A DNA stretch of 64,000 nt. It comes from Comamonas resistens. GTDB lineage: Bacteria; Pseudomonadota; Gammaproteobacteria; Burkholderiales; Burkholderiaceae_C. Below the pieces are notes generated by a model. It was given only the letters and a program-made list of their open reading frames with translations, did no database searches and was not told the origin of the DNA. A program made the translations under genes and the position numbers. The DNA lies in the NCBI RefSeq assembly GCF_030064165.1, contig NZ_CP125947.1, positions 3,038,001-3,102,000 on the forward strand, written 5' to 3'. Positions within the stretch are counted from its first letter, which is position 1, and every line of letters begins with the position of its first letter. Positions 1-64,000 of the stretch are shown here, piece by piece.

Positions 1-754
1 TGCCGCACAGGGCAACACGCGCAAACGCATTGGTGCGCAGCAGCACGGCATCGAAGATATAGCCGCCCACATTTTCGAAATAGCCGTCGATGCCATTGGG
101 GCAGGCCTCCTTGAGTGCCTTGGCCATGGTCTTGACGTCGGGGTGCTCGCGGTAATCGATGCAGGCATCAAAGCCCAGTTCGTTCACTGCATAGGCGCAT
201 TTTTCCGGGCCACCGGCAATACCCACCACGCGGCAGCCGCGTGCCCTGGCCAGGGCCGCAAACGCACTGCCCACGGCACCGGTGGCAGCGCTGATCACCA
301 TGGTTTCGCCGGCCTTGGGATTGATGATCTTGACCAGTCCATACCAGGCCGTGACGCCCGGCATGCCCACGGCACCCAGGTAATAGGACAGAGGCACATA
401 AGTGGTATCGACCTTGCGCAGCGCACCGGGCACACCGGGGTTGACGACCGAATACTGCTGCCAGCCCCCCATGCCGACGACCTTGTCGCCCGCATGGAAC
501 TTGGGATGGCGGCTTTCCACCACCTCGCCCACCGTGCCGCCCTGCATGACCTCGCCCAGCGGCTGGGGCTGGGCATAGCTCTTGGAGTCATTCATGCGGC
601 CCCGCATATAGGGGTCCAGACTCAGATAGTGATGGCGCACCAGCACCTCGCCATCCTGCAGCGCGGGCAGCTCGGACTGCGCCAGCTTGAAGTTGCTCTC
701 TACCGCCTCGCCCGTGGGGCGGTTGTCGAGAAGAATCTGTTGGTTCACGGTCAT
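1..754 (-). CDS. NADP-dependent oxidoreductase, quinone/MDR type (3' end cut by window edge)
   Basis: Translation reads from an ATG at 754 to the window edge, giving about 251 residues without the C-terminus. The N-terminus resembles the zinc-free medium-chain dehydrogenase family (leukotriene B4 12-hydroxydehydrogenase / CurA / YfmJ-like enzymes) with LSLDPYMRGRM near residue 50 and an NADPH-binding turn SAATGAVGSAFAALA around residue 155. Members reduce the C=C bond of enones or act as quinone reductases in the cytosol. No zinc-ligand cysteine cluster is visible. It is upstream of nothing readable here; the thioesterase behind it has the same orientation but is separated by a heptamer repeat tract. 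Family assignment is firm, substrate unknown. Confidence 0.85.
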   Translation of the reverse strand, partial: MTVNQQILLDNRPTGEAVESNFKLAQSELPALQDGEVLVRHHYLSLDPYMRGRMNDSKSYAQPQPLGEVMQGGTVGEVVESRHPKFHAGDKVVGMGGWQQYSVVNPGVPGALRKVDTTYVPLSYYLGAVGMPGVTAWYGLVKIINPKAGETMVISAATGAVGSAFAALARARGCRVVGIAGGPEKCAYAVNELGFDACIDYREHPDVKTMAKALKEACPNGIDGYFENVGGYIFDAVLLRTNAFARVALCG

Positions 755-826
755 GATGCATTCCTCGAAAAGTGACGAGGCCAGGGGAAATTCACACCCG
801 ATCACCCCCTACCCCTTGCTGGCAAA

Positions 827-868
827 GCGCTATGCGCTATGCGCTATGCGCTATGCGCTATGCGCTAT
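827..868. repeat. Six perfect tandem copies of the 7-mer GCGCTAT
   Basis: The unit GCGCTAT is repeated six times without a mismatch (42 bp), in the 131-bp gap between the oxidoreductase start (754) and the thioesterase stop (886). It lies in the 5' leader region of the oxidoreductase, upstream of its start codon on the minus strand. Perfect short tandem arrays like this are prone to copy-number change by slippage. Confidence 0.95.
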
Positions 869-885
869 CAAAAAAATATAACTCG

Positions 886-1326
886 TCAGTCGGTCGCAGG
901 CCCGTTGCTCTCAGGCTTGCGCTTCATGTATTTGAAGGTGCCCGTGGCATGGACGCACAAGCGGCCCTGTGCGTCGTAGATGCGGCCCTCGGTGAAAGCC
1001 ATGGTACCTGTGCGATGCAGCAGCACGCCCTTGCCCACCAGGGGTCCGCGCGCGGCCTGCATGAACGAGGTCTTCATCTCTATGGTGACCACGCCCATCT
1101 CGAAATCCACGCTGCGCGCGGCCACGGCCATGGTCACGTCCAACAGCGCCATGGAGGCACCGCCATGCGTGACGCCAAAGGAGTTCAGATGCGAGGGCTG
1201 CGGCGTGTAGTGCAGCTCGGACTCTCCTCCCTCCATCTTGTGCAGGGTCATGCCCAGCTCTGTAACAAAGGGAATATCTGCACCGAATGACAACACGCTA
1301 TGGTCTTTCTCAATGATGGGCCGCAC
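886..1326 (-). CDS. PaaI-family hotdog thioesterase
   Basis: A 146-residue protein with the hotdog-fold signature HGGASMALLD at about residues 54-63, where the HGG element forms the oxyanion/catalytic region of PaaI-type acyl-CoA thioesterases, followed by the typical VTIEMKTSFMQAARGPL strand region. The family hydrolyses small or aromatic acyl-CoA esters in the cytosol. It is co-directional with the SDR upstream (71-bp gap to the SDR stop) and the oxidoreductase downstream, and may form a loose transcription unit with them. The ATG at 1326 is the only start that preserves the N-terminal helix; no strong ribosome-binding site is evident. Family is certain, substrate is not. Confidence 0.88.
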   Translation of the reverse strand: MRPIIEKDHSVLSFGADIPFVTELGMTLHKMEGGESELHYTPQPSHLNSFGVTHGGASMALLDVTMAVAARSVDFEMGVVTIEMKTSFMQAARGPLVGKGVLLHRTGTMAFTEGRIYDAQGRLCVHATGTFKYMKRKPESNGPATD

Positions 1327-1396
1327 GGACAGGCGGCAATGCCTTGAATGTATACGCGCCAGCTCATGCCCAGGGCGAGCAATTCAAGGCCTTGGC

Positions 1397-2188
1397 TCAG
1401 CCGCCTACCAGCGCGCTGACACCACCGTCCACCGCCATCCACTGGCCCGTGATGTGCTTGCCCGCATCGCTGGCATACAGCAGGGTCAGGCCCTTGAGGT
1501 CCTCATCGTCGCCCAGACGGCGCAGCGGTGCATGGGACTTCATCTCGTCCTCGCCCAGGGTCTCGATCAGCACGGCAGCCATCTTGGTCTTGAAAAAGCC
1601 CGGGCAGATGGCATTGACGGTGATGCCGTGCTCGCCCCACTCACCGGCCAATGCGCGCGTGAAATTAATCACCGCGCCCTTGGAAGTGTTGTAGGCAATG
1701 GTCTTCATGCCCGTGGGATTGCCGCCCAGGCCGGCAATCGATGCCAGATTGATGATGCGACCGCTCTTGCGCTCCAGCATGGACAGGCGGGCAATCTGCT
1801 GGCTCAGCAGAAAATAGCCACGCACATTGAGGTTCATGACCTTGTCCCAGGCCGAGGTGGGATGATCCTCGGCAGGAGCGCCCCAGCTGGCACCCGCGTT
1901 GTTGATCAGAATGTCCACATGACCGAGGCGCTGCACGGTCTCTTTGGCCAGGCGCTCGATATCGGCCTCGTCCGAACAGTCGGCGGCAATCCAGTCCGCC
2001 ACAATGCCGGCGGCCTTGAGTTCGGCGGCTGCCTCCTCCAGGTCCTTGGCCTTGCGCGATGTCAGCATGATTTTGGCGCCCGCCTCGCCCAGGGCATGGG
2101 CCATCTGCAAACCCAGGCCGCGCGAGCCACCGGTCACCAGGGCCGTCTTGCCAGAGAGATCGAAAAGTTGCTGCACCGTACGTGTCAT
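1397..2188 (-). CDS. SDR-family NAD(P)-dependent oxidoreductase
   Basis: A 263-residue classical short-chain dehydrogenase: nucleotide-binding TGGSRGLG at about residues 20-27, NNAG at about 100, catalytic Ser in LASIAG, YNTSK for Tyr/Lys, and CPGFFKTKM after it. I chose the ATG at 2188 because AGGAG sits seven bases upstream of it; an in-frame start at 2212 would place that AGGAG inside the coding region. Comparable SDRs next to thioesterases and acyl-CoA enzymes often act as 3-ketoacyl or 3-hydroxyacyl reductases/dehydrogenases, but the substrate cannot be read from sequence. A 164-bp gap separates it from ogt. Confidence 0.9.
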   Translation of the reverse strand: MTRTVQQLFDLSGKTALVTGGSRGLGLQMAHALGEAGAKIMLTSRKAKDLEEAAAELKAAGIVADWIAADCSDEADIERLAKETVQRLGHVDILINNAGASWGAPAEDHPTSAWDKVMNLNVRGYFLLSQQIARLSMLERKSGRIINLASIAGLGGNPTGMKTIAYNTSKGAVINFTRALAGEWGEHGITVNAICPGFFKTKMAAVLIETLGEDEMKSHAPLRRLGDDEDLKGLTLLYASDAGKHITGQWMAVDGGVSALVGG

Positions 2189-2352
2189 TGCATGTCTCCT
2201 GCTCGTTATCAAATTTCAAGGCCCGGGGTAGTCACCCCAGGCCGCGTCTCTAAGCATGTCTCAAAGCTCGAAGGATTGTGCGGGCGCACCTGCCCCCGAC
2301 TTGTCACCTGCGTGTCGGTGCTGTCCCGCAGGTTGCAGCACCGGCGGGCGCT

Positions 2353-3078
2353 CTAGTCGGCGAACAGTGACAGCGTGCCGCCCCAGGCCCCGCCTTCGAT
2401 CTCCAGCATCTGCAGCTTGGTGATCGCGCCCTGTCCCCCCGAAAAGCCGCCGGCAGCACGCCCCGCAGCCAGCACCCGATGGCAGGGAACAATGGGCGCA
2501 AACGGGTTGGCCCCCAGCGCCTGCCCTACCGCCCGCGCCGCGCCCGGCTCGCCCAGCGCCGAAGCAACATCGCCATAGGTACAGGTCTGCCCGGGCCCGA
2601 GTGCTCGGGTGAAGGCATAGACACGCGAATGAAATGGCGGCACGCCAAACTCGTCGAGAGGAATCTGCTGCAGCGACGGCAGTGCCCCCGCTGCATCGGA
2701 GCTCTCAGGCTTGCAGGCGTGGCGCATATCACCGAGCACACCAGCCGCCGCCAACTCTGCCGACAGTCTGGTCCAGTCCTCATTCAAGCCAGGCCGGGTT
2801 CCGGCCAGCAAGCACTGCACACCCGCCATGGCCTGCAACGCCAGGGCCGGCAGCTCCTGCATGGCGGCCACCGGGATATAGGCCGCAGCGCCCCGCTCGG
2901 GCTGCAACTGATGGCGCTTGCGCAGTCCCAGCAGCATGCGTTCCCGCGTCTCGCCCGGTGTGCTTTCAGGCAGTTGCACGGCGGTCACGGCCTGTGCATT
3001 CCATGCCAGACCACAGACACCGATGCGGGTGGCAAACAGGGCGAACCCGGGGAAAGGCAAAACGGCAGCGAGATTCAT
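2353..3078 (-). CDS. ogt: Methylated-DNA--protein-cysteine methyltransferase
   Basis: Repairs O6-alkylguanine by irreversible transfer of the alkyl group to its own cysteine. The acceptor motif PCHRV places the cysteine at about residue 199, preceded by the DNA-binding region YGDVASALG and followed by GGFSGG. Length is 241 residues, longer than the usual 160-185, because about 40 extra residues (roughly 93-135) lie between the N-terminal subdomain and the PPFHSRVYAF segment that begins the active-site domain. The start at 3078 keeps the usual FPxPxG-like N-terminus and excludes a 34-codon in-frame extension that would run through the LexA-like boxes. It diverges from the small gene at 3195; two CTG-N10-CAG sequences in the 116-bp gap suggest SOS control. 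Confidence 0.88.
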   Translation of the reverse strand: MNLAAVLPFPGFALFATRIGVCGLAWNAQAVTAVQLPESTPGETRERMLLGLRKRHQLQPERGAAAYIPVAAMQELPALALQAMAGVQCLLAGTRPGLNEDWTRLSAELAAAGVLGDMRHACKPESSDAAGALPSLQQIPLDEFGVPPFHSRVYAFTRALGPGQTCTYGDVASALGEPGAARAVGQALGANPFAPIVPCHRVLAAGRAAGGFSGGQGAITKLQMLEIEGGAWGGTLSLFAD

Positions 3079-3132
3079 GGCCGCAGTGTATTCACAGCGC
3101 ATGAAAAGGCCATGCAAAAAATTTTGCTTCAA

Positions 3133-3171
3133 CTGTATTAAATAACAGTTGTTTACTGTACATTCAACCAG
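3133..3171. promoter_or_regulatory. Two tandem LexA-like (SOS) boxes in a divergent promoter
   Basis: Positions 3133-3148 read CTGTATTAAATAACAG and 3156-3171 read CTGTACATTCAACCAG. Both fit CTG-N10-CAG, and the first is also a full CTGT-N8-ACAG palindrome, the gamma/beta-proteobacterial LexA consensus. They are offset by 23 bp and sit between ogt (start 3078, minus) and a small gene (start 3195, plus). On the minus strand a possible -35 TTGAAT and -10 TATTTA spaced by 17 bp overlap both boxes, so a bound repressor would block ogt. Match to consensus is seen; LexA binding is inferred. Confidence 0.6.
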
Positions 3172-3194
3172 TCTCAACACTGTGAACCACGGAC

Positions 3195-3500
3195 ATGCAA
3201 GAAGCCATTTTCACCGTCTCCCTCTGCGACTACCCCGAGCTGCCCGAAGACAAGCGCCTGCAGGCCGAGGCCCGTTATGCCCGCGTGCTGGCCCGCCAAC
3301 TTGGCGGCGAAGAAGAGGTCAGTCATGCCCTGGGCATTGTTCAAGGCCTGGAAGACACCCCGCCCGAGGAAATCACCGAAGAAGCCAAGCTCACTTTCGG
3401 GCGCTGGATGAAGGCCGCACGCGCCGCCGCCGAAGCCGGCCTGCAAGGCATAGGCGGCACGGAAAGCTGCTTTTTCGATGTGCGGCGCACGGCTTACTGA
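3195..3500 (+). CDS. Hypothetical 101-residue acidic protein
   Basis: A small, soluble, mostly helical-looking protein rich in Glu and Ala, ending FFDVRRTAY. I recognise no domain. It has no signal peptide or membrane segment. The ATG at 3195 is 24 bp after the second LexA-like box, so if the boxes are real this gene could be damage-inducible together with the divergent ogt. Its last seven bases overlap the end of the convergent acyl-CoA ligase. The ribosome-binding site is poor (only ACGGAC just before the ATG). Codon usage looks like that of its neighbours, which supports it being coding. Confidence 0.65.
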   Translation: MQEAIFTVSLCDYPELPEDKRLQAEARYARVLARQLGGEEEVSHALGIVQGLEDTPPEEITEEAKLTFGRWMKAARAAAEAGLQGIGGTESCFFDVRRTAY

Positions 3501-5062
3501 GCCTTCAGCTTCTCGCGCATGAGGCGGCGGTTGAGCTTGCCCACCGCCGTCTTGGCAATTTCCTTCACAAACAGCACACGCTGCGGTTTTTTGTACGAAG
3601 CCAGCTGTGCGGCCACATGGGCAACCAGCTCCTGCTCGGCAGCCTGCGCGCCGTCTCGCAGCACCACGGCGGCCGTCACGACCTCCACCCACTTTTCGTG
3701 CGGCAGGCCCACCACCACGCACTCGCGTACGGCCGGGTGAGTCAACAAGGCGTTCTCCACTTCCAGCGGATAGACGTTGTAGCCGCCCGTGATGATCATG
3801 TCGGACTTGCGGTCCTTGAGGTGCAGAAAGCCCTGCGCATCCAGCATGCCCATATCGCGCGTGCGCACCCAGCCGTCGTGCGTGAAGGTTTCCGCATTGA
3901 GCGAGGACGCGTTGTAGTAGCCGCGCACGGCAGACGGCGCCCTGACCGTGATCTCCCCTGTCTCGCCTGCCGGGACCTCTCTACCCTGCTCATCAAGCAG
4001 GCGCAGCTCCACATCCACACAAGGCTGCCCGCAGGCCGACCCCATAAGCTCCGGCGTATGGTCTTCGGGCCTGAGCACGGCCAGGCACAAAGGCACTTCG
4101 GTCTGCCCGTAGTATTGCTAGAAGCGGTGCTGTCCCCACTGCTCCATGGCTTTTTGCAGCACGCTGCGCGGCATGGGCGATGCGCCGTAGATCACGTATT
4201 TGAGCGCCGAGATGTCGACCTTTGCAAATTCCGGGTGCTCCAGCAGCATTTGCAGCATGGTGGGCACCATATTGATGGCCGTCACCCGCTGTGCCTGCAG
4301 CGTGGCCAGGAACTGCCCCGGCTCGAACCCCGAAAGAATGACGGTACGCCCCCCGCGCAACCAGAAAGGCAGGACAAACACGCCGCTGGCATGAATCATG
4401 GAAGCCGCATGCAGCATGGCATCGTCCGCCGTCGCAGGCAGCAGGTTGAGCAACACATTGCGGCAGATGCCTGCAAACGAGGCCTGGGTGTGCTGCGCGG
4501 CCTTGAGCGTGCCCGTGGTGCCGGAGGTGAACAAGGTCAGCACGATATCGTCGGGCTGGACCTCAATGTCCGGGCCGTGACCGGGCTGCGCCTGCGCCAG
4601 CGCGCAAAGATCCTGCGCTTCCGGCATCGCCGTGCCAAGCCCCAGGATGGATAGCTCTGGCATGGCCGCCCGCAGCTCTGCGGCCCGCTGCTCCAGCCCC
4701 TGGCCAAACACCAGCCGCGCGCAGGCCGTCTCCTGCAGCATCTTCACATGCTCGGGCAATGACAGCCGCGCATTCAAGGGCACACGGTTGAGGCCCGCCT
4801 TGACGCAGGCAAAGTCCATCGGCACGCTGAGCAGGCCGTTGTTGATCAGCAGCGCCACGCGATCGTTCTGCCGGACTCCCTGGGCATGCATGGCATGGGC
4901 GAGCTGACTGCTCAGCCTGTCCACCTCGGCAAAGCTCAGGCTTTGCTCACCAAACACAATCGCCACGCGCTCGCCATGCTGACGCGCACCGCGACGGATC
5001 AGCTCAAGATAGGTGGGCTGGCGTGCATGCATGCCGCCGTACTGCTCATTGCTCATGGTCAT
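3494..5062 (-). pseudogene. Acyl-CoA synthetase (AMP-forming) interrupted by one in-frame TAG
   Basis: One continuous reading frame of 523 codons encodes a full ANL-superfamily acyl-CoA ligase except for an amber codon at 4118-4120. The N-terminal part has the nucleotide-binding loop FTSGTTGTLKAAQHT (about residue 176; the usual Pro-Lys is Leu-Lys here). The stop falls immediately before QYYGQTE, the A5 motif, and the downstream 201 codons carry the GETGEI, TRDMG and lysine-containing GKLNRR elements in the same frame. A single change from TTG (Leu) would explain it. As read, the product lacks the hinge and C-terminal lid and should be inactive. It lies 24 bp behind the crotonase gene and probably shares its transcript. 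Could also be a sequencing error or a recent strain-specific mutation. Confidence 0.85.
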
Positions 5063-5086
5063 CTCCCATTTTTTGAATCGACCGAC

Positions 5087-5857
5087 TTAGAACTGGCCGT
5101 GCCGCCCTGCACCTTTGGCAAAGCGCGCCGCGCCATGCACGCCTTCGGCAGCCACCATTGCCACACCTTCACGGCCTTCGTGGCGCAAGGCCTCGGCCAG
5201 ACTCATATCCCACTGGGCATAGGCCGAGGCCCGGTCGACATTCATGCACTGCTGCGGAAATTCGGCCAGTTGCCGCGCCAGCTCCAGCGCCTGGGTCAGC
5301 GCCTGCCCTTGCGGCACGACGCGATTGGCCAGCCCCATGGACAAGGCTTCGTCGGCATGCACGGGCCGGCCGGTGAGAATCATGTCCAGCGCCCGGCCCA
5401 TGCCCACAATGCGCGGCAGACGCACCGTACCGCCATCGATCAAAGGCACGCCCCAGCGGCGGCAGAACACGCCAAACACTGCAGACTCCTCCGCCACACG
5501 CAAGTCGGCCAACAGGGCCAGTTCCAGGCCGCCAGCCACGGCATAACCGCTGATGGCAGCAATCACCGGTTTGCTCAGCGCCAGCCGGCTCGGCCCCATG
5601 GGGCCACAGCCGCCGCCGTCCAGATCCAGCTCATTGCGTAACTGCGGATCTGCCACCGCCGCCAGGTCAGCGCCCGCACAGAAATGCCCGCCAGATCCGG
5701 CCAACACGGCCACGCGCAGACTGTCATCACGCTCAAAACGCTGAAAAGCATCGCGCAACTCCTCGGCCATGGGCCGGTGAACCGCATTGCGCTTGTCGGG
5801 ACGACTCATGATGATGCGGCACACCGGACCATCGACTTCAAACTGCACAAACTGCAT
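5087..5857 (-). CDS. Enoyl-CoA hydratase/isomerase (crotonase) family protein
   Basis: A 256-residue crotonase with the oxyanion-hole segment HFCAGADLAAV at about residues 58-68 and AISGYAVAGGLELALLADLRVA at about 100-121. The first catalytic glutamate position (GGLEL) is present. At the second, canonical hydratases have a PE pair, but this protein reads FGVFCRRWGVPLIDGG, so the second glutamate is absent; it may be an isomerase, hydrolase or other crotonase chemistry. It is the first gene of an operon with the broken acyl-CoA ligase and is divergent from the PaaX-like regulator, which probably controls it. An AGGAAAGGC purine-rich stretch precedes the ATG at 5857. Confidence 0.88.
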   Translation of the reverse strand: MQFVQFEVDGPVCRIIMSRPDKRNAVHRPMAEELRDAFQRFERDDSLRVAVLAGSGGHFCAGADLAAVADPQLRNELDLDGGGCGPMGPSRLALSKPVIAAISGYAVAGGLELALLADLRVAEESAVFGVFCRRWGVPLIDGGTVRLPRIVGMGRALDMILTGRPVHADEALSMGLANRVVPQGQALTQALELARQLAEFPQQCMNVDRASAYAQWDMSLAEALRHEGREGVAMVAAEGVHGAARFAKGAGRHGQF

Positions 5858-5877
5858 GCCTTTCCTCCTTCATCGGG

Positions 5878-5906
5878 TTGACAGCCATGCTATTGATGCT
5901 TTCAAT
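5878..5906 (+). promoter_or_regulatory. Possible sigma70 promoter for the PaaX-like gene
   Basis: A perfect -35 hexamer TTGACA (5878-5883) is followed after 17 bp by TTCAAT (5901-5906, four of six matches to TATAAT). It ends only 11 bp before the ATG at 5918, so the transcript would have almost no leader. It lies in the 60-bp divergent gap, where a regulator could control both directions. Confidence 0.35.
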
Positions 5907-5917
5907 ATTTCTCCATC

Positions 5918-6727
5918 ATGGACAAAGCCTGTAATGTTTTGCCACGCCGCCCCTCTGCTACAGATTTGATACTGGACCTGCTGGTCACACGGGGCACACC
6001 GCTGTCAGGCCAGGCTCTTATTCAAGCCGCAGCCCTGTTTGGCATCGGGGAAAATGCGGTGAGGGTCAGTTTGAGCCGCCTGATCTCCAGCGGAAAAATC
6101 GAGCGACTTGAGCGCGGCCTCTATGAGGCAAGGCTTCAACCCTCCCGCCTTGCCTACACCGTGGACCACTGGCACAGACGCGAAGAGCTGCGAGTGCCCT
6201 GGCAAGGCCACTGGCTCGCCGTTCAGGATGCAGAGACGTCACGCGCGGACAAGTCGGTCTGGCGCCGCCATCAACGCGCTCTGGGCCTGCGCGGCTTTGC
6301 ATCGCTGAGGGCCCAGCTGCATATACGCCCGGACAATCTGCACATCTCTTTCGACCAGCTTCAGGCGGAACTGGAATCGATGGGTATTGCCCCCGGCAGC
6401 GGCCTGATGCGAATTCATCAATTCGATGCCACACACGAAAGCCATGCGCGCGCGCTCTGGAACACACGTTCACTGGAGTCCGCCCACAAACACTGGATCG
6501 ACGTCGTTCTCGGCAGCCATGCAAGACTGGAAAGCCTGCCCCTGGCCAGTGCCGTGCGCGAGTCCCTCTTGCTGGGCCGCGCGGCCATCGCCCATTTACT
6601 GCGCGACCCATTGCTTCCCGAAGAGCTCATGCCATCCCGGACGCGGCAGATACTGCAAACGCATCTGCGGAGCTATCAGCAGCAGGCCGTCAAGCTCTGG
6701 CTGCTCTGGTTCGCGCAATACGAGTGA
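5918..6727 (+). CDS. PaaX-family transcriptional regulator
   Basis: A 269-residue protein with the PaaX layout: an N-terminal winged-helix domain (about residues 15-75, with GENAVRVSLSRLISSGKIERLERGLYE) and a C-terminal effector domain ending with the family-typical RDPLLPEELMPS near residue 230. PaaX represses phenylacetate genes and releases DNA on binding an aryl-CoA ester; here the adjacent divergent acyl-CoA ligase and crotonase suggest control of an acyl-CoA pathway of unknown substrate. The 60-bp intergenic space would hold the operator. Family is secure; effector and targets are inferred from context. Confidence 0.85.
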   Translation: MDKACNVLPRRPSATDLILDLLVTRGTPLSGQALIQAAALFGIGENAVRVSLSRLISSGKIERLERGLYEARLQPSRLAYTVDHWHRREELRVPWQGHWLAVQDAETSRADKSVWRRHQRALGLRGFASLRAQLHIRPDNLHISFDQLQAELESMGIAPGSGLMRIHQFDATHESHARALWNTRSLESAHKHWIDVVLGSHARLESLPLASAVRESLLLGRAAIAHLLRDPLLPEELMPSRTRQILQTHLRSYQQQAVKLWLLWFAQYE

Positions 6728-6799
6728 TACCTGGGTCCGGGGCTGGCTGCCGGGCAGGCCCAGGCACTGATTCGCGGCAGCTTAAAAAAGCCCCCACGC

Positions 6800-6870
6800 T
6801 TGCCCACTTCGTGTGACCGCTGCCCCCCAAGGGGGCTGCTTATTGCCTTGGGGCGGCCCGGCGGCAATAA
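6800..6870. repeat. G/C-run intergenic repeat (copy 1 of 4)
   Basis: Contains CCCCCCAAGGGGG followed by TTGGGGCGGCCCGG, the same kind of C-run/G-run inverted modules seen near 9.1, 40.5 and 61.75 kb. It occupies the gap between the PaaX-like gene and the methyltransferase, and overlaps the upstream in-frame extension of the latter, which is one reason to reject that extension. Probably a non-coding repeat of the Comamonadaceae lineage. Confidence 0.6.
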
Positions 6871-7001
6871 AAAAGTGCCAGCCGCCCATGAATTGGCACA
6901 GGGCCGCGCTGAGTCACCTTGAACTGCATACACTGACGCCCTCTCATTGCCGACGACCCGGTGCTCTGCAGCCAGTTGCAGGGCCAGTTCTGCCTTCTCT
7001 C

Positions 7002-7955
7002 ATGCAAGCCCTGCTCGACACCATTGCCCAGATGCCCTTCCCCACCGATGCCCAGCGCATCTTTCATGGCCGGGGCGGGCGTTTTCCTGGTTGCGAACAG
7101 ATCGTGCTCGATGCCTTTCCTCCGGTGCTGCTGCTGACAAGCTTTGCGCCGGTCGATGAAGCCCAGTTGAGCCGCATCGGCCAGGCTCTGGAGCAGCGCT
7201 GGCAGCAGATTGCACCGACAGATCAGCCCCTGATCTGGGCTTTCCAAAGCCGCGAGCCGGGTGGCAAGGCCGAGACGCGCGTCATGGCCGGCGAGCTTCC
7301 CGAACCCCATGTGGTGACGGAAAACGGCGCGAAATACCTGGTTCACATCGCACGCGGCCAGAACCACGGACTGTTTCTGGACATGGCCGCAGGCCGTGAG
7401 TGGGTGCGCCGCACCGTGACGGCCCACCCTCAGCCCGCGCGCATGAAGGTGCTCAATCTGTTTGCCTATACATGCGCTTTCTCGGTCGCGGCCAAGCTGG
7501 CCGGCGCTGGTCAGGTGCTCAATATGGACATGAGCAAGGGCGCGCTGGCCACGGGCCAGCAGAACCACCAGCTCAACGGCGTGAAGGCCGGTGCCAGCTT
7601 TGCGGCACACGACATCTTCAGCAGCTGGGGCAAGATTGGTCGTGGCGGGCCTTACGACCTGATCATCGTCGACCCTCCCAGCTACCAGAAGGGCAGCTTT
7701 ATCGCCACCAAGGACTACGCGCGCCTGATGCGCCGCCTGTCCGATCTGCTGGTACCCGGCGGACACGCCCTGCTGTGTCTGAACGCGCCCGAGCTGGGTA
7801 CGGACTTCCTCAAGGCGCAAATGACCGAAGCCGCGCCCGCGCTGCAGTTTGTGCAGCGCGTGGTCAACCCGCCGCAGTTTGCCGATGTGGATGAGGAGCG
7901 CAGTCTCAAGGTGCTGGTTTACCGCGAGCCGGAACTGGATAAAACCGGCACCTGA
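7002..7955 (+). CDS. Class I SAM-dependent methyltransferase (RlmI/RlmK-like domain, COG1092 type)
   Basis: A 317-residue protein. The SAM-binding motif I VLNLFAYTCAFSVAA is near residue 150 and the DPPSYQKGSF motif IV near residue 225; the DPPxF/Y-type motif is typical of 23S rRNA m5C methyltransferases, but no PUA domain precedes it, so the RNA target is uncertain. The N-terminal part has QRIFHGRGGRFPGCE, seen in beta-proteobacterial homologues. The reading frame is open back to 6813, but that part runs through an intergenic repeat, so I start at the ATG at 7002; no clear ribosome-binding site supports either. Monocistronic, followed by a good terminator. Confidence 0.85.
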   Translation: MQALLDTIAQMPFPTDAQRIFHGRGGRFPGCEQIVLDAFPPVLLLTSFAPVDEAQLSRIGQALEQRWQQIAPTDQPLIWAFQSREPGGKAETRVMAGELPEPHVVTENGAKYLVHIARGQNHGLFLDMAAGREWVRRTVTAHPQPARMKVLNLFAYTCAFSVAAKLAGAGQVLNMDMSKGALATGQQNHQLNGVKAGASFAAHDIFSSWGKIGRGGPYDLIIVDPPSYQKGSFIATKDYARLMRRLSDLLVPGGHALLCLNAPELGTDFLKAQMTEAAPALQFVQRVVNPPQFADVDEERSLKVLVYREPELDKTGT

Positions 7956-7965
7956 CGCAATACCA

Positions 7966-7988
7966 GAGCGCACAATGCGCTCTTTTTT
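7966..7988 (+). terminator. Rho-independent terminator after the methyltransferase
   Basis: GAGCGCA (7966-7972), loop CAA, TGCGCTC (7976-7982), then six T residues: a 7-bp perfect stem with U-tract, 11 bp past the stop codon. Confidence 0.9.
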
Positions 7989-8054
7989 CATGAGCAATCC
8001 ATGAAAAAGCCACTGCAGCGGGGCAGTGGCAGAAGGTAGAACCGGGGCAGCGGC

Positions 8055-8969
8055 TCAGAAGGCCGCAGGCCGCCATTTGAGCAGGCGCTTTTCCACCTGC
8101 CCCAGCAGAAAGTCCGCCGCCAGTGCCACCACGGCCAGCACAATCATGGCGGCAAATACGCCGCTGGCATTGAACGCGCCCTGGGCCGTGGAGATCAGCA
8201 GGCCAATGCCTTCCTTGGCACCCAGGAATTCGCCCACCACCGCGCCCACCAGAGCAAAGCCGAAGCTCACGTGCAGGCTGGCCAGAATCCAGGACATGGC
8301 CGAAGGAATCACCACCGACATCGTCACCTGGCGCGGCGAGGCGCCCAGAATCTGGGCGTTGGCAATCATGTACTTGTCGGCTTCACGCACCCCCTGGAAG
8401 GCGTTGGCAAACACCACAAAAAACACCATCACCACGGCCAGCGCCACCTTGGACGCCATACCCAGGCCCAGCGCAATCACAAAAATGGAGCCCAGCACCA
8501 CCCGCGGAATGGAGTTGGCGATCTGGATATAGATGGAAAACACATCCGACAGCAGCTTGTTGCGACCCAACACAATGCCGCAGACCACACCAGCCACCGC
8601 GCCGATCAGAAAGCCGATCACCGTCTCTTCCAGCGTCACCAGCACCTGCTGCCACAGCGGGCCTTGCGAAGTGCCGTCACGCAGCCATTCCACGATCTGG
8701 TTCCAGATCATCGAAGGCATGGAATAGAAAAACGGGTCGATCCATTTCAGGCGCGCCGCCAGCTCCCAGCCGCCCAGCACCGCCACCAGCACAATCAGGC
8801 GCAGCGCGATGATCATGGTGTGGCGGCGCTTGATGGCCGCCTGGGCGACGATGGACTCCTGCGCCAGCGCCGCATCGCTGACGGCCGCAGGCGTATGGTT
8901 GGCCGCCGCCATGGCGGCCGAAGCGCCCAGCGACTGCTCGGGCGCGCGATTCAAACTGATTTCAGACAT
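8055..8969 (-). CDS. ABC transporter permease, NitT/TauT (SsuC-like) family
   Basis: A 304-residue inner-membrane permease with about six transmembrane segments after an ~85-residue N-terminal cytoplasmic stretch. The coupling (EAA) loop ILGASPRQVTMSVVIPSAM is typical of the sulfonate/nitrate/taurine group. The start at 8969 is supported by GGAGA nine bases upstream; the frame extends 36 codons further but without a ribosome-binding site. It is the last gene of a three-gene unit (binding protein 10054-11085, ATPase 9170-10030, permease), separated from the ATPase by a G/C-run repeat. Substrate is unknown. Confidence 0.9.
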   Translation of the reverse strand: MSEISLNRAPEQSLGASAAMAAANHTPAAVSDAALAQESIVAQAAIKRRHTMIIALRLIVLVAVLGGWELAARLKWIDPFFYSMPSMIWNQIVEWLRDGTSQGPLWQQVLVTLEETVIGFLIGAVAGVVCGIVLGRNKLLSDVFSIYIQIANSIPRVVLGSIFVIALGLGMASKVALAVVMVFFVVFANAFQGVREADKYMIANAQILGASPRQVTMSVVIPSAMSWILASLHVSFGFALVGAVVGEFLGAKEGIGLLISTAQGAFNASGVFAAMIVLAVVALAADFLLGQVEKRLLKWRPAAF

Positions 8970-9082
8970 GGTGTTCTCCAGCCACATAACCGGGGCATAA
9001 AAACCGAGGCGTTTACCCAACTCAAAATGGCACATAAGCTCAAAAACTGGCGCACCCCAGTACGGGCAGCCGAGCAAGAGCC

Positions 9083-9172
9083 GTCTCGCCGCGAGGGCTG
9101 CGTCCCCCTCCCGTGAAACGAGAGAGGGGGAAGGCGCGGGGCCGCCCGGGCAAAGCGCCTCAGGGGGAGCTA
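9083..9172. repeat. G/C-run intergenic repeat (copy 2 of 4)
   Basis: Contains GTCCCCCTCCCG and AGAGAGGGGGAAG arms and ends in CTCAGGGGGAGC, closely resembling the copy at 40504-40606. It lies between the ATPase and permease genes of the ABC operon on their transcript and would form a strong hairpin in the mRNA. Confidence 0.7.
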
Positions 9173-10030
9173 CGAGATATTCACTTCCTCGCGCAGGTCA
9201 TCCCAGATGCGCTTGGACAGGTCGATGAATTGCGGGTCATAACGCACCTCGCTCATGATGCGCGGGCGCGGAAGGTCGATGTCGTAGACGCGCTTGAGCG
9301 TGGCGGGGCGCGCCGTGAGCACAAACACCCGGTCGGCCAGCGCAATGGCTTCCTCCAGATCGTGGGTCACGAACACCACCGATCCGCCCGTGCCCGACCA
9401 CAGGCGCAGCAGCTCGTCCTGCATCAGCGTGCGGGTCTGCATGTCCAGGGCCGAAAACGGCTCGTCCATCAGCAGGATCTCGGGCTGGTTGATAAAGGTC
9501 TGCGCCAGGGCCACGCGCTTGCGCATGCCGCCCGAAAGCTGGTGCGGATAGTGATTGCCAAAGTTGGCCAGGCCCACGCGGAGAATCCACTCGTCGGCCA
9601 GCTTGAGCGCCTGCTCGCGCTGCATGCCGCGAAAGACGGGGCCGGCGGCCACGTTCTCGCGCACCGACTTCCAGGGAAAGACGGCATCGGCCTGGAACAC
9701 AAAGCCTATGCGCGGATCAATCCTGTCCACGGGCTGGCCCATGACCCTGACCTGGCCCACGGTGGCCTTGAGCAGGCCGGTGATCAGATTCAGCGTGGTG
9801 GATTTGCCGCTGCCCGTGGGGCCGACGATGGCGATGAATTCGCCCCGCGCCACTTGCATGGAAAAGTTGCGCAGCGCCAGCGTGGCCGTGCCGTCTGCCG
9901 AGATAAAGCGCAGCGAAACCTTGTCAAATTCAATAGCTGGCTGCGCTGATACATTAATGCTTTCAGCATCGATTGACTGAAAAACCGAGGACTGCTGCGC
10001 GCCAGGCGCTATGGTTTGTGCATAGGACAT
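9170..10030 (-). CDS. ABC transporter ATP-binding protein, NitT/TauT (SsuB/TauB-like) family
   Basis: A 286-residue nucleotide-binding subunit with Walker A GPTGSGKST (about residue 70), signature LSGGMRKRVALAQ, Walker B ILLMDEPFSALD, and the switch histidine in VFVTHDLEEA. A roughly 30-residue N-terminal extension precedes the domain. The start at 10030 has AGGAG six bases upstream. It energises the permease encoded downstream and follows the binding-protein gene by 23 bp. Confidence 0.92.
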   Translation of the reverse strand: MSYAQTIAPGAQQSSVFQSIDAESINVSAQPAIEFDKVSLRFISADGTATLALRNFSMQVARGEFIAIVGPTGSGKSTTLNLITGLLKATVGQVRVMGQPVDRIDPRIGFVFQADAVFPWKSVRENVAAGPVFRGMQREQALKLADEWILRVGLANFGNHYPHQLSGGMRKRVALAQTFINQPEILLMDEPFSALDMQTRTLMQDELLRLWSGTGGSVVFVTHDLEEAIALADRVFVLTARPATLKRVYDIDLPRPRIMSEVRYDPQFIDLSKRIWDDLREEVNIS

Positions 10031-10053
10031 GAATTTCTCCTCTGGCTCGCGAC

Positions 10054-11085
10054 TTACTTGTTGGCCAGATAGGCGTTGCTATAGGTCTTGCCCAGATCGA
10101 TGTGCGCGCTCTTCACATTGGGCTTGTAGGCCGAGAGCACCTTGAGCACGGTCTCGGGGCCGCCCGCGGGCATGGCGCCATCCTTGGTAAACATGGGCAG
10201 CGAGGCCTTGAGCGCTTCCACATACAGCGCCTTGTCGCTGCCGTAGTAGTCCTTAGGCATCAGCTCGGCAATCTGCTCGGCGCTATGGGTGCTGATATAG
10301 GCCATGGTCCTGCCAAAGGCGTGGGCCAGCTTGGCGGCCTGCGGCTTGTGCGAGGCTGCCCATTCATTGCGCACATACAGGCTGGCTGCGGGGTACAGGC
10401 CACCCAGCGCGGCCTGCGTGCCGGCTTCGGTACGCATATCGACCAGCACCTTGGCGTCCCCGGTCTTGAGCATTTGCGCCACCGTAGGGTCGGTGGTCAT
10501 GCCGGCCTGGATGCGATCCTGCTTCATGCCGGCGATAAAGGAGTTGCCAGCGCCCACGGGCAGCAGCGAATAGTCCTTGCTGGCAATGCCCTGCTTGTCC
10601 ACCAGATAGCGGGTCAGGAACTCGGTGGACGAGCCCAGACCGGTTACGCCCAGAGTCTTGCCCTTGGCATCGGCCATGGTCTTGAAACCCGCGGCTGCGG
10701 CCTTGGAAGAGACCAGTTCCACCTCGCCTGGCACCTTGCAGAACACGGCAATGGCTTCGATCTCCTTGCCCTTGGCCTGCAGGTCGATGGTGTGGTCATA
10801 AAAGCCCACCACGCCCTGCACGGCGCCCGCAATCAGCTGGTTTTCGGCATCCACACCCGCGGGCTGGGACTGCAACTCCACCTTCAGACCTTCGTCCTTG
10901 AAGTAGCCCAGCGCCTCGGTCAGCTTGGCGGGCAGATAGATGATCTTGTTGATGCCGCCCACCATGATGGTGATGTTGTCACTATCGGCGGCATGGGCGG
11001 CTGGCAGGCCCGCGCACAGCGCCAGAGCGGCGATGGATACCGTGGACAGCAGACTGCGGCGGGAGGATTTGGACAGGCGGGACAT
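10054..11085 (-). CDS. ABC transporter substrate-binding protein, NitT/TauT (NMT1/SsuA-like) family
   Basis: A 343-residue periplasmic binding protein. The N-terminus SRRSLLSTVSIAALALCAGLPAAHA is a signal peptide with a twin-arginine-like motif and an AHA cleavage site near residue 33. The mature part shows the YLPAKLTEALGYFKDEGL start typical of NMT1/SsuA-like proteins. I start at 11085 because AAGGAG lies seven bases upstream; the frame stays open much further (to 12087) but that stretch is antisense to the response-regulator gene. The first gene of the operon, divergent from the TctD/TctE-like pair, which suggests the transporter carries that system's signal, perhaps a carboxylate; this is inference. 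Confidence 0.9.
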   Translation of the reverse strand: MSRLSKSSRRSLLSTVSIAALALCAGLPAAHAADSDNITIMVGGINKIIYLPAKLTEALGYFKDEGLKVELQSQPAGVDAENQLIAGAVQGVVGFYDHTIDLQAKGKEIEAIAVFCKVPGEVELVSSKAAAAGFKTMADAKGKTLGVTGLGSSTEFLTRYLVDKQGIASKDYSLLPVGAGNSFIAGMKQDRIQAGMTTDPTVAQMLKTGDAKVLVDMRTEAGTQAALGGLYPAASLYVRNEWAASHKPQAAKLAHAFGRTMAYISTHSAEQIAELMPKDYYGSDKALYVEALKASLPMFTKDGAMPAGGPETVLKVLSAYKPNVKSAHIDLGKTYSNAYLANK

Positions 11086-11212
11086 GGGCGGTCTCCTTGG
11101 AAGTGGTTTCATCTGCGCATCGCCTTTTGGGCGGGCTTTGCGACTTGAGTGAACACAGTCTAGAAATCGCGCGCTTTCGGTCAGCTTTCGCTGCACCGCA
11201 AAATTTTTAGGT

Positions 11213-11264
11213 GTAAACCCGGGTCGTTTTTCCCCGTACGTCACGGGTATCCGGGCAGGTTTAC
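11213..11264. promoter_or_regulatory. Inverted repeat in the divergent ABC / two-component promoter region
   Basis: GTAAACC (11213-11219) and its complement GGTTTAC (11258-11264) face each other across 38 bp in the 189-bp gap between the divergent binding-protein and response-regulator genes, and both arms lie beside CCGGG-type bases. It may be an operator for the neighbouring response regulator; nothing else supports this. Confidence 0.3.
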
Positions 11265-11274
11265 GCTGCATGTC

Positions 11275-11955
11275 ATGCGAATTCTTGTGGTTGAAGACAA
11301 CACCGAGCTGGGCCAGTCCCTGACCGAGCTGCTGCGCCAGCAAGGCTTTGTGGCGGATCTGGTGGAAAGCGGCGACGCGGCCGATCAGTGGCTCAGGCAG
11401 ACCCGCTATGACCTGCTGCTGCTGGACTTGAATCTGCCCGGCCTCAGCGGCAAGGCGCTGCTGCGCAGGCTGCGCGAGCGCGGCAGCGATCTGCCCGTGA
11501 TCGTGCTCACGGCCTCGGACTCCATGGACCAGAAAGTGCTGTGTCTGGAAATCGGCGCCGATGACTATCTGGTCAAGCCCGTGGACATGCGCGAATTGCT
11601 GGCACGCATGCAGGCCATTGCCCGCCGCCAGCATCCGGGGCGCGAAAACCATTTGCGCTGCGGCAATCTGCTGCTGGACCTGCGCACACGTCAGTTCAGC
11701 GTGCAGGAGGCAGAGCTGGCCCTGCCCCCGCGCGAGCGCGGCGTGCTCGAAGCGCTGATGCTGGCCCATGGCAGTGCCGTGTCCAAACCCCGGCTGCTTG
11801 ACGCCATCTACGGCATGGATGAGGAGGCCAGCGAGGATGCGCTGGAGCTGTATGTGCACCGCCTGCGCAAAAAGCTCGAAGCCAGCGACGCCACCATCAT
11901 GACGCTGCGCGGCGTGGGCTATCTGCTCAAGCAAAAACTGCCGCCCCCCGGCTGA
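11275..11955 (+). CDS. OmpR/PhoB-family response regulator (TctD-like)
   Basis: A 226-residue two-domain regulator. The receiver domain has acidic pocket E7/D8, phosphoacceptor D51 in LLLLDLNLPG, T79 and K101. The C-terminal winged helix (about 130-220) ends with the typical TLRGVGYLL. It starts six bases before the kinase gene is reached by its stop and therefore forms an operon with it. Together with a TctE-like kinase this resembles the tricarboxylate-type TctDE systems that induce carboxylate importers; the divergent NitT/TauT-type ABC operon is the obvious target. No clear ribosome-binding site precedes the ATG. Confidence 0.9.
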   Translation: MRILVVEDNTELGQSLTELLRQQGFVADLVESGDAADQWLRQTRYDLLLLDLNLPGLSGKALLRRLRERGSDLPVIVLTASDSMDQKVLCLEIGADDYLVKPVDMRELLARMQAIARRQHPGRENHLRCGNLLLDLRTRQFSVQEAELALPPRERGVLEALMLAHGSAVSKPRLLDAIYGMDEEASEDALELYVHRLRKKLEASDATIMTLRGVGYLLKQKLPPPG

Positions 11956-11961
11956 CACGCC

Positions 11962-13383
11962 ATGTTCTACAGCCTGCGCGCCCGCCTGGCCCTGTGGTTG
12001 CTGCTGCCGCTGGCACTGCTGGTGGCCCTGTGCGGCTATGCCGCGCATGAGCATGCCGAGGACGCGGCCGACTATGTGCAGGACCACGACCTGCTGTCAT
12101 CGGCCAAGAATCTGGCGGACCGCCTGATCTGGGAAGACGGCGATATTCATGCCAGTGTGCCGCCATCGGCATTGAGCCTGTTCATGTCGCCCGAGCATGA
12201 CCAGGTGTTTCTCAGCGTCATCAACGATCAGGGGCAACTGCTGACTGGCCAGCCCGATTTTCCGCAGCCCCCGACTTTGCGACTGACGGGCGGCGATGCC
12301 GCCCAGTGGTATGACACGAAGTGGCAGGGCCAGAAGCTGCGCGCCGTCATCACGCGCCGCGCCATGTATGACGTGGCTGGCTCGCGCCAGATCACCGTCA
12401 TCGTCGGCAAAACCACCCACAGCCGCGACAACATGGTCCGGACCCTGTGGTGGCCCACCATGGAATATTTGCTGTGGGCACTGGTCGTGGCCGTGCTGGT
12501 CAGCGCCACGGCGCTGACGCTGGAGTTGCGCCCCTTGCTGCGCACGGCGCGCCAGCTGTCGAGCCGCCAGGTGCAGCCTGCACGCGATATGGATTTTCAC
12601 CTGGACTCGACCCGGCTGCACCAGGAACTGCGCCCGCTGGCCGAAACCCTCAACCAGTTTGCACGCACCATACGCAACCAGGTCACGCGCCAGCGCCAGT
12701 TCATCTCCGATGCGGCCCACCAGCTGCGCACGCCGCTGGCCATACAGGCCCATACCTTGCAACAACTGCAGCAGCTATCGCCTGACGAACAGCCCCAGCA
12801 AAGCGCCCTGGTGCAGCGCCTGCAGCGCAGCAACCAGCAGCTCATCAGCACCACCAATCAGCTGCTGACGCTGGCCCAGGCCGAGCAGGCGGGCAGCGCC
12901 CAAATGCAAACCGTGGACCTGCGCGAGCTATGTCTGCAGGCACTGCAAACCTTTGCCCCGGCGGCCGAGCAAAAAAGCCTGGACCTGGGACTGGAAGATG
13001 GCGGTGCACCGCCCCATACCTTTGCACTGCATACCAGCAGCCGCCTGCTGCCCGAGCTGATCCACAACCTGCTGGACAACGCCATACGCTACACGCCCGC
13101 ACATGGCCAAGTCACGCTGGGCCTGCAATCGACAGCCGACAGCATCACCCTGTATGTGGAAGACAACGGCCCCGGCATTCCGCGCCAGAGCCATGACAAG
13201 GTGTTTGAGCGCTTTTACCGCCTCGGCAGCGACCAGCCAGGCACAGGGCTGGGCCTGGCCATCGTGCAGGAAGTGGCCCGCGCCAGTCAGGCGCGCATCA
13301 CGCTGGGGCCTGCGCTGCAAACGGCCAGCACGCCGCTGCGCCCGGGCCTGCGCGTGGAAGTGGTGTTTCCGCGCGCCGCTTGA
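11962..13383 (+). CDS. Sensor histidine kinase, TctE-like
   Basis: A 473-residue membrane kinase with a first transmembrane helix at about 8-28, a periplasmic domain of the 2CSK_N type (about 29-165), a second helix near 166-187, and a HisKA domain with phosphoacceptor H253 in DAAHQLRTPLA. The ATP-binding domain shows LLDNAIRYTP (N box), EDNGPGIP (G1) and GTGLGLAIV (G2). It is downstream of its partner response regulator by 6 bp. The N-terminal domain type is shared with kinases controlling carboxylate uptake. It ends 4 bp from the convergent SDR gene. Confidence 0.9.
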   Translation: MFYSLRARLALWLLLPLALLVALCGYAAHEHAEDAADYVQDHDLLSSAKNLADRLIWEDGDIHASVPPSALSLFMSPEHDQVFLSVINDQGQLLTGQPDFPQPPTLRLTGGDAAQWYDTKWQGQKLRAVITRRAMYDVAGSRQITVIVGKTTHSRDNMVRTLWWPTMEYLLWALVVAVLVSATALTLELRPLLRTARQLSSRQVQPARDMDFHLDSTRLHQELRPLAETLNQFARTIRNQVTRQRQFISDAAHQLRTPLAIQAHTLQQLQQLSPDEQPQQSALVQRLQRSNQQLISTTNQLLTLAQAEQAGSAQMQTVDLRELCLQALQTFAPAAEQKSLDLGLEDGGAPPHTFALHTSSRLLPELIHNLLDNAIRYTPAHGQVTLGLQSTADSITLYVEDNGPGIPRQSHDKVFERFYRLGSDQPGTGLGLAIVQEVARASQARITLGPALQTASTPLRPGLRVEVVFPRAA

Positions 13384-13387
13384 AACA

Positions 13388-14185
13388 TCAACGCATCACC
13401 AGGCCGCCATCGACCAGCAACACCTGTCCGGTCATAAAGCTGCTGAGGTCCGATGCCAGAAACAGCACCGGACCAGCCACATCTTCGGGCCTGGCCAGAC
13501 GGCGCAGCGGTGTGGCGGCCATCAAGGATTCGCGAAACGACTCCTTGCTGCCCTGCGTGCCCTGGGTCGGATAGACCAGACCCGGCGCCACGCAGTTGAC
13601 ACGTATGCCCTGCGGCCCCAGCTCGCTGGCCAGATTGCGACTGAATCCCACCAGCGCCGACTTGGCCGTGCTGTAGTCGTGATAGGCCACGACGGGGTGC
13701 TCTACCAGGTTGCTCACGATGTTCACGATGCTGCCCCGCGCACGCTGGCGCATCAGCGGCAGCACTGCACGGCAGACATTGAAAGTGGCACCGACCGCAC
13801 CATCGAACTGCGACTGGTAGTGCCCCCATTCCAGATCATCAAAGCGTTGCCGGCTCTCGGGATCGAAGGCATAGGGTCTGAATGCGTTGTTGACCACGAT
13901 GTCCACGCCGCCGGCATCGAGAGCAATGCTGTCCACCATGCTCTGCACGGCTTGCGCATCCCCCACATCGGCCTTGACGGCCCAGGCATCGCCGCCCGCT
14001 GCTTCGCCTGCTTCCAGGCAGGCAGCCACCGTCTGCTGCGCCGCCGCATCGTTGCTCAGGTAGTTGATGACCACCGTCGCACCTTCGCGGGCAAACGCCG
14101 TCGCGATCGCCGCGCCTATGCCCCGGCTGGCTCCGGTGACCAGAACCACCTTGCCGCGCAGGTTCATAGCAGAGGAATGCGCCAT
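13388..14185 (-). CDS. SDR oxidoreductase, last gene of the TPP-riboswitch lux-like operon
   Basis: A 265-residue classical SDR: TGASRGIG near residues 15-22, NNAF around 96, catalytic Ser in IVSNLVEH, YSTAK for Tyr/Lys, and APGLVYPT after it. Its ATG is one base past the stop of the binding-protein gene (TGA-G-ATG), so translation is probably coupled. As the terminal gene of an operon beginning with acyl-protein synthetase and acyl-CoA reductase homologues, it could reduce the aldehyde made by the LuxC-like enzyme to an alcohol. That step is inferred from order and chemistry only. FabG-like activity or an unrelated dehydrogenase role remains possible. Confidence 0.88.
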   Translation of the reverse strand: MAHSSAMNLRGKVVLVTGASRGIGAAIATAFAREGATVVINYLSNDAAAQQTVAACLEAGEAAGGDAWAVKADVGDAQAVQSMVDSIALDAGGVDIVVNNAFRPYAFDPESRQRFDDLEWGHYQSQFDGAVGATFNVCRAVLPLMRQRARGSIVNIVSNLVEHPVVAYHDYSTAKSALVGFSRNLASELGPQGIRVNCVAPGLVYPTQGTQGSKESFRESLMAATPLRRLARPEDVAGPVLFLASDLSSFMTGQVLLVDGGLVMR

Positions 14186-14186
14186 C

Positions 14187-15203
14187 TCAGGCACCCGGCA
14201 GCAGCGAAGTATCGACCACCTCGGTCACCTTGATCTGGCGCTGCACCATGCCCAGCGCACGGTAAGTGTCTGCGCCCTTTTGCAGCGCGGCCAGATCAAA
14301 GTGGCCCAGACCGGCCTTGGCCTGTGCAGGTTGTGACGCAGCATTGCGCAGCTGAATGATTTCGCGGTTGATGTCCATATTGGTACCGTCGATGGCGCGC
14401 CTGCTCGCAATCTGCGCCGCCTCTTCGGGCTGGGCCATCATCCAGGCCGCGCTGTCGCGGTAGCCCTTGAGGAAAGCCTTGAGCAAATCCTTTTTCTGGC
14501 GCAGCGTCTCTTCGCGCACCACAAACATATCGCTGGAGATATTGAGCGTGTCGCGCACCTGCATGACGTTGACATCGCCCATGCCCTTGCGCAGGCCCAC
14601 GGCCAGGCCGGTGTCGGTGGCTGCCGTGGCATCGACCTGGCCCTGCATCAGCGGCGCAAAGTTCAGCAGGCCGGTGACGACGATGGTCACGTCCGACTCC
14701 TTGAGCCCGGCCTGGTGCAGCATCACCAACAGGTTCTGGCGTGTGCCGCTGGACAGGCTGTAGACACCGATCTTCTTGCCCTTGAGGTCTGCGGGCTTGT
14801 GAATGCCGGCCGACTTGAGCGAGACCACATTGAACACGTTCTGCGGGTAGATGTCGTAAATCGCGACCAGCTTTTCACCCTTGTCCAGCGCCATGAAGAA
14901 CGAGCCGGGGTCGGTAAACGCCACATCGGCCTGCCCGGCCAGCATATTGCGAATGGCATCCCCGCCGCCAGCACCGGGCAGATAGGCCAGCTCCACGCCC
15001 TGAGCTTTAAAGAAGCCCTTGTCCGGCTCCGCCAGGATGTTGGTGATCTCGCTGATGGGCTTGCTCCAGCCCGCCAGCCGTATCTTGCCCTGAACGGGCG
15101 CAGCCGCATGGCTCATGCCGGTCAGCGCCAGGCCCGCGATACCTGCACCGGCACCCAACAGGCTGCGGCGAGAAAGAGTCGAGACAATGTTTTCTTGGTA
15201 CAT
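14187..15203 (-). CDS. ABC transporter substrate-binding protein of the TPP-riboswitch operon (NMT1/ThiY-like fold)
   Basis: A 338-residue periplasmic protein with a twin-arginine-type signal STLSRRSLLGAGAGIAGLAL and cleavage near AAA at about residue 34. The mature part begins KIRLAGWSKPISEITNILAEPDKGFF, which fits the NMT1/THI5-like (SsuA/ThiY) binding-protein family, whose ThiY members bind formylaminopyrimidine. It starts at 15203, one base after the permease stop. Being under a TPP aptamer, its ligand should be a thiamine-related compound; because the operon also encodes carboxylate-reducing enzymes, I suspect a pyrimidine or thiazole carboxylate. An in-frame start nine codons upstream would overlap the permease. 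Confidence 0.87.
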   Translation of the reverse strand: MYQENIVSTLSRRSLLGAGAGIAGLALTGMSHAAAPVQGKIRLAGWSKPISEITNILAEPDKGFFKAQGVELAYLPGAGGGDAIRNMLAGQADVAFTDPGSFFMALDKGEKLVAIYDIYPQNVFNVVSLKSAGIHKPADLKGKKIGVYSLSSGTRQNLLVMLHQAGLKESDVTIVVTGLLNFAPLMQGQVDATAATDTGLAVGLRKGMGDVNVMQVRDTLNISSDMFVVREETLRQKKDLLKAFLKGYRDSAAWMMAQPEEAAQIASRRAIDGTNMDINREIIQLRNAASQPAQAKAGLGHFDLAALQKGADTYRALGMVQRQIKVTEVVDTSLLPGA

Positions 15204-15204
15204 A

Positions 15205-16005
15205 TCAGTGCTTGCGAGAAGAGATATCAAAGGAAGAAAAGTGGCTGTCCAGATGGCCGCGCAGCAAGCGGCGCTCCAGCAGCAGACACAGCTGGTACAG
15301 GAGCAGGCCCAGCGCGGCGATCAACACCAACGCGGCGAACATCAAGGTCGTGTCCATCATTCCCTGGGCGGCGATGACGACAGCGCCCAAGCCCTGGCTG
15401 GCGCCCATGAACTCGGCCACCACCACGCCCACCAGCGCCAGCACTGCCGCCACGCGCAGGCCCGCCAGAATGGCCGGCAGGCCCATGGGCAGCTTCAGCC
15501 GCAGCAAGGTCTGCAGCCGCGTGGCACCCAGCATGTGAAACAGCTGCAGGCGCTGGGCATCGACCTGGCGCAGCCCGGTCAAGGTGTTTTCCATCAGCGG
15601 GAAGAAACAGATCAGCGCCGTAATCAGCACCGTAGGCAACATGCCGAAACCGAACCACAGCACAAACAGCGGAGCCAGCGCCAGCTTGGGCACGACCTGG
15701 CTGACCACCACATAGGGCTTGAGCACCAGTTCTGCCCAGGCCGACTCGGCCAGTACCATGCCGGCCAGCAAACCCACGGCGCTGCCTGCGGCCAGGCCCA
15801 GCAACAAGGCCTGCAAGGTGGACAGCAGATGCGGCCAGAAATAGCCCGATGCCAGGCCGTTCCACAGCGCCACGGCCACGGCGGACGGCGCAGGCAGCAC
15901 CAGCGCAGACAAACCCCATTGCCTTACCGCCAGCTCCCACAGGGCCAGCAAAATCAATAGCAGCGCACCGGATACCAGCCGCGCTTTGCAGGGGTTGAGA
16001 CTCAT
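15205..16005 (-). CDS. ABC transporter permease of the TPP-riboswitch operon (ThiX/SsuC-like)
   Basis: A 266-residue inner-membrane permease with six hydrophobic segments and coupling loop MLGATRLQTLLRLKLPMGLP near residues 160-180. Related to the ThiX/SsuC/TauC group. Its ATG overlaps the ATPase stop as ATGA (16002-16005), and its stop is one base from the binding-protein ATG, so the three transporter genes are translationally linked. With the ATPase and binding protein it forms a complete importer. Confidence 0.9.
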   Translation of the reverse strand: MSLNPCKARLVSGALLLILLALWELAVRQWGLSALVLPAPSAVAVALWNGLASGYFWPHLLSTLQALLLGLAAGSAVGLLAGMVLAESAWAELVLKPYVVVSQVVPKLALAPLFVLWFGFGMLPTVLITALICFFPLMENTLTGLRQVDAQRLQLFHMLGATRLQTLLRLKLPMGLPAILAGLRVAAVLALVGVVVAEFMGASQGLGAVVIAAQGMMDTTLMFAALVLIAALGLLLYQLCLLLERRLLRGHLDSHFSSFDISSRKH

Positions 16006-16760
16006 GAACACGCCTCGTCCATAGCTGCTCGCACCTGGGCGCAGTAGTCGTTGAAGAGCGCACCATGACGCAGGCTCTGGCTGCGCGGCTCGGGCAGTTC
16101 TATCTTCCAGGCGTTCACGATGCGGCCGCCATGCATGAGCGCGATACGGTCCCCGAGGTAGACCGCCTCGTTGATGTCATGGGTGACAAACAGCACAGTG
16201 GTGCCTCGCTCGCGGCAGGTGCGCAGCAAATCGTCCTGCAGCTCCGCTCGCGTGATGGCGTCAAGCGCGGCAAAAGGCTCGTCCAGCAGCAACAGCGGCG
16301 GCTCCAGCATCAGCGCCCGCGCCAGCGCCACACGGCTTTGCTGACCGCCGGACAGCTCACGCGGATGCTGGCCCGCATAGGCTGCCAGCCCCAGTTGCGC
16401 CAGCAATTGCCGCGCACGCTGCTCGTCCTGCGCCGTGGGCTTGCGCTGCAGGGACACAGGCAGCAGCACATTGGCCAACGCCGTCTTCCATTCCAGCAGG
16501 GTCGGGGCCTGAAACATGAAACCCACTTGCGGCCCGGGCGCGGCAAGCTCCCCACCGCTCTCACGGTCATACAGTGCGATATGCCCCCGCTGAGGCCGGA
16601 TCAGTCCCGCCACCAGCTTGAGCAAGGTGGTCTTGCCGCAGCCGCTGCGCCCCAGCAGGCAATGGACTTCGCCAGCCTGCACCTGCCAGCTCACCTCATC
16701 CACCACGGGCGAACGGCCTGGGTAGCTGAAGCTGAGCTGCTCCATCGCAAGAAACGCCAT
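16002..16760 (-). CDS. ABC transporter ATP-binding protein of the TPP-riboswitch operon (ThiZ/SsuB-like)
   Basis: A 252-residue ATPase with Walker A LLGRSGCGKTTLL (about residue 40), Q-loop FMFQAPTLLEWKT, signature LSGGQQSRVALARAL, Walker B LLLLDEPFAALD and switch VLFVTHDINEA. The ATG at 16760 is one base beyond the LuxC-like stop (TGA-T-ATG); an in-frame GTG/ATG four codons upstream would overlap that gene. It energises the co-encoded importer. Confidence 0.92.
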   Translation of the reverse strand: MAFLAMEQLSFSYPGRSPVVDEVSWQVQAGEVHCLLGRSGCGKTTLLKLVAGLIRPQRGHIALYDRESGGELAAPGPQVGFMFQAPTLLEWKTALANVLLPVSLQRKPTAQDEQRARQLLAQLGLAAYAGQHPRELSGGQQSRVALARALMLEPPLLLLDEPFAALDAITRAELQDDLLRTCRERGTTVLFVTHDINEAVYLGDRIALMHGGRIVNAWKIELPEPRSQSLRHGALFNDYCAQVRAAMDEACS

Positions 16761-16761
16761 A

Positions 16762-18225
16762 TCAGTCCGCATAAGCCGCCAGCGGCTGCGCCGCCAGTTC
16801 TGCCGATTGCTCGATCTCGGTCATGCGCACCAGATCCAGCAGGTTGAAGCGCCCGTCGTGATGCCACCCGGCTTCGGGCATGCTCATGGAGCCAATGGCA
16901 GCGATACGGGTCACGCCCGCCGCGCCCAGCCGATCCGCCAGACGGTACAAGGTCTCGGGCCCCGCGGCCACACCTGCGGTCTGCAAAAAGTCGCGCTGCT
17001 GCGCCACGATGGGGACGGCGGCGTCCAGACTGTCCACGGCAATCACCGCAATGCTGCGATACAAAGCAGTTGGCGTCAGCGGCGGAAGGTCAGCATCCTG
17101 CGCCTCGTGATAGGCCACGCTCCAGGCCGCATCCGCCGGCCCGATCAAGGTATGCGGCTGGGCCGACCATTCCACGCCCTGCTGCCAGCGGGCCACGGCA
17201 GTGCCCTCTTCCAGCTCCAGCGCACGGCGGGGAAAGCGCCGCTGCAGATTGGCCAGCTCGGCCGCCAGATAGTCGGCAAAAGCGCGCGGCGGCACGGCCG
17301 CGCCGCGCTCCACGTAGAACACATGGGGCGAATAGCAGCCTTGCTGGTCGTAGCGCATCATGTCCCAGGCCGCAAGCCGAGCCAGGGCCGGCGCCTTGAG
17401 AGTATCCAGAGCCTCCCTGGCCACCATGCCAAAGCCCAGCTTGTGGCCGTGGGGCAGAAAGCGCGTGGTTACCGGCAGGCGCTGGCGCAGCGCATCCAGC
17501 GTCTGGTTGCCGCCATAGGCCAGCACCGTATCAGCCTGGGCATACAGCGCATCGGCCTCCTCACCGCCTGCACCGCTCCACCAGACCACGGCCAGGCAAT
17601 CGGCCAGCGGTGGATGCACTTCCGCCAGCAAGCGTGCAAACCAGCCGGCAAACAAGGGCTCGGCACTGGCCAGCTTGCCAATGCTGGGCGCCTTGACCAG
17701 CAAGCCGCAGACCAGGCTCCACAGCGACAGCGCGGGCACATTGCCCGCCCAGCTATGCACCAGCAGCTCAGGCCCATAGGCCCGCACAGCCCCACCCTTG
17801 GCCGCAGGCTGAAACCCGTCCAGCACGCCAGGGTTGGCAAAATCCTCGGCCACAAAACGCTTCAGCTGCAGCGCGCGAAAGGTCTTGAAGAAGCCCGTCA
17901 GGCCCAGGCGCACCATGTCCGCGTCATAGCCGCTGACCACGGGCAGCCAGGCCTCGGCCTGCTGGCGATAGATGTCGTTGCGATCCAGCAAACGGGCCAT
18001 GGCCCGGTCTATCGCGTCGATGATCTCGGTCACGGGCATGGCGCGCAGATGCCGGTCGGCCGCAGCGCGCACATGCCGGGCCAGTGCCTGCATCTGCTCC
18101 GCACCGAGCACCGGCACGGACACTTCCAGCCGCACATCGTCCCGTTCGAAAAGCAGTGACTGCCACCGGACATCCTCGTCCTTGAGGCCCGGCAGATAGC
18201 CCGCTTGTATGCGCTCCAGCCTCAT
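16762..18225 (-). CDS. LuxC-like acyl-CoA reductase (carboxylate-to-aldehyde step)
   Basis: A 487-residue member of the LuxC acyl-CoA reductase family (PF05893 type), about the size of Vibrio LuxC. The catalytic cysteine that takes the acyl group from LuxE appears to be C297 in DQQGCYSPHVFYVE, and a nucleotide-binding region GNVPALSLWSLVCGLLVKAPS lies at 161-181. LuxC reduces an acyl-enzyme with NADPH to the aldehyde. The start at 18225 overlaps the LuxE stop (ATGA); in-frame sequence upstream lies inside the LuxE gene. No luxA, luxB or luxD is present, so light production is not the role. Its place under a TPP riboswitch and in front of an ABC importer suggests a thiamine-related carboxylate as substrate. 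Confidence 0.85.
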   Translation of the reverse strand: MRLERIQAGYLPGLKDEDVRWQSLLFERDDVRLEVSVPVLGAEQMQALARHVRAAADRHLRAMPVTEIIDAIDRAMARLLDRNDIYRQQAEAWLPVVSGYDADMVRLGLTGFFKTFRALQLKRFVAEDFANPGVLDGFQPAAKGGAVRAYGPELLVHSWAGNVPALSLWSLVCGLLVKAPSIGKLASAEPLFAGWFARLLAEVHPPLADCLAVVWWSGAGGEEADALYAQADTVLAYGGNQTLDALRQRLPVTTRFLPHGHKLGFGMVAREALDTLKAPALARLAAWDMMRYDQQGCYSPHVFYVERGAAVPPRAFADYLAAELANLQRRFPRRALELEEGTAVARWQQGVEWSAQPHTLIGPADAAWSVAYHEAQDADLPPLTPTALYRSIAVIAVDSLDAAVPIVAQQRDFLQTAGVAAGPETLYRLADRLGAAGVTRIAAIGSMSMPEAGWHHDGRFNLLDLVRMTEIEQSAELAAQPLAAYAD

Positions 18226-19316
18226 GCGCTGGCGGCCTTCACAAATTCGTCCACGGCCAGGGAGCAGCCCTTGGCGGCGGCACCCTCGGCCCGGCCCAGC
18301 AGCAAAAAGCCGCTGCTCTCGTCGGCCCCTGCCCACAGGCCCACGTCTTCCGTCAGGATGGTGGTGACCGCGTTGTAGTTGGCCAGATCGCAGTGCACCA
18401 GAATGCCGCGCTCGCCCGCAGGCACATCGCGCCCGGTGATGGGTTCGACCAGACGCGAGCGTATCCAGTGCGGGCCCGACTTGACCGAGGGCAGCGTCTC
18501 GTTGCCGCTGTCATAGAACTGCGTGCTCAGCTCGGTCATGCCATACATATTGATGCACAGCGTGCGCGGCACGCCGAACAGTGCCGACAGATCGGCATAG
18601 AACTGTTCCAGCGGCAATTCGCGCGACTGCCCCTTGTAGCCGCCGGTATCCAGAATGCGGCTGCCGACAGGCAGGCGAAAGCTGCGACCCAGCTCACGCA
18701 GCGCGTCCATCACATGGACCAGGCTGAAGCTGGCGCCCAGCAGGGCAAAGGGCTGGCCGCTGCGCTCGGAGGCTTCCAGCGCAGCGCACAGGCCGGGCAT
18801 GTCCAGCCCCTCGGGCGTCAAGTAATAGCGGCTTTCAGGTGTACCGAATTCGGATCTGGCCAGCGCCAGATAGTGCGCCAGCGAGGAATTGGGCATGGCC
18901 TGCTCATCGGGGAACAGAATGCCCATGTCCATGCGTTCCGCACCCTGCATGAAGCGCAGCGCGAAGTAGCGCTTCATCGACAGGTCGTAGACATCGAGAG
19001 CCGGGTGGAAATGCCGCCCGCGCGCAGCACGGCCGGTGGTGCCGCTGGTCATGAAAATGCGCTCGCTCGGCGATGCAGGCTCGCTGCGCAGTTCCATGGC
19101 CTTGAAGGCGTCTATGGGCACGGCGGGAATGTCGCGCCACGACTTCACATTGCGCAGGCTGGCGCCGCGCCGCTGGCAGAAGCTGCGAAACGGCGCATTG
19201 TTTTCGTACTGGTGGGCAAACAGCCGCAAAGCCAATTCATTGAACTGATCGTCGGTGCAATCATCCTGCGCAATAAAGCCAAGCAGGTCTGCAACCAGGG
19301 CAGCGGCCTTGTCCAT
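18222..19316 (-). CDS. LuxE-like acyl-protein synthetase / ATP-dependent carboxylate activator
   Basis: A 364-residue LuxE/PaaK-type adenylating protein. It has the phosphate-binding loop FMTSGTTGRAARG (TSGTTG at 90-95), an NMYGMTELSTQ motif of the ANL family near residue 260, and a C-terminal KGCSLAVDEF whose cysteine (C351) matches the LuxE cysteine that carries the acyl group to LuxC. The family converts a free acid and ATP to acyl-AMP and then acyl-Cys. The ATG at 19316 has AAGGA seven bases upstream; it is the first gene after a TPP aptamer (19395-19467). It is the founding enzyme of a predicted acid-to-aldehyde-to-alcohol route. Substrate unproven. Confidence 0.85.
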   Translation of the reverse strand: MDKAAALVADLLGFIAQDDCTDDQFNELALRLFAHQYENNAPFRSFCQRRGASLRNVKSWRDIPAVPIDAFKAMELRSEPASPSERIFMTSGTTGRAARGRHFHPALDVYDLSMKRYFALRFMQGAERMDMGILFPDEQAMPNSSLAHYLALARSEFGTPESRYYLTPEGLDMPGLCAALEASERSGQPFALLGASFSLVHVMDALRELGRSFRLPVGSRILDTGGYKGQSRELPLEQFYADLSALFGVPRTLCINMYGMTELSTQFYDSGNETLPSVKSGPHWIRSRLVEPITGRDVPAGERGILVHCDLANYNAVTTILTEDVGLWAGADESSGFLLLGRAEGAAAKGCSLAVDEFVKAASA

Positions 19317-19323
19317 GGGATTC

Positions 19324-19352
19324 CTTCGAGAGCTGAGATATCTGCTCCGAAG
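19324..19352 (-). promoter_or_regulatory. Predicted Shine-Dalgarno-sequestering hairpin of the luxE-like leader
   Basis: On the minus strand CTTCGGAG (19352-19345) can pair with CTCTCGAAG (19332-19324, one bulged U); the latter includes the start of the AAGGA ribosome-binding site. Inside this segment ATCTCAGC (19339-19332) is an exact 8-nt complement of the aptamer's conserved GCTGAGAT (19447-19440). This gives a plausible switch between aptamer, anti-aptamer pairing and a blocked ribosome-binding site. Pairings were found by eye. Confidence 0.45.
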
Positions 19353-19394
19353 CCTCCCTTCCATGCTTGAGCCAAGGCAGTCATGGGGTTGCAA

Positions 19395-19467
19395 GCTCTT
19401 CTTCCGCCGGAATAACCCGGTTCAAGTTCTCGGGTGTAGATCTCAGCACTTGCGTGCACCCCGGAGC
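19395..19467 (-). promoter_or_regulatory. TPP (THI-element) riboswitch aptamer upstream of the luxE-like operon
   Basis: On the minus strand the sequence runs P1 5' arm GCTC, GGGGTGC, a short P2 hairpin (GCAC/GTGC with GCAA loop), the invariant CTGAGAT, ACACCCGAGAAC, TTGAACCGG, TTATTCCGGCGG and P1 3' arm GAGC. These match the THI-element consensus (CUGAGA, ACCCG-AGAACCUGA, CCGG-UAAU-CCGGCG) in order and spacing. It lacks a P3 arm, so it is a compact version of 73 nt. It ends 78 nt before the luxE-like ATG at 19316 in the same orientation. TPP binding would be expected to switch the operon off. Confidence 0.92.
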
Positions 19468-19617
19468 GCGCGGCCATCATACCCCAGCAATACGGCGCAG
19501 CCAGGACATGGCTGCATTGCTCTGGCTGCAGGAATGCAAGCCCTTACGCGCCCGGCCTGCCATCGTCGGCGCAGGCTGCGCGCGGCAGGGTCGCGCCGTC
19601 CTATCTAAGATGGCGGC

Positions 19618-20661
19618 ATGACCTCGCCGGATTTCCCGCCCCCTGCTCCCGCTGAAGCAACTCAGCCCCGTGACCCTAGCGACACCATGACTGCCATCGA
19701 CCCTGCCCTGGCACGCACGCTGCAGCGCTTTGCCCGGCTCGATGCCGAAACCCGGACCCCACAGCTTGACTACACCCAACGCCGTCGCCTGCTCGGCGAG
19801 CTGCAGGCGCAGCTGATCCGGTCCCCGCTGCCCGGCATCACCAAAGCCGATCATTTTGTGGCCGCCAGCGGCCGTGAGATATGCCTGCGCAGCTATCAAA
19901 AGAAAAGCATCAACAGCCAGCAAACCCTGGTCTGGCTGCATGGCGGCGGCTGGATGGTCGGCGATCTCAACACGCATGACGACCTGTGCGAGCATCTGGC
20001 CCTGTTCACAGGCCATACCGTGCTTGCGGTGCACTACCGCCGCACGCCTGAAAACCCCTTTCCCGCAGCTCTGGACGATGTGATGACCGTTTTGCAGTGG
20101 CTGCCCACCCTGCAGGGTGTGCTGCCATTTGCCCGATCATCGGTACTGCTGGGCGGCGACAGCGCCGGGGCGCATCTGGCCTTGGCTGCAGCCGTGCGGC
20201 AGTTGCAGACCCTGCCAAGCGATATAGAAGCGGCGCGGATTGCGGGTCTGCTGCTGCTTTACCCGCCGCTGCAGCCCGGGCAGGACAACGCCAGCATGCG
20301 CAGCTTTGCCAGCGGCCATGGGCTCACGCCCGAGGCCATGCAGCACTATTGGCAGGCCATGGGCCAGCCACAGGGGCCGGCGGCGCAGTGGCTGCGGCCA
20401 GGCCATTGCCATGCCCAGATTGCGCAGTTGCCGCCCACACTGCTGATGACGGCCAGCCACGATATATTGCGCGACGCGGCCGAGGCCTTTGCCGCCCAGG
20501 CCCAAGCCCTGGGCGCACCGCTGCAGCTGCTGCGCGCCCCGGCCATGGTCCACGGCTTTGCACGCATGCTGGCAGCCAGCCCCGCCGCACGCCAGCAGGT
20601 CGAGAGTGCCTGCAGCCATTGGTCGGAACTCCTGGCCCATACCAGCCATCGAAGCAAATAA
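19618..20661 (+). CDS. Alpha/beta hydrolase, hormone-sensitive-lipase-like esterase
   Basis: A 347-residue cytosolic esterase-type protein. The oxyanion-hole motif HGGGW is near residue 104, the nucleophile in GGDSAGAHLAL near 178, the acid probably in ASHDILRD and the histidine in MVHGFARM near 310. Substrates of this family are short acyl esters. An alternative start is the ATG at 19687 (MTAIDPAL), which removes a proline-rich 23-residue leader; neither has a convincing ribosome-binding site. It is divergent from the TPP-riboswitch operon, with about 150 bp between the aptamer and its start. No evidence that it takes part in that operon's pathway. Confidence 0.82.
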   Translation: MTSPDFPPPAPAEATQPRDPSDTMTAIDPALARTLQRFARLDAETRTPQLDYTQRRRLLGELQAQLIRSPLPGITKADHFVAASGREICLRSYQKKSINSQQTLVWLHGGGWMVGDLNTHDDLCEHLALFTGHTVLAVHYRRTPENPFPAALDDVMTVLQWLPTLQGVLPFARSSVLLGGDSAGAHLALAAAVRQLQTLPSDIEAARIAGLLLLYPPLQPGQDNASMRSFASGHGLTPEAMQHYWQAMGQPQGPAAQWLRPGHCHAQIAQLPPTLLMTASHDILRDAAEAFAAQAQALGAPLQLLRAPAMVHGFARMLAASPAARQQVESACSHWSELLAHTSHRSK

Positions 20662-20798
20662 GCTTTGCGCCCCACGCCATGAGAGGGGCAGGCCTATGGG
20701 TGTACCCTGAAGGGCCAGGGCACCGACCACCCGAATTCCATCGAAACATGCATTAAGCGCTTATCCATCAAGCGCCAGATGCTCTGCTTTTCATAGCC

Positions 20799-21272
20799 AT
20801 GACTTCCACCCCCCATTATCAGCAGCAGCTGATGCGCCAGGCCGTCGATCTGGCCCACACCAACCGCCTGCAGGGCGGCCGCCCCTTTGGCGCCGTGCTT
20901 GCACAGGGCGATCAGGTCATCGCCACGGGCGTCAACAACATCATCGCCAGCCATGACCCCAGCACCCATGCCGAAATGGAGGCCATTCGCGCCGGCACGC
21001 AAAAGCGCGCCAACCCCAGCCTGGCCGGGCTGAGCATCTACGCCAGCGGTCACCCCTGCCCCATGTGTCTGGCGGCCCTGGTCATGAACGGCGCGGAACA
21101 GGTGTTCTTTGCCTTCGACAACAACGATGCACAGCCCTATGGACTGTCCAGCGAAGGCACTTACCAGCGCCTTCGCCTGTCGCTCACACCTGCGCCGCTG
21201 CCCATCACCCGCATCGACACCGGCATCACGGCCGATCAGCTCTACGGCAGCACCCCCTGGCCCCAGGATTGA
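20799..21272 (+). CDS. Zinc-dependent nucleoside/base deaminase (guanine deaminase-like)
   Basis: A 157-residue cytidine-deaminase-fold enzyme with zinc ligands H57 and proton shuttle E59 in THAEMEAI, and C87/C90 in GHPCPMCLAAL. The QGGRPFGAVLAQ segment and C-terminal region fit the small guanine-deaminase/tRNA-adenosine-deaminase-like group rather than cytidine deaminase. It probably converts guanine or a related base to its keto form in purine use. A CynX-type transporter follows 87 bp downstream in the same direction. Substrate is inferred from family only. Confidence 0.85.
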   Translation: MTSTPHYQQQLMRQAVDLAHTNRLQGGRPFGAVLAQGDQVIATGVNNIIASHDPSTHAEMEAIRAGTQKRANPSLAGLSIYASGHPCPMCLAALVMNGAEQVFFAFDNNDAQPYGLSSEGTYQRLRLSLTPAPLPITRIDTGITADQLYGSTPWPQD

Positions 21273-21359
21273 GCGCTTCGCGCGTTCCACTTCAAAACCA
21301 TAACAACAAGCCAGTAAAGCCGAAGCTGCACGCACCGCAGTGCAGATCGGCGACCTTCC

Positions 21360-22607
21360 ATGACGACATCCACATCTTCTTCAAGCACACGCGTCCCGGC
21401 CTGGCTATGGCTGAGCGTGGTGGTGCTGGTCACCATCAATCTGCGACCTTTTCTGACCGCCCCCGGTCCGCTGGGGCATACCATCCAGCAAGCCACGGGC
21501 ATGGATCTGCGCAGTTTTTCCTGGCTCACGCTGCTGCCCATGGCGCTGATGGGCATTGGCGGCTGGCTGGCGCCCTCTGCACTGCTGCGCCTGGGCGCAC
21601 TCACCTCCATCTGCGGCTCCCTGCTGCTGATTGCGCTGGGCTGCGCCTTGCGCATGGTGCCTGCAGGCACGGCCACCGGCAGCCTGCTGATCGCCACCGC
21701 CGGTCTTTGCGGTGCGGGCGTGGCTCTGGTACAGGGCACCATGCCGGGCCTGATCAAGCGCCAGTCACCCCACAATGTGGCGCTCATGATGGGCTTGTAC
21801 TCTGCCGCCCTGATGGGCGGCGGCGCGCTGGGCGCCCAGATATCGCCGCTGGCCATGCAATGGGGCCTGGGCTGGCAACCATCGCTGGCCATCTGGGCCA
21901 TTCCGGTACTGCTGGCCTTGCCACTGGCCTGGCGCGCACTGAGCCTGATGCACGCCAAGACCCCGGCAATGAGCGCCACGCCCCACGCACCGGCCGCCAG
22001 CAGTGGCAGCGACAACAGCACCGGCTGGCTGTTTCGCCGCCGTCGCACCTGGCTGCTGCTGCTGAGCTTTGGCCTGATGAACGGCGGCTATGGCTCCACT
22101 GTTGCCTGGCTGGCGCCCTTCTATCAAACCCATGGCTGGACGGCCACGCAAAGCGGCTCGCTGCTGGCCATTCTGTCCATCGCTCAGGCCGCATCGGCCC
22201 TGGCCATGCCCGCATTGGCAGGCCGCAATGTCGATAGACGCCTGTGGATGGTGCTGGCCTTGCTGATGCAGGTCATCGGCTTTGCCGGTCTTGCGCTCTG
22301 GCCCGACGCCATGCCCACACTCAACGCCATCCTGCTGGGCATGGGGCTGGGCGGCTGCTTTTCGCTGTTCATGCTGGTGGCGCTGGATCACCTGCCTTCG
22401 CCCACACAGGCTGGCGCTTTAAGCTCCTTGATGCAGGGCGGCGGTTTCATCCTGGCCGCGCTTGCGCCGCTGATCATGGCCCAGCTGCACGAACTCAGCG
22501 GCAGCTGGACCTCCGGCTGGCTGTACCAGGCAACGGTGGCAGCCCTGGTTCTGGTGCTGGTGACGCGCTTCAATCCCAAGCACTATGCACGGGTGCTGGC
22601 CGCCTAA
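21360..22607 (+). CDS. MFS transporter, CynX/NimT family
   Basis: A 415-residue inner-membrane protein with about twelve hydrophobic segments. The first-helix motif VTINLRPFLTAPGPL is typical of the CynX (cyanate) / NimT (2-nitroimidazole) family of the major facilitator superfamily. No cynS or cynT lies nearby, so cyanate is not supported as the substrate. The nearest partner is the base deaminase upstream. Confidence 0.85.
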   Translation: MTTSTSSSSTRVPAWLWLSVVVLVTINLRPFLTAPGPLGHTIQQATGMDLRSFSWLTLLPMALMGIGGWLAPSALLRLGALTSICGSLLLIALGCALRMVPAGTATGSLLIATAGLCGAGVALVQGTMPGLIKRQSPHNVALMMGLYSAALMGGGALGAQISPLAMQWGLGWQPSLAIWAIPVLLALPLAWRALSLMHAKTPAMSATPHAPAASSGSDNSTGWLFRRRRTWLLLLSFGLMNGGYGSTVAWLAPFYQTHGWTATQSGSLLAILSIAQAASALAMPALAGRNVDRRLWMVLALLMQVIGFAGLALWPDAMPTLNAILLGMGLGGCFSLFMLVALDHLPSPTQAGALSSLMQGGGFILAALAPLIMAQLHELSGSWTSGWLYQATVAALVLVLVTRFNPKHYARVLAA

Positions 22608-22764
22608 AGGTCTGCATTGTTTCAATTTCAACAACAATGCATTGTGCGATTGGGTATTTTTACGGGTGCTGATCACTCCTAAAGTTCGGCTCATGGGTTC
22701 GACGCCACAAAGCGGTTTTCGCGGCGGACATCGCGACCCAGATATCCCATTTGGAGTAACGATC

Positions 22765-23064
22765 ATGAAAAACGCCAATCGCCTTGCCCTCGCTGCTGTT
22801 GTTGCCCTGTCTGCTGTTGCCGCCCAGGCTGGCCAGAATTTCGAAGACGGAAGCTGGCCCCCCGAAGCCCCTGCCACCAGCACGCTGACCCGTGCCGAAG
22901 TGGTGGCCGACCTGCAGGCCGCACAGCAAAACGGCAGCATGCCCAACTACGACTTCACCTATGTCAGCCCCCAGAAACAGCAAGCCACTGTTGTCACTCG
23001 TGAACAGGTCAAGGCCGAAACCCTGGCAGCCATGAAGAACGGCGGTCTGAGCTTAGGCAGCTGA
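22765..23064 (+). CDS. DUF4148-type small exported protein
   Basis: A 99-residue protein with a signal peptide (MKNANRLALAAVVALSAVAAQA, cleavage after about residue 22) and a mature part with LTRAEVVADLQAAQQNG and a second, similar TREQVKAETLAAMKNG. The repeated T/S-R-x-x-V-x-A-[D/E]-L module is the mark of DUF4148, common as multi-copy exported proteins in Burkholderiales. The start at 22765 has GGAG nine bases upstream; the in-frame sequence before it is not coding. Followed by a strong terminator. Function unknown. Confidence 0.85.
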   Translation: MKNANRLALAAVVALSAVAAQAGQNFEDGSWPPEAPATSTLTRAEVVADLQAAQQNGSMPNYDFTYVSPQKQQATVVTREQVKAETLAAMKNGGLSLGS

Positions 23065-23102
23065 TCGGGCATTTCCTGCCTGCCGCGCAGAAATCAAAAA
23101 AA

Positions 23103-23130
23103 GGCCTGGAAATCGCTTTCCAGGCCTTTT
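23103..23130. terminator. Bidirectional terminator between the DUF4148 gene and the HD-Pnk gene
   Basis: GGCCTGGAAA, loop TCGC, TTTCCAGGCC (10-bp perfect stem) followed by TTTT on the plus strand and preceded by seven A residues, which serve as a U-tract for the convergent minus-strand operon ending at 23151. Confidence 0.92.
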
Positions 23131-23150
23131 CATTTCAGTTGGCAGATGCC

Positions 23151-24308
23151 TTATTCATTGACCAGCAGCTGCAGCCCATGTGCCTCGGTCGGCAGGGGCA
23201 CCTCCCATTTGTGCAACATGCCCAGCAGCGTCGCATTGCTCAGCGTGGTGTCGCGCTGGCTGTTGCGGGCCAGCAGCGTGGGCCTGCTGGCTTCCATATG
23301 CACCAGCTCCACCTGCGCGCCATAGGCCAGACACAGGTCCACGGACTTGCCACGCATCTGTCTGGACAGGTGCGTGGCATTCCACACAAACGGCGCCTTG
23401 GCACGCAGCAGGCTTTTGGCCTTGTCCACCGCTCGATGGGCCGCTGCGCCTTCGTTTTCACCATGGCGCAGGCCCAGCTCGGTGCGCGCATCGTCAAACG
23501 ACACCACGGGCAGATCGCCATGGTGTTGCGCCACCCAGCGGTTCTTGCCCGAGGCTGGCAGACCGCACATCACGATGACGTGCGAGCCCGGCTCTTCATG
23601 CAAGGCGTAGTCCGGGTGCAGCTCGGCACCGCGGAAATAGCGCACGGCCGTCTCTGCCGAAGCAAAGCTGCGTGGCGTGCGCAGACAGCCCTCTTCCAGC
23701 GCCAGCTCTTTGAACAGCTCGATATTCACGAGCACATTGCCCACATCGGGGCAGATGCGGCCACGAATATCGGCGCGCGCCAGCTGCACCAGCAACTGCA
23801 GATCGACCTGCCAGGACAGCTCGCGGACGATGAACTCGGGCGAGACACCGCGGCGCGAATCGGCAAAGGCAAAGAACGGCACCTGATGCACGGCAATCAG
23901 GCGGCAGATCGCCTCGCGCTGGGCTACGGGGGCCCCCGCCTCCCAGAGCATGAGCCGCGCATCCAGCGCCCCCCGACGTGAATGGCCGGGCTGCGAGATG
24001 CGCCCGCCCTCGCCTATCTGCGTGGTCGAGCACTTGGCCACATCATGGAGCAGTGCAGACAGGAAAAGCGTTTCGCGCTCCTCATTCGTGAGCAACGCAT
24101 AGTCGCTGTCCTGCAGCAGCGCGGCCACGACCATTTGCGTATGAGTCCAGACATCACCTTCTGCGTGATAGATCGGGTCCTGCGGCGTGGTCTTGGCCAG
24201 CTCCAGTTGCGGGAAAGCTTCCAGGCAGGCGGCCCAGTCCACTGCATCACAGGTGGAATGCGGCGAGGGATGCGGCACCAGGGCCGCAATCTGTTTCCAG
24301 CTCCACAT
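23151..24308 (-). CDS. HD-Pnk: HD-domain phosphoesterase fused to a P-loop polynucleotide kinase (RNA end healing)
   Basis: A 385-residue two-domain protein. The N-terminal half is an HD-family domain with LLHDVAK (H88-D89), further histidines at LIAVHQVP and a conserved aspartate near 180. The C-terminal half begins at about 243 with Walker A GLPASGKN (249-256) and SFDDAR near 278, then an ATHLSRQMR arginine region as in polynucleotide kinases. This matches the HD-Pnk architecture known from Runella, where HD removes 2',3' phosphates and the kinase adds a 5' phosphate, making ends that a ligase can seal. It lies 68 bp after an RNA ligase gene in the same direction. The start at 24308 has GGAGA five bases upstream. 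The usual Ser/Thr after the Walker lysine is Asn. Confidence 0.82.
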   Translation of the reverse strand: MWSWKQIAALVPHPSPHSTCDAVDWAACLEAFPQLELAKTTPQDPIYHAEGDVWTHTQMVVAALLQDSDYALLTNEERETLFLSALLHDVAKCSTTQIGEGGRISQPGHSRRGALDARLMLWEAGAPVAQREAICRLIAVHQVPFFAFADSRRGVSPEFIVRELSWQVDLQLLVQLARADIRGRICPDVGNVLVNIELFKELALEEGCLRTPRSFASAETAVRYFRGAELHPDYALHEEPGSHVIVMCGLPASGKNRWVAQHHGDLPVVSFDDARTELGLRHGENEGAAAHRAVDKAKSLLRAKAPFVWNATHLSRQMRGKSVDLCLAYGAQVELVHMEASRPTLLARNSQRDTTLSNATLLGMLHKWEVPLPTEAHGLQLLVNE

Positions 24309-24376
24309 ATAAATCTCCTCTCCACGGCCCTTGTGAACCATGGTTTTGATAGCTGATAACGCTTGATGGACAAGCC

Positions 24377-25213
24377 TTACCAGCTCTTTTGAATCGAAGC
24401 GGCAAAAATATCGATGCCGACACGCAGACCGTTGGCCACAATGGGCCGCTCGCTGTGGTGCGAACCCGAGTCCAGAATCGTCTGCACAAAGTCGGAACGC
24501 ACAAACTTGTAGCGCGCCACGGTCTGGCCGTCCTCTTCGACCTTGATGTACAGGCCTTCGGCCAGGTCCGAGCCATCGGTCTGCTTCCAGGCCAGAGGCA
24601 GGTCCAGCTTTTGCCGCAAGACCTGATCCTCGAATACCGCACGCCACTGCACGCTGCGCGCCAGCGACGGGGCCAGCAGCGCCAACAGGTCCTGTACCCG
24701 CCGGGGCGCAACGCCGCTATAGAGCACGGGCACGGAAACCACGGGCACATTGGCCAGCAGCGCATGGCGGCGTGGGGTATCGAGGAACTGCTGCGCGGAA
24801 CGGTCCCAGACATCAAACTCGCAGAACCAGTGCGGCAGCGCGTCGTAGTACAGCGAATGTTTGGCATACAGCCACTCGCCATACATGACATAGCGGTCGT
24901 CCAGCAGCGCCATCAGCGCGCCTTCATGGGCCCTGGCCCATTGCTTGTAGGCATTGAACTGGCGCTCGCGCCCGCCCATCTGGTCGGCTTGCAGATAGTG
25001 GCCGCGCGACTGCAGCAGCAAGCTGCCGTCGGCAGCAAAGCTCAGCGCCGCATTGGCGCCATCGAGCTTTTCCTCGACCACGATATGGCGTCCGGCCAGT
25101 GCCTCATAGGGCACGGCATCGCCCTGGTCGCCGGCCTGCAGACGCGAGCCGCGCAGATGCGGCGTGCGCGGGTATTTGAGAATCTCCAGATTGAATAAAT
25201 GTTGTGAAGTCAT
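24377..25213 (-). CDS. ATP-dependent RNA ligase
   Basis: A 278-residue nucleotidyltransferase. Motif I is EEKLDGAN with the adenylated lysine at K49; the YGEWLYAKHSLYYD and FCEFDVWD segments correspond to motifs III/IIIa, EGLYIKVEED to IV and ARYKFVRSDF to V. All covalent-catalysis motifs are intact. The GEWLYAKHS form is characteristic of small bacterial RNA ligases. It seals 3'-OH/5'-phosphate RNA (or nicked duplex) ends, which the HD-Pnk gene downstream would produce. The ATG at 25213 has AGGA ten bases before it, and a 7-bp hairpin lies 25 bp further upstream. First gene of the repair operon. Confidence 0.85.
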   Translation of the reverse strand: MTSQHLFNLEILKYPRTPHLRGSRLQAGDQGDAVPYEALAGRHIVVEEKLDGANAALSFAADGSLLLQSRGHYLQADQMGGRERQFNAYKQWARAHEGALMALLDDRYVMYGEWLYAKHSLYYDALPHWFCEFDVWDRSAQQFLDTPRRHALLANVPVVSVPVLYSGVAPRRVQDLLALLAPSLARSVQWRAVFEDQVLRQKLDLPLAWKQTDGSDLAEGLYIKVEEDGQTVARYKFVRSDFVQTILDSGSHHSERPIVANGLRVGIDIFAASIQKSW

Positions 25214-25959
25214 GTTGTGCTTTCCTAAGAGGGAATAAGCCACGCGCAAAAAAGCGTGGCAGACAAATCAACGACAACGGCAGCGCCGCAATGGGAGAAT
25301 GCGAAGGCGAAACACCAAGCCACCGAGCCAAAGGCAGCAAATGGCAGGTCGGAGTTTCAGAAAGTGGAGGGGCTCGGAATCAGGGGACGGCCCCGATCAG
25401 GGACGCCGAGCAAAGAGACACCGCCCTTCACAGGGAGGAAAATCCACACACCGCAGCGCACACGCATAAAAGATCAGCGTGTAACGAAGTCGTTTAGCAA
25501 AAACGAATGCGGCGGGACATGATGCACCTCGAAAATGAGAGCTGCAGAAGCAGATGGAACAAGGTTCGCGAGTTTAGGCAATGCCATGGCGGCTTGCCAA
25601 GCCTTGCCACCAGCTCTGTGGTGCAAAGCACACAGATCAGAGCCCTGGGATCATGGTTTCACTCCACCACTCTATTTGCAAATCACCGTGTCATTCGGTT
25701 TCGCATCCTGCGCGATGCTTTTCAGGGTTCCCGCATCATTGCGGAAAGGCAGGGCCGTTCAATGCGGCGCGGGCCCACTGCGCCAAGCTGCAGCAGCGCC
25801 GCCCTTTTCGCCCCTGTCCGGTATCTGCCATCACTTCTCCCTACAATCGCGCCCTGCGGTCGGTGTACCGCTTTTGGATTGATTTTCGCCGGGCCTTTCC
25901 CCCGGCCTATCAACCGCCGTGTATCCGGACGGCGGTGGCAAACTGAACGGAGCATATCG
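25214..25959. other. 746-bp non-coding divergent region with two hairpins
   Basis: Between the divergent RNA ligase and binding-protein genes. I see no convincing gene. There is a 7-bp stem GCCACGC/GCGTGGC (25239-25260) just upstream of the ligase ribosome-binding site, and a nested hairpin at 25372-25411 with outer arms GCTCGG/CCGAGC and inner GGGG/CCCC arms. The stretch is too long for two ordinary promoters and may hold a small RNA. No tRNA-like T-arm or sigma54 promoter was found. Confidence 0.45.
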
Positions 25960-26841
25960 ATGAGCACTTCTTTCGCCCGCCGCCAGGCGCTGCGCGGCAT
26001 GGCTATTGCCGCCCTGGCCGCATCCTCCCTGGCTTCCCTGGCCCATGCCGACACTCCCGCCGTGCTGCGCGTCTCGGCCATCCCCGACGAAGCGCCGACC
26101 GAGCTGCAGCGCAAGTTCAAGCCCCTGGGCGAATACCTCTCGCAGGCCACGGGCATGAAGGTGGTGTTCACCCCCGTCTCCGACTACGCGGCCGTGGTCG
26201 AATCGCTGGCCACCAAAAAGCTGGATATGGCCTGGCTAGGCGGCTTCACCTATGTGCAAGCCAAGATCCGCACCCATGGCACGGCCATCCCCATCGTGCA
26301 GCGGGCCGAAGACGCGGTCTTCACCAGCAAGTTCATCACGGCCGACCCCGCCATCAAGACGCTGGCCGACCTCAAGGGAAAGACCTTTGCCTTCGGCGCC
26401 CCCTCCTCCACCTCGGGCAGCCTGATGCCGCGCTTCTTCCTGCAGCAGGACGGCCTGAACCCCGAGAAGGACTTCAAGACCGTGGCCTACTCGGGCGCGC
26501 ATGACGCCACCGTGGCCTTTGTGGCCGCTGGCAAGGCCGAGGCCGGCGTGCTCAACACCTCGGTGTGGGACAAGCTGGTCGAGTCCAAGAAGGTGGATAC
26601 CAGCAAGGTGCGCGTGTTCGCCACCACCCCTACCTACTTTGACTACAACTGGACGGTGCGCGGCGACCTGGACCCCGCCATCGTCAAGAAGCTGACCGCG
26701 GCCTTCCTGGCGCTGGACCCCAGCAAGCCCGAGCACAAGGCCATCATGGACCTGCAGCGCGCCTCCAAGTTCATCGCCACCGACTCCAAGAACTACGACG
26801 GCATTGAAGCTGCCGCCAAGTCTGCCGGTCTGCTGAAGTAA
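25960..26841 (+). CDS. PhnD-family ABC transporter substrate-binding protein
   Basis: A 293-residue periplasmic binding protein. A twin-arginine-like leader FARRQALRGMAIAALAASSLASLAHA ends near residue 31. The mature part has AIPDEAPTELQRKFKPLGEYL and MAWLGGFTYVQAKIRTHGTAIPI, typical of PhnD-like proteins for phosphonate, phosphite or selenate-type oxyanions. The start at 25960 has GGAG seven bases upstream; the frame is open further but that part overlaps the non-coding region. It is the first gene of an importer with an ATPase and a fused permease. Substrate class cannot be decided: no phn lyase, ptxD or sel genes are near. Confidence 0.88.
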   Translation: MSTSFARRQALRGMAIAALAASSLASLAHADTPAVLRVSAIPDEAPTELQRKFKPLGEYLSQATGMKVVFTPVSDYAAVVESLATKKLDMAWLGGFTYVQAKIRTHGTAIPIVQRAEDAVFTSKFITADPAIKTLADLKGKTFAFGAPSSTSGSLMPRFFLQQDGLNPEKDFKTVAYSGAHDATVAFVAAGKAEAGVLNTSVWDKLVESKKVDTSKVRVFATTPTYFDYNWTVRGDLDPAIVKKLTAAFLALDPSKPEHKAIMDLQRASKFIATDSKNYDGIEAAAKSAGLLK

Positions 26842-26915
26842 GAGCTTTAGCTTTTTTGACTGCCAACGCTTATGTATAAAGCGTTGGCAGCTATTGTTTT
26901 CAGAGTATTCGTCTC

Positions 26916-27758
26916 ATGAGCTTCATGCTGGACGATGTGGGCCTGACCCACAGCAACGGCTTTACTGCCCTGTCCCATATCTGCCTGTCCGCCGCACAGG
27001 GCGAGAGCATTGCGCTCATCGGCCCCTCGGGCGCCGGCAAGACTTCGCTGCTCAGCGCCATAGGCACGGCCTACCTGCCCACGGCAGGCCAGATGCAGGT
27101 GCTGGGCCAGGCCGCATCTGCGCAATCCGCCGCACGCGAACTCAAGGCTTTGCGCAGCCGCATCGGCACCGTGCACCAGGCCGCCCCGATTCCGCTGCGC
27201 CAGCGCGTGGTCACGGCCGTGCTGGCCGGCAAGCTGGGCCAGTGGCCGCTGTGGAAGGCGCTGGCATCGCTGGCCTATCCGCAGGACATTCCCGGCGCGC
27301 GCGAAGCCCTGGCCCGCGTGCAGCTCGATGACAAGCTGTTTGCACGCTGCGACCAGCTCTCGGGCGGGCAGTTGCAGCGCGTGGGCATTGCCCGTGTGCT
27401 CTACCAGCAGGCCGAATTGATTCTGGCCGACGAACCGGTCTCTGCCCTGGATCCAGCGCTTTCACAAGCCACGGTGCAACTGCTGGTGCAGGAAGCTGCC
27501 GCGCACAATGCCACGCTGGTGGCCAGCCTGCATGCCGTGGATCTGGCCCTGGCCCATTTCTCGCGCATTGTCGGCATACGCGGCGGCCGCGTGCTGTTTG
27601 ATCTGCCCGCCGCGCAGGTCGCGGCCGAGCAGCTGCAAGCGCTCTATGCCCATGCCGATGGCAGCCCCATGCCCCTGCCCACGCTGCATAGCGACGCAGT
27701 CCAGGTGGAAAACGCCACTTCTTCCAGCGCTCCCGTCCAGGTGATGACATGCCGGTAG
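26916..27758 (+). CDS. PhnC-like ABC transporter ATP-binding protein
   Basis: A 280-residue ATPase with Walker [10 protein letters not shown] (about residue 37), signature [15 protein letters not shown], Walker [14 protein letters not shown] and switch [11 protein letters not shown]. Similar to PhnC. About 25 residues of Ser/Thr/Pro-rich tail follow the domain. Its stop lies 10 bp inside the permease gene start, so translation is coupled. Shares the importer operon with the PhnD-like protein 74 bp upstream. Confidence 0.9.
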
Positions 27759-29323
27759 GCGCGTCAGCATCCGCCTCGCAACGCCAGCGCGACCCGGCGG
27801 CACGCACCCGCCTGGGCTGGCTGGTGCTTGCGCTGGTGCTGTTGTGGCCCATGCTGCAGACCTCGGGCTTTTCGCTGCGGCCATTCTTCGATGCCGGCAA
27901 TCTCAAGGTCATAAGCGGGTTTCTGGCCAACTTTCTGCCGCCCGAAACCGGCAGTGAATTCCTCGGTTATCTGGGTCAGGCCGCGCTGGAGACCCTGGCG
28001 ATTGCCACGGCCGGCATGGCGCTGGCCTTTGTGATTGCCGTGCCCATGGCCTATCTGTCCACGGGCGCGGCGCGCGAGCGGGTCACGCTCAACCCCGTCG
28101 CCCGCAGCGTGCTCACCATCCTGCGCGGCATTCCCGAACTGGTCTGGGCCCTGGTCTTTGTGCGCGTGTTCGGCCTGGGGCCCGCCGCCGGTGTGTTGGC
28201 CCTGGGCCTGACCTATGGCGGCATGCTGGCCAAGGTCTATGCCGAAATCCTCGAATCCACCGACCCTGCGCCAGCCCGTGCCCTGCGTGCCAGCGGCGCT
28301 GCCCGCTTGCAAGCCCTGCTCTATGGTCTGCTGCCGCAGGCGGCCAAGGAGCTGACCTCGTACACTGTCTACCGCTGGGAATGCGCGATTCGCGCCTCGG
28401 TGGTCATGGGCTTTGTGGGCGCGGGTGGGCTGGGCCAGCTCATGGACCAGGCCATGAAAATGCTCAACGGCGGCGAAGCGGCCAGCATTCTGCTGGCCTT
28501 CATGCTGCTGGTAGCCGCAGCCGATCTACTGTCTTGGTGGCTGCGCCGCGCGCTGGACGCTGCGCCTGCCGCCCGCGCCCTGCCGTTTGGCTGGCGCACC
28601 GCCATCTTCCTGCTGGCTGCTTGCGCAGGCCTGTGGGCCAGCCTGCGGCTGCTGGACATGGATCTGCCGGCACTGTTCACGCAGGATGCGGCCCAGTCCA
28701 TGGGAGACTTTGTGCGCGGCTTCTTCCCGCCCGATGTCAGCCAGCCCTGGCTGCTGAAAGTGGCGCAAGGCGTGTGGGAAACGCTGGCGATTTCCATCAT
28801 CGGCACACTGCTGGCCGCTGCGGCAGGCCTGCTGCTGGCCCTGCCGCGCTGGCGTGCGCCGTGGAATATGGTGCTCAATGTGCTGCGCTCGGTGCCCGAG
28901 CTGGTCTGGGCCACCATCACGGCGCTGGCCGTGGGCCTGGGCCCGTTTGCCGGTGCACTGGCCCTGGCTCTGCACACCACGGGCGTGCTGGGCCGCCTCT
29001 ATGCCGAGGCTTTGCAAAATGCCCCCGCCGCGCCTGCCAAGGCCTTGCGCCTGTCCGGCAGCAGCCGCCTGCTGGCGTTCTGCTATGGCACGCTTCCCGG
29101 TGCTGCGCCACAGCTGCTGGCCTATACCCTGTACCGTTGGGAAATGAATATCCGCATGGCCGCCATCCTGGGTTTTGTGGGTGCGGGCGGCCTGGGTCAG
29201 TTGCTGTATTTCGAGCTGTCCCTGTTCCACTACGCGCAGGCCAGCACCGTGATCATTGCCATGCTTTTACTGAGCATCGCCGTGGACTGGGGCAGCGCAG
29301 CCCTGCGCCGGGCCATGCACTAG
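27749..29323 (+). CDS. Fused double PhnE-type ABC transporter permease
   Basis: A 524-residue inner-membrane protein made of two permease halves of about 260 residues each. Both halves carry a PhnE coupling motif: [24 protein letters not shown] near 205 and [24 protein letters not shown] near 465. In most phosphonate-type transporters the permease is a single domain that dimerises; here an internal duplication joins both halves, so one polypeptide may supply the whole channel. Start at 27749 overlaps the ATPase gene by 10 bp. It ends 7 bp before the convergent proP-like gene, with no terminator in between. Confidence 0.9.
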
Positions 29324-29330
29324 TCCAGCG

Positions 29331-30905
29331 CTAATCCAGGTGCGGGTGCAGGTCGATGTACTGCTGCTTGCGCAGCTCCAGCGCTTCGATCTGTTCCTTG
29401 AGCTTGGCAATTTCCGCGTCCAGATCTTCTACACCCTGCTCCAGCCGCTCATAGGACTGCACCAGCAGTTCCTTGGCCTCCTTCTTGCTGGAGGCCAGCG
29501 GCGTGGCGCCGCGCAGCGGCTTGTTGGCCGTTTCCTTCATGAAGATGGCTGTCGCAATGCCCACCAGCGACACCAGCATCAGATAGTAGGCCGGCAGATA
29601 GAGGTTGCCTGTCGAATCCACCAGGGCCGCCGCGATCGTGGGCGTCAGGCCCGCAATGATGATGGCGATATTGAATGAGGCCGCCAGCGCGCTGTAGCGA
29701 ATGCGTGTGGGGAACAAGGCTGGCAAGGTGGATGCCATTACGCCCGTAAAGCAGTTGAGCACGATGGCCAGCAGAAACAGGCCCACAAAGATCAGACCGA
29801 TCTTGCCGCTGACGATCAGGTGAAAGCAGGGAATCGACAACACCAGCAGCGCAACGGAGCCAAACAGCACAAACGGCTTGCGCCCGAAACGGTCGCTGGC
29901 CAGGCCGATCACCGGCTGCACAAACAACATGCCGATCATCACCGCAATGATGATGAGCACGCCGCGATCTTCCGAATAGTGCAGATTGTGCGAAAGATAG
30001 CTGGGCATATAAGTCAGCAGCATGTAGTAGGTGATGTTGGTCGTCAGCACCATACCGATACACACCAGCAGCGGCCGCCAGTACTGCTTGGCAATTTCCT
30101 TGAAAGAGATGCGCGGGCGGTTTTCCACGTCGTCCTGGTCGTCCTGCTCCATCTGGTCGAGCTGCTGCTGAAACGCCGGCGTTTCTTCGGCCGCATGGCG
30201 CAGATACAGGCCGATCAGGCCCAGGGGGCCTGCCGCGAAGAAGGGCACGCGCCAGCCCCAGCTCAGAAACGACTCCTCCGTCATCAGGCTTTGCAGCAAC
30301 ACCACCACGCCCGCACCCAGCACAAAACCGGCAATGGAGCCGAAGTCCAGAAAGCTGCCCAGAAAGCCACGCTTGCGGTCGGGCGAGTATTCGGCCACGA
30401 AAATGGCTGCCCCCGTGTATTCACCCCCCACCGAAAAGCCCTGCACCAGCTTGCATAGCAACAGCAAGATGGGCGCGGCAATGCCTATGCTGGCGTAGGA
30501 AGGAATCAGGCCAATACAGAAGGTGCTGGCCGCCATCAGGATGATGGTCATGGACAGCACTTTCTGCCGCCCGAACCTGTCGCCCAGCACGCCAAAGAAC
30601 AAACCACCCAAGGGCCGCACCAGAAACGGCACGGAAAACGTGCCCAGAGCCGCAATCATCTGCACGCTGGGCGAGGCATCGGGGAAGAACACCTTGCCCA
30701 GGGCAAAGGCGACAAAGCCATAGACGCCAAAGTCGAACCACTCCATGGCATTGCCCAGCGCCGCCGCCGAGATCGCCTTCTTGAGCTTGCTGCGGTCGAT
30801 GATGGTGATGTCATGCAGCTCCAGCGTGCCGCTCTGGGTGGGGATAAGCGGCGGCGCCTCAGGCGCAGGAGACGGGCTTTCCTCGGGCAAGGTGTTGGCA
30901 GACAT
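29331..30905 (-). CDS. proP: MFS proline/betaine-type symporter with C-terminal coiled coil
   Basis: A 524-residue metabolite:proton symporter of the ProP/KgtP group. The N-terminus has AAALGNAMEWFDFGVYGFVA at the first helix and GDRFGRQKVLS at the loop 2-3 signature; about twelve membrane helices follow. The last ~45 residues (EQGVEDLDAEIAKLKEQIEALELRKQQ) have heptad spacing like the ProP osmosensory coiled coil. ProP takes up proline, glycine betaine and ectoine under osmotic stress. The start at 30905 has AGGAG four bases upstream and excludes five extra codons. The coiled coil supports ProP over the dicarboxylate relatives. Confidence 0.82.
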   Translation of the reverse strand: MSANTLPEESPSPAPEAPPLIPTQSGTLELHDITIIDRSKLKKAISAAALGNAMEWFDFGVYGFVAFALGKVFFPDASPSVQMIAALGTFSVPFLVRPLGGLFFGVLGDRFGRQKVLSMTIILMAASTFCIGLIPSYASIGIAAPILLLLCKLVQGFSVGGEYTGAAIFVAEYSPDRKRGFLGSFLDFGSIAGFVLGAGVVVLLQSLMTEESFLSWGWRVPFFAAGPLGLIGLYLRHAAEETPAFQQQLDQMEQDDQDDVENRPRISFKEIAKQYWRPLLVCIGMVLTTNITYYMLLTYMPSYLSHNLHYSEDRGVLIIIAVMIGMLFVQPVIGLASDRFGRKPFVLFGSVALLVLSIPCFHLIVSGKIGLIFVGLFLLAIVLNCFTGVMASTLPALFPTRIRYSALAASFNIAIIIAGLTPTIAAALVDSTGNLYLPAYYLMLVSLVGIATAIFMKETANKPLRGATPLASSKKEAKELLVQSYERLEQGVEDLDAEIAKLKEQIEALELRKQQYIDLHPHLD

Positions 30906-30989
30906 GGCACTCCTGGGCAAAAGGTCGAGATTTGTCTCCCATATTGACCAGAGCTGAGCCCGGCGGCCGTAGGACTTGATAACTTGCGA

Positions 30990-31018
30990 TGCTGCGCAAA
31001 GCCATTTTTTGCGCAGCA
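30990..31018. other. 11-bp inverted repeat between two MFS genes
   Basis: TGCTGCGCAAA and its complement TTTGCGCAGCA are separated by seven bases, immediately after the stop of the MFS gene at 31031 (minus). It would form a strong RNA hairpin, but no U-tract follows on the minus strand, so it is a weak terminator candidate or mRNA 3' stabiliser. Confidence 0.5.
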
Positions 31019-31030
31019 GCAGTCAAGCAC

Positions 31031-32287
31031 TCAAAGCGCCGCCCGCATGCGCGGATGACGTGAAAAAGCCAGGCCCAGCACCGAGCCCAGCAGCATGACA
31101 AAGCAGGCAAATACCGTGACTGCGGTATCTATGCCCCAATGATCGGCAATCCAGCCCACCGCCATCATGGGCAGCATGGATCCCAGCAACCCTATGGCCT
31201 GATAGCTGGAGAGCAGGCCCGCACGGTTGTCGGGCCGGGCAATACGCCCGACCATGGTCATTCCAGCCAGCATGCACATGCCATGCCCCAGCGCCGTCAG
31301 GCCCACGCCCAGGACAAATAGCTGCGTCGACGCCATTTGCAGGTTGAGTATCAGCAATGCGTTGCTGGCCACCAGCAGCAGCATGCCCAGCGCGCCACAG
31401 CGATGCACGGCCAGCCGCGCTGCCAGCAATTGCACGCCCGCAGAGAGCAGCAAAATAATGGCAATCGCGCTGCCGCTGACCACAGGTCCGTGCCAGGGAA
31501 TCATCTGCCGCAAAAACAGCGGGGCCATGGATGCATAGAGGCCGAATACCCCGAAGGCCACAAACGGATAGCCACAGGTCAGCACAAATGCAGCAGAGTC
31601 GCTGCGCGCGGGCCAGATCAGGCGTGGCCTGCAGTCCTGCCATTGCAACCGCCTGCTCATGCCCCCTGCTTCTGCCTCCTGCATGACGGGCGGCAGCTTG
31701 AGCATGGCCATTCCCCAGGCACCGGCACAGCCAAGCAATAGCGGCAGCACATAGGCACTCATCAGCGGCTGAGGCAGCCACTGGCCCGCCACACCGCCGG
31801 CCAGCGGCCCCAGGCCAAAGCCCAGCACGTTCAGGAAACTCGCCACCATGGCCACGCGCTGCACGGAAAACCTGCTGCAGCCGTGCACTGCCAGTGCCGC
31901 CAATCCGCTGGTCGCACTGATGGTGATGAGACTGGACGATAGCCCCACCACGAAGCGCCCGACGATCAGGCTGGGCAGGTTCCAGGCAAACATGGACATC
32001 AGCGTGCCCGCCAGCGTCAGCAGCAAAAAACACAGCATCACCCGCTGAAAGCCTATGCGGTCAGGCAATCGCCCCAGAAACAGCAAGGCGCACATGCCGC
32101 CGCACATATAGAGCACATAGATCAGCGAGATATCGCTGGCCTTCAACTGCCAGGCCTGCTGGTACAAGGCATAGAGCGGGCTGATGAGCGCTGCCCCCAT
32201 CACGCCCACCACCAAGGCAAAACCCACCCACCATGTGGCTGCGGACGCGGCGATGCCTCCCGCCCGCCATGCACTGCTTTGCTGCAT
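31031..32287 (-). CDS. MFS transporter of unknown substrate
   Basis: A 418-residue protein with about twelve hydrophobic helices. The N-terminal helix WWVGFALVVGVMGAALISPLYALYQ and the loop 2-3 motif GRLPDRIGFQRVML identify a major facilitator. It resembles sugar/drug efflux-type MFS proteins, but no specific family stands out. It is transcribed away from the patatin gene; the 306-bp gap serves both promoters. The ATG at 32287 lacks a strong ribosome-binding site. Confidence 0.8.
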   Translation of the reverse strand: MQQSSAWRAGGIAASAATWWVGFALVVGVMGAALISPLYALYQQAWQLKASDISLIYVLYMCGGMCALLFLGRLPDRIGFQRVMLCFLLLTLAGTLMSMFAWNLPSLIVGRFVVGLSSSLITISATSGLAALAVHGCSRFSVQRVAMVASFLNVLGFGLGPLAGGVAGQWLPQPLMSAYVLPLLLGCAGAWGMAMLKLPPVMQEAEAGGMSRRLQWQDCRPRLIWPARSDSAAFVLTCGYPFVAFGVFGLYASMAPLFLRQMIPWHGPVVSGSAIAIILLLSAGVQLLAARLAVHRCGALGMLLLVASNALLILNLQMASTQLFVLGVGLTALGHGMCMLAGMTMVGRIARPDNRAGLLSSYQAIGLLGSMLPMMAVGWIADHWGIDTAVTVFACFVMLLGSVLGLAFSRHPRMRAAL

Positions 32288-32593
32288 TGTTTGCGGTCTC
32301 TGTGATTGCTCCAGCCAGGCTGGCGATCAAGGGCACCTGCATGGCAGCTGCCGGACAATGGCAAGGTTGCGAGCGGCTCATACCGTCCGCGTTTTTACTT
32401 GCGATGAAAACATTGTCTGCAGCGCAGGCTTGGCATGCATAGACCAAATGAAGGATATCGGCATGGAACACTTACCAGGCAAGCGCCTTCAGCTATGTTT
32501 TCAGAAGTAATTTCCACCTCACGGCCTGCTGAAAAAACAACCCGAAGCTATACTTCGCCTCCTCTTATTCCCAAGACGGCAGGATTTTTCGGC
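32288..32593. other. 306-bp divergent intergenic region
   Basis: Lies between the MFS gene (minus) and the patatin-like lipoprotein gene (plus). It must contain both promoters. The patatin frame is open here back to 32435 but without a ribosome-binding site. I see no clear promoter hexamers, repeat or RNA element. Confidence 0.6.
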
Positions 32594-33625
32594 ATGCGCC
32601 TGAATGCTTTTTTGCGCCCTCTGTTATGTGTAAGTCTGCTCGGCCTCGGTGCCTGCGGCAGCAACCCGCCCGCTCCTTCCGCGCCTTCCGATACCGCGGC
32701 CAGCACCGCCACGGCACAGCCCATACGCATTGGCCTGGCCCTGGGCGGCGGCGCGGCCAAGGGCTTTGCCCATATCGGCGTCATCAAGATGCTGGAAGCC
32801 AATGGTTTCACACCTTCCGTGGTGGCCGGCACCAGCGCGGGCAGTGTGGTGGGTGCGCTCTATGCCAGCGGCATGAATGCCTTCGAGCTGCAGGAAAAAG
32901 CCGTGGCACTCGACGAGGCCAAGATTCGCGACCTGCAGCTGTCCTCGGGCGGCCTGGTCCTGGGCCAGAAACTCGAAGACTATGTGAACGAGCAGGTACA
33001 CCGCAAGCCGCTTGAGCAGATGGCCAAGCCCTTTGTGGCCGTCTCCACGCGCCTTGAAGATGGCGAGCGCACCGTGTTCGCGCGCGGCAATGTGGGACAG
33101 GCCGTGCGCGCCTCCAGCAGCGTGCCCGGCGTGTTCCAGCCCGTGACGATTGGTAAGTACCACTATGTCGATGGCGGCATCGTCAGCCCCGTCCCTGTGG
33201 ATGCGGCGCGCAATCTGGGGGCCGATATCGTGATCGCCGTCGATATCTCCAACAAGGCCAGCGGCAAGACCCCCGCGAATATGCTGGGCGCGCTCAACCA
33301 GTCGATTGCCATCATGGGCCAGAAGCTGGGACAGGCCGAACTGGCACGGGCCGACATCATCATCCGCCCCAAGGTGCTGGATATCGGCCCTGCCGACTTC
33401 GGCCAGCGCGCCAACGCGATTGTGGAAGGCGAAAAAGCGGCCACGGCACTGATGCCGCAAATCCGCGAACGCATTGCCCAGCTGCGCGCCGAGCGCAGCA
33501 AGGCCGTTCAGCTGGCCCAGCAAAAGGCTGCCGATGCCAAGCACCAGGAATGCCTGAAGCAGCGCAGCAGCCTGCAAAAGCTCTCAGGCATGGTGGGCAT
33601 GAGCGACAACTGCGAAAAGCCCTGA
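32594..33625 (+). CDS. Patatin-like phospholipase lipoprotein (RssA-like)
   Basis: A 343-residue patatin. The start at 32594 gives a lipoprotein signal MRLNAFLRPLLCVSLLGLGAC with lipobox LGAC, so the mature protein would be lipid-anchored through C21. The glycine-rich oxyanion loop GLALGGGAAKGFAHIG follows at about 48-63, the nucleophile is Ser in GTSAGS and the Asp partner is in DGGIVSPVPV. Patatins hydrolyse phospholipid acyl esters. A C-terminal helical tail contains two cysteines (QECLKQ and DNCEKP). Longer in-frame starts (from 32435) would bury the lipobox. Followed by a terminator. Confidence 0.9.
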   Translation: MRLNAFLRPLLCVSLLGLGACGSNPPAPSAPSDTAASTATAQPIRIGLALGGGAAKGFAHIGVIKMLEANGFTPSVVAGTSAGSVVGALYASGMNAFELQEKAVALDEAKIRDLQLSSGGLVLGQKLEDYVNEQVHRKPLEQMAKPFVAVSTRLEDGERTVFARGNVGQAVRASSSVPGVFQPVTIGKYHYVDGGIVSPVPVDAARNLGADIVIAVDISNKASGKTPANMLGALNQSIAIMGQKLGQAELARADIIIRPKVLDIGPADFGQRANAIVEGEKAATALMPQIRERIAQLRAERSKAVQLAQQKAADAKHQECLKQRSSLQKLSGMVGMSDNCEKP

Positions 33626-33646
33626 GCACATCGCCATAGCCCACAG

Positions 33647-33677
33647 AAAAACAGCCCGCCGCATGCGAGCTGTTTTT
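33647..33677. terminator. Terminator between the patatin gene and the NTF2-like gene
   Basis: AAAAACAGC (33647-33655) and GCTGTTTTT (33669-33677) form a 9-bp stem with the U-tract built into the 3' arm. It follows the patatin stop by 21 bp and, being symmetrical, could also serve the convergent NTF2-like gene. Confidence 0.8.
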
Positions 33678-33738
33678 CATGATTCGGCCGTTCGCCGCCG
33701 CACTTGAGACTCGGCTCGGATCCGCGCCAGTCAGCCGC

Positions 33739-34131
33739 CTATGCGGACTTGGGCAGATAGACCTCTTTCCAGAGGCTCACCTTTTCGGTTGCGTCAAAGC
33801 GCATCAGCAGCATCGCAACAAAGGACTCGCGCTCACCGTTCAGGCGCTCTATCTGCACCGCCATATCGAATACCACGGATTCTTCGTCGGCAATGGTATG
33901 GAGCACCTGGTACTCGATGCCTGCCATGGCGGTTTTCATGCCATTGAGGAATTCCAGGTACAACGCGAGATTCGCCTGATAGTGGCGGCCATTGGGCTGC
34001 ACCACAAAATTCGCGCCGAAACACTGAGCAACCAGCTCCTGCGTCAGCTGGCTGTCGTGCCTCAGGTACTTGCGGTTCCAGCCCAGCACTGCATGGGCCA
34101 GTTCAGTATTCCGGGCTCTTTGTGTAGTCAT
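33739..34131 (-). CDS. NTF2-like / SnoaL-fold small protein
   Basis: A 130-residue cytosolic protein with the alternating helix and strand pattern of the NTF2-like fold: an N-terminal helix, NGRHYQANLALYLEFLNGMKTAM, VLHTIADEESVVFDMAVQIERLNGE and a final VSLWKEVYLP strand. No catalytic motif is clear. Members act as small-molecule isomerases, hydratases or binding proteins. A 77-bp gap separates its start from the stop of the acyl-CoA dehydrogenase gene upstream. Function unknown. Confidence 0.7.
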   Translation of the reverse strand: MTTQRARNTELAHAVLGWNRKYLRHDSQLTQELVAQCFGANFVVQPNGRHYQANLALYLEFLNGMKTAMAGIEYQVLHTIADEESVVFDMAVQIERLNGERESFVAMLLMRFDATEKVSLWKEVYLPKSA

Positions 34132-34208
34132 GAAACGATAGTAAGGCCAAGCCAGCCACCGCTGGCGGCAAGCCTGTCTTCCAAGCGATTTTTGACCGGT
34201 GCCTCAGA

Positions 34209-36053
34209 TCAGAAAGCTTCCTCTTCCAGATTCGCGCAGGTCATATCGCGTGACTTGACCACCTGCAGCCACGCGCCAATCCTGGGCAGTTCATAGTGAA
34301 AGAAATAGCGCTGCGCGGCCATGCTGCCACGATGGGCGGCAATGGCCAGGTCGGCATCCTTGGCCAGCACGGCCAGCCCCACATCGAGCCAGATCCAGGC
34401 CAGCACCACATGGCCGAAGGCCTGCATATAGGGCACGGCATTGGCCAGCGCTTCTTGCGGGTTGCCCGTGGCCCATGCCGACTTGGTCGCGCCCCCCACT
34501 TCTGCCAGTGCCCGCGCCAGCTGGTTGGCATAGCAAGCCAGCTGCTGACGCTGCAAGGCCATCTGAATGGTGGTGTTGATACGCGTAGCCAGCAGTTGCA
34601 GGCCGTTGCCGCCCTCCATGATGACCTTGCGGCCCAGCAGGTCCATGGCCTGGATACCGTGCGTGCCCTCGTGAATCATGTTCAGGCGGTTGTCGCGCCA
34701 GTACTGCTCGACCGGGAAGTCACGCGTATAGCCATAGCCGCCATGAATCTGGATGGCCAGCGAGTTGGCTTCCAGGCAGAACTCGCTGGGCCAGCTCTTG
34801 GCAATCGGAGTCAGCACCTCCAGCAGCAGCCTGGCATCCGCTGCTTCCTGCGCGGAGCCTGTGTGCTGCTCGTCAACCAGACGGGCGCAGAACAGGTTGA
34901 GTGCCAGCGCACCCTCGCAATAGGCTTTTTGTGCCAGCAGCATGCGCTTGACATCGGCGTGTTCGATGATGCGCGACTGGGGCCTGCTCGCATCCTTGCC
35001 GCCCGAACCTGGCCCTCCTTGAACTGGCCTGCCCTGCGGACGGTTTTGCGCATATTCGAGGCTGGCCAGATAGCCGGCCATGCCCAGCATGGTGGCAGCC
35101 GTGCCGATGGAGATGCGCGCCTCGTTCATCATGTGGAACATGCATTTGAGGCCCTCACCGGGTTTGCCCACCAGATAGCCTATCGCTCCGGAGGCGCCTC
35201 GCACCGGATATTTGCCTTCACCAAAGTTGAGCAAGGTATTGGTCGTGCCGCGCCAGCCCAGCTTGTGGTTCAGACCCGCCAGCGCCACATCGTTGCGCTC
35301 GCCCGTCAAGCGACCTTCGGTATCGACCAGCTTCTTGGGCACGATGAACAGCGATATGCCCTTGACTCCGGGCACGGGCTTGCCATCGGGTCCGGGAATC
35401 TTGGCCAGCACCAGATGCACGATGTTCTCGGTCAGCTCATGGTCGCCCGAGCTGATCCACATCTTGTTGCCCTTGAGACGGTAGCGTGGCCCCAGGGCCT
35501 CGCTTTCGAAATCCGCGCCATCGGGCTCGGCGCGCGTGGCGATGTCGGACAGCGACGAACCCGCCTGCGGCTCCGACAGCGCCATGGTGCCAGCCCAGCG
35601 GCCGTTGAATTCATTGGCCGCAAAGACCTGTTTCTGCATCTCCGTGCCATGGGCCATGATGGCGTTGGCATTGCCGCTGGTCAGCATGTTCGAGCCAATG
35701 CTGATCGAGGCCGCCGCAAAGAAACAGTTGGCTGCCGCCTCCACCGTATAGGGCAGCTGCATGCCGCCCATTTCATAGTCCTGCGCAGCACTGAGCATGC
35801 CCGACTCGGCATAGGCTTCGCGGGCTTCATAGGTGCACTGGGGCAGTATGACTTTTTCACCGTCGAACTGCGGCTCCTGCAGGTCCACCGTGCGGTTGAA
35901 GGGTGCGTACTTCTCGCGTGCGATGCGCTCGCAGGTGTCCATCACCGCATCGAAAGTGCTGCGTGAATGATCGGCAAAACGGGGACGGCTGGCCAGGCTC
36001 TCGGCCTGCAGCCAGTCGTAGAGCAGAAAGTCAATGGTGGAACGCAGGCGCAT
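34209..36053 (-). CDS. Acyl-CoA dehydrogenase, long (about 600-residue) FadE-type
   Basis: A 614-residue flavoenzyme performing the first, FAD-dependent step of beta-oxidation. Visible are the FAD/substrate region MALSEPQAGSSLSDIATRA (about 165-183), KMWISSGDHE, IHGGYGYTRDFPVEQYWRD near 450 and the catalytic glutamate in MIHEGTHGIQAMDLLG. A C-terminal helical extension of about 100 residues follows, as in the large ACAD subgroup. I start at the ATG at 36053 because GGGA lies six bases upstream; an ATG four codons earlier has none. The thiolase gene upstream is co-directional but separated by a terminator. Confidence 0.9.
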   Translation of the reverse strand: MRLRSTIDFLLYDWLQAESLASRPRFADHSRSTFDAVMDTCERIAREKYAPFNRTVDLQEPQFDGEKVILPQCTYEAREAYAESGMLSAAQDYEMGGMQLPYTVEAAANCFFAAASISIGSNMLTSGNANAIMAHGTEMQKQVFAANEFNGRWAGTMALSEPQAGSSLSDIATRAEPDGADFESEALGPRYRLKGNKMWISSGDHELTENIVHLVLAKIPGPDGKPVPGVKGISLFIVPKKLVDTEGRLTGERNDVALAGLNHKLGWRGTTNTLLNFGEGKYPVRGASGAIGYLVGKPGEGLKCMFHMMNEARISIGTAATMLGMAGYLASLEYAQNRPQGRPVQGGPGSGGKDASRPQSRIIEHADVKRMLLAQKAYCEGALALNLFCARLVDEQHTGSAQEAADARLLLEVLTPIAKSWPSEFCLEANSLAIQIHGGYGYTRDFPVEQYWRDNRLNMIHEGTHGIQAMDLLGRKVIMEGGNGLQLLATRINTTIQMALQRQQLACYANQLARALAEVGGATKSAWATGNPQEALANAVPYMQAFGHVVLAWIWLDVGLAVLAKDADLAIAAHRGSMAAQRYFFHYELPRIGAWLQVVKSRDMTCANLEEEAF

Positions 36054-36133
36054 ATTGAATCCCATTAAAAACCGCCTCAAGCCCTTTATTGGAAAGCGCT
36101 TTCAGCTATCAAAATCTTCTTCCACAGATAAAT

Positions 36134-36168
36134 AAAAAGCCGCCTCCCGGCCGGGACTGCGGCTTTTT
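36134..36168. terminator. Terminator after the thiolase gene
   Basis: AAAAAGCCGC (36134-36143) and GCGGCTTTTT (36159-36168): a 10-bp stem with A/T-run ends that works in both directions. It lies 12 bp past the thiolase stop on the minus strand and separates that gene from the acyl-CoA dehydrogenase. Confidence 0.9.
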
Positions 36169-36179
36169 GCATGCTGCGC

Positions 36180-37355
36180 TTACAGAACCTCAAAAATACC
36201 CGCTGCACCCATGCCGCCGCCTATGCACATGGTCACGCAGACGCGCTTGGCACCGCGGCGCTTGCCCTCGATCAGCGCATGACCGGTCAGGCGCTGACCG
36301 GAGACGCCATAGGGGTGGCCCAGCGCAATGGCGCCGCCATTGACATTGAGCCGCTCGGCGGGGATGCCCAGCTTGTCGCGGCAATAGATGACCTGCACGG
36401 CAAAGGCTTCGTTGAGCTCCCACAGATCGATGTCGTTGATGGACAGGCCCAGCTTCTTGAGTACCTTCGGGATAGCGTAGATGGGGCCGATACCCATTTC
36501 ATCGGGCTCGCAGCCTGCGACGGCAAAGCCCAGGAAACGGCCCAGGGGCTTGAGACCCTTGCGCGAGGCATATTCTTCGCTGACCACGGCGCAGGCGCCC
36601 GCACCGTCGGAGAACTGGCTGGCATTGCCGGCCGTGATCACACCTCCGGGCAGCGCGCTGCGCAGGCCGCTGATGCCTTCCTTGGTCGTGCCCTCGCGGA
36701 TGCCCTCGTCCTTGGCCGCCAGCACCTCCTTGGTGATCAGACCGCGGACCTTGTCGGCCACGCCCATCACCGTCTTCATGGGAGCGATTTCGGCGTCGAA
36801 CAGGCCTGCTGCCTGGGCGGCAGCGGCTTTTTGCTGGCTGGCTGCGCCGTACTCATCCTGGGCATCGCGGCTGATGTTGTAGCGCTTGGCGACCTGTTCG
36901 GCCGTCTGCAGCATGCTCCAGTACACCTCGGGCTTCATGGCCGTGAGTTCGGGGTCGAAAGCCATGTGCGAGTTCAGGTGCGGCTGCACGCAGGAGATGC
37001 TCTCCAGACCACCGGCCACCAGCACATCGTTTTCGCCGGCGATGATGCGCTGGGCCGCCAGCGCAATCGCCTGCAGGCCCGAGGAGCAGAAGCGGTTGAT
37101 GGTCAGGCCCGAGGTCGTCACAGGCAGGCCGGCACGTACGGCAATCAGGCGCGCCACATTGCCGCCGGTCGTGCCTTCGGGCAGCGACATGCCCATGATC
37201 ACGTCCTCGACCTCGGCACCCTCGATGCCGGCACGCTCCACGGCAGCCTTGACCGCGTGGGCACCCATGGTGGGGCCGTATGTCATGTTGAAAGCGCCCT
37301 TCCAGCTCTTGGTCAGCGGGGTGCGCGCGGTAGAAACAATCACTGCGGATGTCAT
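36180..37355 (-). CDS. Acetyl-CoA C-acyltransferase (thiolase)
   Basis: A 391-residue thiolase. Nucleophilic cysteine in [14 protein letters not shown] at about residue 90, the NEAF motif at about 344, [10 protein letters not shown] with the catalytic histidine near 353-358, and the second cysteine in [13 protein letters not shown] at the C-terminus. The PYGVSG form (Y for I/F) is typical of FadA-like proteobacterial enzymes. It cleaves 3-ketoacyl-CoA in beta-oxidation. The start at 37355 has AGGACA upstream. It follows the FadB-like gene at 39616-37517, so both form an oxidation module; a palindromic repeat lies between them. Confidence 0.93.
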
Positions 37356-37428
37356 GTTCTGTCCTTTGATTCTGGGTATTGCTTGGCAAACCGCCATTCA
37401 CACAGGCCAGCAAATCGAAGATTTGCGT

Positions 37429-37498
37429 TTGAGACTAGGCGCCGGGCCGCGCTGGGCGAAGCCGTAGGCAGTACGAGTAGTACGCAACGGCGTCTCAA
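37429..37498. repeat. Inverted-repeat element between the thiolase and FadB-like genes
   Basis: TTGAGAC (37429-37435) and GTCTCAA (37492-37498) bound a 70-bp segment that contains GGCGCCGGGCC and GTACGAGTAGTAC. It lies in the 161-bp gap on the shared transcript. Its form suggests a mobile or REP-like repeat, but only one copy is in this window. Confidence 0.5.
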
Positions 37499-37516
37499 GG
37501 TCTGTGTGCATGGCGC

Positions 37517-39616
37517 TTAGCTGAACTGCTTTCCTTCCGCGGCCAGCTTGGCCAGCAGCGGCGCGGGTTGCCAGAACTTGGCATCGTCATTGGGGTTCTG
37601 GGCAAAGCGGCCCATGGCCTGCACCACATTGAACAGGCCCACTTCGCCCGCGTAATGCATGGGGCCGCCGCGCCACAGCGGAAAGCCGTAACCGGTCAGA
37701 TAGACCATGTCGATATCGCCGGACTTGCCGGCAATGCCGTCCTCCAGAATATGCGCACCTTCGTTGACCAGCGCATAGACCAGGCGCTGCACGATTTCCT
37801 CGTCGGAGATCTTGCGTGGCGTGACGCCGATGGCCTTGCGGTGCTCGTCGATCATCTTGGCCACCACATCCGAAGGGATGGCATCGCGCTTGCCGGGCAC
37901 ATAGTCGTACCAGCCGGCGCCGGTCTTCTGGCCGTAGCGGCCCAGTTCGCACAGGCGGTCGGCACTGGCGCTGTACTTCATGTCGGGTTTCTCGACATAG
38001 CGGCGCTTGCGGATCGCCCAGCCGATGTCGTTGCCCGCCAGATCGCCCATGCGAAACGGCCCCATGGCAAAGCCGAACTTCTCGATGGCCTTGTCCACCT
38101 GCTGGGGCGATGCGCCTTCGTCCAGCAGGAAACCGGCCTGGCGCGAGTACTGCTCGATCATGCGGTTGCCGATGAAACCATCGCAGACGCCGGAGACCAC
38201 GGCCGTCTTCTTGATCTTCTTGGCTATCTTCATCACCGTGGCCAGCACATCCTTGGCCGTGGCCTTGCCGCGCACCACTTCCAGCAGCTTCATCACATTG
38301 GCGGGGCTGAAGAAGTGCATGCCCACCACGTCCTGTGGACGCTTGGTGAAGGCCGCGATCTTGTCCACATCCAGGGTCGAGGTGTTGGACGCCAGGATGG
38401 CGCCCTGCTTGGCCACTTCGTCGAGCTGCTTGAACACCTGCTCCTTGACACCCAGCTCCTCGAACACGGCTTCGATGATGAGGTCGGCGTTCTTCAGATC
38501 GCCATAGTTGAGCGTGGTGCTGAGCAGCGCCATGCGCTGATCGTATTTTTCCTGGCTCAGCTTGCCCTTTTTGACCTGGGCTTCGTAGTTCTTGCGGATG
38601 GTGGCCACGCCGCGATCCAGCGCTTCCTGCTTGGTCTCCAGAATCGTGACGGGAATACCGGCGTTGAGGAAGTTCATGGAGATGCCGCCGCCCATGGTGC
38701 CGGCACCGATCACGCCCACGGTCTTGATATCACGCACGGGCGTATCGCCGGGAACGTCCGCGATCTTTGATGCCGCACGCTCGGCCATGAACAGATGGCG
38801 CAGCGAACGCGACTCGGGCGTCATCATCAGCTGCATGAAGGCTTCGCGCTCGGCAGCCATGCCATCGTCGAACTTCCTGGTGGTAGCGGTCTTAACGGCT
38901 TCCACGCAGCGCAGCGGTGCGGGGAAGTTCTTGGACATGCCTTGCACCATGGTCTGGGCAAACTGGAAGTAAGCCTCGCCCTGAGGGTGCTTGCATGGCA
39001 GATCCCGCACGCGCTGCAGCGGCCTGACATCGGCCACCTCCAGCGCATAGGCCTTGGCTTCAGCCAGCAGGTTTTCGGCCGACGACGCCATCTTGGTGAA
39101 CAGCTTCTGGCCGGGAATCATGGCCAGCATCTCGCTTTGGACGGCTTCGCCGCTGACGATCATGTTGAGCGCAGGCTCCACACCCAGAACACGCGGCAGG
39201 CGTTGGGTACCGCCAGCGCCGGGCAGCAGGCCCAGCTTGACCTCGGGCAGGGCCACGGCCGTGCCGGGCGCCGCGATGCGGTAGTGGCAGCCCAGCGCCA
39301 GCTCCAGCCCTCCGCCCATGCACACCGTGTGGATGGCGGCGATCAAGGGCTTGGTGGACTGATCCAGCTGCTGAATGACCGAAATCAGATGTGGCTCACG
39401 GTAGGCATCTTCCTTGCCGAACTCGGTGATGTCGGCCCCGCCCGAGAAAGCCTTGCCGGCCCCCGTGATGACGATGGCCTTGACCGAAGCATCGGCCAAC
39501 GCCTGATTCAGGCCGTCGACAATGCCGCGGCGCGTGGACAACCCCAGGCCGTTGACCGGCGGGTTGTTCAATGTAATGACGGCAACTGCGCCATCTACCT
39601 TGTATTCAGCAGTCAT
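37517..39616 (-). CDS. FadB/FadJ-like bifunctional enoyl-CoA hydratase / 3-hydroxyacyl-CoA dehydrogenase
   Basis: A 699-residue fusion. The N-terminal crotonase domain (about 1-190) has [15 protein letters not shown] and [14 protein letters not shown] with both catalytic glutamates. The NAD-binding domain begins near 297 with [21 protein letters not shown], and the catalytic His is in [19 protein letters not shown]-terminal helical domain completes it. It hydrates and then oxidises acyl-CoA in beta-oxidation. The size fits short-form FadJ-type multifunctional enzymes. The thiolase and acyl-CoA dehydrogenase downstream supply the other steps; no acyl-CoA ligase is linked directly. Confidence 0.93.
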
Positions 39617-39740
39617 GCTGTTGTCCCCTGTTCGATGATGAGAAAAGAACGGTCGTGCGTTTTTTATTTTCTGGATTTTGCTGCATTGCGCAACTGCGGT
39701 TTGTCCTCAATGGGACAGCTCCTGCTCCGGTTCGAGGCGG

Positions 39741-40436
39741 CTAGACCTCCAGCCACTCCTTGCGAACTTTCTCGTTGGCCCTGAGGCCATCGGGCGTACC
39801 GTCAAAAACGATACGTCCATGGCCCATGACCAGCGCCCGGTCCGAGATATTCATGGCGATGGTGAGCTTTTGCTCGATCAGCAGCACGGACACGCCGCGC
39901 TCCTTGATCTTCTTCAGGTACTCGCCCACCAGTTCCACGATCTTGGGCGCCAAGCCCTCGGTAGGCTCGTCGATGATGATGAGATCCGGGTCGCCCATCA
40001 GCGTGCGGCACAGAGTCAGCATCTGTTGCTCGCCCCCAGACATCACGCCGGCCTCGGTGTGCTGGCGCTCCTTGAGGCGCGGAAACATCGCGTACATATC
40101 GTCAAAGCCCCAGCGGCTGCCCCTGCCATTGCCCTTTTGCCCCAGCAGCAGGTTCTGGTGCACCGTCAGGTTGGGAAACACATCACGGCTTTCCGGCACA
40201 TAGCCAATGCCCAGATGGGCGACTTCATAGGCCTTCCTGCCGCGCAGGTTCTGATTCTTCCAGCCCAGCCCGCCTTCCCAGTGCACCAGGCCCATGATGG
40301 CCTTGGCCGTGGTGGAACGGCCCGAGCCATTGCGTCCCAGCAGCGCCACGATCTCGCCCTGATTGACCTCGAAATCCACACCATGCAGCACATGGCTTTT
40401 GCCGTAGTAGGCATGCAAATCATTGATCTTCAACAT
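39741..40436 (-). CDS. livF: LivF-type ABC ATP-binding protein with Arg in the Walker A lysine position
   Basis: A 231-residue ATPase of the branched-chain amino-acid family. Walker A reads GRNGSGRST: the invariant lysine codon is CGT (Arg). Signature MSGGEQQMLTLCRTL, Walker B LIIIDEPTEGLAP and LLIEQKL at the switch (Gln/Glu replacing His is normal for LivF) are intact. I start at ATG 40436 (MLKINDLHAYYG); an in-frame TTG nine codons upstream is less likely. It is the last gene of the six-gene importer, separated from livG by a G/C-run repeat. The substitution would be expected to lower ATP binding, unless compensated. Confidence 0.88.
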   Translation of the reverse strand: MLKINDLHAYYGKSHVLHGVDFEVNQGEIVALLGRNGSGRSTTAKAIMGLVHWEGGLGWKNQNLRGRKAYEVAHLGIGYVPESRDVFPNLTVHQNLLLGQKGNGRGSRWGFDDMYAMFPRLKERQHTEAGVMSGGEQQMLTLCRTLMGDPDLIIIDEPTEGLAPKIVELVGEYLKKIKERGVSVLLIEQKLTIAMNISDRALVMGHGRIVFDGTPDGLRANEKVRKEWLEV

Positions 40437-40503
40437 CTGCAGCTGTCCTCTCAGATTTTCCAAAGGCTTAAAACCTCAAAACATGCTTGCCCCATGTCAG
40501 TGA

Positions 40504-40606
40504 CAGCAAGCAAGGGCCTGGGCCGGCCGCGCCGCCCCGCAGCGAGGCTGTCGTCCCCTTCCCGTAGAGAGAGGGGGAAGCGACGCAGCCGCTCAGGGGG
40601 AGCAAC
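40504..40606. repeat. G/C-run intergenic repeat (copy 3 of 4)
   Basis: GTCCCCTTCCCG and AGAGGGGGAAG arms end in CTCAGGGGGAGC, nearly the same as the copy at 9083-9172. It lies between livG and livF and would form a hairpin in their mRNA, possibly tuning relative expression. Confidence 0.7.
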
Positions 40607-40607
40607 A

Positions 40608-41444
40608 TCAGTGCCCGCCGGCCTGTTGTTCGGCAACGGAGGAACCAAGATAGGCCTCCTGCACCCGCGCATTGGCACGTACGGCCTCCGGCGTGTCAAA
40701 AGCGATCACCTCACCATAGACCACCACGGCAATCTTGTCGGCCAGGCCGAAGACCACGCCCATGTCGTGCTCCACGGTCAGCAGCGTCTTGCCTTCCGTG
40801 ACCTTTTTGATGAGCTGGATGAAGTGCGCGGTTTCGCTGTTGCTCATGCCGGCCGTGGGTTCGTCCAGCAGGATGACGCTGGCGCCGCCGCCGATGGTGA
40901 TGCCTATCTCCAGCGCGCGCTGCTCGGCATAGGTCAGGTTCACGGCTAGCGTGTCGCGCTTGCGATGCAGGCCTATCATCTCCATCAGTTCCTCGGTGCG
41001 CGCGTTGGCGTCGTGCAGATTGGAGAGAAAACGCCAGAAGCTGTAGCGGTAGCCGAGGCTCCAGAGCACGCCGCAGCGCAGGTTTTCAAACACCGAAAGC
41101 TTGGGAAAGATGTTGGTGATCTGAAAGCTGCGCGACAGCCCCATGCGATTGATCTCGAACGGCTTTTTGCCATCGATGCGCTCGCCGTGCAGCAGCACCT
41201 CGCCACTGGAGGGGGCGAAACGACCGCTGATCAGATTGAACAAGGTGCTCTTGCCCGCACCATTGGGGCCGATGATGGCAATGCGCTCGCCCGCATTCAC
41301 GGCCAGTTGCGCACCCCGGATGATTTCGCTCTTGCCGAAGCTCTTGCGCAGATCACGCAGCTCCAGGGCGTAGGGCTGCCCCTGCTTCCGAGCCGCATGA
41401 GGGGCGGCCATTGCCGCCGCTTGTTGAATGGCAACGCTGCTCAT
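40608..41444 (-). CDS. livG: LivG-type ABC ATP-binding protein
   Basis: A 278-residue ATPase with Walker A GPNGAGKST (about residue 60), a LivG-type FQITNIFPKLSVFENL Q-loop, signature LTYAEQRALEIG, Walker B VILLDEPTAGMSN and switch LLTVEHDMG. About 25 extra residues precede the domain. Start 41444 lies 3 bp after the livM stop. With LivF it powers the LivH/LivM channel. Confidence 0.92.
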   Translation of the reverse strand: MSSVAIQQAAAMAAPHAARKQGQPYALELRDLRKSFGKSEIIRGAQLAVNAGERIAIIGPNGAGKSTLFNLISGRFAPSSGEVLLHGERIDGKKPFEINRMGLSRSFQITNIFPKLSVFENLRCGVLWSLGYRYSFWRFLSNLHDANARTEELMEMIGLHRKRDTLAVNLTYAEQRALEIGITIGGGASVILLDEPTAGMSNSETAHFIQLIKKVTEGKTLLTVEHDMGVVFGLADKIAVVVYGEVIAFDTPEAVRANARVQEAYLGSSVAEQQAGGH

Positions 41445-41447
41445 GGC

Positions 41448-42785
41448 TCAAGCCTCCCTTTTCTTGACCGTCTCTTCTATCACTTCCTGAATCTGACTCC
41501 AGCGACGCGCTGTCACGCGCCTGGCCACTTCCAGCAGCCCCAGCCCCACCACCAGCACCACGATGGCCACCGTCCAGGTCGCCGCCGCGCCGGTGTCCAG
41601 CTGCGTGCCCATGAAGGACACGTTCGCACCCATTGCCGCATTGAGCTGCAGGTGATAGATCATCTCGATCAGCGCGGCCGCGCCCAGGATCGTCACGATG
41701 GCCGCCACCAGCACACCCAGATAGGGCTTGAGCAGGCGCTTGAAATGCCCGAACTTGGCCACGCGCAGATTCATCATGATGATGCTGGCCACGCCGCCGG
41801 GCGCATACATGACCATGAGCAAAAAAACCAGGCCCAGATACAGTAGCCAGGCCTTGGTCAGCTCTGACAGCAGCACCGAAGCCAGCACCAGCAGCACGGC
41901 GCCGATGATGGGGCCAAAGAAGAAAGTCGCCCCGCCCAGGAAGGTGAACAGCAGATAGCCGCCCGAGCGCACCACGCTGACGCTGTCCATGGCCGTGATG
42001 ATCTCGAAATTGATGGCCGTCAGGCCACCGCCGATGCCGGCAAAAAAGCCCGCGATGATGAAGGCGAAATAGCGCACGCGCTGGGTGTTGTAGCCCACGA
42101 ACTCCACGCGCTCGGGGTTGTCGCGCACGGCGTTCAGCATGCGTCCCAGTGGCGTGCCCGTGAAGGCAAACATGGCAGCCGTGCAGATGAAGCAGTACAC
42201 GGCAATCAGGTAGTACACCTGCAGGCCCGAGCCGAAATCCAGGCCGAAGAACTTGCCGTAGACCCGGTCGGTGGTGATGCCGCCCTCGCCCCCGAAGAAC
42301 TCGGGAAACATCAGCGCCATGGAAGCCACGAGTTCACCCAGGCCCATGGTGATCATGGCAAAGGTGGTGCCGGACTTCTTGGTCGTCACATAGCCAAACA
42401 GCGCGGCAAAGAACATGCCGGCCAGCCCGCCCACGATGGGGATCAGCACCAGCGGAATGGGCAGCTCGCCAGCGCCGGCCTTGTTCATGGCGTGAATCGC
42501 CAGGAAAGAGCCCAGGCCGGTGTAGACCGCATGGCCGAAGCTCAGCATGCCGCCCTGTCCCAGCAGCATGTTGTACGACAGGCAGATGATGATCAGATAG
42601 CCGATCTGGCTGAGCATGGTCAGCGCCAGCGAACTGGTGAAGATCAGCGGCGCCACGATCAGCGCCAGAGCGAACAGACCCCAGGTCAGGATGCGGCCCA
42701 TGTTCAGCGGCTTGAAGCGGTAATGCGCCTGCGCAGGCTGCCTAGCAGCGGCAGAATTGATGCTTGTTTTTGTCATGGAATTCAT
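41448..42785 (-). CDS. livM: LivM-type branched-chain ABC permease
   Basis: A 445-residue inner-membrane permease with about ten helices. The LivM core starts near 60 with YLIIICLSYNMLLGQGGMLSFGHAVY, includes the GRMLNAVRDNPERVEFVGYN loop (coupling region) and TFLGGATFFFGPIIGA. The C-terminus is about 90 residues longer than usual LivM and has two further hydrophobic segments. Start 42785 is 3 bp after the livH stop; an ATG three codons on is also possible. Forms the channel with LivH. Confidence 0.92.
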   Translation of the reverse strand: MNSMTKTSINSAAARQPAQAHYRFKPLNMGRILTWGLFALALIVAPLIFTSSLALTMLSQIGYLIIICLSYNMLLGQGGMLSFGHAVYTGLGSFLAIHAMNKAGAGELPIPLVLIPIVGGLAGMFFAALFGYVTTKKSGTTFAMITMGLGELVASMALMFPEFFGGEGGITTDRVYGKFFGLDFGSGLQVYYLIAVYCFICTAAMFAFTGTPLGRMLNAVRDNPERVEFVGYNTQRVRYFAFIIAGFFAGIGGGLTAINFEIITAMDSVSVVRSGGYLLFTFLGGATFFFGPIIGAVLLVLASVLLSELTKAWLLYLGLVFLLMVMYAPGGVASIIMMNLRVAKFGHFKRLLKPYLGVLVAAIVTILGAAALIEMIYHLQLNAAMGANVSFMGTQLDTGAAATWTVAIVVLVVGLGLLEVARRVTARRWSQIQEVIEETVKKREA

Positions 42786-42788
42786 GGC

Positions 42789-43742
42789 TCAGTCCCCTCG
42801 AGTGCCCAGCAAGCCCTTGGGGCGGAAAATCAGAATCAGCACCAGAAACAGGTACGGCAAGATGGGGGCAACCTGCGACACCGTCAGGCGCAGCACCGGC
42901 CAGCCAAAGGTGGACTCATTGACCTGATGCCCCATGGAAGCCAGCGCGCTGGCCATGGACCAGTCGATGGCCACGGCAAAGGTCTGCACCACGCCGATCA
43001 GCAGCGAAGCCACAAAAGCCCCGACCAGCGAACCCATGCCGCCCACGACGACGACCACAAAGATGATGGAGCCCACGGACGCCGCCATCGCCGGCTCGGT
43101 CACATAGGTGTTGCCACCGATCACGCCGGCCAGCCCTGCCAGCGCGCAGCCGCCACCGAAGACCAGCATGAACACGCGCGGCACGTTGTGCCCCAGCGCC
43201 TCCACCATCTCGGGGTTCTTGAGCGCGGCCTGGATCACCAGCCCGATGCGGGTACGCGTCAGCAGCAGCCACACGGCAACCAGCATCAGCAGCGCCACCA
43301 GCATCACAAAGGAGCGCGACTTGGGGAACTGCGTACCGTACAGCGTGAACAGCGGCCCCTGAAGCGACGGTGGCAGCGCATAAGGCACGGTACCTCGGCC
43401 CCAGACCAGTTGCACGACCTCCAGAATCAGATAGGACAGGCCGAAGGTGATCAGCAGCTCGGGCACATGGCCGTACTTGTGCACGCGGCGCAGGCTGTAG
43501 CGCTCGAACAGCGCGCCCAGCACGCCCACCAGCACAGGACAGATGAACAATGCGGGCCAGAAACCGATGATGCCGCTGAGCGTATAGGCGAAGTACGCGC
43601 CCAGCATGTAGAAGCTGGTGTGCGCAAAATTCAGCACACCCATCATGCTGAAGATCAGCGTCAGCCCCGAGCTGAGCATGAACAGCAGCAGCCCGTAGCT
43701 CACGCCGTTGAGCAGCGATATGGTGAAAAATTCAGGCGTCAT
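42789..43742 (-). CDS. livH: LivH-type branched-chain ABC permease
   Basis: A 317-residue inner-membrane permease. The N-terminus SLLNGVSYGLLLFMLSSGLTLIFSMMGVLNFAHTSFYMLGAYF is the classic LivH opening, and ALKNPEMVEALGHNVPRVFM is the coupling loop near residue 180; VVVVGGMGSLVGAFVASLLIG follows. Forms a dimer channel with LivM. It begins 106 bp after the stop of the first binding-protein gene. Confidence 0.93.
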   Translation of the reverse strand: MTPEFFTISLLNGVSYGLLLFMLSSGLTLIFSMMGVLNFAHTSFYMLGAYFAYTLSGIIGFWPALFICPVLVGVLGALFERYSLRRVHKYGHVPELLITFGLSYLILEVVQLVWGRGTVPYALPPSLQGPLFTLYGTQFPKSRSFVMLVALLMLVAVWLLLTRTRIGLVIQAALKNPEMVEALGHNVPRVFMLVFGGGCALAGLAGVIGGNTYVTEPAMAASVGSIIFVVVVVGGMGSLVGAFVASLLIGVVQTFAVAIDWSMASALASMGHQVNESTFGWPVLRLTVSQVAPILPYLFLVLILIFRPKGLLGTRGD

Positions 43743-43848
43743 TGACAGGCCTTGCTTTGGAGAAGATGAAAGAAAACGGCTGAAGCGCGCAGCTTGTTGT
43801 CGTGTTTATGGGCCTGCGCCGCAGCCTTCACAGCGGTAGCTTCCCGGC

Positions 43849-45084
43849 TCAGGAAGGCCGCTTCATCTGGCAGCTGGTCGGCGTGCTGGCCACATAGGGC
43901 TCGTAATACTTCACGGGGGCAAAGGTATAGCCGGTGTTCTCCGCGTCATACGGATATTTGCCGCCTGCTTTTTGCCACTTGGTGATGTACAGGCCCTGCT
44001 GCAGCTGGTGATCGCTCTTGCGCATCTCCACCTCGCCGTTGAAGCTCTTGATCTTCATGCCTTCCAGCGCCGCAGCCACCTTCACGGGATCGGTCGAGCC
44101 GGTCTTCACAAAGGCCGCGTCCAGCAGCGCAAACACGTGATAGATGGAGGCCTGCGTCAGGTCATCGTTGAACTTCTTCTTGAAGCTGGCCATGCTGGCC
44201 TGAATGGGCGGGCCCATGTTGTAGTGGCCGTAGCCCACGGTGAAGACCTTGCCGTCCGAGGCTGCGCCCATGGCCGTGGGAGCCCCCGCACCAAAGGCGT
44301 AATAGGTATAGAACTTGACGTTGTTCAGGCCCGCGTCGTTGGCTGCCTTGAGCAGCAGCGACAAATCTGCGCCCCAGTTGCCGGTGATCACCGTATCGGC
44401 GCCCGACTGCTTGATCTTGGCCACATAGGGGGCAAAGTCGCGTACCTGAGCCAGAGGCGAGAAGTCATCGCCCACGATCTGCACATCGGGACGCTTTTTC
44501 TTGAGCAGATCCTTGGCGTACTTGGAGACCTGCTGACCATGGCCATAGTTCTGGTTGATCAGATAGACCTTCTTGACCTCGGCATCGTCCTTCATGAAGG
44601 TGGTCAGCGCCTCCATCTTCATCGAGGTGTCGGCATCCAGGCGGAAATGCCAGTAGCTGCATTTGCCGTTGGTGAGATCGGGGTCCACGGCCGCGTAGTT
44701 CAGATAGAGCAGCTCCTTGCCCTTGTTGCGGTTGTTGTGCTTTTCCAGCGCATCCATGATGGCCAGGGCCGGCCCCGAGCCATTGCCCTGAGAGACATAG
44801 CGCACGCCCTGGTCCATGGCCGAGCGCAGAACCGCCGTCGTCTCCTGCGGGCTGAGCTTGTTGTCCATGGGGACGATCTCGAACTTCACACCCGATGCAT
44901 TGCTTTTGTTGAACTCCTCGGCCAGCAACTGAAAGGTCTTGAGCTGGTTGGTTCCCACTGCAGCCATCAGGCCCGACAGGGGGTCAATCCAGGCAATCTT
45001 GACCGTCTCCCCTTTCTGAGCCCAGGCAGCACCGGCACTGACAGTCATCGCCGAAAGCGCCACGGCACGCATCACCCATTTCAT
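43849..45084 (-). CDS. Liv-type ABC substrate-binding protein, copy A
   Basis: A 411-residue type I periplasmic binding protein with signal peptide MKWVMRAVALSAMTVSAGAAWA (cleavage near 22) and the mature start QKGETVKIAWIDPLSGLMAAVG. It is a close paralogue of copy B at 45308-46543: same length and same C-terminus (YYEPYVASTPTSCQMKRPS), but differing in ligand-facing segments such as residues ~240-300 (YAFGAGAPTAMG versus YGIATGAPTALG). The family binds amino acids, amides or aromatic/short acids; the flanking beta-oxidation genes hint at an acid, but that is inference. Confidence 0.9.
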   Translation of the reverse strand: MKWVMRAVALSAMTVSAGAAWAQKGETVKIAWIDPLSGLMAAVGTNQLKTFQLLAEEFNKSNASGVKFEIVPMDNKLSPQETTAVLRSAMDQGVRYVSQGNGSGPALAIMDALEKHNNRNKGKELLYLNYAAVDPDLTNGKCSYWHFRLDADTSMKMEALTTFMKDDAEVKKVYLINQNYGHGQQVSKYAKDLLKKKRPDVQIVGDDFSPLAQVRDFAPYVAKIKQSGADTVITGNWGADLSLLLKAANDAGLNNVKFYTYYAFGAGAPTAMGAASDGKVFTVGYGHYNMGPPIQASMASFKKKFNDDLTQASIYHVFALLDAAFVKTGSTDPVKVAAALEGMKIKSFNGEVEMRKSDHQLQQGLYITKWQKAGGKYPYDAENTGYTFAPVKYYEPYVASTPTSCQMKRPS

Positions 45085-45250
45085 ACTTGTCTCCTTTCAT
45101 AGTTTTCGCTAGTACCGTCTTCAATCTACCGGCGGGTAGACTTTTTCCCGCTGGGGAAAGCCTTAGAAACTATCGCCCATGCGACTTTGAAAGCCTTTAA
45201 CTCAGCGATGGCGACACTTTGGAGACACAAGCGCGCAGTTGTCCGGATGG

Positions 45251-45276
45251 AAAAAAAGGGTGCCATGGGCACCCTT
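45251..45276 (-). terminator. Terminator after binding-protein copy B
   Basis: On the minus strand AAGGGTGCC, loop CAT, GGCACCCTT and seven T residues follow 32 bp after the copy B stop. It lies between the two paralogous genes, so copy A may have its own promoter or depend on read-through. Confidence 0.85.
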
Positions 45277-45307
45277 CAAGACCTCAGACCGATTCGGAGA
45301 ACCGGAA

Positions 45308-46543
45308 TCAGGAGGGTCGCTTCATCTGGCAGCTGGTCGGCGTGCTGGCCACATAGGGCTCGTAGTACTTCACGGGCACAAAGGTATAGCCGGTGTTCTC
45401 CGAGTCATAGGGGTACTTGCCGCCGGCCTTTTCCCACTTGGTGATGTACAGACCCTGCTGCAGCTGGTGGTCGCTCTTGCGCATCTCGACCTCGCCGTTG
45501 TAGTTCTGGAATTTCATGCCTTCCATGGTCGCCGCGACCTTGGCGGGGTCCGTGGTCTTGCTGCGCGCAAAAGCCTGATCCAGCATGTTCAGCCCCGTAT
45601 AGACGGTGCCCGTATACATATCGTCATTGACCTTGGCCTTGAAGCCCTTGACGATTTTCTCCATGGTGCCGGGCATGTTCAGATGGCCGTAGCCCACCAT
45701 ATACACCTTGCCCGCAGCCGCTGCGCCCAGGGCCGTGGGAGCGCCCGTGGCAATGCCGTAATAGGTATAGAACTTGACGTTGTTCAGCCCTGCATCGTTG
45801 GCGGCCTTGATCAGCAGCGCCAGGTCCGAACCCCAGTTGCCCGTGATCACCGTATCGGCGCCCGACTGCTTGATCTTGGCGACATAGGGGGCAAAGTCAC
45901 GCACCTGGGCCAGGGGAGAGAAGTCATCACCCACGATTTCCACATCGGGGCGCTTCTTCTTGAGCATTTCCTTGGCGTATTTGGAAACCTGCTGGCCGTG
46001 GCTGTAGTTCTGGTTGATCAGATAGACCTTCTTGATCTCGGGCACGTCCTTCATATAAGTGGTCAAGGCTTCCATCTTCATGGAAGTGTCGGCATCGAGG
46101 CGGAAATGCCAGTAGCTGCATTTGCTGTTGGTCAGGTCGGGGTCCACAGCCGCATAGTTGAGGAACACCACTTCCTTGCCCTTGTTGCGGGCATTGTGCT
46201 TTTCCAGTGCATCCATGATGGCCAGCGCCGGACCCGAGCCATTGCCCTGGAACACATAGCGCACGCCCTGGTCCATGGCCGAGCGCAAGGCCGCCGTGGT
46301 TTCCTGCGGGCTCAACTTGTTGTCAATGCCGATGATTTCAAACTTCACGCCCGAAGCACTGTTCTTGTTGATCTCTTCGGCTGCGTACTGCAGGCTCTTG
46401 AGCTGGTTGGAGCCCAGTGCCGCCATCAGGCCGGACAGCGGGTCGATCCATGCCACTTTCACCGTCTCACCCTTCTGGGCCATGGCGCTACCTGCACACG
46501 CCAGGATCACCGATGCTGTCAAAGCCTTGATTGCAAACTTCAT
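45308..46543 (-). CDS. Liv-type ABC substrate-binding protein, copy B
   Basis: A 411-residue periplasmic binding protein with signal peptide MKFAIKALTASVILACAGSAMA and mature start QKGETVKVAWIDPLSG. The paralogue of copy A, 224 bp upstream of it. Their 3' ends are nearly identical at DNA level. The ATG at 46543 has GGAGA upstream; a longer in-frame start lacks one. First gene of the six-gene importer cluster. A strong terminator behind it implies extra binding protein relative to the membrane parts, common for such systems. Confidence 0.9.
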   Translation of the reverse strand: MKFAIKALTASVILACAGSAMAQKGETVKVAWIDPLSGLMAALGSNQLKSLQYAAEEINKNSASGVKFEIIGIDNKLSPQETTAALRSAMDQGVRYVFQGNGSGPALAIMDALEKHNARNKGKEVVFLNYAAVDPDLTNSKCSYWHFRLDADTSMKMEALTTYMKDVPEIKKVYLINQNYSHGQQVSKYAKEMLKKKRPDVEIVGDDFSPLAQVRDFAPYVAKIKQSGADTVITGNWGSDLALLIKAANDAGLNNVKFYTYYGIATGAPTALGAAAAGKVYMVGYGHLNMPGTMEKIVKGFKAKVNDDMYTGTVYTGLNMLDQAFARSKTTDPAKVAATMEGMKFQNYNGEVEMRKSDHQLQQGLYITKWEKAGGKYPYDSENTGYTFVPVKYYEPYVASTPTSCQMKRPS

Positions 46544-46584
46544 TGAGCGTCTCCATTGGTGGTTATGAGCGACGCCCAGACTAA

Positions 46585-46620
46585 AGGGCAAGCAGGCCAT
46601 CGCCGCCTGGGGCTTGCCCT
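46585..46620. other. 9-bp inverted repeat in the leader of binding-protein copy B
   Basis: AGGGCAAGC (46585-46593) and GCTTGCCCT (46612-46620) flank an 18-base loop, 42 bp upstream of the copy B start. It may be an mRNA leader hairpin or an operator. No regulator gene is adjacent. Confidence 0.45.
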
Positions 46621-46743
46621 AGCGCCTATCACCTTGGAGACGCTGGTTTGCCCTCAGATGCCAACATCAAAAAACATAGCTTACAGCGCTTGACAGCAAA
46701 TGGTCTGAGGCCATTTTTAACGAATTAATCAATATCAGATGCC

Positions 46744-47757
46744 TCAGAGCGGCAACCGGCTTTCCGTCAGCGGCAGCCCCTGCGCATCGGTCATCACCCG
46801 GGGCTCACGGGCCTGCTTCTCATCATCGACCCGGGTGGCAATCTCCTCCATGGCCTTGTCGAACGACAGCTGACCAGCCTTGACCCTGGTCAGTATGGGA
46901 GACAGGCTTGGATATTGATCAAAGCGCTCCCCCACCGTCAGCGCCACGCACAGATAGTTGAGCAAGTCGCGCGTGCCCGTGAGCCCCTGCCTGCGCGCAT
47001 AGACCAGTTGCTGGCGCGCAAACCAGTGCATGGCCAGCGGCGTCAGCTTGTCGCGCAGATGGACCTGATTGAGGTTCACGTAATAGATCAGCAGATCGGG
47101 CACGCTGCTCTGCACCAGCGCATCGACCTGCGCCGCGCTGAGTGCCAGAGGCAGCGGTGCGGGCGGCACGGAAAAATCGCTTGCCGCGTATTCGTGCAGA
47201 CGGCCCGAACGGCTCCAGCACCACCAGTGGCCCACGGGCCCCAGCAGGGCACGGCCTTGTGCCGGGCTCAGCACCGCCTCGATGCGGCTTTGGGTATCCG
47301 CATCGCTCTGCCCCAGCAGCGCGGCCAGTATGGCCGGATCCCAAAATGCCAGATAACTGCCTTCCTTGCCCGGCATTCGAGGGTCCATGGCGCGGCGCAG
47401 ATGGGCGATCAACACCGGTTGCTCGCACTCGCTGGCCAGCAGCGTCGCGCAGGGACTGGCCTGCACCACATCCAGCACGGCGTCGAGAAAACGCTGCTGC
47501 GGTTTGTTGAGCGCCTGGCCGCTGCGCCCCAAGTGCACCAGCCAGGGGCTGACCTTGCCCTCCTTGCTGTCGCGCGTGAAGGCAAACAAGGCCTCTGCAC
47601 CGTTTTGCGGCAGCTGCGCCAGCAGATCTCGGTGCTGCGCGGCATCCAGCAGCAAATACAGCTGCAGTGGCTTGCCCTGGGGCCTCACCTTGGACCAGCG
47701 CTCTGCCCAGGCCTTGCGCGCCGGTTTCATCTCCTGCCAGGACAAAGGCTTGCTCAT
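46744..47757 (-). CDS. DUF4123-domain protein (type VI secretion adaptor-like), isolated
   Basis: A 337-residue soluble protein. The N-terminal segment QLYLLLDAAQHRDLLAQLPQNGAEALFAF and the GSYLAFWDPAILAALLG region near 135-150 fit DUF4123, the domain of T6SS adaptors/chaperones that attach effectors to VgrG. No vgrG, PAAR, effector or tss gene is in this window, so it is an orphan. A DUF4123 core of about 125 residues is followed by about 170 further residues without known domains. The start at 47757 (AGGAG upstream) overlaps the stop of a small Cys-rich gene (ATGA), so these two are partners. Confidence 0.7.
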   Translation of the reverse strand: MSKPLSWQEMKPARKAWAERWSKVRPQGKPLQLYLLLDAAQHRDLLAQLPQNGAEALFAFTRDSKEGKVSPWLVHLGRSGQALNKPQQRFLDAVLDVVQASPCATLLASECEQPVLIAHLRRAMDPRMPGKEGSYLAFWDPAILAALLGQSDADTQSRIEAVLSPAQGRALLGPVGHWWCWSRSGRLHEYAASDFSVPPAPLPLALSAAQVDALVQSSVPDLLIYYVNLNQVHLRDKLTPLAMHWFARQQLVYARRQGLTGTRDLLNYLCVALTVGERFDQYPSLSPILTRVKAGQLSFDKAMEEIATRVDDEKQAREPRVMTDAQGLPLTESRLPL

Positions 47758-48026
47758 GGCAGCTCCTTGTTCACAAAAGCGGAGCGCTGCTGCGCACGGC
47801 GCGCCAGGCATTCCATGCAGACATTGCGCGGCGCAACCACATGGGCGGCCTCCGCCACGGCTTCGGGCGGGCAAGCGACGGCAGGCAGGCCCCAGGCTCC
47901 AAGCCCCCCTATCAATGCAGCGCCCAGAAGCTGCCTGCGCGGCAGGCCACAGACCGCGGGCTGCTCTGGCATTGCTGAAGACGGACAGTCGCAAGGACAG
48001 TCACCGGAAGAGGCGGCAAGAGACAT
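47754..48026 (-). CDS. Small Cys-rich protein with twin-arginine-like signal
   Basis: A 90-residue hypothetical protein. An N-terminal cluster SSGDCPCDCPSS is followed by PRRQLLGAALIGGLGAWGLP, which resembles a twin-arginine signal, and a C-terminal NVCMECLARRAQQ with a CxxC pair. I start at 48026, since the longer frame (to 48107) would run back through the acyl-CoA ligase terminator. Its stop overlaps the DUF4123 start codon. It could be an exported redox or metal-binding peptide; no homologous family comes to mind. No clear ribosome-binding site. Confidence 0.55.
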   Translation of the reverse strand: MSLAASSGDCPCDCPSSAMPEQPAVCGLPRRQLLGAALIGGLGAWGLPAVACPPEAVAEAAHVVAPRNVCMECLARRAQQRSAFVNKELP

Positions 48027-48052
48027 GAGCAGGAAAAGCCTATGGGCGAAAA

Positions 48053-48083
48053 CAAAAAAGCCATCATCGCATGATGATGGCTT
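48053..48083 (-). terminator. Terminator after the acyl-CoA ligase gene
   Basis: AGCCATCATC (48059-48068), loop GCAT, GATGATGGCT (48073-48082): a 10-bp perfect stem, followed on the minus strand by TTTTTGTTTT. It starts about 25 bp beyond the ligase stop. Confidence 0.9.
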
Positions 48084-48107
48084 GGTACCGGTCAGTGCGG
48101 TCGGCAA

Positions 48108-49748
48108 TCAGACCGTGGGCAGCTTGTAGTCCTTGAGTTCTTCGCGCAGCTTGGTCTTGAGCATCTTGCCCGTAGCGCCCAGCGGGATGGCATCCACAAA
48201 CACCACATCATCGGGAATCTGCCATTTCGCGGCCTTGCCTTCGAAGAACTTCAGCAGTTCCTCGCGGCTCACTTCGGCACCCGGCTTCCTGGCCACCGCC
48301 ACAATGGGGCGCTCGTCCCATTTGGGATGGGGCATGCCAATACAGGCCGCCATGGCCACGGCCGGATGGGCCATGGCAATGTTTTCGATGTCGATGGAGC
48401 TGATCCATTCGCCGCCGGACTTGATCACATCCTTGCTGCGGTCGGTGATCTGCATATAGCCATCGGGGTCGATGGTTGCCACATCGCCCGTGGGGAACCA
48501 GCCGTAGCCATCGGCCCCCTGCACCAGCGGGCTGCCGCTGCCTTTGTAATAGCTGTCGATGATCCAGGGCCCGCGCACCAGCAGATCGCCATAGCTCTTG
48601 CCGTCCCAGGGCTGGTCTTCACCCGCATCGTTGACGATCTTCATCTCCACGCCAAAGATGGCACGGCCCTGCTTCTGGCGGATCTTCATCTGCTCTTCCT
48701 TGGGCAGATCCAGATGCTTGTTCTTGAGCGTGCACAACGTGCCCAGCGGACTCATCTCCGTCATGCCCCAGGCATGCAGCACATCCACGCCATAGTCGTC
48801 CTGGAACGCCGCAATCATGGCCGGTGGGCAGGCCGACCCGCCAATGACCGTGCGGTTGAGCTTGGAAAAACGCAGGCCCGCGGGCTTCATGTGACCCAGC
48901 AGCATCTGCCAGACCGTGGGCACACCGGCGGCAAAGGTCACGCCCTCTGCTTCGATCAGCTCGTAGACGGACTTGCCGTCCAGTGCCGGGCCCGGGAACA
49001 CCAGCTTGCAGCCGGTGAGCGCCGCCGAATATGGAATGCCCCAGGCGTTGACGTGGAACATGGGCACGACCGGCAGCACCGAGTCGCGCGCCGACAGATT
49101 CATCACATCGGGCAAGGCCGCTGCATAGGCATGCAAGGTGCTGGAGCGGTGGCTGTACAGCGCCGCCTTGGGGTTGCCCGTGGTGCCGCTGGTGTAGCAC
49201 ATGCTGGACGCCGTGTTCTCGTCAAACTTCGGCCAGTGATATTCGGTGGGGTGGGAGCCTATCCAGGACTCATAGCTGATCAGCCCGGGAATGCCGCTGT
49301 CTGCGGGCAGACGGTCTGCATCACACAAAACCACCCATTGCTGAACCTGCGGGCATTTGGCATGCACGGCCTGGATGATGGGCAAAAAGCTCAGGTCAAA
49401 ACACAGCGCCTTGTCTTCCGCGTGGTTCACGATCCAGGCAATCTGTTCGGGATGCAGGCGCGGGTTGATGGTGTGCAGCACCCTGCCCGAGCCGCTGACG
49501 CCAAAGTACATCTCCATGTGGCGATAGCCGTTCCAGGCCAGACTTGCCACCCGATCGCCCTGCGCCAGCCCCATGCCATCGAGTGCATGGGCCAGCTGGC
49601 GCGCCCGCGCAGCCAGATCCTTGTAGGTATATCGGTGGATATCGCCCTCCACACGACGCGAGACGATCTCCGCATCGGAATGGTGGCGCGCGGCGAACTC
49701 GATCAGGGACGAAATCAGCAACGGCTGGCTTTGCATCAGACCCAACAT
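48108..49748 (-). CDS. Fatty-acyl-CoA / methylthiopropionyl-CoA-type ligase
   Basis: A 546-residue ANL-superfamily acyl-CoA synthetase. AMP-binding loop CYTSGTTGNPKAALYSHRS (about 187-205), HAWGMTEMSPLG (A5) near 335, GWFPTGDVATIDPDGYMQITDRSKDVIKSGGEW (A7-A8) and the catalytic lysine in LGATGKMLKTKLREEL near the C-terminus. It activates a free acid with ATP and CoA. The sequence type (NAWGIPYSAALTGCKLVFPG) fits the medium/long-chain and DmdB-like group. The ATG at 49748 sits eight bases after GAGGAG; the ATG two codons earlier lies only two bases from it. Unlike the copy at 3.5-5 kb, it is intact. Confidence 0.9.
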   Translation of the reverse strand: MLGLMQSQPLLISSLIEFAARHHSDAEIVSRRVEGDIHRYTYKDLAARARQLAHALDGMGLAQGDRVASLAWNGYRHMEMYFGVSGSGRVLHTINPRLHPEQIAWIVNHAEDKALCFDLSFLPIIQAVHAKCPQVQQWVVLCDADRLPADSGIPGLISYESWIGSHPTEYHWPKFDENTASSMCYTSGTTGNPKAALYSHRSSTLHAYAAALPDVMNLSARDSVLPVVPMFHVNAWGIPYSAALTGCKLVFPGPALDGKSVYELIEAEGVTFAAGVPTVWQMLLGHMKPAGLRFSKLNRTVIGGSACPPAMIAAFQDDYGVDVLHAWGMTEMSPLGTLCTLKNKHLDLPKEEQMKIRQKQGRAIFGVEMKIVNDAGEDQPWDGKSYGDLLVRGPWIIDSYYKGSGSPLVQGADGYGWFPTGDVATIDPDGYMQITDRSKDVIKSGGEWISSIDIENIAMAHPAVAMAACIGMPHPKWDERPIVAVARKPGAEVSREELLKFFEGKAAKWQIPDDVVFVDAIPLGATGKMLKTKLREELKDYKLPTV

Positions 49749-49989
49749 TGGCATGTCTCCTCGGTATCGTAGTGGTAGTCGGCAAGCATCCTAGCCTGGG
49801 CTTGGCAAACACCATCACAGGACTGTCACCAATGCGTAATTTGAGCGACGGTTGCCAACCGCTTCCCTATGGGATAGCGCCTGCCTCCCCGGGAAAAACC
49901 TAGGATTTGCCAGCGCCGAGCAAGGCTTTTGGCAGCAGCCAACAGCCCTACTCGCTCTGACCTTGACGCCCCTCAAGCACAATGACTGC

Positions 49990-51489
49990 ATGAGCGATTC
50001 CACTGCCCCGCAATGGCACAGCCCCGGCCGTTTTGAAGCCCTGGGCCCGGCATTTTTCACCTATCTGCAACCCACTCCCGTACCCGCCCCTCACTGGGTC
50101 GCCACCAGCGCCAGCACCGCGCTATGGATGGGCCTGAGCACCGAATGGTTGGCTAGCGACGAGGCCCTGCAAGTGCTGTCCGGCAATGTGGTGGCCGACG
50201 GCAGCAAGCCCCTGGCCACGGTCTATAGCGGCCACCAGTTCGGCCACTGGGCCGGCCAGCTTGGCGATGGCCGGGCCATCCTGCTGGGCGAGACAAGCCA
50301 AGGCTTCGAAGTTCAGCTCAAGGGCGCGGGGCGCACGCCCTACTCGCGCATGGGCGACGGCCGCGCCGTGCTGCGCTCCTCGATCCGCGAGTTTCTCTGC
50401 AGCGAAGCCATGGCAGCCCTGGGAATTCCCACCACGCGTGCCCTGGCGCTGACCGGCTCGCCCCTGCCCGTGGCGCGCGAAGCCATGGAAACCGCCGCCG
50501 TCGTGACGCGCGTGGCCCAGAGCTTTGTCCGCTTTGGCCATTTCGAGCATTTCGCCGCCCGCGACATGCAGCCAGAGCTCAAGGCTCTGGCAGATCTGGT
50601 CATAGACCAGCATTACCCTGAATGCCGCCTTGCCACCTCACTGGCCGGCAATGCCTATGCCAATTTTCTGCAAGCCGTCAGCGAACGCACGGCGCGGCTG
50701 CTGGCCCAGTGGCAGGCCGTGGGCTTTTGCCACGGCGTGATGAATACCGACAACATGAGCATTCTGGGCCTGACGATCGACTATGGCCCCTTCCAGTTTC
50801 TCGATGCCTTCGACCCCGGCCATATCTGCAACCACAGCGACAACCAGGGCCGCTATGCCTTCAACCGCCAGCCCCAGGTGGCCTACTGGAATCTCTACTG
50901 CCTGGGCCAGGCCCTGCTGCCGCTGATTGGCAACGAAGAGCTGACGATTGCCGCGCTGGAGTCATACAAGAGCGTCTTCCCCGCCGCCTATGCCACGCAG
51001 ATGCTGCGCAAGCTGGGTCTGCGGGACGATGCCCCAGGCACCGCCCCCGGCGAAGGCCGCTTTGCGCAGATCGTCAACCCGCTGCTGCAGATCCTGGCCG
51101 ACAACAAGGTGGACTACACCATCTTCTTCACCCGCCTGACCGAAGCCGTCTCACACACGCAAGGCAGCGAGATCGACTTTGAACCGCTGCGCGACATCAT
51201 TCTGGATCGCGCCACGTTCGATGCCTGGTCGCTCACCTATTCAGAGCATCTAGCACAGGTGGATAAAGAGCAAGCGGCCGATTTGATGCAAAAATCCAAT
51301 CCCCGCTACGTGCTGCGCAACCACCTTGGCGAAACCGTGATTCGCGCCGCCCGCAATGGGGACTTCGCGCCCGTGCAGCAAATGCTGGCCGTGCTGCAAG
51401 CGCCTTACGATTCGCACCCGGACCATCATGCGTGGGCCGGTTTCCCGCCCGACTGGGCCTCCTCCATTGAAATCAGCTGTTCATCATGA
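49990..51489 (+). CDS. selO: SelO/YdiU-family protein adenylyltransferase (pseudokinase AMPylase)
   Basis: A 499-residue SelO. The inverted-ATP kinase-like core is visible: [68 protein letters not shown] (metal/catalytic region). The C-terminus ends in SCSS, the site where eukaryotic SelO has selenocysteine; here it is an ordinary cysteine. SelO transfers AMP to proteins in redox control. The start at 49990 excludes an upstream in-frame extension without a ribosome-binding site. The msrB gene overlaps its stop (ATGA), so the two are co-translated. Confidence 0.93.
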
Positions 51490-51902
51490 GCTTTCCCATC
51501 CAGAAAACCGATGCCGAATGGCAGACCCTGCTGCAGGAAAAAGGCGCTGAGCCCGCCGCCTTCCAGGTCACGCGCCACGCGGCCACCGAACGCCCTTTTA
51601 CCGGCAAATACGAACAGTTCTGGGCCGATGGCAGCTACCACTGCGTCTGCTGCGGCGCCAAGCTGTTCGACTCGCACACCAAGTTCGATGCGGGCTGCGG
51701 CTGGCCCAGCTTTGACCAGGCCGTGCCTGGTGCCATCACCAATATCGAGGACCGCAGCCATGGCATGGTGCGCGTCGAGACTGTCTGCAGCAGCTGCGGC
51801 GCCCATCTGGGCCATGTATTCCCCGACGGACCTACCGATACCGGACTGCGTTACTGCATGAATTCGGCGTCGCTGGACTTCCAGAAAAGTCATCAAAAAT
51901 AA
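51486..51902 (+). CDS. msrB: Peptide-methionine (R)-S-oxide reductase
   Basis: A 138-residue MsrB. Zinc cysteines C53/C56 (CVCC) and C101/C104 (CSSC), catalytic C124 in [11 protein letters not shown], and the GCGWPSF region. It reduces methionine-R-sulfoxide in proteins using thioredoxin. No signal peptide, so cytosolic. Start codon overlaps the selO stop, pairing an oxidative-stress AMPylase with a methionine repair enzyme. Confidence 0.95.
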
Positions 51903-52099
51903 GAGCAAACATCGCTTTACACATAAGCGCTTGATGCGGATTTAAATCAGAATCTGCGACCCTGGCATATCTGCCCGGATCACTGAATCCGTCACGCACT
52001 CAAGGCTTTGCCCCGGACAGGCATGGCGCTTGGTGCATGATTCGCGCTTGCCCATCACGCGGGAACCCTGTGGAATCTGCGTGATCTGAATACCGTCAT

Positions 52100-52175
52100 G
52101 ACCTATGCAAATCAGGTTCAGACAAGCGCGCTGCCTCAAGGAAGCCGTCCTGACCCATTCCTGTTTGCGTAAGCC
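52100..52175. repeat. 76-bp palindromic element, copy A
   Basis: Starts GACCTATGCAAA and ends TTTGCGTAAGCC, with AATCAGGTTCA inside the left arm and GGAAGCCGTCCTGA in the middle. It ends 27 bp before the yciB start. The rest of the 300-bp gap (51903-52202) shows no gene or other element that I can see. Confidence 0.85.
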
Positions 52176-52202
52176 CTCACAGTAACCACCGATATTTCGC
52201 GC

Positions 52203-52760
52203 ATGAAGCTGCTGCTTGATTTCTTTCCCATCATTCTGTTTTTCGTGGTCTTCAAGCTCTGGGGCATCTATGCCGCCACGGCCGTGGCCATCGTCGCCAC
52301 CATTGCCCAGATCGCCTATCTGCGTGTCAAGAATGGCCGGGTCGAGCCCATGCAATGGATGAGCCTGGGCGTCATCGTGCTCTTCGGCGGCGCCACCTTG
52401 CTGGCCCACGACGAAAACTTCATCAAATGGAAGCCCACGGTGCTGTACTGGCTGATGGGTAGCGCGCTGCTGATCGGCCAGCTGGTGTTCAGGAAGAATC
52501 TGCTGCGCTCCGTCATGGGCGCACAGCTGCAACTGCCGGACGCCATCTGGCTCAAGCTCAACTGGGCCTGGACCGCGTTCTTCGCCGCCATGGGCGCGCT
52601 CAACCTCTGGATTGCCTACCACTTCGACACCGACACCTGGGTCAACTTCAAACTCTTTGGCGGCATGGGCCTGATGGTCGTGTTCGTCATCGCCCAGGCC
52701 ATCTACATGAGCCGCTACCTGCCCCAGGAAGGCACGGACAACAAGGACCAGCAATCATGA
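52203..52760 (+). CDS. yciB: Inner-membrane septation/intracellular spread protein YciB
   Basis: A 185-residue membrane protein with five hydrophobic helices. The opening MKLLLDFFPIILFFVVFKLWGIYAAT and the INLNWAWTAFFAAMGALN-like segment (LKLNWAWTAFFAAMGALNL near 118-136) are typical of YciB (IspZ/septation protein A). It takes part in envelope/septum integrity. Its stop overlaps bolA (ATGA). A palindromic element (copy A) lies just upstream. No strong ribosome-binding site before the ATG. Confidence 0.92.
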   Translation: MKLLLDFFPIILFFVVFKLWGIYAATAVAIVATIAQIAYLRVKNGRVEPMQWMSLGVIVLFGGATLLAHDENFIKWKPTVLYWLMGSALLIGQLVFRKNLLRSVMGAQLQLPDAIWLKLNWAWTAFFAAMGALNLWIAYHFDTDTWVNFKLFGGMGLMVVFVIAQAIYMSRYLPQEGTDNKDQQS

Positions 52761-53023
52761 GCGTGACCATCAGCGCCCCAGCCATGGACGCCGCGCTGCG
52801 CCAGCGCCTGACCCCCACACAGCTTGAAGTCATTGACGAAAGCTACCAGCACGCAGGCCATGCCGGTGCCAACGACAGCGGCGTGGGCACGCATTTTCGC
52901 GTCCGCATCGCCTGTGCAGGCTTTGACGGCAAAAGCCGCGTAGCACGCCATCGCCTTGTGTATGATGCACTGCAAGACTTCTTTGACCAGGGCGTTCACG
53001 CCGTCGCCATCGAAGTTTTATGA
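52757..53023 (+). CDS. bolA: BolA-family protein
   Basis: An 88-residue protein with the BolA fold: LEVIDESYQHAGHAGANDSGVGTHFRVRIACAGFDGKSRVARHRLVYDAL, including the FxGKSRVxRHRLVYxxL hallmark. BolA proteins partner with monothiol glutaredoxins in Fe-S cluster handling. It follows yciB with a 4-bp overlap and precedes the parvulin gene, an order common in Burkholderiales. Confidence 0.93.
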   Translation: MSVTISAPAMDAALRQRLTPTQLEVIDESYQHAGHAGANDSGVGTHFRVRIACAGFDGKSRVARHRLVYDALQDFFDQGVHAVAIEVL

Positions 53024-53027
53024 CCTC

Positions 53028-53048
53028 AGGCTCCGTTCTACGGAGCCT
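53028..53048 (+). terminator. Hairpin after bolA (weak terminator)
   Basis: AGGCTCCG, loop TTCTA, CGGAGCCT form an 8-bp perfect stem 5 bp after the bolA stop. There is no clear U-tract (GTTGCTTA follows), so it may attenuate rather than stop transcription into the parvulin gene. Confidence 0.5.
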
Positions 53049-53095
53049 GTTGCTTATGGGCTGAACTTAATTCACCTTTCTCAATCAAGATTCGA

Positions 53096-53887
53096 ATGAG
53101 CATGAATCAAAAGCAATTGACCCGCCTGGTGGGCGCGGCCGTCCTGGGCTTTGCCGCCCTGTCCGCTTCGGCGCAAAACGTGGCCATCGTCAATGGCAAG
53201 GCCGTCCCCGTGGCCCGAGTGAACGCCCTGAAGGCCCAGATCGAAGCCAGCGGCCAGCCCGTGCCGCCCGAGATGGACAAGATGATCAAGGACGAGGTCA
53301 TCGCCCGTGAAATCTTCATGCAGGAAGCCAACCGCCGCGGTCTGGCCGCCAGCGACACCTACAAGCAGCAAATGGAAATGGCCCGCCAGACCGTGCTGAT
53401 CCGCGCGCTGTTTGAGGACTACGAAGCCAAGAACCCCGTGTCCGACGCCGCAGCCAAGGCCGAATACGACAAATTCGTGGCAGCCAATGGCGGCAAGGAA
53501 TACAAGGCCAGCCACATCCTGGTGGAATCCGAAGACCGCGCCAAGGCCATCATTGCGGAAATCAAGGCCGGCAAGAAGTTCGAAGACATTGCCAAGAAGG
53601 AATCCAAGGACCCCGGATCGGGTGCCCGTGGTGGCGATCTGGACTGGGCCAACCCCGGCAACTACGTGCCCGAATTCACCGAAGCCCTGGTCAAGCTCAA
53701 GAAGGGCGAGTTGACAGCCGCCCCCGTCAAGAGCCAGTTCGGCTGGCACATTATCCGTCTGGATGACGAGCGTCAGGCCGAAATGCCCAAGTTCGAAGAT
53801 GTGAAGCCACAGATTGTTCAGCAGTTGAAACAGCAAAAACTGCAGCAATTCCAGGATCAGCTGCGCAAAAACGCAAAAATCCAGTAA
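53096..53887 (+). CDS. Periplasmic parvulin-type peptidyl-prolyl isomerase
   Basis: A 263-residue protein with signal peptide (cleavage after LSASA near residue 25) and SurA/PrsA-like N-terminal helices. The parvulin domain (about 137-228) shows KASHILVESEDRAKAIIAEIKAG, KKESKDPGSGARGGDLDW and SQFGWHIIRLDD. The Gln/Lys-rich C-terminus is probably disordered. It helps fold envelope proteins. The ATG at 53096 or at 53102 could be used. Confidence 0.92.
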   Translation: MSMNQKQLTRLVGAAVLGFAALSASAQNVAIVNGKAVPVARVNALKAQIEASGQPVPPEMDKMIKDEVIAREIFMQEANRRGLAASDTYKQQMEMARQTVLIRALFEDYEAKNPVSDAAAKAEYDKFVAANGGKEYKASHILVESEDRAKAIIAEIKAGKKFEDIAKKESKDPGSGARGGDLDWANPGNYVPEFTEALVKLKKGELTAAPVKSQFGWHIIRLDDERQAEMPKFEDVKPQIVQQLKQQKLQQFQDQLRKNAKIQ

Positions 53888-53933
53888 CATATTTCAACGT
53901 CGGTACTGAAAAGTACTGGCTTGACCATCACCC

Positions 53934-53959
53934 AAGCCCGCATCATGCGGGCTTTTTTT
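53934..53959 (+). terminator. Rho-independent terminator after the parvulin gene
   Basis: AAGCCCGCA, loop TCA, TGCGGGCTT followed by five more T residues; 9-bp perfect stem, 46 bp past the stop. Confidence 0.93.
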
Positions 53960-53963
53960 GTTC

Positions 53964-54671
53964 TCAATTCTCGCCCGGCACTCTCTTTTGCGAAGCGCCT
54001 TTCGCAGGTGTCTCATGGGCTTGAGGCGGTTTTCGTGGACTGCAGAGAACAGGCTCTTCGGCCTCTGCAACAGCGGCCTGGCCCGATCTATCGGGCTTGA
54101 CATGCTTTGTTTCAGAATCGGGCGGGCATGGTGGCAGCTGCGCTTTTCCCTCAGCAGACTCCTGGCTCGCCGCATCGGCGCGGGCCTTGGCCTTGTTTGG
54201 CGCAGGCGGCGCGGACGCTGGAGCCGGCCGATTGGCCGACGAAGCGGGAGCCACCGCAGCGGCGCTGGAATCCGCCATGGCATCTGCAGGCTCGGCGCTG
54301 ATTTCTGCGCTGGAAGGCGCGGCGGCGGGCGCGCTCGAATGGTGCAAGGCAGCATCACCAGCAGGTTCCGCGCCCTGCTCCGTTCCACCCCACCAGGCCA
54401 TGTGCTGCAGCATCAGCCAGCCGACCAGCCCCACGGCGGCCAGACCACCTAGCGCATGACGCAGCCAATGCCTGTCGTTGGCCGCCGGCTGCGTGGACAC
54501 TCGCGGCCTCTCTGACTCGCGTGCCTTCTGCCCCAGTACTTTGGCCTGCTGGCGGGCATGCGCCAGTATGGCGGCACTGCTCCCGGCGCTGGGGCCACGG
54601 TCTTGCGCCACGGCATCGCGGTAGATGCCGCGCAGTGCATCGGGCCTGGCAGCCTGCTTGTCCTTGCTCAT
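53964..54671 (-). CDS. Membrane-anchored partner of the ECF sigma factor (putative anti-sigma)
   Basis: A 235-residue protein. A soluble N-terminal ~70 residues is followed by one transmembrane helix (LGGLAAVGLVGWLMLQHMAWW, about 79-99) and a long Ala/Ser/Pro-rich low-complexity periplasmic tail with three cysteines. The ATG at 54671 overlaps the sigma-factor stop, the usual arrangement for an anti-sigma factor; however, no zinc-type HxxxCxxC motif is visible, so assignment rests on position and topology. The frame extends further upstream inside the sigma gene. Confidence 0.65.
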   Translation of the reverse strand: MSKDKQAARPDALRGIYRDAVAQDRGPSAGSSAAILAHARQQAKVLGQKARESERPRVSTQPAANDRHWLRHALGGLAAVGLVGWLMLQHMAWWGGTEQGAEPAGDAALHHSSAPAAAPSSAEISAEPADAMADSSAAAVAPASSANRPAPASAPPAPNKAKARADAASQESAEGKAQLPPCPPDSETKHVKPDRSGQAAVAEAEEPVLCSPRKPPQAHETPAKGASQKRVPGEN

Positions 54672-55255
54672 AGCCGGCCCTCCAGCGCCTGGCGCAATTT
54701 GGCGCGTGCATAGCGCAAGCGGCTCTTGGCCGTCTCTTCGGCAACCCCAGTGGCCTGTGCAATGTCTGCCACCGTCATATCCGCCTCCACCTGCAACAAA
54801 AAACATTCGCGCTGCTCGGCGGGCAAGCCTGCCAGGGCATCGAGCAGCAGCTGCGCCATGAGCTGGCGGTCCAGGCTATGGTCTGGCTCGAACCCGGACG
54901 CCGCAAACAGGCTGTCGGCCAGGCGCAAAGACTCGTCGGTATCGGCCGAGAGGCTCAGTCCCGGCTTGCGCCTGCGCCAATGATCCACCAGCCTGTGGTG
55001 CGCCATGGTGAACAGCCAGGTCGTGAATTTGCTACGCACTTCATAGCTGGCAGCGCTGTCCACGACAGCAAACCACAGGTCCTGGCTGAGATCATCGGCC
55101 AGGGCTGCGTCGGCCGTGTTACGAAAAAAATAGCGCCACAGCCGCAGAGCATGTCTTGCATACAACGACTCGAAAGCCGTGGCCTGCCCTGCTGCATAGC
55201 TTTGCATCAGGGTCTCGTCGCTCACGGAAGATGGTGCCTGCGGCAGTTCGGACAT
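54668..55255 (-). CDS. ECF-type RNA polymerase sigma factor
   Basis: A 195-residue sigma-70-family factor. Region 2 (about 25-95) has FYARHALRLWRYFFRNTADAALADDLSQDLWFAV and KFTTWLFTMAHHRLVDHWRRR; region 4 (about 130-190) has LAGLPAEQRECFLLQVEADMTVADIAQATGVAEETAKSRLRYARAKLRQAL with a clear helix-turn-helix. It is the middle gene of a three-gene unit: exported protein, sigma factor, membrane partner. It probably directs its own operon in response to an envelope signal. Confidence 0.92.
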   Translation of the reverse strand: MSELPQAPSSVSDETLMQSYAAGQATAFESLYARHALRLWRYFFRNTADAALADDLSQDLWFAVVDSAASYEVRSKFTTWLFTMAHHRLVDHWRRRKPGLSLSADTDESLRLADSLFAASGFEPDHSLDRQLMAQLLLDALAGLPAEQRECFLLQVEADMTVADIAQATGVAEETAKSRLRYARAKLRQALEGRL

Positions 55256-55297
55256 GCCCGCGATTATGCAAATTTCGCGGGCTGCTGAGCATCTCCA

Positions 55298-56182
55298 TCA
55301 GTTGCGCGGCGGATCAGGCACAAAACCGTCATCGGCCGGGAAGGCATTGGGGCTGCGCGGACGGCTCGGACGAGGACGGGGCTCACGAATCACGCCCTTG
55401 GCCACGAGATTGGCATAGCTGTCGTAGCGTATGCGCACCACCTGCCCGGGCCGGACCGTATCGCTGTCAAAGTCCACCGTCGTGACCTGCGAGCTTTCCA
55501 CTGCTCCGTGGCCGGTACCTAGCGACGGGGCTGGCGAGGGAGCGCTCCTTTCCATGCTGCGGCTCTTGCGGCTGGCATTGGGTGCTGCGGCGTCGGCAGC
55601 CACTGCCGAGGATTCCTGTGCGGCGCTGGATGCCTCGCTTTCATAGACCGGCCCGTTATAAACCACCTCAGGCAGCTTCTCGCGAAACAGAGCCACGCCG
55701 ATCACGCCCACATCCTGCGGCCGACCTGTGCGGCTGGCGTAAGACATATCGCTTTGCGAAAAATAGAACGCTGCCACGTTGTCATTGCTCTTGCGCCAGC
55801 CCGTCACGTCATAGCTGTCGCCAGCATCCAGCACATAGCCGTTTTCAGCACGGGCACTGGCTCTCTTGCCGTTGATGGCATTGATGCCATCCACGCTGAT
55901 GACACCCATGATGCGCCTGTCCTGCAAATTGCGAATGCGCACCGCATAGTTGGCGCCAGGGCGGCCCACCACCCACAGCTCGCCCTCATGGCGATAAATC
56001 GGCAAGACACGGCCCGTGGCCCGCTCGACGATGCTGACTTCGGCAACCTTGCCGCGATCGGCTCGCGGCGACAGGGCGCTGGCCGTGCCCACGGCTCCCG
56101 CGGTGGCGGCAACAGCAAGGCAGATCAGCGAGGCACGCAACAGACGGTTGCGGGTGACGGGAAAACCGGGGTTTAGACGCAT
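55298..56182 (-). CDS. Exported protein of the ECF sigma operon, function unknown
   Basis: A 294-residue protein with an N-terminal signal (LLRASLICLAVAATAGAVGTASA) and a globular part (about 40-165) with VERATGRVLPIYRHEGELWVVGRPGANYAVRIRN and GYVLDAGDSYDVTGWRKSNDNVAAFYFS. A low-complexity Ser/Ala/Arg/Pro-rich C-terminus follows. Close relatives sit beside ECF sigma factors in Burkholderiales as far as I recall. It may be the surface or periplasmic output or sensor of the sigma system. The upstream 76-bp palindromic element (56209-56284) lies 27 bp before its start and may include part of the promoter. Confidence 0.75.
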   Translation of the reverse strand: MRLNPGFPVTRNRLLRASLICLAVAATAGAVGTASALSPRADRGKVAEVSIVERATGRVLPIYRHEGELWVVGRPGANYAVRIRNLQDRRIMGVISVDGINAINGKRASARAENGYVLDAGDSYDVTGWRKSNDNVAAFYFSQSDMSYASRTGRPQDVGVIGVALFREKLPEVVYNGPVYESEASSAAQESSAVAADAAAPNASRKSRSMERSAPSPAPSLGTGHGAVESSQVTTVDFDSDTVRPGQVVRIRYDSYANLVAKGVIREPRPRPSRPRSPNAFPADDGFVPDPPRN

Positions 56183-56208
56183 TTCAGGGTCTCCTTGGAA
56201 AACAGTAC

Positions 56209-56284
56209 GACTTACGCCAATCAGGTTCAGGTAAGACGCTACCCCTATGGGAATGTCTCTTACGCATCCTTATTTGCATAGGTC
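56209..56284. repeat. 76-bp palindromic element, copy B
   Basis: Begins GACTTACGCCAA and ends TTTGCATAGGTC, with AATCAGGTTCAGGTAAGA in the left arm. It has diverged more in the centre than copies D and E. It lies between the ECF exported-protein gene (minus) and the cytX riboswitch (plus). Confidence 0.85.
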
Positions 56285-56477
56285 CTGAACAGGTTTGAGT
56301 GACTGGACGGAGACTGGAACGCACCAGCAGCGCTGACGGGGTTAAAACCAGCGCACTTGAGTTGAAAGTATTTGCAACACAGCTTTGCCCTAATCAGGGC
56401 GCGGCGGCAGCACCCGGAGCAGGCTTCTCTGGCACAATCGCGCTCGCTGCGACGGGGTTTGGCCCTGTTGCCGCAAC

Positions 56478-56606
56478 GCTGGGGGTGTCCAGGCTGGAGC
56501 ACATGTTCAACATATGTTCCGAGGGCCTGGGCTGAGAGAGTCCCTTTGAACCTGACTGTGCAGAGCCTCCCCGGCTCTGCCCGAGATCATCCTCGCGCAG
56601 GGAAGC
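56478..56606 (+). promoter_or_regulatory. TPP riboswitch aptamer upstream of cytX, with inserted hairpin
   Basis: P2 arms CCAGGC/GCCTGG enclose a P3 hairpin (GGAGCACAT with ATATGTTCC). Then come CTGAGAGAG, CCCTTTGAACCTGA, and later GAGATCATCCTCGCGCAGGGAAGC, which fit the THI-element core (CUGAGA, UGAACCUGA, AUxAU loop, GCGCAGGGAA). Between ACCTGA and the P5 loop lies an extra 8-bp hairpin GCAGAGCC/GGCTCTGC (56560-56580). P1 is short (GCT/AGC). The cytX start is 92 bp downstream. The remainder of 56285-56477 shows nothing recognisable. Confidence 0.85.
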
Positions 56607-56698
56607 TGTCCATGGTGTCATGCCGTGGCTCGCTATCGCTTCAGTAGCCAGTCACGCAACCCGCACGGCCCCTGCTTCGTTTTTCTGGCGGAGCATTC

Positions 56699-57991
56699 AT
56701 GAATTCTTCCTCTTCCCAACCGGCCAACCAGGCCCTGGCTCCGGTGGCGGCGCAAGACCGCGTCTTTGTCTGGCGCGACCATGCATCGCTGTGGTTCAGC
56801 CTGGGCGTGGGCCTGCTGGTCATGCAGATGGGCGCGTATCTGCTGCCCGCTCTCAGCCCTGTGCAGGCGCTGATGGCCATCACCCTGGGCTCGCTGATCG
56901 GTGCAGCCCTGCTGGGCTGGGTGGGCAAACTGGGCTGCGACAGCGGCCTGTCCAGCGCCGGCCTCATGCACAGCGTCTATGGCCGCCACTTTGCCCGTCT
57001 GCCTATCGTGCTGAACATCATCCAGCTGCTGGGCTGGGGCAGCTTCGAGCTGGTGGTGATGCGCGATGCCACCGTGGCCCTGGGCAAGCAAAGCGGCGCC
57101 ATGACGGCCACCTACTGGCCCTGGCTGGCTACCCTGTTCTGGGGCAGCGTGATCCTGCTGCTGATGAGCGGCTCCATGGTCACGCTGGTGCGCCGCATCG
57201 TCTCGCGCGTGGCATTGCCACTGGTGATTGCGTCGCTGCTGTGGCTAAGCTGGCAGTTTCTGGCCATGGCCAACGCTGCCGGTTTTGCCACGCTGATGAG
57301 CCGCGAGGGCGACGGCAGCATGAGCATGCTCAGCGCCATGGATCTGGTGATCGCCATGCCCATCAGCTGGCTGCCGCTGGTGGCCGACTATGCACGCCAC
57401 GGCAAAAGCGGTAAATCGGCGCTGACCGGCGCCTGGACGGGCTTTGCCCTGGCCAATATCTGGTGCTACTCGCTGGGCGTGCTCGTGGCCCTGACGCTGC
57501 CCAGCGAGGACCTGGTCACGGCCCTGCTGCTGGCCCAGGGTGGTCTGATCGCCCTGTCCCTGGTGCTGATCGACGAGGTGGACAACGCCTATGGCGACGC
57601 CTATTCGGCAGCCATGTCGGCCCACAGCATTCTGCCCAGCTGGAGCATTCGCCGCTGGGGCCTGCTGATCGCGGCCCTGTGCACGGCACTGGCCATGGTG
57701 CTGCCCATGCACAGCCTAGAGCCGTTCCTGCTGCTGCTGAGCTCCTGCTTTGTGCCGCTGTTCGGCGTGATGCTGGGCCGCCTTGCTTTTGGCGCCAACG
57801 CCGTGGAATTGATGCATGACGCGCCTGCCGTGCGCTGGGATGCCGTCGCCATCTGGGTGGCCGGCATTGCCTTCTATCACCTGCTGCCCTATCTGAGCAG
57901 CGCCATGGGCTCGGCCCTGCCCACGCTGGTGCTGACCTTCATGGTGGCTACTACCACCCGTCAGCGGCAGCCTCGCACTGCCGCAGCCTGA
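56699..57991 (+). CDS. cytX: Hydroxymethylpyrimidine-type permease CytX (NCS1 family)
   Basis: A 430-residue NCS1-family transporter with about twelve helices. FVWRDHASLWFSLGVGLLVMQMGAYLLP at the first helix and MPISWLPLVADYARHGKSG near 220-238 are typical of the cytosine-permease/CytX group. CytX proteins under TPP riboswitches are thought to import the thiamine pyrimidine HMP. The start at 56699 has GGAG five bases upstream. It belongs to the thiamine regulon by its TPP aptamer. Confidence 0.9.
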   Translation: MNSSSSQPANQALAPVAAQDRVFVWRDHASLWFSLGVGLLVMQMGAYLLPALSPVQALMAITLGSLIGAALLGWVGKLGCDSGLSSAGLMHSVYGRHFARLPIVLNIIQLLGWGSFELVVMRDATVALGKQSGAMTATYWPWLATLFWGSVILLLMSGSMVTLVRRIVSRVALPLVIASLLWLSWQFLAMANAAGFATLMSREGDGSMSMLSAMDLVIAMPISWLPLVADYARHGKSGKSALTGAWTGFALANIWCYSLGVLVALTLPSEDLVTALLLAQGGLIALSLVLIDEVDNAYGDAYSAAMSAHSILPSWSIRRWGLLIAALCTALAMVLPMHSLEPFLLLLSSCFVPLFGVMLGRLAFGANAVELMHDAPAVRWDAVAIWVAGIAFYHLLPYLSSAMGSALPTLVLTFMVATTTRQRQPRTAAA

Positions 57992-58061
57992 TCGAGCAAA
58001 AACTCCTGAAAAAATATCTGAAAGCGCTTTATACATTGGCGCTTCCAGCTTTTTATGCCTG

Positions 58062-58215
58062 TTATCTGGCGCCAGCCTGCTCCAGCAGCTGCACTACCTG
58101 GGCCTGCTTGCTCTGACGCGCCTGGCTGAGCGCCGTCACTCCTTCTTTATTTCCTGCAAGTTCAGCCCCTGGCCGCTATCAGAGCACCTTGACGACGGCC
58201 TGATGATGAGGCTAG
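58062..58215 (-). pseudogene. Remnant of an ankyrin-repeat protein
   Basis: On the minus strand one frame reads GNKEGVTALSQARQSKQAQVVQLLEQAGAR and stops at 58062-58064, a typical last ankyrin repeat (G-x-TAL...A...VVxLLxxxGA). Upstream, HHQAVVKVL and SDSGQGLNLQ, both ankyrin-like pieces, appear in other frames, separated by stops and frameshifts. So this is a decayed 3' end of a once longer ankyrin gene. No start or signal remains. Confidence 0.65.
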
Positions 58216-58460
58216 CCGCGCCCCAAAAAAACAGCGCCTCCGTCTACGAGGTCCAGCTCAGGCTGATGGACATGGTTCACATTCAGCCAGCCGTAGTCAG
58301 CACCTGGGCCACTTCCACTATGACTCGGCGAGTGTGCCGGGCACAGAACTTTGGCAGCCCACCGCCATGCTGAGCAAGACCCTGGGTGACAGGTGAAAGG
58401 ATGGCGCCTGCATGGCACTACTGCGCAGACGTCAGGCATTCCATTCAGAACAGGCTCTTG

Positions 58461-58490
58461 CTGTCAGCTGTCAGCTGTCAGCTGTCAGCT
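58461..58490. repeat. Tandem copies of the 7-mer CTGTCAG (four plus a partial)
   Basis: CTGTCAG occurs four times in tandem plus CT. It lies 49 bp before the SH3-domain gene start. Like the array at 827-868, it is a perfect heptamer tract next to a start region. Confidence 0.93.
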
Positions 58491-58538
58491 TTCTACAGGA
58501 ACTATAGCTAACTGCGCAAATCTGATGCGGGGTAGAGC

Positions 58539-59048
58539 ATGTTTTTATGGAAGAAAAGGAGAATCTGCCCCGTGCCTTGCAACCAACGCCGCACAGCCCC
58601 CTGGATCAGCACCGCCGCCATCGCACTGACCGTTTTATCTGCCACTTTGCTGCCTGCAGCTGCCCATGCGCAGGAATACGTCAGCATCAAGGGCAATAGC
58701 GTCAATGTGCGCGAAAAGCCCACGACCCGCTCGTCAACCCTGTGGGAGCTCAGCAAAGGCTACCCGCTGCAAATCGTCAAACGCCAGGGCCAGTGGCTGC
58801 GCGTCAAGGACTATGAGGCCACATTGGGCTGGGTCCACGCACCGCTGACCGCCAAAAGCCCGCATATGGTGGTGACGGCACGCACGGCCAATCTGCGCTC
58901 GGGCCCCGGCCAGAAGCATGGTCGCACCGGCCAGCTCAAGCAGTACGAGATCGTGCAGACGCTGAAAAAGCAAGGCAGCTGGGCCCAGATCCAGCGCAGC
59001 AACGGCCAAAGCGGCTGGGTGGCCAAGAGCTTGGTCTGGGGCTGGTAA
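58539..59048 (+). CDS. Exported protein with two bacterial SH3 domains
   Basis: A 169-residue protein. Signal peptide up to about residue 45 (AIALTVLSATLLPAAAHA), then two SH3b repeats: first about 48-104 (SIKGNSVNVREKPTTRSSTLWELSKGYPLQIVKRQGQWLRVKDYEATLGWVH), second about 110-167 (VTARTANLRSGPGQKHGRTGQLKQYEIVQTLKKQGSWAQIQRSNGQSGWVAKSLV). SH3b domains typically bind peptidoglycan. No catalytic domain is attached. A shorter start at the MFLWKK position is the one used here; the RBS is AAGGAG-like only weakly. Followed by a terminator. Confidence 0.85.
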   Translation: MFLWKKRRICPVPCNQRRTAPWISTAAIALTVLSATLLPAAAHAQEYVSIKGNSVNVREKPTTRSSTLWELSKGYPLQIVKRQGQWLRVKDYEATLGWVHAPLTAKSPHMVVTARTANLRSGPGQKHGRTGQLKQYEIVQTLKKQGSWAQIQRSNGQSGWVAKSLVWGW

Positions 59049-59072
59049 AAACCTCTGATCCCCAAAAACGCA

Positions 59073-59095
59073 AAAGGCCTGCAATGCAGGCCTTT
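59073..59095. terminator. Hairpin terminator between the SH3 gene and thiD
   Basis: AAAGGCCTGCA and TGCAGGCCTTT nearly abut to form a strong stem, ending in TTTCTT on the plus side and A-rich on the other. It may serve both convergent genes (SH3 protein and thiD). Confidence 0.75.
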
Positions 59096-59113
59096 CTTGC
59101 ATGGACTGAAAAA

Positions 59114-59986
59114 TCAGTCCTGCAGCACCAGCTGTGCACGCGGCGCATAGCCATGGTTCAGCGGGCCATGGCCCTGGCCGGTATAGACATCGGCACCGGC
59201 TTCAATGGCTCCCAGAATATATTGGCGCGCCAGGGTTACGGCCTCGGACAAAGCCAGCCCCTGAGCCAGATAGGAGGCAATCGCCGAAGACAGCGTGCAG
59301 CCCGTGCCATGGCCGTTATGCGTGGCAATGCGCTGGGACTGCAGACGCAGATAGTCGCCGTGGTTCTGGCCCTGCTGGCCCAGCACATCCATGACCAGAT
59401 CACCGCTCAGGTGCCCGCCCTTGAGCAGCACGGCGGGCGCGCCCATGGCCAGCAGATCGGCCACGGCCGCGTCCAGCTCGCCAATACCGTCGATATCCCG
59501 GCCCAGCAGCATGGCGGCTTCATCGAGATTGGGGGTGATCACGCTGGCCAGCGGGAACAGTTCCTTGACCAGCACCTGGGCGGTTTCCGGCGCAATCAAC
59601 CGGTCGCCGCTGGTGGCCACCATCACGGGGTCCAGCACCACATTGCGGATCTTGTGGCGGCGAATGGCATCGGCCACCACGCCGACCACCTCGGGTGTGG
59701 CCAGCATGCCGATCTTGACCGCATCGACGCCTATGTCCTGCACCACGGCATCGATCTGGCCACGCACGGTGTCGAGCGGAATGCTGTGGATGCCCGTCAC
59801 GCCCAGCGTGTTCTGCACGGTGATGGCGGTAATGGCCGTCATGCCGTAGCAGCCCAGAGCCGCGCAGGTCTTGAGGTCGGCCTGGATGCCAGCACCGCCG
59901 CCGCTGTCGGAGCCGGCGATGGAAAGAACGCGCGCATAGCGTTTTTTCGCTGCGGCAGAAGTCGAGGAAGAAGCAGTCACTGTCAT
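59114..59986 (-). CDS. thiD: Hydroxymethylpyrimidine/phosphomethylpyrimidine kinase
   Basis: A 290-residue ribokinase-fold kinase that makes HMP-P and HMP-PP for thiamine. SIAGSDSGGGAGIQADLKTCAALGCYGMTAITAITVQNT at the N-terminus is the ThiD hallmark; KIGML, VLDPVMVATSGD, TPNLDEA and the anion-hole motif NGHGTGCTLSSAIA near 230 are all present. An N-terminal Ser/Ala-rich stretch of about 15 residues precedes the fold. It is transcribed away from thiO; the TPP aptamer at 60061 faces thiO, not thiD. Confidence 0.95.
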   Translation of the reverse strand: MTVTASSSTSAAAKKRYARVLSIAGSDSGGGAGIQADLKTCAALGCYGMTAITAITVQNTLGVTGIHSIPLDTVRGQIDAVVQDIGVDAVKIGMLATPEVVGVVADAIRRHKIRNVVLDPVMVATSGDRLIAPETAQVLVKELFPLASVITPNLDEAAMLLGRDIDGIGELDAAVADLLAMGAPAVLLKGGHLSGDLVMDVLGQQGQNHGDYLRLQSQRIATHNGHGTGCTLSSAIASYLAQGLALSEAVTLARQYILGAIEAGADVYTGQGHGPLNHGYAPRAQLVLQD

Positions 59987-60060
59987 GGCTAAAAATTATC
60001 GCCCATGCGCATGGTCAATGCGCCATGTTTGAGGTTGTGCTGTAATGTCCGCTCACGGAC

Positions 60061-60184
60061 GAAACAGGGGTGTCCTGCTGGCAGTTGCCGGCGTGGACTG
60101 AGAAACACCCTGGGGCCACAGCTGACGCCACCCGCGTTACCGGCCCTTGCACCCGATCCAGGTCATGCTGGCGTGGGGAGTTTC
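60061..60184 (+). promoter_or_regulatory. TPP riboswitch aptamer upstream of thiO-thiS-thiG-thiE
   Basis: P1 arms GAAAC (60061-60065) and GTTTC (60180-60184) enclose GGGGTGTCC, a P3 hairpin, GGACTGAGA (CUGAGA at 60098-60103), ACACCC, then CTTGCACCCGATCCAGG, TCATGCTGGCGTGGGGAG. This fits the THI-element consensus. An extra arm (GGGGCC / GGCCC) is inserted between ACACCC and the CACCCGA part. The thiO start is 164 bp past the aptamer, with a palindromic element (copy C) between. Confidence 0.92.
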
Positions 60185-60255
60185 ATCAAGCCGCGTGGCA
60201 TGCCGCGTTTTGTCCGGTGCAGGGTCTTTGCCCTGTGCGCGATGGAAAACGACAC

Positions 60256-60332
60256 GACTTACGCAAATCAGGTTCAGGCAAGAGCTTCGCTTCAAAACAG
60301 CAGTCCTTGGCGCATTCTTGCTTGCGTAAGTC
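60256..60332. repeat. 77-bp palindromic element, copy C, in the thiO leader
   Basis: GACTTACGCAAA to CTTGCGTAAGTC, with AATCAGGTTCAGGCAAGA in the left arm. It lies between the TPP aptamer and the thiO start codon at 60348, so it is in the leader mRNA and would fold to a long hairpin ending 15 bases before the ATG. Confidence 0.9.
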
Positions 60333-60347
60333 CTCAACGATTTGCAC

Positions 60348-61442
60348 ATGTCATTGCTACAAGCTTCTTCAAAGATTGCCATTCTGGGCGGCGGCCTCAT
60401 GGGTCGCCTGCTGTCGCTGGCCCTGGCCCAGCGCGGTCACAAGATCGATCTCTATGACGCCCACGGCCCCGAGGGCGATGGCTCCGCCGCACGCGTGGCA
60501 GCGGCCATGCTGGCCCCGCTGGCCGAGTCGGCCATCACCGAGCCCGGCGTGGTGCGCATGGGCCAGCATGGCCTCAAGCGCTGGCCGGAACTGATCGGCC
60601 AGCTGAGCCAGCATGTGTTTCTGCAGCAAAACGGTACGCTGATTCTCTGGCACCGCCAGGATCAGCCCGATGCCGCACGCTTCTTCGGCCTGCTGGAGAA
60701 AAACCGCCGCATCAATCCCAGCCTGCCAGCCATGGAGGAAAAGACAGGCGCGGCGCTGCACGAGTGTGAACCGGCCCTGCAGGGACGTTTCAACCGGGCC
60801 GTCTATCTGCCCGGCGAAGGCCAGCTGGACAACCGCCAGTTGCTGGCCGCCCTGGTGGACAGGCTCGCAAACCTGGGCGTCGCCATGCACTGGAACAGTC
60901 CCCGCGAGATCAGCGACCTGCGCCCCGGCGAGGTAGATCAGCCCGACTTTGTCTTTGACTGCCGCGGCCTGGGTGCACGCACGCAGTGGAAGGACTTGCG
61001 CGGCATTCGCGGCGAGGTGGTACGCATCCATGCGCCTGAAGTCACACTCGCCCGCCCCACGCGCCTGATCCACCCGCGCTATCCCATCTACATCGCGCCC
61101 AAGGAAGACCATCTGTTCGTGATCGGCGCGACCGAGATCGAATCCGACGATATGTCGCCCGCCAGCGTACGCTCGACGCTGGAGCTGCTGTCGGCGGCCT
61201 ACACCGTGCACTCGGGCTTTGCCGAAGGCCGCATCATCGAGATCGCCACGCAATGCCGCCCCACCCTGCCCGATAATCTGCCCGCCGTGCGCCTGCTGGC
61301 TCCGCGTGTCATGGAGATCAACGGCCTGTACCGCCACGGCTTCATGATCTCGCCAGCCATGCTGGATGTGGTGCTGGAGCTGATCGACCTCAATGACTCG
61401 CCGCTGGCGCGCGAGTTCGACGTTGCCATTCACCGAGCCTGA
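60348..61442 (+). CDS. thiO: FAD-dependent glycine oxidase for thiazole synthesis
   Basis: A 364-residue flavoenzyme. FAD-binding Rossmann motif ILGGGLMGRLLSLALAQRGHKIDLYD at about 11-36 and a second part near 275-330 (NLPAVRLLAPRVMEINGLYRHGFMISPAMLDVVLE). ThiO oxidises glycine to dehydroglycine, which ThiG uses. The ATG at 60348 is preferred to an in-frame TTG two codons earlier; no ribosome-binding site is obvious because copy C ends there. First of thiO-S-G-E. Confidence 0.93.
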   Translation: MSLLQASSKIAILGGGLMGRLLSLALAQRGHKIDLYDAHGPEGDGSAARVAAAMLAPLAESAITEPGVVRMGQHGLKRWPELIGQLSQHVFLQQNGTLILWHRQDQPDAARFFGLLEKNRRINPSLPAMEEKTGAALHECEPALQGRFNRAVYLPGEGQLDNRQLLAALVDRLANLGVAMHWNSPREISDLRPGEVDQPDFVFDCRGLGARTQWKDLRGIRGEVVRIHAPEVTLARPTRLIHPRYPIYIAPKEDHLFVIGATEIESDDMSPASVRSTLELLSAAYTVHSGFAEGRIIEIATQCRPTLPDNLPAVRLLAPRVMEINGLYRHGFMISPAMLDVVLELIDLNDSPLAREFDVAIHRA

Positions 61443-61535
61443 ACTTTGGTGCACAGCACTTGTTCCCCCGGCGCGCACAAGCAGCACTGCGCTGCGGTTT
61501 AAGTTAGCGCCAGCCTATTTTTCCGTTTTGAAGCC

Positions 61536-61733
61536 ATGAAGATCATCCTCAACCAGCAAGCCACCGAACTGCAAGCCAACGCCACGGTGGCCGATGCGCT
61601 GGCACAAATGCAGGCCAAGCCGCCATTCGCCGTGGCGGTGAACACCGCGTTTGTGCCCAAAAGCCGCTATGCGGCCCATGCGTTGAACGAGGGTGACAAG
61701 ATGGAAGTCATCTCGCCAGTGACGGGTGGATGA
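61536..61733 (+). CDS. thiS: Sulfur carrier protein ThiS
   Basis: A 65-residue ubiquitin-like protein ending SPVTGG; the C-terminal Gly-Gly is converted to thiocarboxylate and gives sulfur to the thiazole. MKIILNQQATELQANATVADALAQM fits ThiS. It lies 93 bp after thiO. A G/C-run repeat begins right at its stop. Confidence 0.95.
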   Translation: MKIILNQQATELQANATVADALAQMQAKPPFAVAVNTAFVPKSRYAAHALNEGDKMEVISPVTGG

Positions 61734-61734
61734 C

Positions 61735-61835
61735 CCCCTGAGTCGCTACGCGCCTTCCCCCAAGGGGGACGACGCCTTCGCTGCGGGTCGGCCCTTGCTC
61801 GGCATCCTTGGCTTGGGCCGCGTCAGCTTCAGGTA
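61735..61835. repeat. G/C-run intergenic repeat (copy 4 of 4, opposite orientation)
   Basis: Starts CCCCCTGAG right after the thiS stop, then CTTCCCCCAAGGGGG, and ends with TCGCTGCGGGTCGGCCC and variants. It looks like an inverted relative of the copies at 9.1 and 40.5 kb. It lies between thiS and thiG on the thi mRNA. Confidence 0.7.
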
Positions 61836-61871
61836 CAGCGGGCCGCAATTTGAAGATTGAAGAGAAAAATC

Positions 61872-62690
61872 ATGAACCATTCGAAAACCACCGCCGACGA
61901 CGCCCTGGTCCTCTACGGCCAGCGCTTTGAAAGCCGCTTGCTGCTGGGCACTTCGCGCTATCCCTCGCCTGCGATTCTGGAAGCGGCAGTGGAGCGCTCC
62001 AAGCCCGCCATGGTCACCGCTTCGCTGCGCCGCCAGGGCAGCAACGCGGCCGATGCCGCCGAAAACGGTGCCAGCTTCTGGGAGCTGCTGCGCAAGCTCA
62101 ATGTGCCCGTGCTGCCCAATACCGCGGGCTGCATGACGATCCAGGAGGCCGTGACCACAGCCCAGATGGCGCGCGAAGTCTTCGACACGCCATGGATCAA
62201 GCTGGAGCTGATCGGTGACGACTACACGCTGCAGCCCGACACACTGAACTTAGTCGAAGCCGCTTCCATCCTCATCAAGGACGGCTTCCAGGTTCTGCCC
62301 TACACCACTTATGACCTGGTGCTGTGCCAGAAGCTGGTGGACGTGGGCTGCCAGGCTGTCATGCCCTGGGCGGCCCCCATTGGCACGGGCCGCGGCCCCA
62401 TCAACCCCTATGCGATGAAGATGCTGCGCGAGCGCCTGAACGTGCCGCTGATCGTGGATGCCGGCCTGGGCCTGCCCTCGCACGCCTGCTCCGTCATGGA
62501 GTGGGGCTATGACGCCGTGCTGCTGAACACCGCCGTGGCCCTGTCCGAAGACCCCGTGGCCATGGCCGGCGCCTTCTCCGATGCCGTCAATGCCGGCCAC
62601 GCCGCTTACCGCGCCGGCGCCATGACCGAACAGACCGCCGCCCAGCCCAGCACCCCGGTGCTGGGCACGCCCTTCTGGCATCAGGAATAA
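61872..62690 (+). CDS. thiG: Thiazole synthase ThiG
   Basis: A 272-residue TIM-barrel enzyme that condenses DXP, dehydroglycine and ThiS-thiocarboxylate. The Schiff-base lysine is K110 in TPWIKLELIGDDYTL. Other family marks: LLLGTSRYPSP, LPNTAGCMTIQEAV, MPWAAPIGTGRGP and DAGLGLPSHACSVMEWGYDAVLLNTAVA. The start at 61872 is chosen; an in-frame TTG five codons up is less likely. Ends six bases before palindromic element D. Confidence 0.96.
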   Translation: MNHSKTTADDALVLYGQRFESRLLLGTSRYPSPAILEAAVERSKPAMVTASLRRQGSNAADAAENGASFWELLRKLNVPVLPNTAGCMTIQEAVTTAQMAREVFDTPWIKLELIGDDYTLQPDTLNLVEAASILIKDGFQVLPYTTYDLVLCQKLVDVGCQAVMPWAAPIGTGRGPINPYAMKMLRERLNVPLIVDAGLGLPSHACSVMEWGYDAVLLNTAVALSEDPVAMAGAFSDAVNAGHAAYRAGAMTEQTAAQPSTPVLGTPFWHQE

Positions 62691-62695
62691 AGCAC

Positions 62696-62771
62696 GACCT
62701 ACGCACATCAGACTCAAGCAAGGGCTTCGCCTCAGGGAAGCCGTCCTGATCCGTTCTTGTTTGCGCAAGTC
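62696..62771. repeat. 76-bp palindromic element, copy D
   Basis: GACCTACGCACA to TTTGCGCAAGTC, with GGGCTTCGCCTCAGGGAAGCC in the centre. It begins six bases after the thiG stop and lies 12 bp before copy E. Confidence 0.9.
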
Positions 62772-62783
62772 CCATAACGGCAC

Positions 62784-62859
62784 GACTTACGCAAATCAGG
62801 TTCAAGCAAGACATTTCCTCCATGGGAACGCTCCTTGTGCATCCTTGTTTGCGTAAGTC
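62784..62859. repeat. 76-bp palindromic element, copy E
   Basis: Perfect 12-bp inverted ends GACTTACGCAAA (62784-62795) and TTTGCGTAAGTC (62848-62859). It ends 14 bases before the thiE start codon, so the thiE ribosome-binding site (AAAGG) lies just past the hairpin. Confidence 0.93.
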
Positions 62860-62873
62860 ATAAAAGGTTTCTC

Positions 62874-63812
62874 ATGGACACCCAAGAAATTCAGGCCCTG
62901 GCTCAAGCCATCATTCATCAGCACGGCGCCACCTTTGGCGCACAGCTGCACCACGATGCCAACTCGGTGGAGCTGACACCCCAGCCCGTACCGCCCGCCA
63001 TGCGCCAGGAGCCCGCCTATCTGGCAGCGCTGCAGGCTTGCAGCAGTCTGGGTTTCATTGCGGTGGATGCCGAGACCCTGGCCCAGGCCTGGCAGCGCCA
63101 GAGCGAGCGCACCCAGCAGTTCGACATCACGCACTGGCCCGATGACCCGCGCGACTTCGGCCTCAGCGGCGGCGACCCCGCACAGGCTTTTGCCCATTGC
63201 CCGCGCGAGCTGGGCCTCTACGGCGTGCTGCCCACGGCCGAATGGGTGGGCCGCATGGCCCGCGCCGGCGTGCCCACGGTGCAGCTGCGCTTCAAGTCCG
63301 ACGACAAGGCTGCAGTCGCCGCCGAGGTCAAGGCCGCCGTCGAAGCCGTCAAGGGTACGAAGGCACGCCTGTTCATCAATGACCACTGGCAGGCTGCGCT
63401 GGACGCAGGCGCCTACGGCATTCACGTCGGCCAGGAAGACCTGGATGTGATCGGCGCGCGTGACCTGGAGACGATTCGCACCTCGGGCACGCGCTTTGGC
63501 GTGTCCACCCATGGCTATGCCGAGATGGTGCGCGCCCATGCCGTGCAGCCCAGCTATATCGCCCTGGGTGCCGTCTTCCCAACCACGCTCAAAAAGATGG
63601 CCACCGCCCCGCAAGGTCTGTCGCGTCTGGCCGCCTATGTGCGCCTAATGCAGCATTACCCGCTGGTGGCCATAGGCGGTATTTCCGAGGACTTGTTCCC
63701 CGCCGTACGCGCCACGGGCGTGGGCTCGATTGCCGTGGTGCGAGCGCTGGTCAATGCCCCCGACCCCGAAGGCGCCGCACGCGACCTGATGGCGCGCATG
63801 AATCAGGCATAA
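62874..63812 (+). CDS. thiE: Thiamine-phosphate synthase with N-terminal extension
   Basis: A 312-residue protein. The TIM-barrel ThiE core spans about 115-312: LYGVLPTAEWVGRMARAGVPTVQLRFK, LFINDHWQAALDAGAYGIHVGQEDLD, GVSTHGYAEM, YIALGAVFPTTLKK, LVAIGGISED. It joins HMP-PP and thiazole-P into thiamine phosphate. The first ~110 residues (ending WPDDPRDFGL...HCPRELG) are not in standard ~210-residue ThiE; I recall similar extensions in Burkholderiales. The start at 62874 has AAAGG six bases upstream; an earlier in-frame ATG at 62835 would fall inside palindromic element E. Confidence 0.93.
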   Translation: MDTQEIQALAQAIIHQHGATFGAQLHHDANSVELTPQPVPPAMRQEPAYLAALQACSSLGFIAVDAETLAQAWQRQSERTQQFDITHWPDDPRDFGLSGGDPAQAFAHCPRELGLYGVLPTAEWVGRMARAGVPTVQLRFKSDDKAAVAAEVKAAVEAVKGTKARLFINDHWQAALDAGAYGIHVGQEDLDVIGARDLETIRTSGTRFGVSTHGYAEMVRAHAVQPSYIALGAVFPTTLKKMATAPQGLSRLAAYVRLMQHYPLVAIGGISEDLFPAVRATGVGSIAVVRALVNAPDPEGAARDLMARMNQA

Positions 63813-63853
63813 AACAGCCGCTATCGCTTGCTGGCACTGCGCAATGCACTATC

Positions 63854-63884
63854 AAAAAAGGACTCTTCAGGGAGTCCTTTTTTT
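63854..63884. terminator. Bidirectional terminator after thiE
   Basis: AAAAAAGGACTC (63854-63865), loop TTCAGG, GAGTCCTTTTTT (63872-63883): 12-bp stem with U-tracts both ways. It ends the thi operon and can also serve the minus-strand gene that enters from the right edge. Confidence 0.93.
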
Positions 63885-63925
63885 ATTGAAAGCAAAGAGG
63901 TTTTCCGGCTTGCCGAAGCGCGTCA

Positions 63926-64000
63926 CTATGGCATGCCATTGGTTCCGCTTCGGCTTGGGATCAGCTGGTTGCTATAGGCCGCCTGAACCACCTCCACTCG
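63926..64000 (-). CDS. C-terminal 24 residues of a gene cut by the right window edge
   Basis: The minus strand is open from the edge and ends with a TAG at 63926-63928 after ...VQAAYSNQLIPSRSG.... Only 24 codons are seen, so no family can be named. The bidirectional terminator at 63854-63884, just beyond it, supports a real gene ending here. Confidence 0.35.
   Translation of the reverse strand, partial: RVEVVQAAYSNQLIPSRSGTNGMP

Follow-up and report, generated by a model that had tools for sequence, protein, structure and literature searches.

The window, by which we mean the whole 64,000-nt stretch of Comamonas resistens DNA analysed here (GCF_030064165.1, NZ_CP125947.1, positions 3,038,001-3,102,000 of the forward strand), contains a six-gene operon behind a TPP aptamer, all on the minus strand. 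The first gene (18222..19316, with its ATG at 19316) encodes a LuxE-like acyl-protein synthetase (PF04443, E 3.1e-19) and the second (16762..18225) a LuxC-like acyl reductase (PF05893, E 4.1e-78). These are followed by genes for an ABC importer ATPase (16002..16772; ABC_tran PF00005, E 3.7e-34), its permease (15205..16011; BPD_transp_1 PF00528, E 9.9e-30), an NMT1/ThiY-type substrate-binding protein whose N terminus is signal-like (14187..15203; NMT1 PF09084, E 1.7e-50) and an SDR oxidoreductase, the proposed aldehyde reductase (13388..14194; PF13561, E 1.5e-59). Given ATG starts at 16760 for the ATPase (a 1-base gap to luxC), 16005 for the permease (an ATGA overlap) and 14185 for the SDR (a 1-base gap), the ORF coordinates place every junction at a 4-base ATGA overlap or a 1-base gap, in agreement with the tight coupling described in a first-pass annotation of this DNA. 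Neither luxA, luxB or luxD nor, by family assignment, a hydrolase gene was found among the six genes of the operon.

Further thi elements were present in the window. A second TPP site (56471..56620, plus strand; 30.1 bits, E 0.0046) precedes the gene for a CytX-like permease for 4-amino-5-hydroxymethyl-2-methylpyrimidine (HMP) (56699-57991; TIGR02358 243.9 bits, below the cut-off of 309.85), and a third (60056..60196, plus strand; 46.8 bits, E 3.5e-7) precedes thiO-thiG-thiE (60342-63812). ThiO scored 229.9 bits with TIGR02352 (below the cut-off of 250.8), ThiG was found by PF05690 (G000:C1:3099911-3100657) and ThiE by PF02581. The HMP/HMP-P kinase gene thiD lies at 59114..59986 on the minus strand (TIGR00097 304.4 bits, above the cut-off of 204.95). 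We propose that the second and third TPP sites form one regulon with the luxE-luxC operon and that the thiD product consumes the product of the operon.

The TPP aptamer and its leader

The aptamer at the operon head (19382..19473, minus strand) matched RF00059 over model positions 1-105 of 105 and had the CUGAGA core; the match was significant in cmscan (E 9.1e-9) and in a whole-genome RF00059 search (E 2.5e-8), and it was the sole Rfam match in 19200-19650 at the E-value threshold. Hence, the TPP aptamer of the first-pass annotation stood as a full-length covariance-model match, whereas the score of the C. resistens copy (49.2 bits) lies under the curated gathering score of 54.3 bits, which we took as a curation threshold and not as a defining structural feature. 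Accordingly, cmscan of the whole window at the gathering threshold returned no match. The operon leaders of loci L052, L053, L061, L064, L070, L078 and L098 pass this cut-off, and those of L052, L053, L061 and L064, which are orthologous and lie directly 5' of luxE, scored 57.4-59.9 bits.

RNAfold of the leader predicted a Shine-Dalgarno-sequestering hairpin (19324..19352, minus strand) as the expression platform, followed by the luxE ATG at 19316. The predicted CTTCGGAGC...GCTCTCGAAGG hairpin was also obtained for the leaders of L036, L037, L039, L042, L044, L046 and L056, so that 8 of the 16 folded leaders have a predicted hairpin of this kind when that of the window is counted. Read from the sequence, its 5' arm CGGAGC (19349-19344) could alternatively pair with GCTCCG of aptamer P1 (19467-19462). 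When the entire leader was folded, the minimum-energy structure did not contain the consensus aptamer. Among the 16 leaders, those of L101 and L106 were predicted to form a hairpin with a T run that resembles a terminator. Judging from the aptamer and this predicted platform, the operon is apparently repressed in a TPP-dependent manner.

Enzymes and binding protein of the operon

Profile searches matched the LuxE-like protein to solved LuxE (7xc6_E, E 1.3e-28) and the LuxC-like protein to solved LuxC (7xc6_A, E 1.4e-31). C351 of LuxE (numbered from the ATG at 19316) was aligned with KGCSL of 7xc6_E and was invariant in 38 of 38 aligned sequences; likewise, C297 of LuxC was aligned with QQACFS of 7xc6_A and was invariant in 34 of 34. 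We take these residues to be the acyl-carrying cysteines, and their conservation bears out the earlier statement that both appear intact. Strict motif counts in unaligned sequences were lower (LuxE 56/73, LuxC 79/81, SDR 45/50) because the positions flanking the invariant cysteines are variable and certain start codons had been guessed; the alignments were regarded as the better test. The SDR has the motifs TGASRGIG and YxxxK and would catalyse the step from aldehyde to alcohol. The binding protein has an NMT1/THI5 domain and its predicted fold is closest to ThiY/THI5, as in ThiY-type importers, which agrees with a role as the ThiY-like component of an importer whose putative ligand is a thiamin-related pyrimidine.

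The pair shares the families PF05893 and PF04443 and the aligned cysteines with the LuxC and LuxE of bioluminescence (7xc6), and the two proteins would work together as those do. However, they fall far under the NCBIfam equivalog cut-offs for bioluminescence LuxC and LuxE (74.5 vs 750 and 70.8 vs 550 bits), and they are encoded with an importer and an SDR under a TPP aptamer, with no lux genes in the operon. The AlphaFold model of LuxE (pLDDT 88) had PaaK as its top Foldseek match (TM 0.64); solved LuxE 7xc6_E, found by sequence instead, was absent among the 50 Foldseek matches listed. These included 3l2k and 3hgu, both titled 'phenazine antibiotic biosynthesis protein', which presumably are EhpF. 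EhpF and EhpG of phenazine biosynthesis activate and reduce a ring carboxylate. As annotated in the accessible part of one source, a short adenylating enzyme is encoded there beside an aldehyde-dehydrogenase-family protein (PMC11278526). Such a pair, thought to reduce the carboxylate of an N-heteroaromatic ring, resembles the operon pair, whereas it serves antibiotic biosynthesis, comes with neither importer nor riboswitch and, judging from the model, probably resembles the operon LuxE in fold only.

Distribution and genome content

Relatives of the operon were compared in the best 80 of 96 loci. TPP sites were searched in 44 representative genomes from these loci, picked before the result with stricter filters (L098 lies outside this set), and synteny together with a TPP leader was kept in 42 of the 44 carrier genomes. 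No TPP aptamer was found near the operon in L080 or L081; matches in these genomes that were in range by number were rejected, since the aptamer sequence is absent at that place in both loci and the matches therefore lie on other contigs. Among the best 80 of 96 loci, thi genes adjoin or enclose the operon in 16. The family referred to below is the Comamonadaceae, according to the named relatives, and Bacillota is our own placing of the named genera.

Seventy-one carrier genomes were considered, 27 from a family sample and 44 reached via loci (the latter without a completeness figure); at least two pairs, G231/G309 and G002/G327, have identical gene coordinates and are probably the same genome, so that distinct carriers number at most 69. 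The family sample comprised 299 genomes drawn from a larger group, and with the best 5 or 8 candidates scored per genome a few absences may be false. In this sample, ThiC loss was not commoner in carriers (8/27) than in non-carriers (98/272). Among the ThiC-less genomes, ThiG was kept in 7 of 8 carriers vs 5 of 98 non-carriers; the ThiC/ThiG association was positive only in such conditioned tests. The gene missing from family carriers is ThiC, not ThiG. A divergent LuxC was sought at E 0.001 in the five ThiG-bearing, ThiC-less non-carriers and was found in none of them.

A possible route from a pyrimidine acid to HMP

From the aptamer match, the gene families, the synteny, the thi linkage, the genome-content pattern, the conserved cysteines and the predicted fold of the binding protein, we infer the regulation, the substrate, the direction of the reactions and the SDR step. 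With a probability of roughly two in three, the operon serves a TPP-repressed salvage of the pyrimidine half of vitamin B1 through acid import and carboxylate reduction. At low TPP, the aptamer would be unbound and the operon expressed. The binding protein, permease and ATPase would import a thiamin-derived pyrimidine acid, most likely 4-amino-2-methylpyrimidine-5-carboxylate; LuxE would activate it with ATP and load the acyl group onto its own Cys351, and LuxC would take over this group and use NAD(P)H to convert it reductively into the 5-aldehyde. Reduction of the aldehyde to the alcohol HMP would fall to the SDR; ThiD would phosphorylate HMP and ThiE couple it with the thiazole made by ThiG. 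It also seems probable, if less firmly so, that this is an undescribed salvage extending across Pseudomonadota and Bacillota, in which the operon may take the place of ThiC in supplying the pyrimidine in several genera. The core of the first-pass proposal, the TPP-repressed import of a thiamin-related acid and its conversion to aldehyde and alcohol, fits the synteny, the thi neighbours, the cysteines and the ThiY-like binding protein.

ThiC, THI5 and hydrolytic salvage are known routes to the thiamin pyrimidine, and if the proposal is true a further chemical route would stand beside them. To our knowledge, 4-amino-2-methylpyrimidine-5-carboxylate has so far been described solely as a waste metabolite. 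The operon would return this oxidised form of the pyrimidine half, otherwise a dead end, to use as a building block. Enzymes of the LuxC/LuxE type would gain a role in vitamin recycling, and the pyrimidine source of some ThiC-less, ThiG-bearing bacteria would be explained in part. No published description of such a recycling route was found among the matches listed in the open-access literature. The ThiXYZ-YlmB-TenA system, reportedly described for the salvage of base-degraded thiamin by Jenkins et al. in 2007, a study cited in PMC5627462, likewise combines TPP-regulated NMT1/ThiY-type ABC import of a thiamin pyrimidine derivative with conversion to HMP for ThiD. However, the amidohydrolase YlmB and TenA hydrolyse an N-formyl aminopyrimidine there, whereas ATP-driven carboxylate reduction is proposed here and the genes beside the importer in the operon include neither of the two. 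According to the available part of one survey of B1 vitamers, Pelagibacterales ThiV takes up pyrimidine vitamers in ThiC-less bacteria (PMC10881298). As described in that part, ThiV also lies beside a TPP (TDP) riboswitch and compensates for missing ThiC, whereas it imports ready-made vitamers with no carboxylate reduction; the pyrimidine acid would be a vitamer absent from the compounds given there as measured.

The HMP group could instead come from another acid, of pyrimidine type or a precursor, that does not arise by breakdown of thiamin and is possibly made in the cell, which would bypass ThiC. The luxE-luxC-SDR genes of Pantoea without an importer alongside would suit this, as would the ThiC-less carriers G335 and G339, in which the single detected TPP site is that of the luxE-luxC operon. 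This origin is nevertheless unlikely, as importer genes lie 3' of luxC in each of the 79 other loci of the best 80 of 96, as far as the contigs extend, and the binding protein resembles ThiY.

The first-pass annotation had offered either half of thiamin as the substrate. The pyrimidine is favoured over thiazole acetic acid because ThiM (PF02110) was undetected in 57 of the 71 carriers and ThiG was detected in 69. With ThiM found in only 14, once weakly, most carriers could not use hydroxyethylthiazole (HET) short of another kinase. Import of 4-methylthiazole-5-acetic acid, its reduction to HET and phosphorylation by ThiM would also fit the TPP control, and the operon lies straight 3' of thiW in three Bacillota loci (L107, L112 and L113; thiW of L112 scored 175.5 bits with TIGR02359, above the cut-off), while G340 has ThiM and no ThiG match. 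Against this stand the loss of ThiC rather than ThiG in family carriers and the position of the HMP kinase gene thiD, next to the operon at 12 of the 16 loci (best 80 of 96) that have thi genes as neighbours; we consider thiazole salvage quite unlikely. Repair of the whole vitamin by reduction of thiamine acetic acid to thiamin is very unlikely: thiamin pyrophosphokinase (PF04263), the one thiamin kinase family searched, was detected in 7 of the 71 carriers, each of them reached via Bacillota loci, and cells capable of such repair would no longer need ThiG, which 7 of the 8 ThiC-less family carriers nevertheless keep. Finally, LuxC and LuxE were described for fatty acids, and in Pantoea records the genes are annotated as 'long-chain fatty acid--CoA ligase' and 'acyl-CoA reductase', but reduction of an unrelated acid such as a fatty acid under incidental TPP control is scarcely credible beside the retained TPP leaders, the adjoining thi genes, the low NCBIfam lux scores and the ThiC/ThiG pattern of the family genomes. 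If pyrimidine salvage is correct, these Pantoea annotations would need to be revised. TenA was undetected in 9 of the 13 ThiC-less, ThiG-bearing carriers, and that of C. resistens is encoded away from the operon.

TPP aptamer and expression platform

The operon luxE-luxC-ATPase-permease-binding protein-SDR (13388-19316, minus strand) and the TPP aptamer at its head were found where the first-pass annotation had placed them. With cmscan, the Rfam TPP model matched 19382-19473 (minus strand) at 49.2 bits (E 9.1e-9). The aptamer was thus upheld as a significant match, but its score lies below the curated cut-off of 54.3, and hence nothing was reported by the gathering-threshold scan. A whole-genome search with the same model gave four TPP sites: one at thiC (locus L006), one at the operon, one at 60056-60196 (plus strand) leading a thiO-thiG-thiE cluster, and a weak one of 30.1 bits with long insertions at 56471-56620 (plus strand), which leads a CytX-like permease for 4-amino-5-hydroxymethyl-2-methylpyrimidine (HMP). 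Accordingly, the operon belongs to a small TPP regulon. The same genome also encodes ThiC, ThiG, ThiD, and ThiE, together with two TenA-family matches.

When the leader was folded, a hairpin was predicted at 19352-19324 that pairs away the Shine-Dalgarno (SD) stretch just 5' of the luxE ATG (19316), and the same hairpin was observed in 7 of 15 other leaders (loci L036, L037, L039, L042, L044, L046, and L056). As read from the sequence, the 5' arm of this hairpin (CGGAGC) could pair with GCUCCG of the aptamer P1 stem; the TPP-bound state would combine aptamer and sequestor, and the free state would be formed by pairing of P1 with the arm. The minimum-energy structure predicted for the entire leader did not contain the consensus aptamer. 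In place of the SD hairpin, the leaders from Domibacillus (L101) and Geobacillus (L106) showed a terminator-like hairpin ahead of a T run, and both platforms would fit ordinary TPP repression.

Conservation and linkage to thiamin genes

Where a TPP-repressed operon combines a ThiY-type importer with LuxE, LuxC, and an SDR, the simplest role of these three enzymes would be the conversion of an acid via the aldehyde to the alcohol, with LuxE being ATP-dependent. A LuxC scan using one genome per species gave 96 relatives, and among the best 80 loci the gene order was complete in 76. Genera represented among the 80 include Comamonas, Delftia, Acidovorax, Achromobacter, Bordetella, Thauera, Variovorax, Polaromonas, Azospirillum, Erwinia, Geobacillus, Domibacillus, Neobacillus, Oceanobacillus, and Sporosarcina. 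Three of the four incomplete loci are cut off by the end of their contig, and the fourth, in Pantoea dispersa (L098), comprises just luxE-luxC-SDR. Two Pantoea megaplasmids (L116, 5892-9239; L117, 5910-9302) likewise carry luxE-luxC-SDR with no ABC importer beside it, under strong aptamers (71.7 and 66.6 bits, respectively); therefore, the acid may use another entry route or arise in the cell. Locus L043, recorded as 'Pantoea sp. 18069', has the full operon with a LuxC about 80% identical to that of the window, so the record may be misnamed or the contig may be contamination.

TPP sites were searched in 44 genomes carrying the operon. A site lay within 400 nt upstream of luxE in 37, whereas luxE followed thiD in three (L068, L077, L079) and thiW in two (L107, L112), with the site leading thiD or thiW. 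The expectation that homologous operons carry the aptamer was thus confirmed in 42 of the 44 genomes; a site was lacking only at L080 and L081, which are loci of metagenome-assembled genomes with the full operon. Outside the 44, cmscan placed a TPP site before a co-directional thiD-luxE run in L070, L076, L078, and L088. In 16 of the 80 loci, the operon has thiamin genes next to it. The Limnohabitans operon (L110) has thiD (opposite strand), thiO, a thiS-like frame, thiG, and thiE downstream of it, and no ThiC match was found in this genome (G339).

The half of the vitamin proposed to be salvaged

The first-pass annotation had left open whether the pyrimidine or the thiazole half would be recovered. 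ThiC was present in 57 of the 71 carriers (at most 69 distinct; fragmented in G324), ThiG in 69, and ThiM in 14. ThiG was kept in 13 of the 14 ThiC-less carriers, the remaining one (G093) being 55% complete, with no luxE seen next to the LuxC match. Among the 299 genomes sampled from the family, the 27 carriers comprised 19 with both ThiC and ThiG, 7 with ThiG only, and 1 with neither; the corresponding numbers for the 272 non-carriers were 170, 5, and 93, with 4 having ThiC only. ThiC absence alone was not commoner in carriers (8/27 vs 98/272). Among ThiG-positive genomes, however, ThiC was missing in 7/26 carriers vs 5/175 non-carriers (Fisher p 1.4e-4, kinship ignored), and among ThiC-less genomes ThiG was present in 7/8 vs 5/98 (p 2.5e-7, kinship ignored). 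The seven ThiC-less, ThiG-positive family carriers are spread over six genera. A pyrimidine source would give this conditioned pattern. All 13 ThiC-less, ThiG-positive carriers had a ThiE-family match, and TenA, another pyrimidine source, was undetected in nine of them. A clear counter-case is Neobacillus niacini (G340), in which the operon lies behind thiW, ThiC and ThiM are present, and no ThiG match was found. Thiamin pyrophosphokinase occurred in 7 of the 71 carriers, all reached via Bacillota loci. Five ThiG-positive, ThiC-less family genomes do without the operon (G001, G029, G131, G142, G272), and G131 and G272 have a TenA-family match.

The needed alcohol would be HMP and the matching acid 4-amino-2-methylpyrimidine-5-carboxylate; we infer both this substrate and the direction of the reaction. 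The acid has been reported as a urinary thiamin metabolite in rat (Neal and Pearson 1964, as cited in PMC7780320). TPP-regulated precursor salvage is known, and we rate the proposed carboxylate-reduction chemistry as new to it. No link between LuxC/LuxE and thiamin salvage appeared in titles or abstract starts among the open-access matches listed, and luxE and luxC are absent from the main text of a comparative riboswitch-regulon study (PMC3766115). Subscription papers or regulon databases may contain a prior mention.

Neighbouring genes

A second NMT1-type binding protein (10054-11106, minus strand; PF09084, 64.3 bits) adjoins another ABC permease and ATPase (L007). A TctD-like two-component system (11275-13383) lies between these genes and the operon. 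None of the four TPP sites of the genome lies at this second importer cluster. Divergent from the operon is a small dCMP/TadA-like family deaminase (20799-21272, plus strand), with an alpha/beta hydrolase (19618-20661) on one side and an MFS transporter (21360-22607) on the other.
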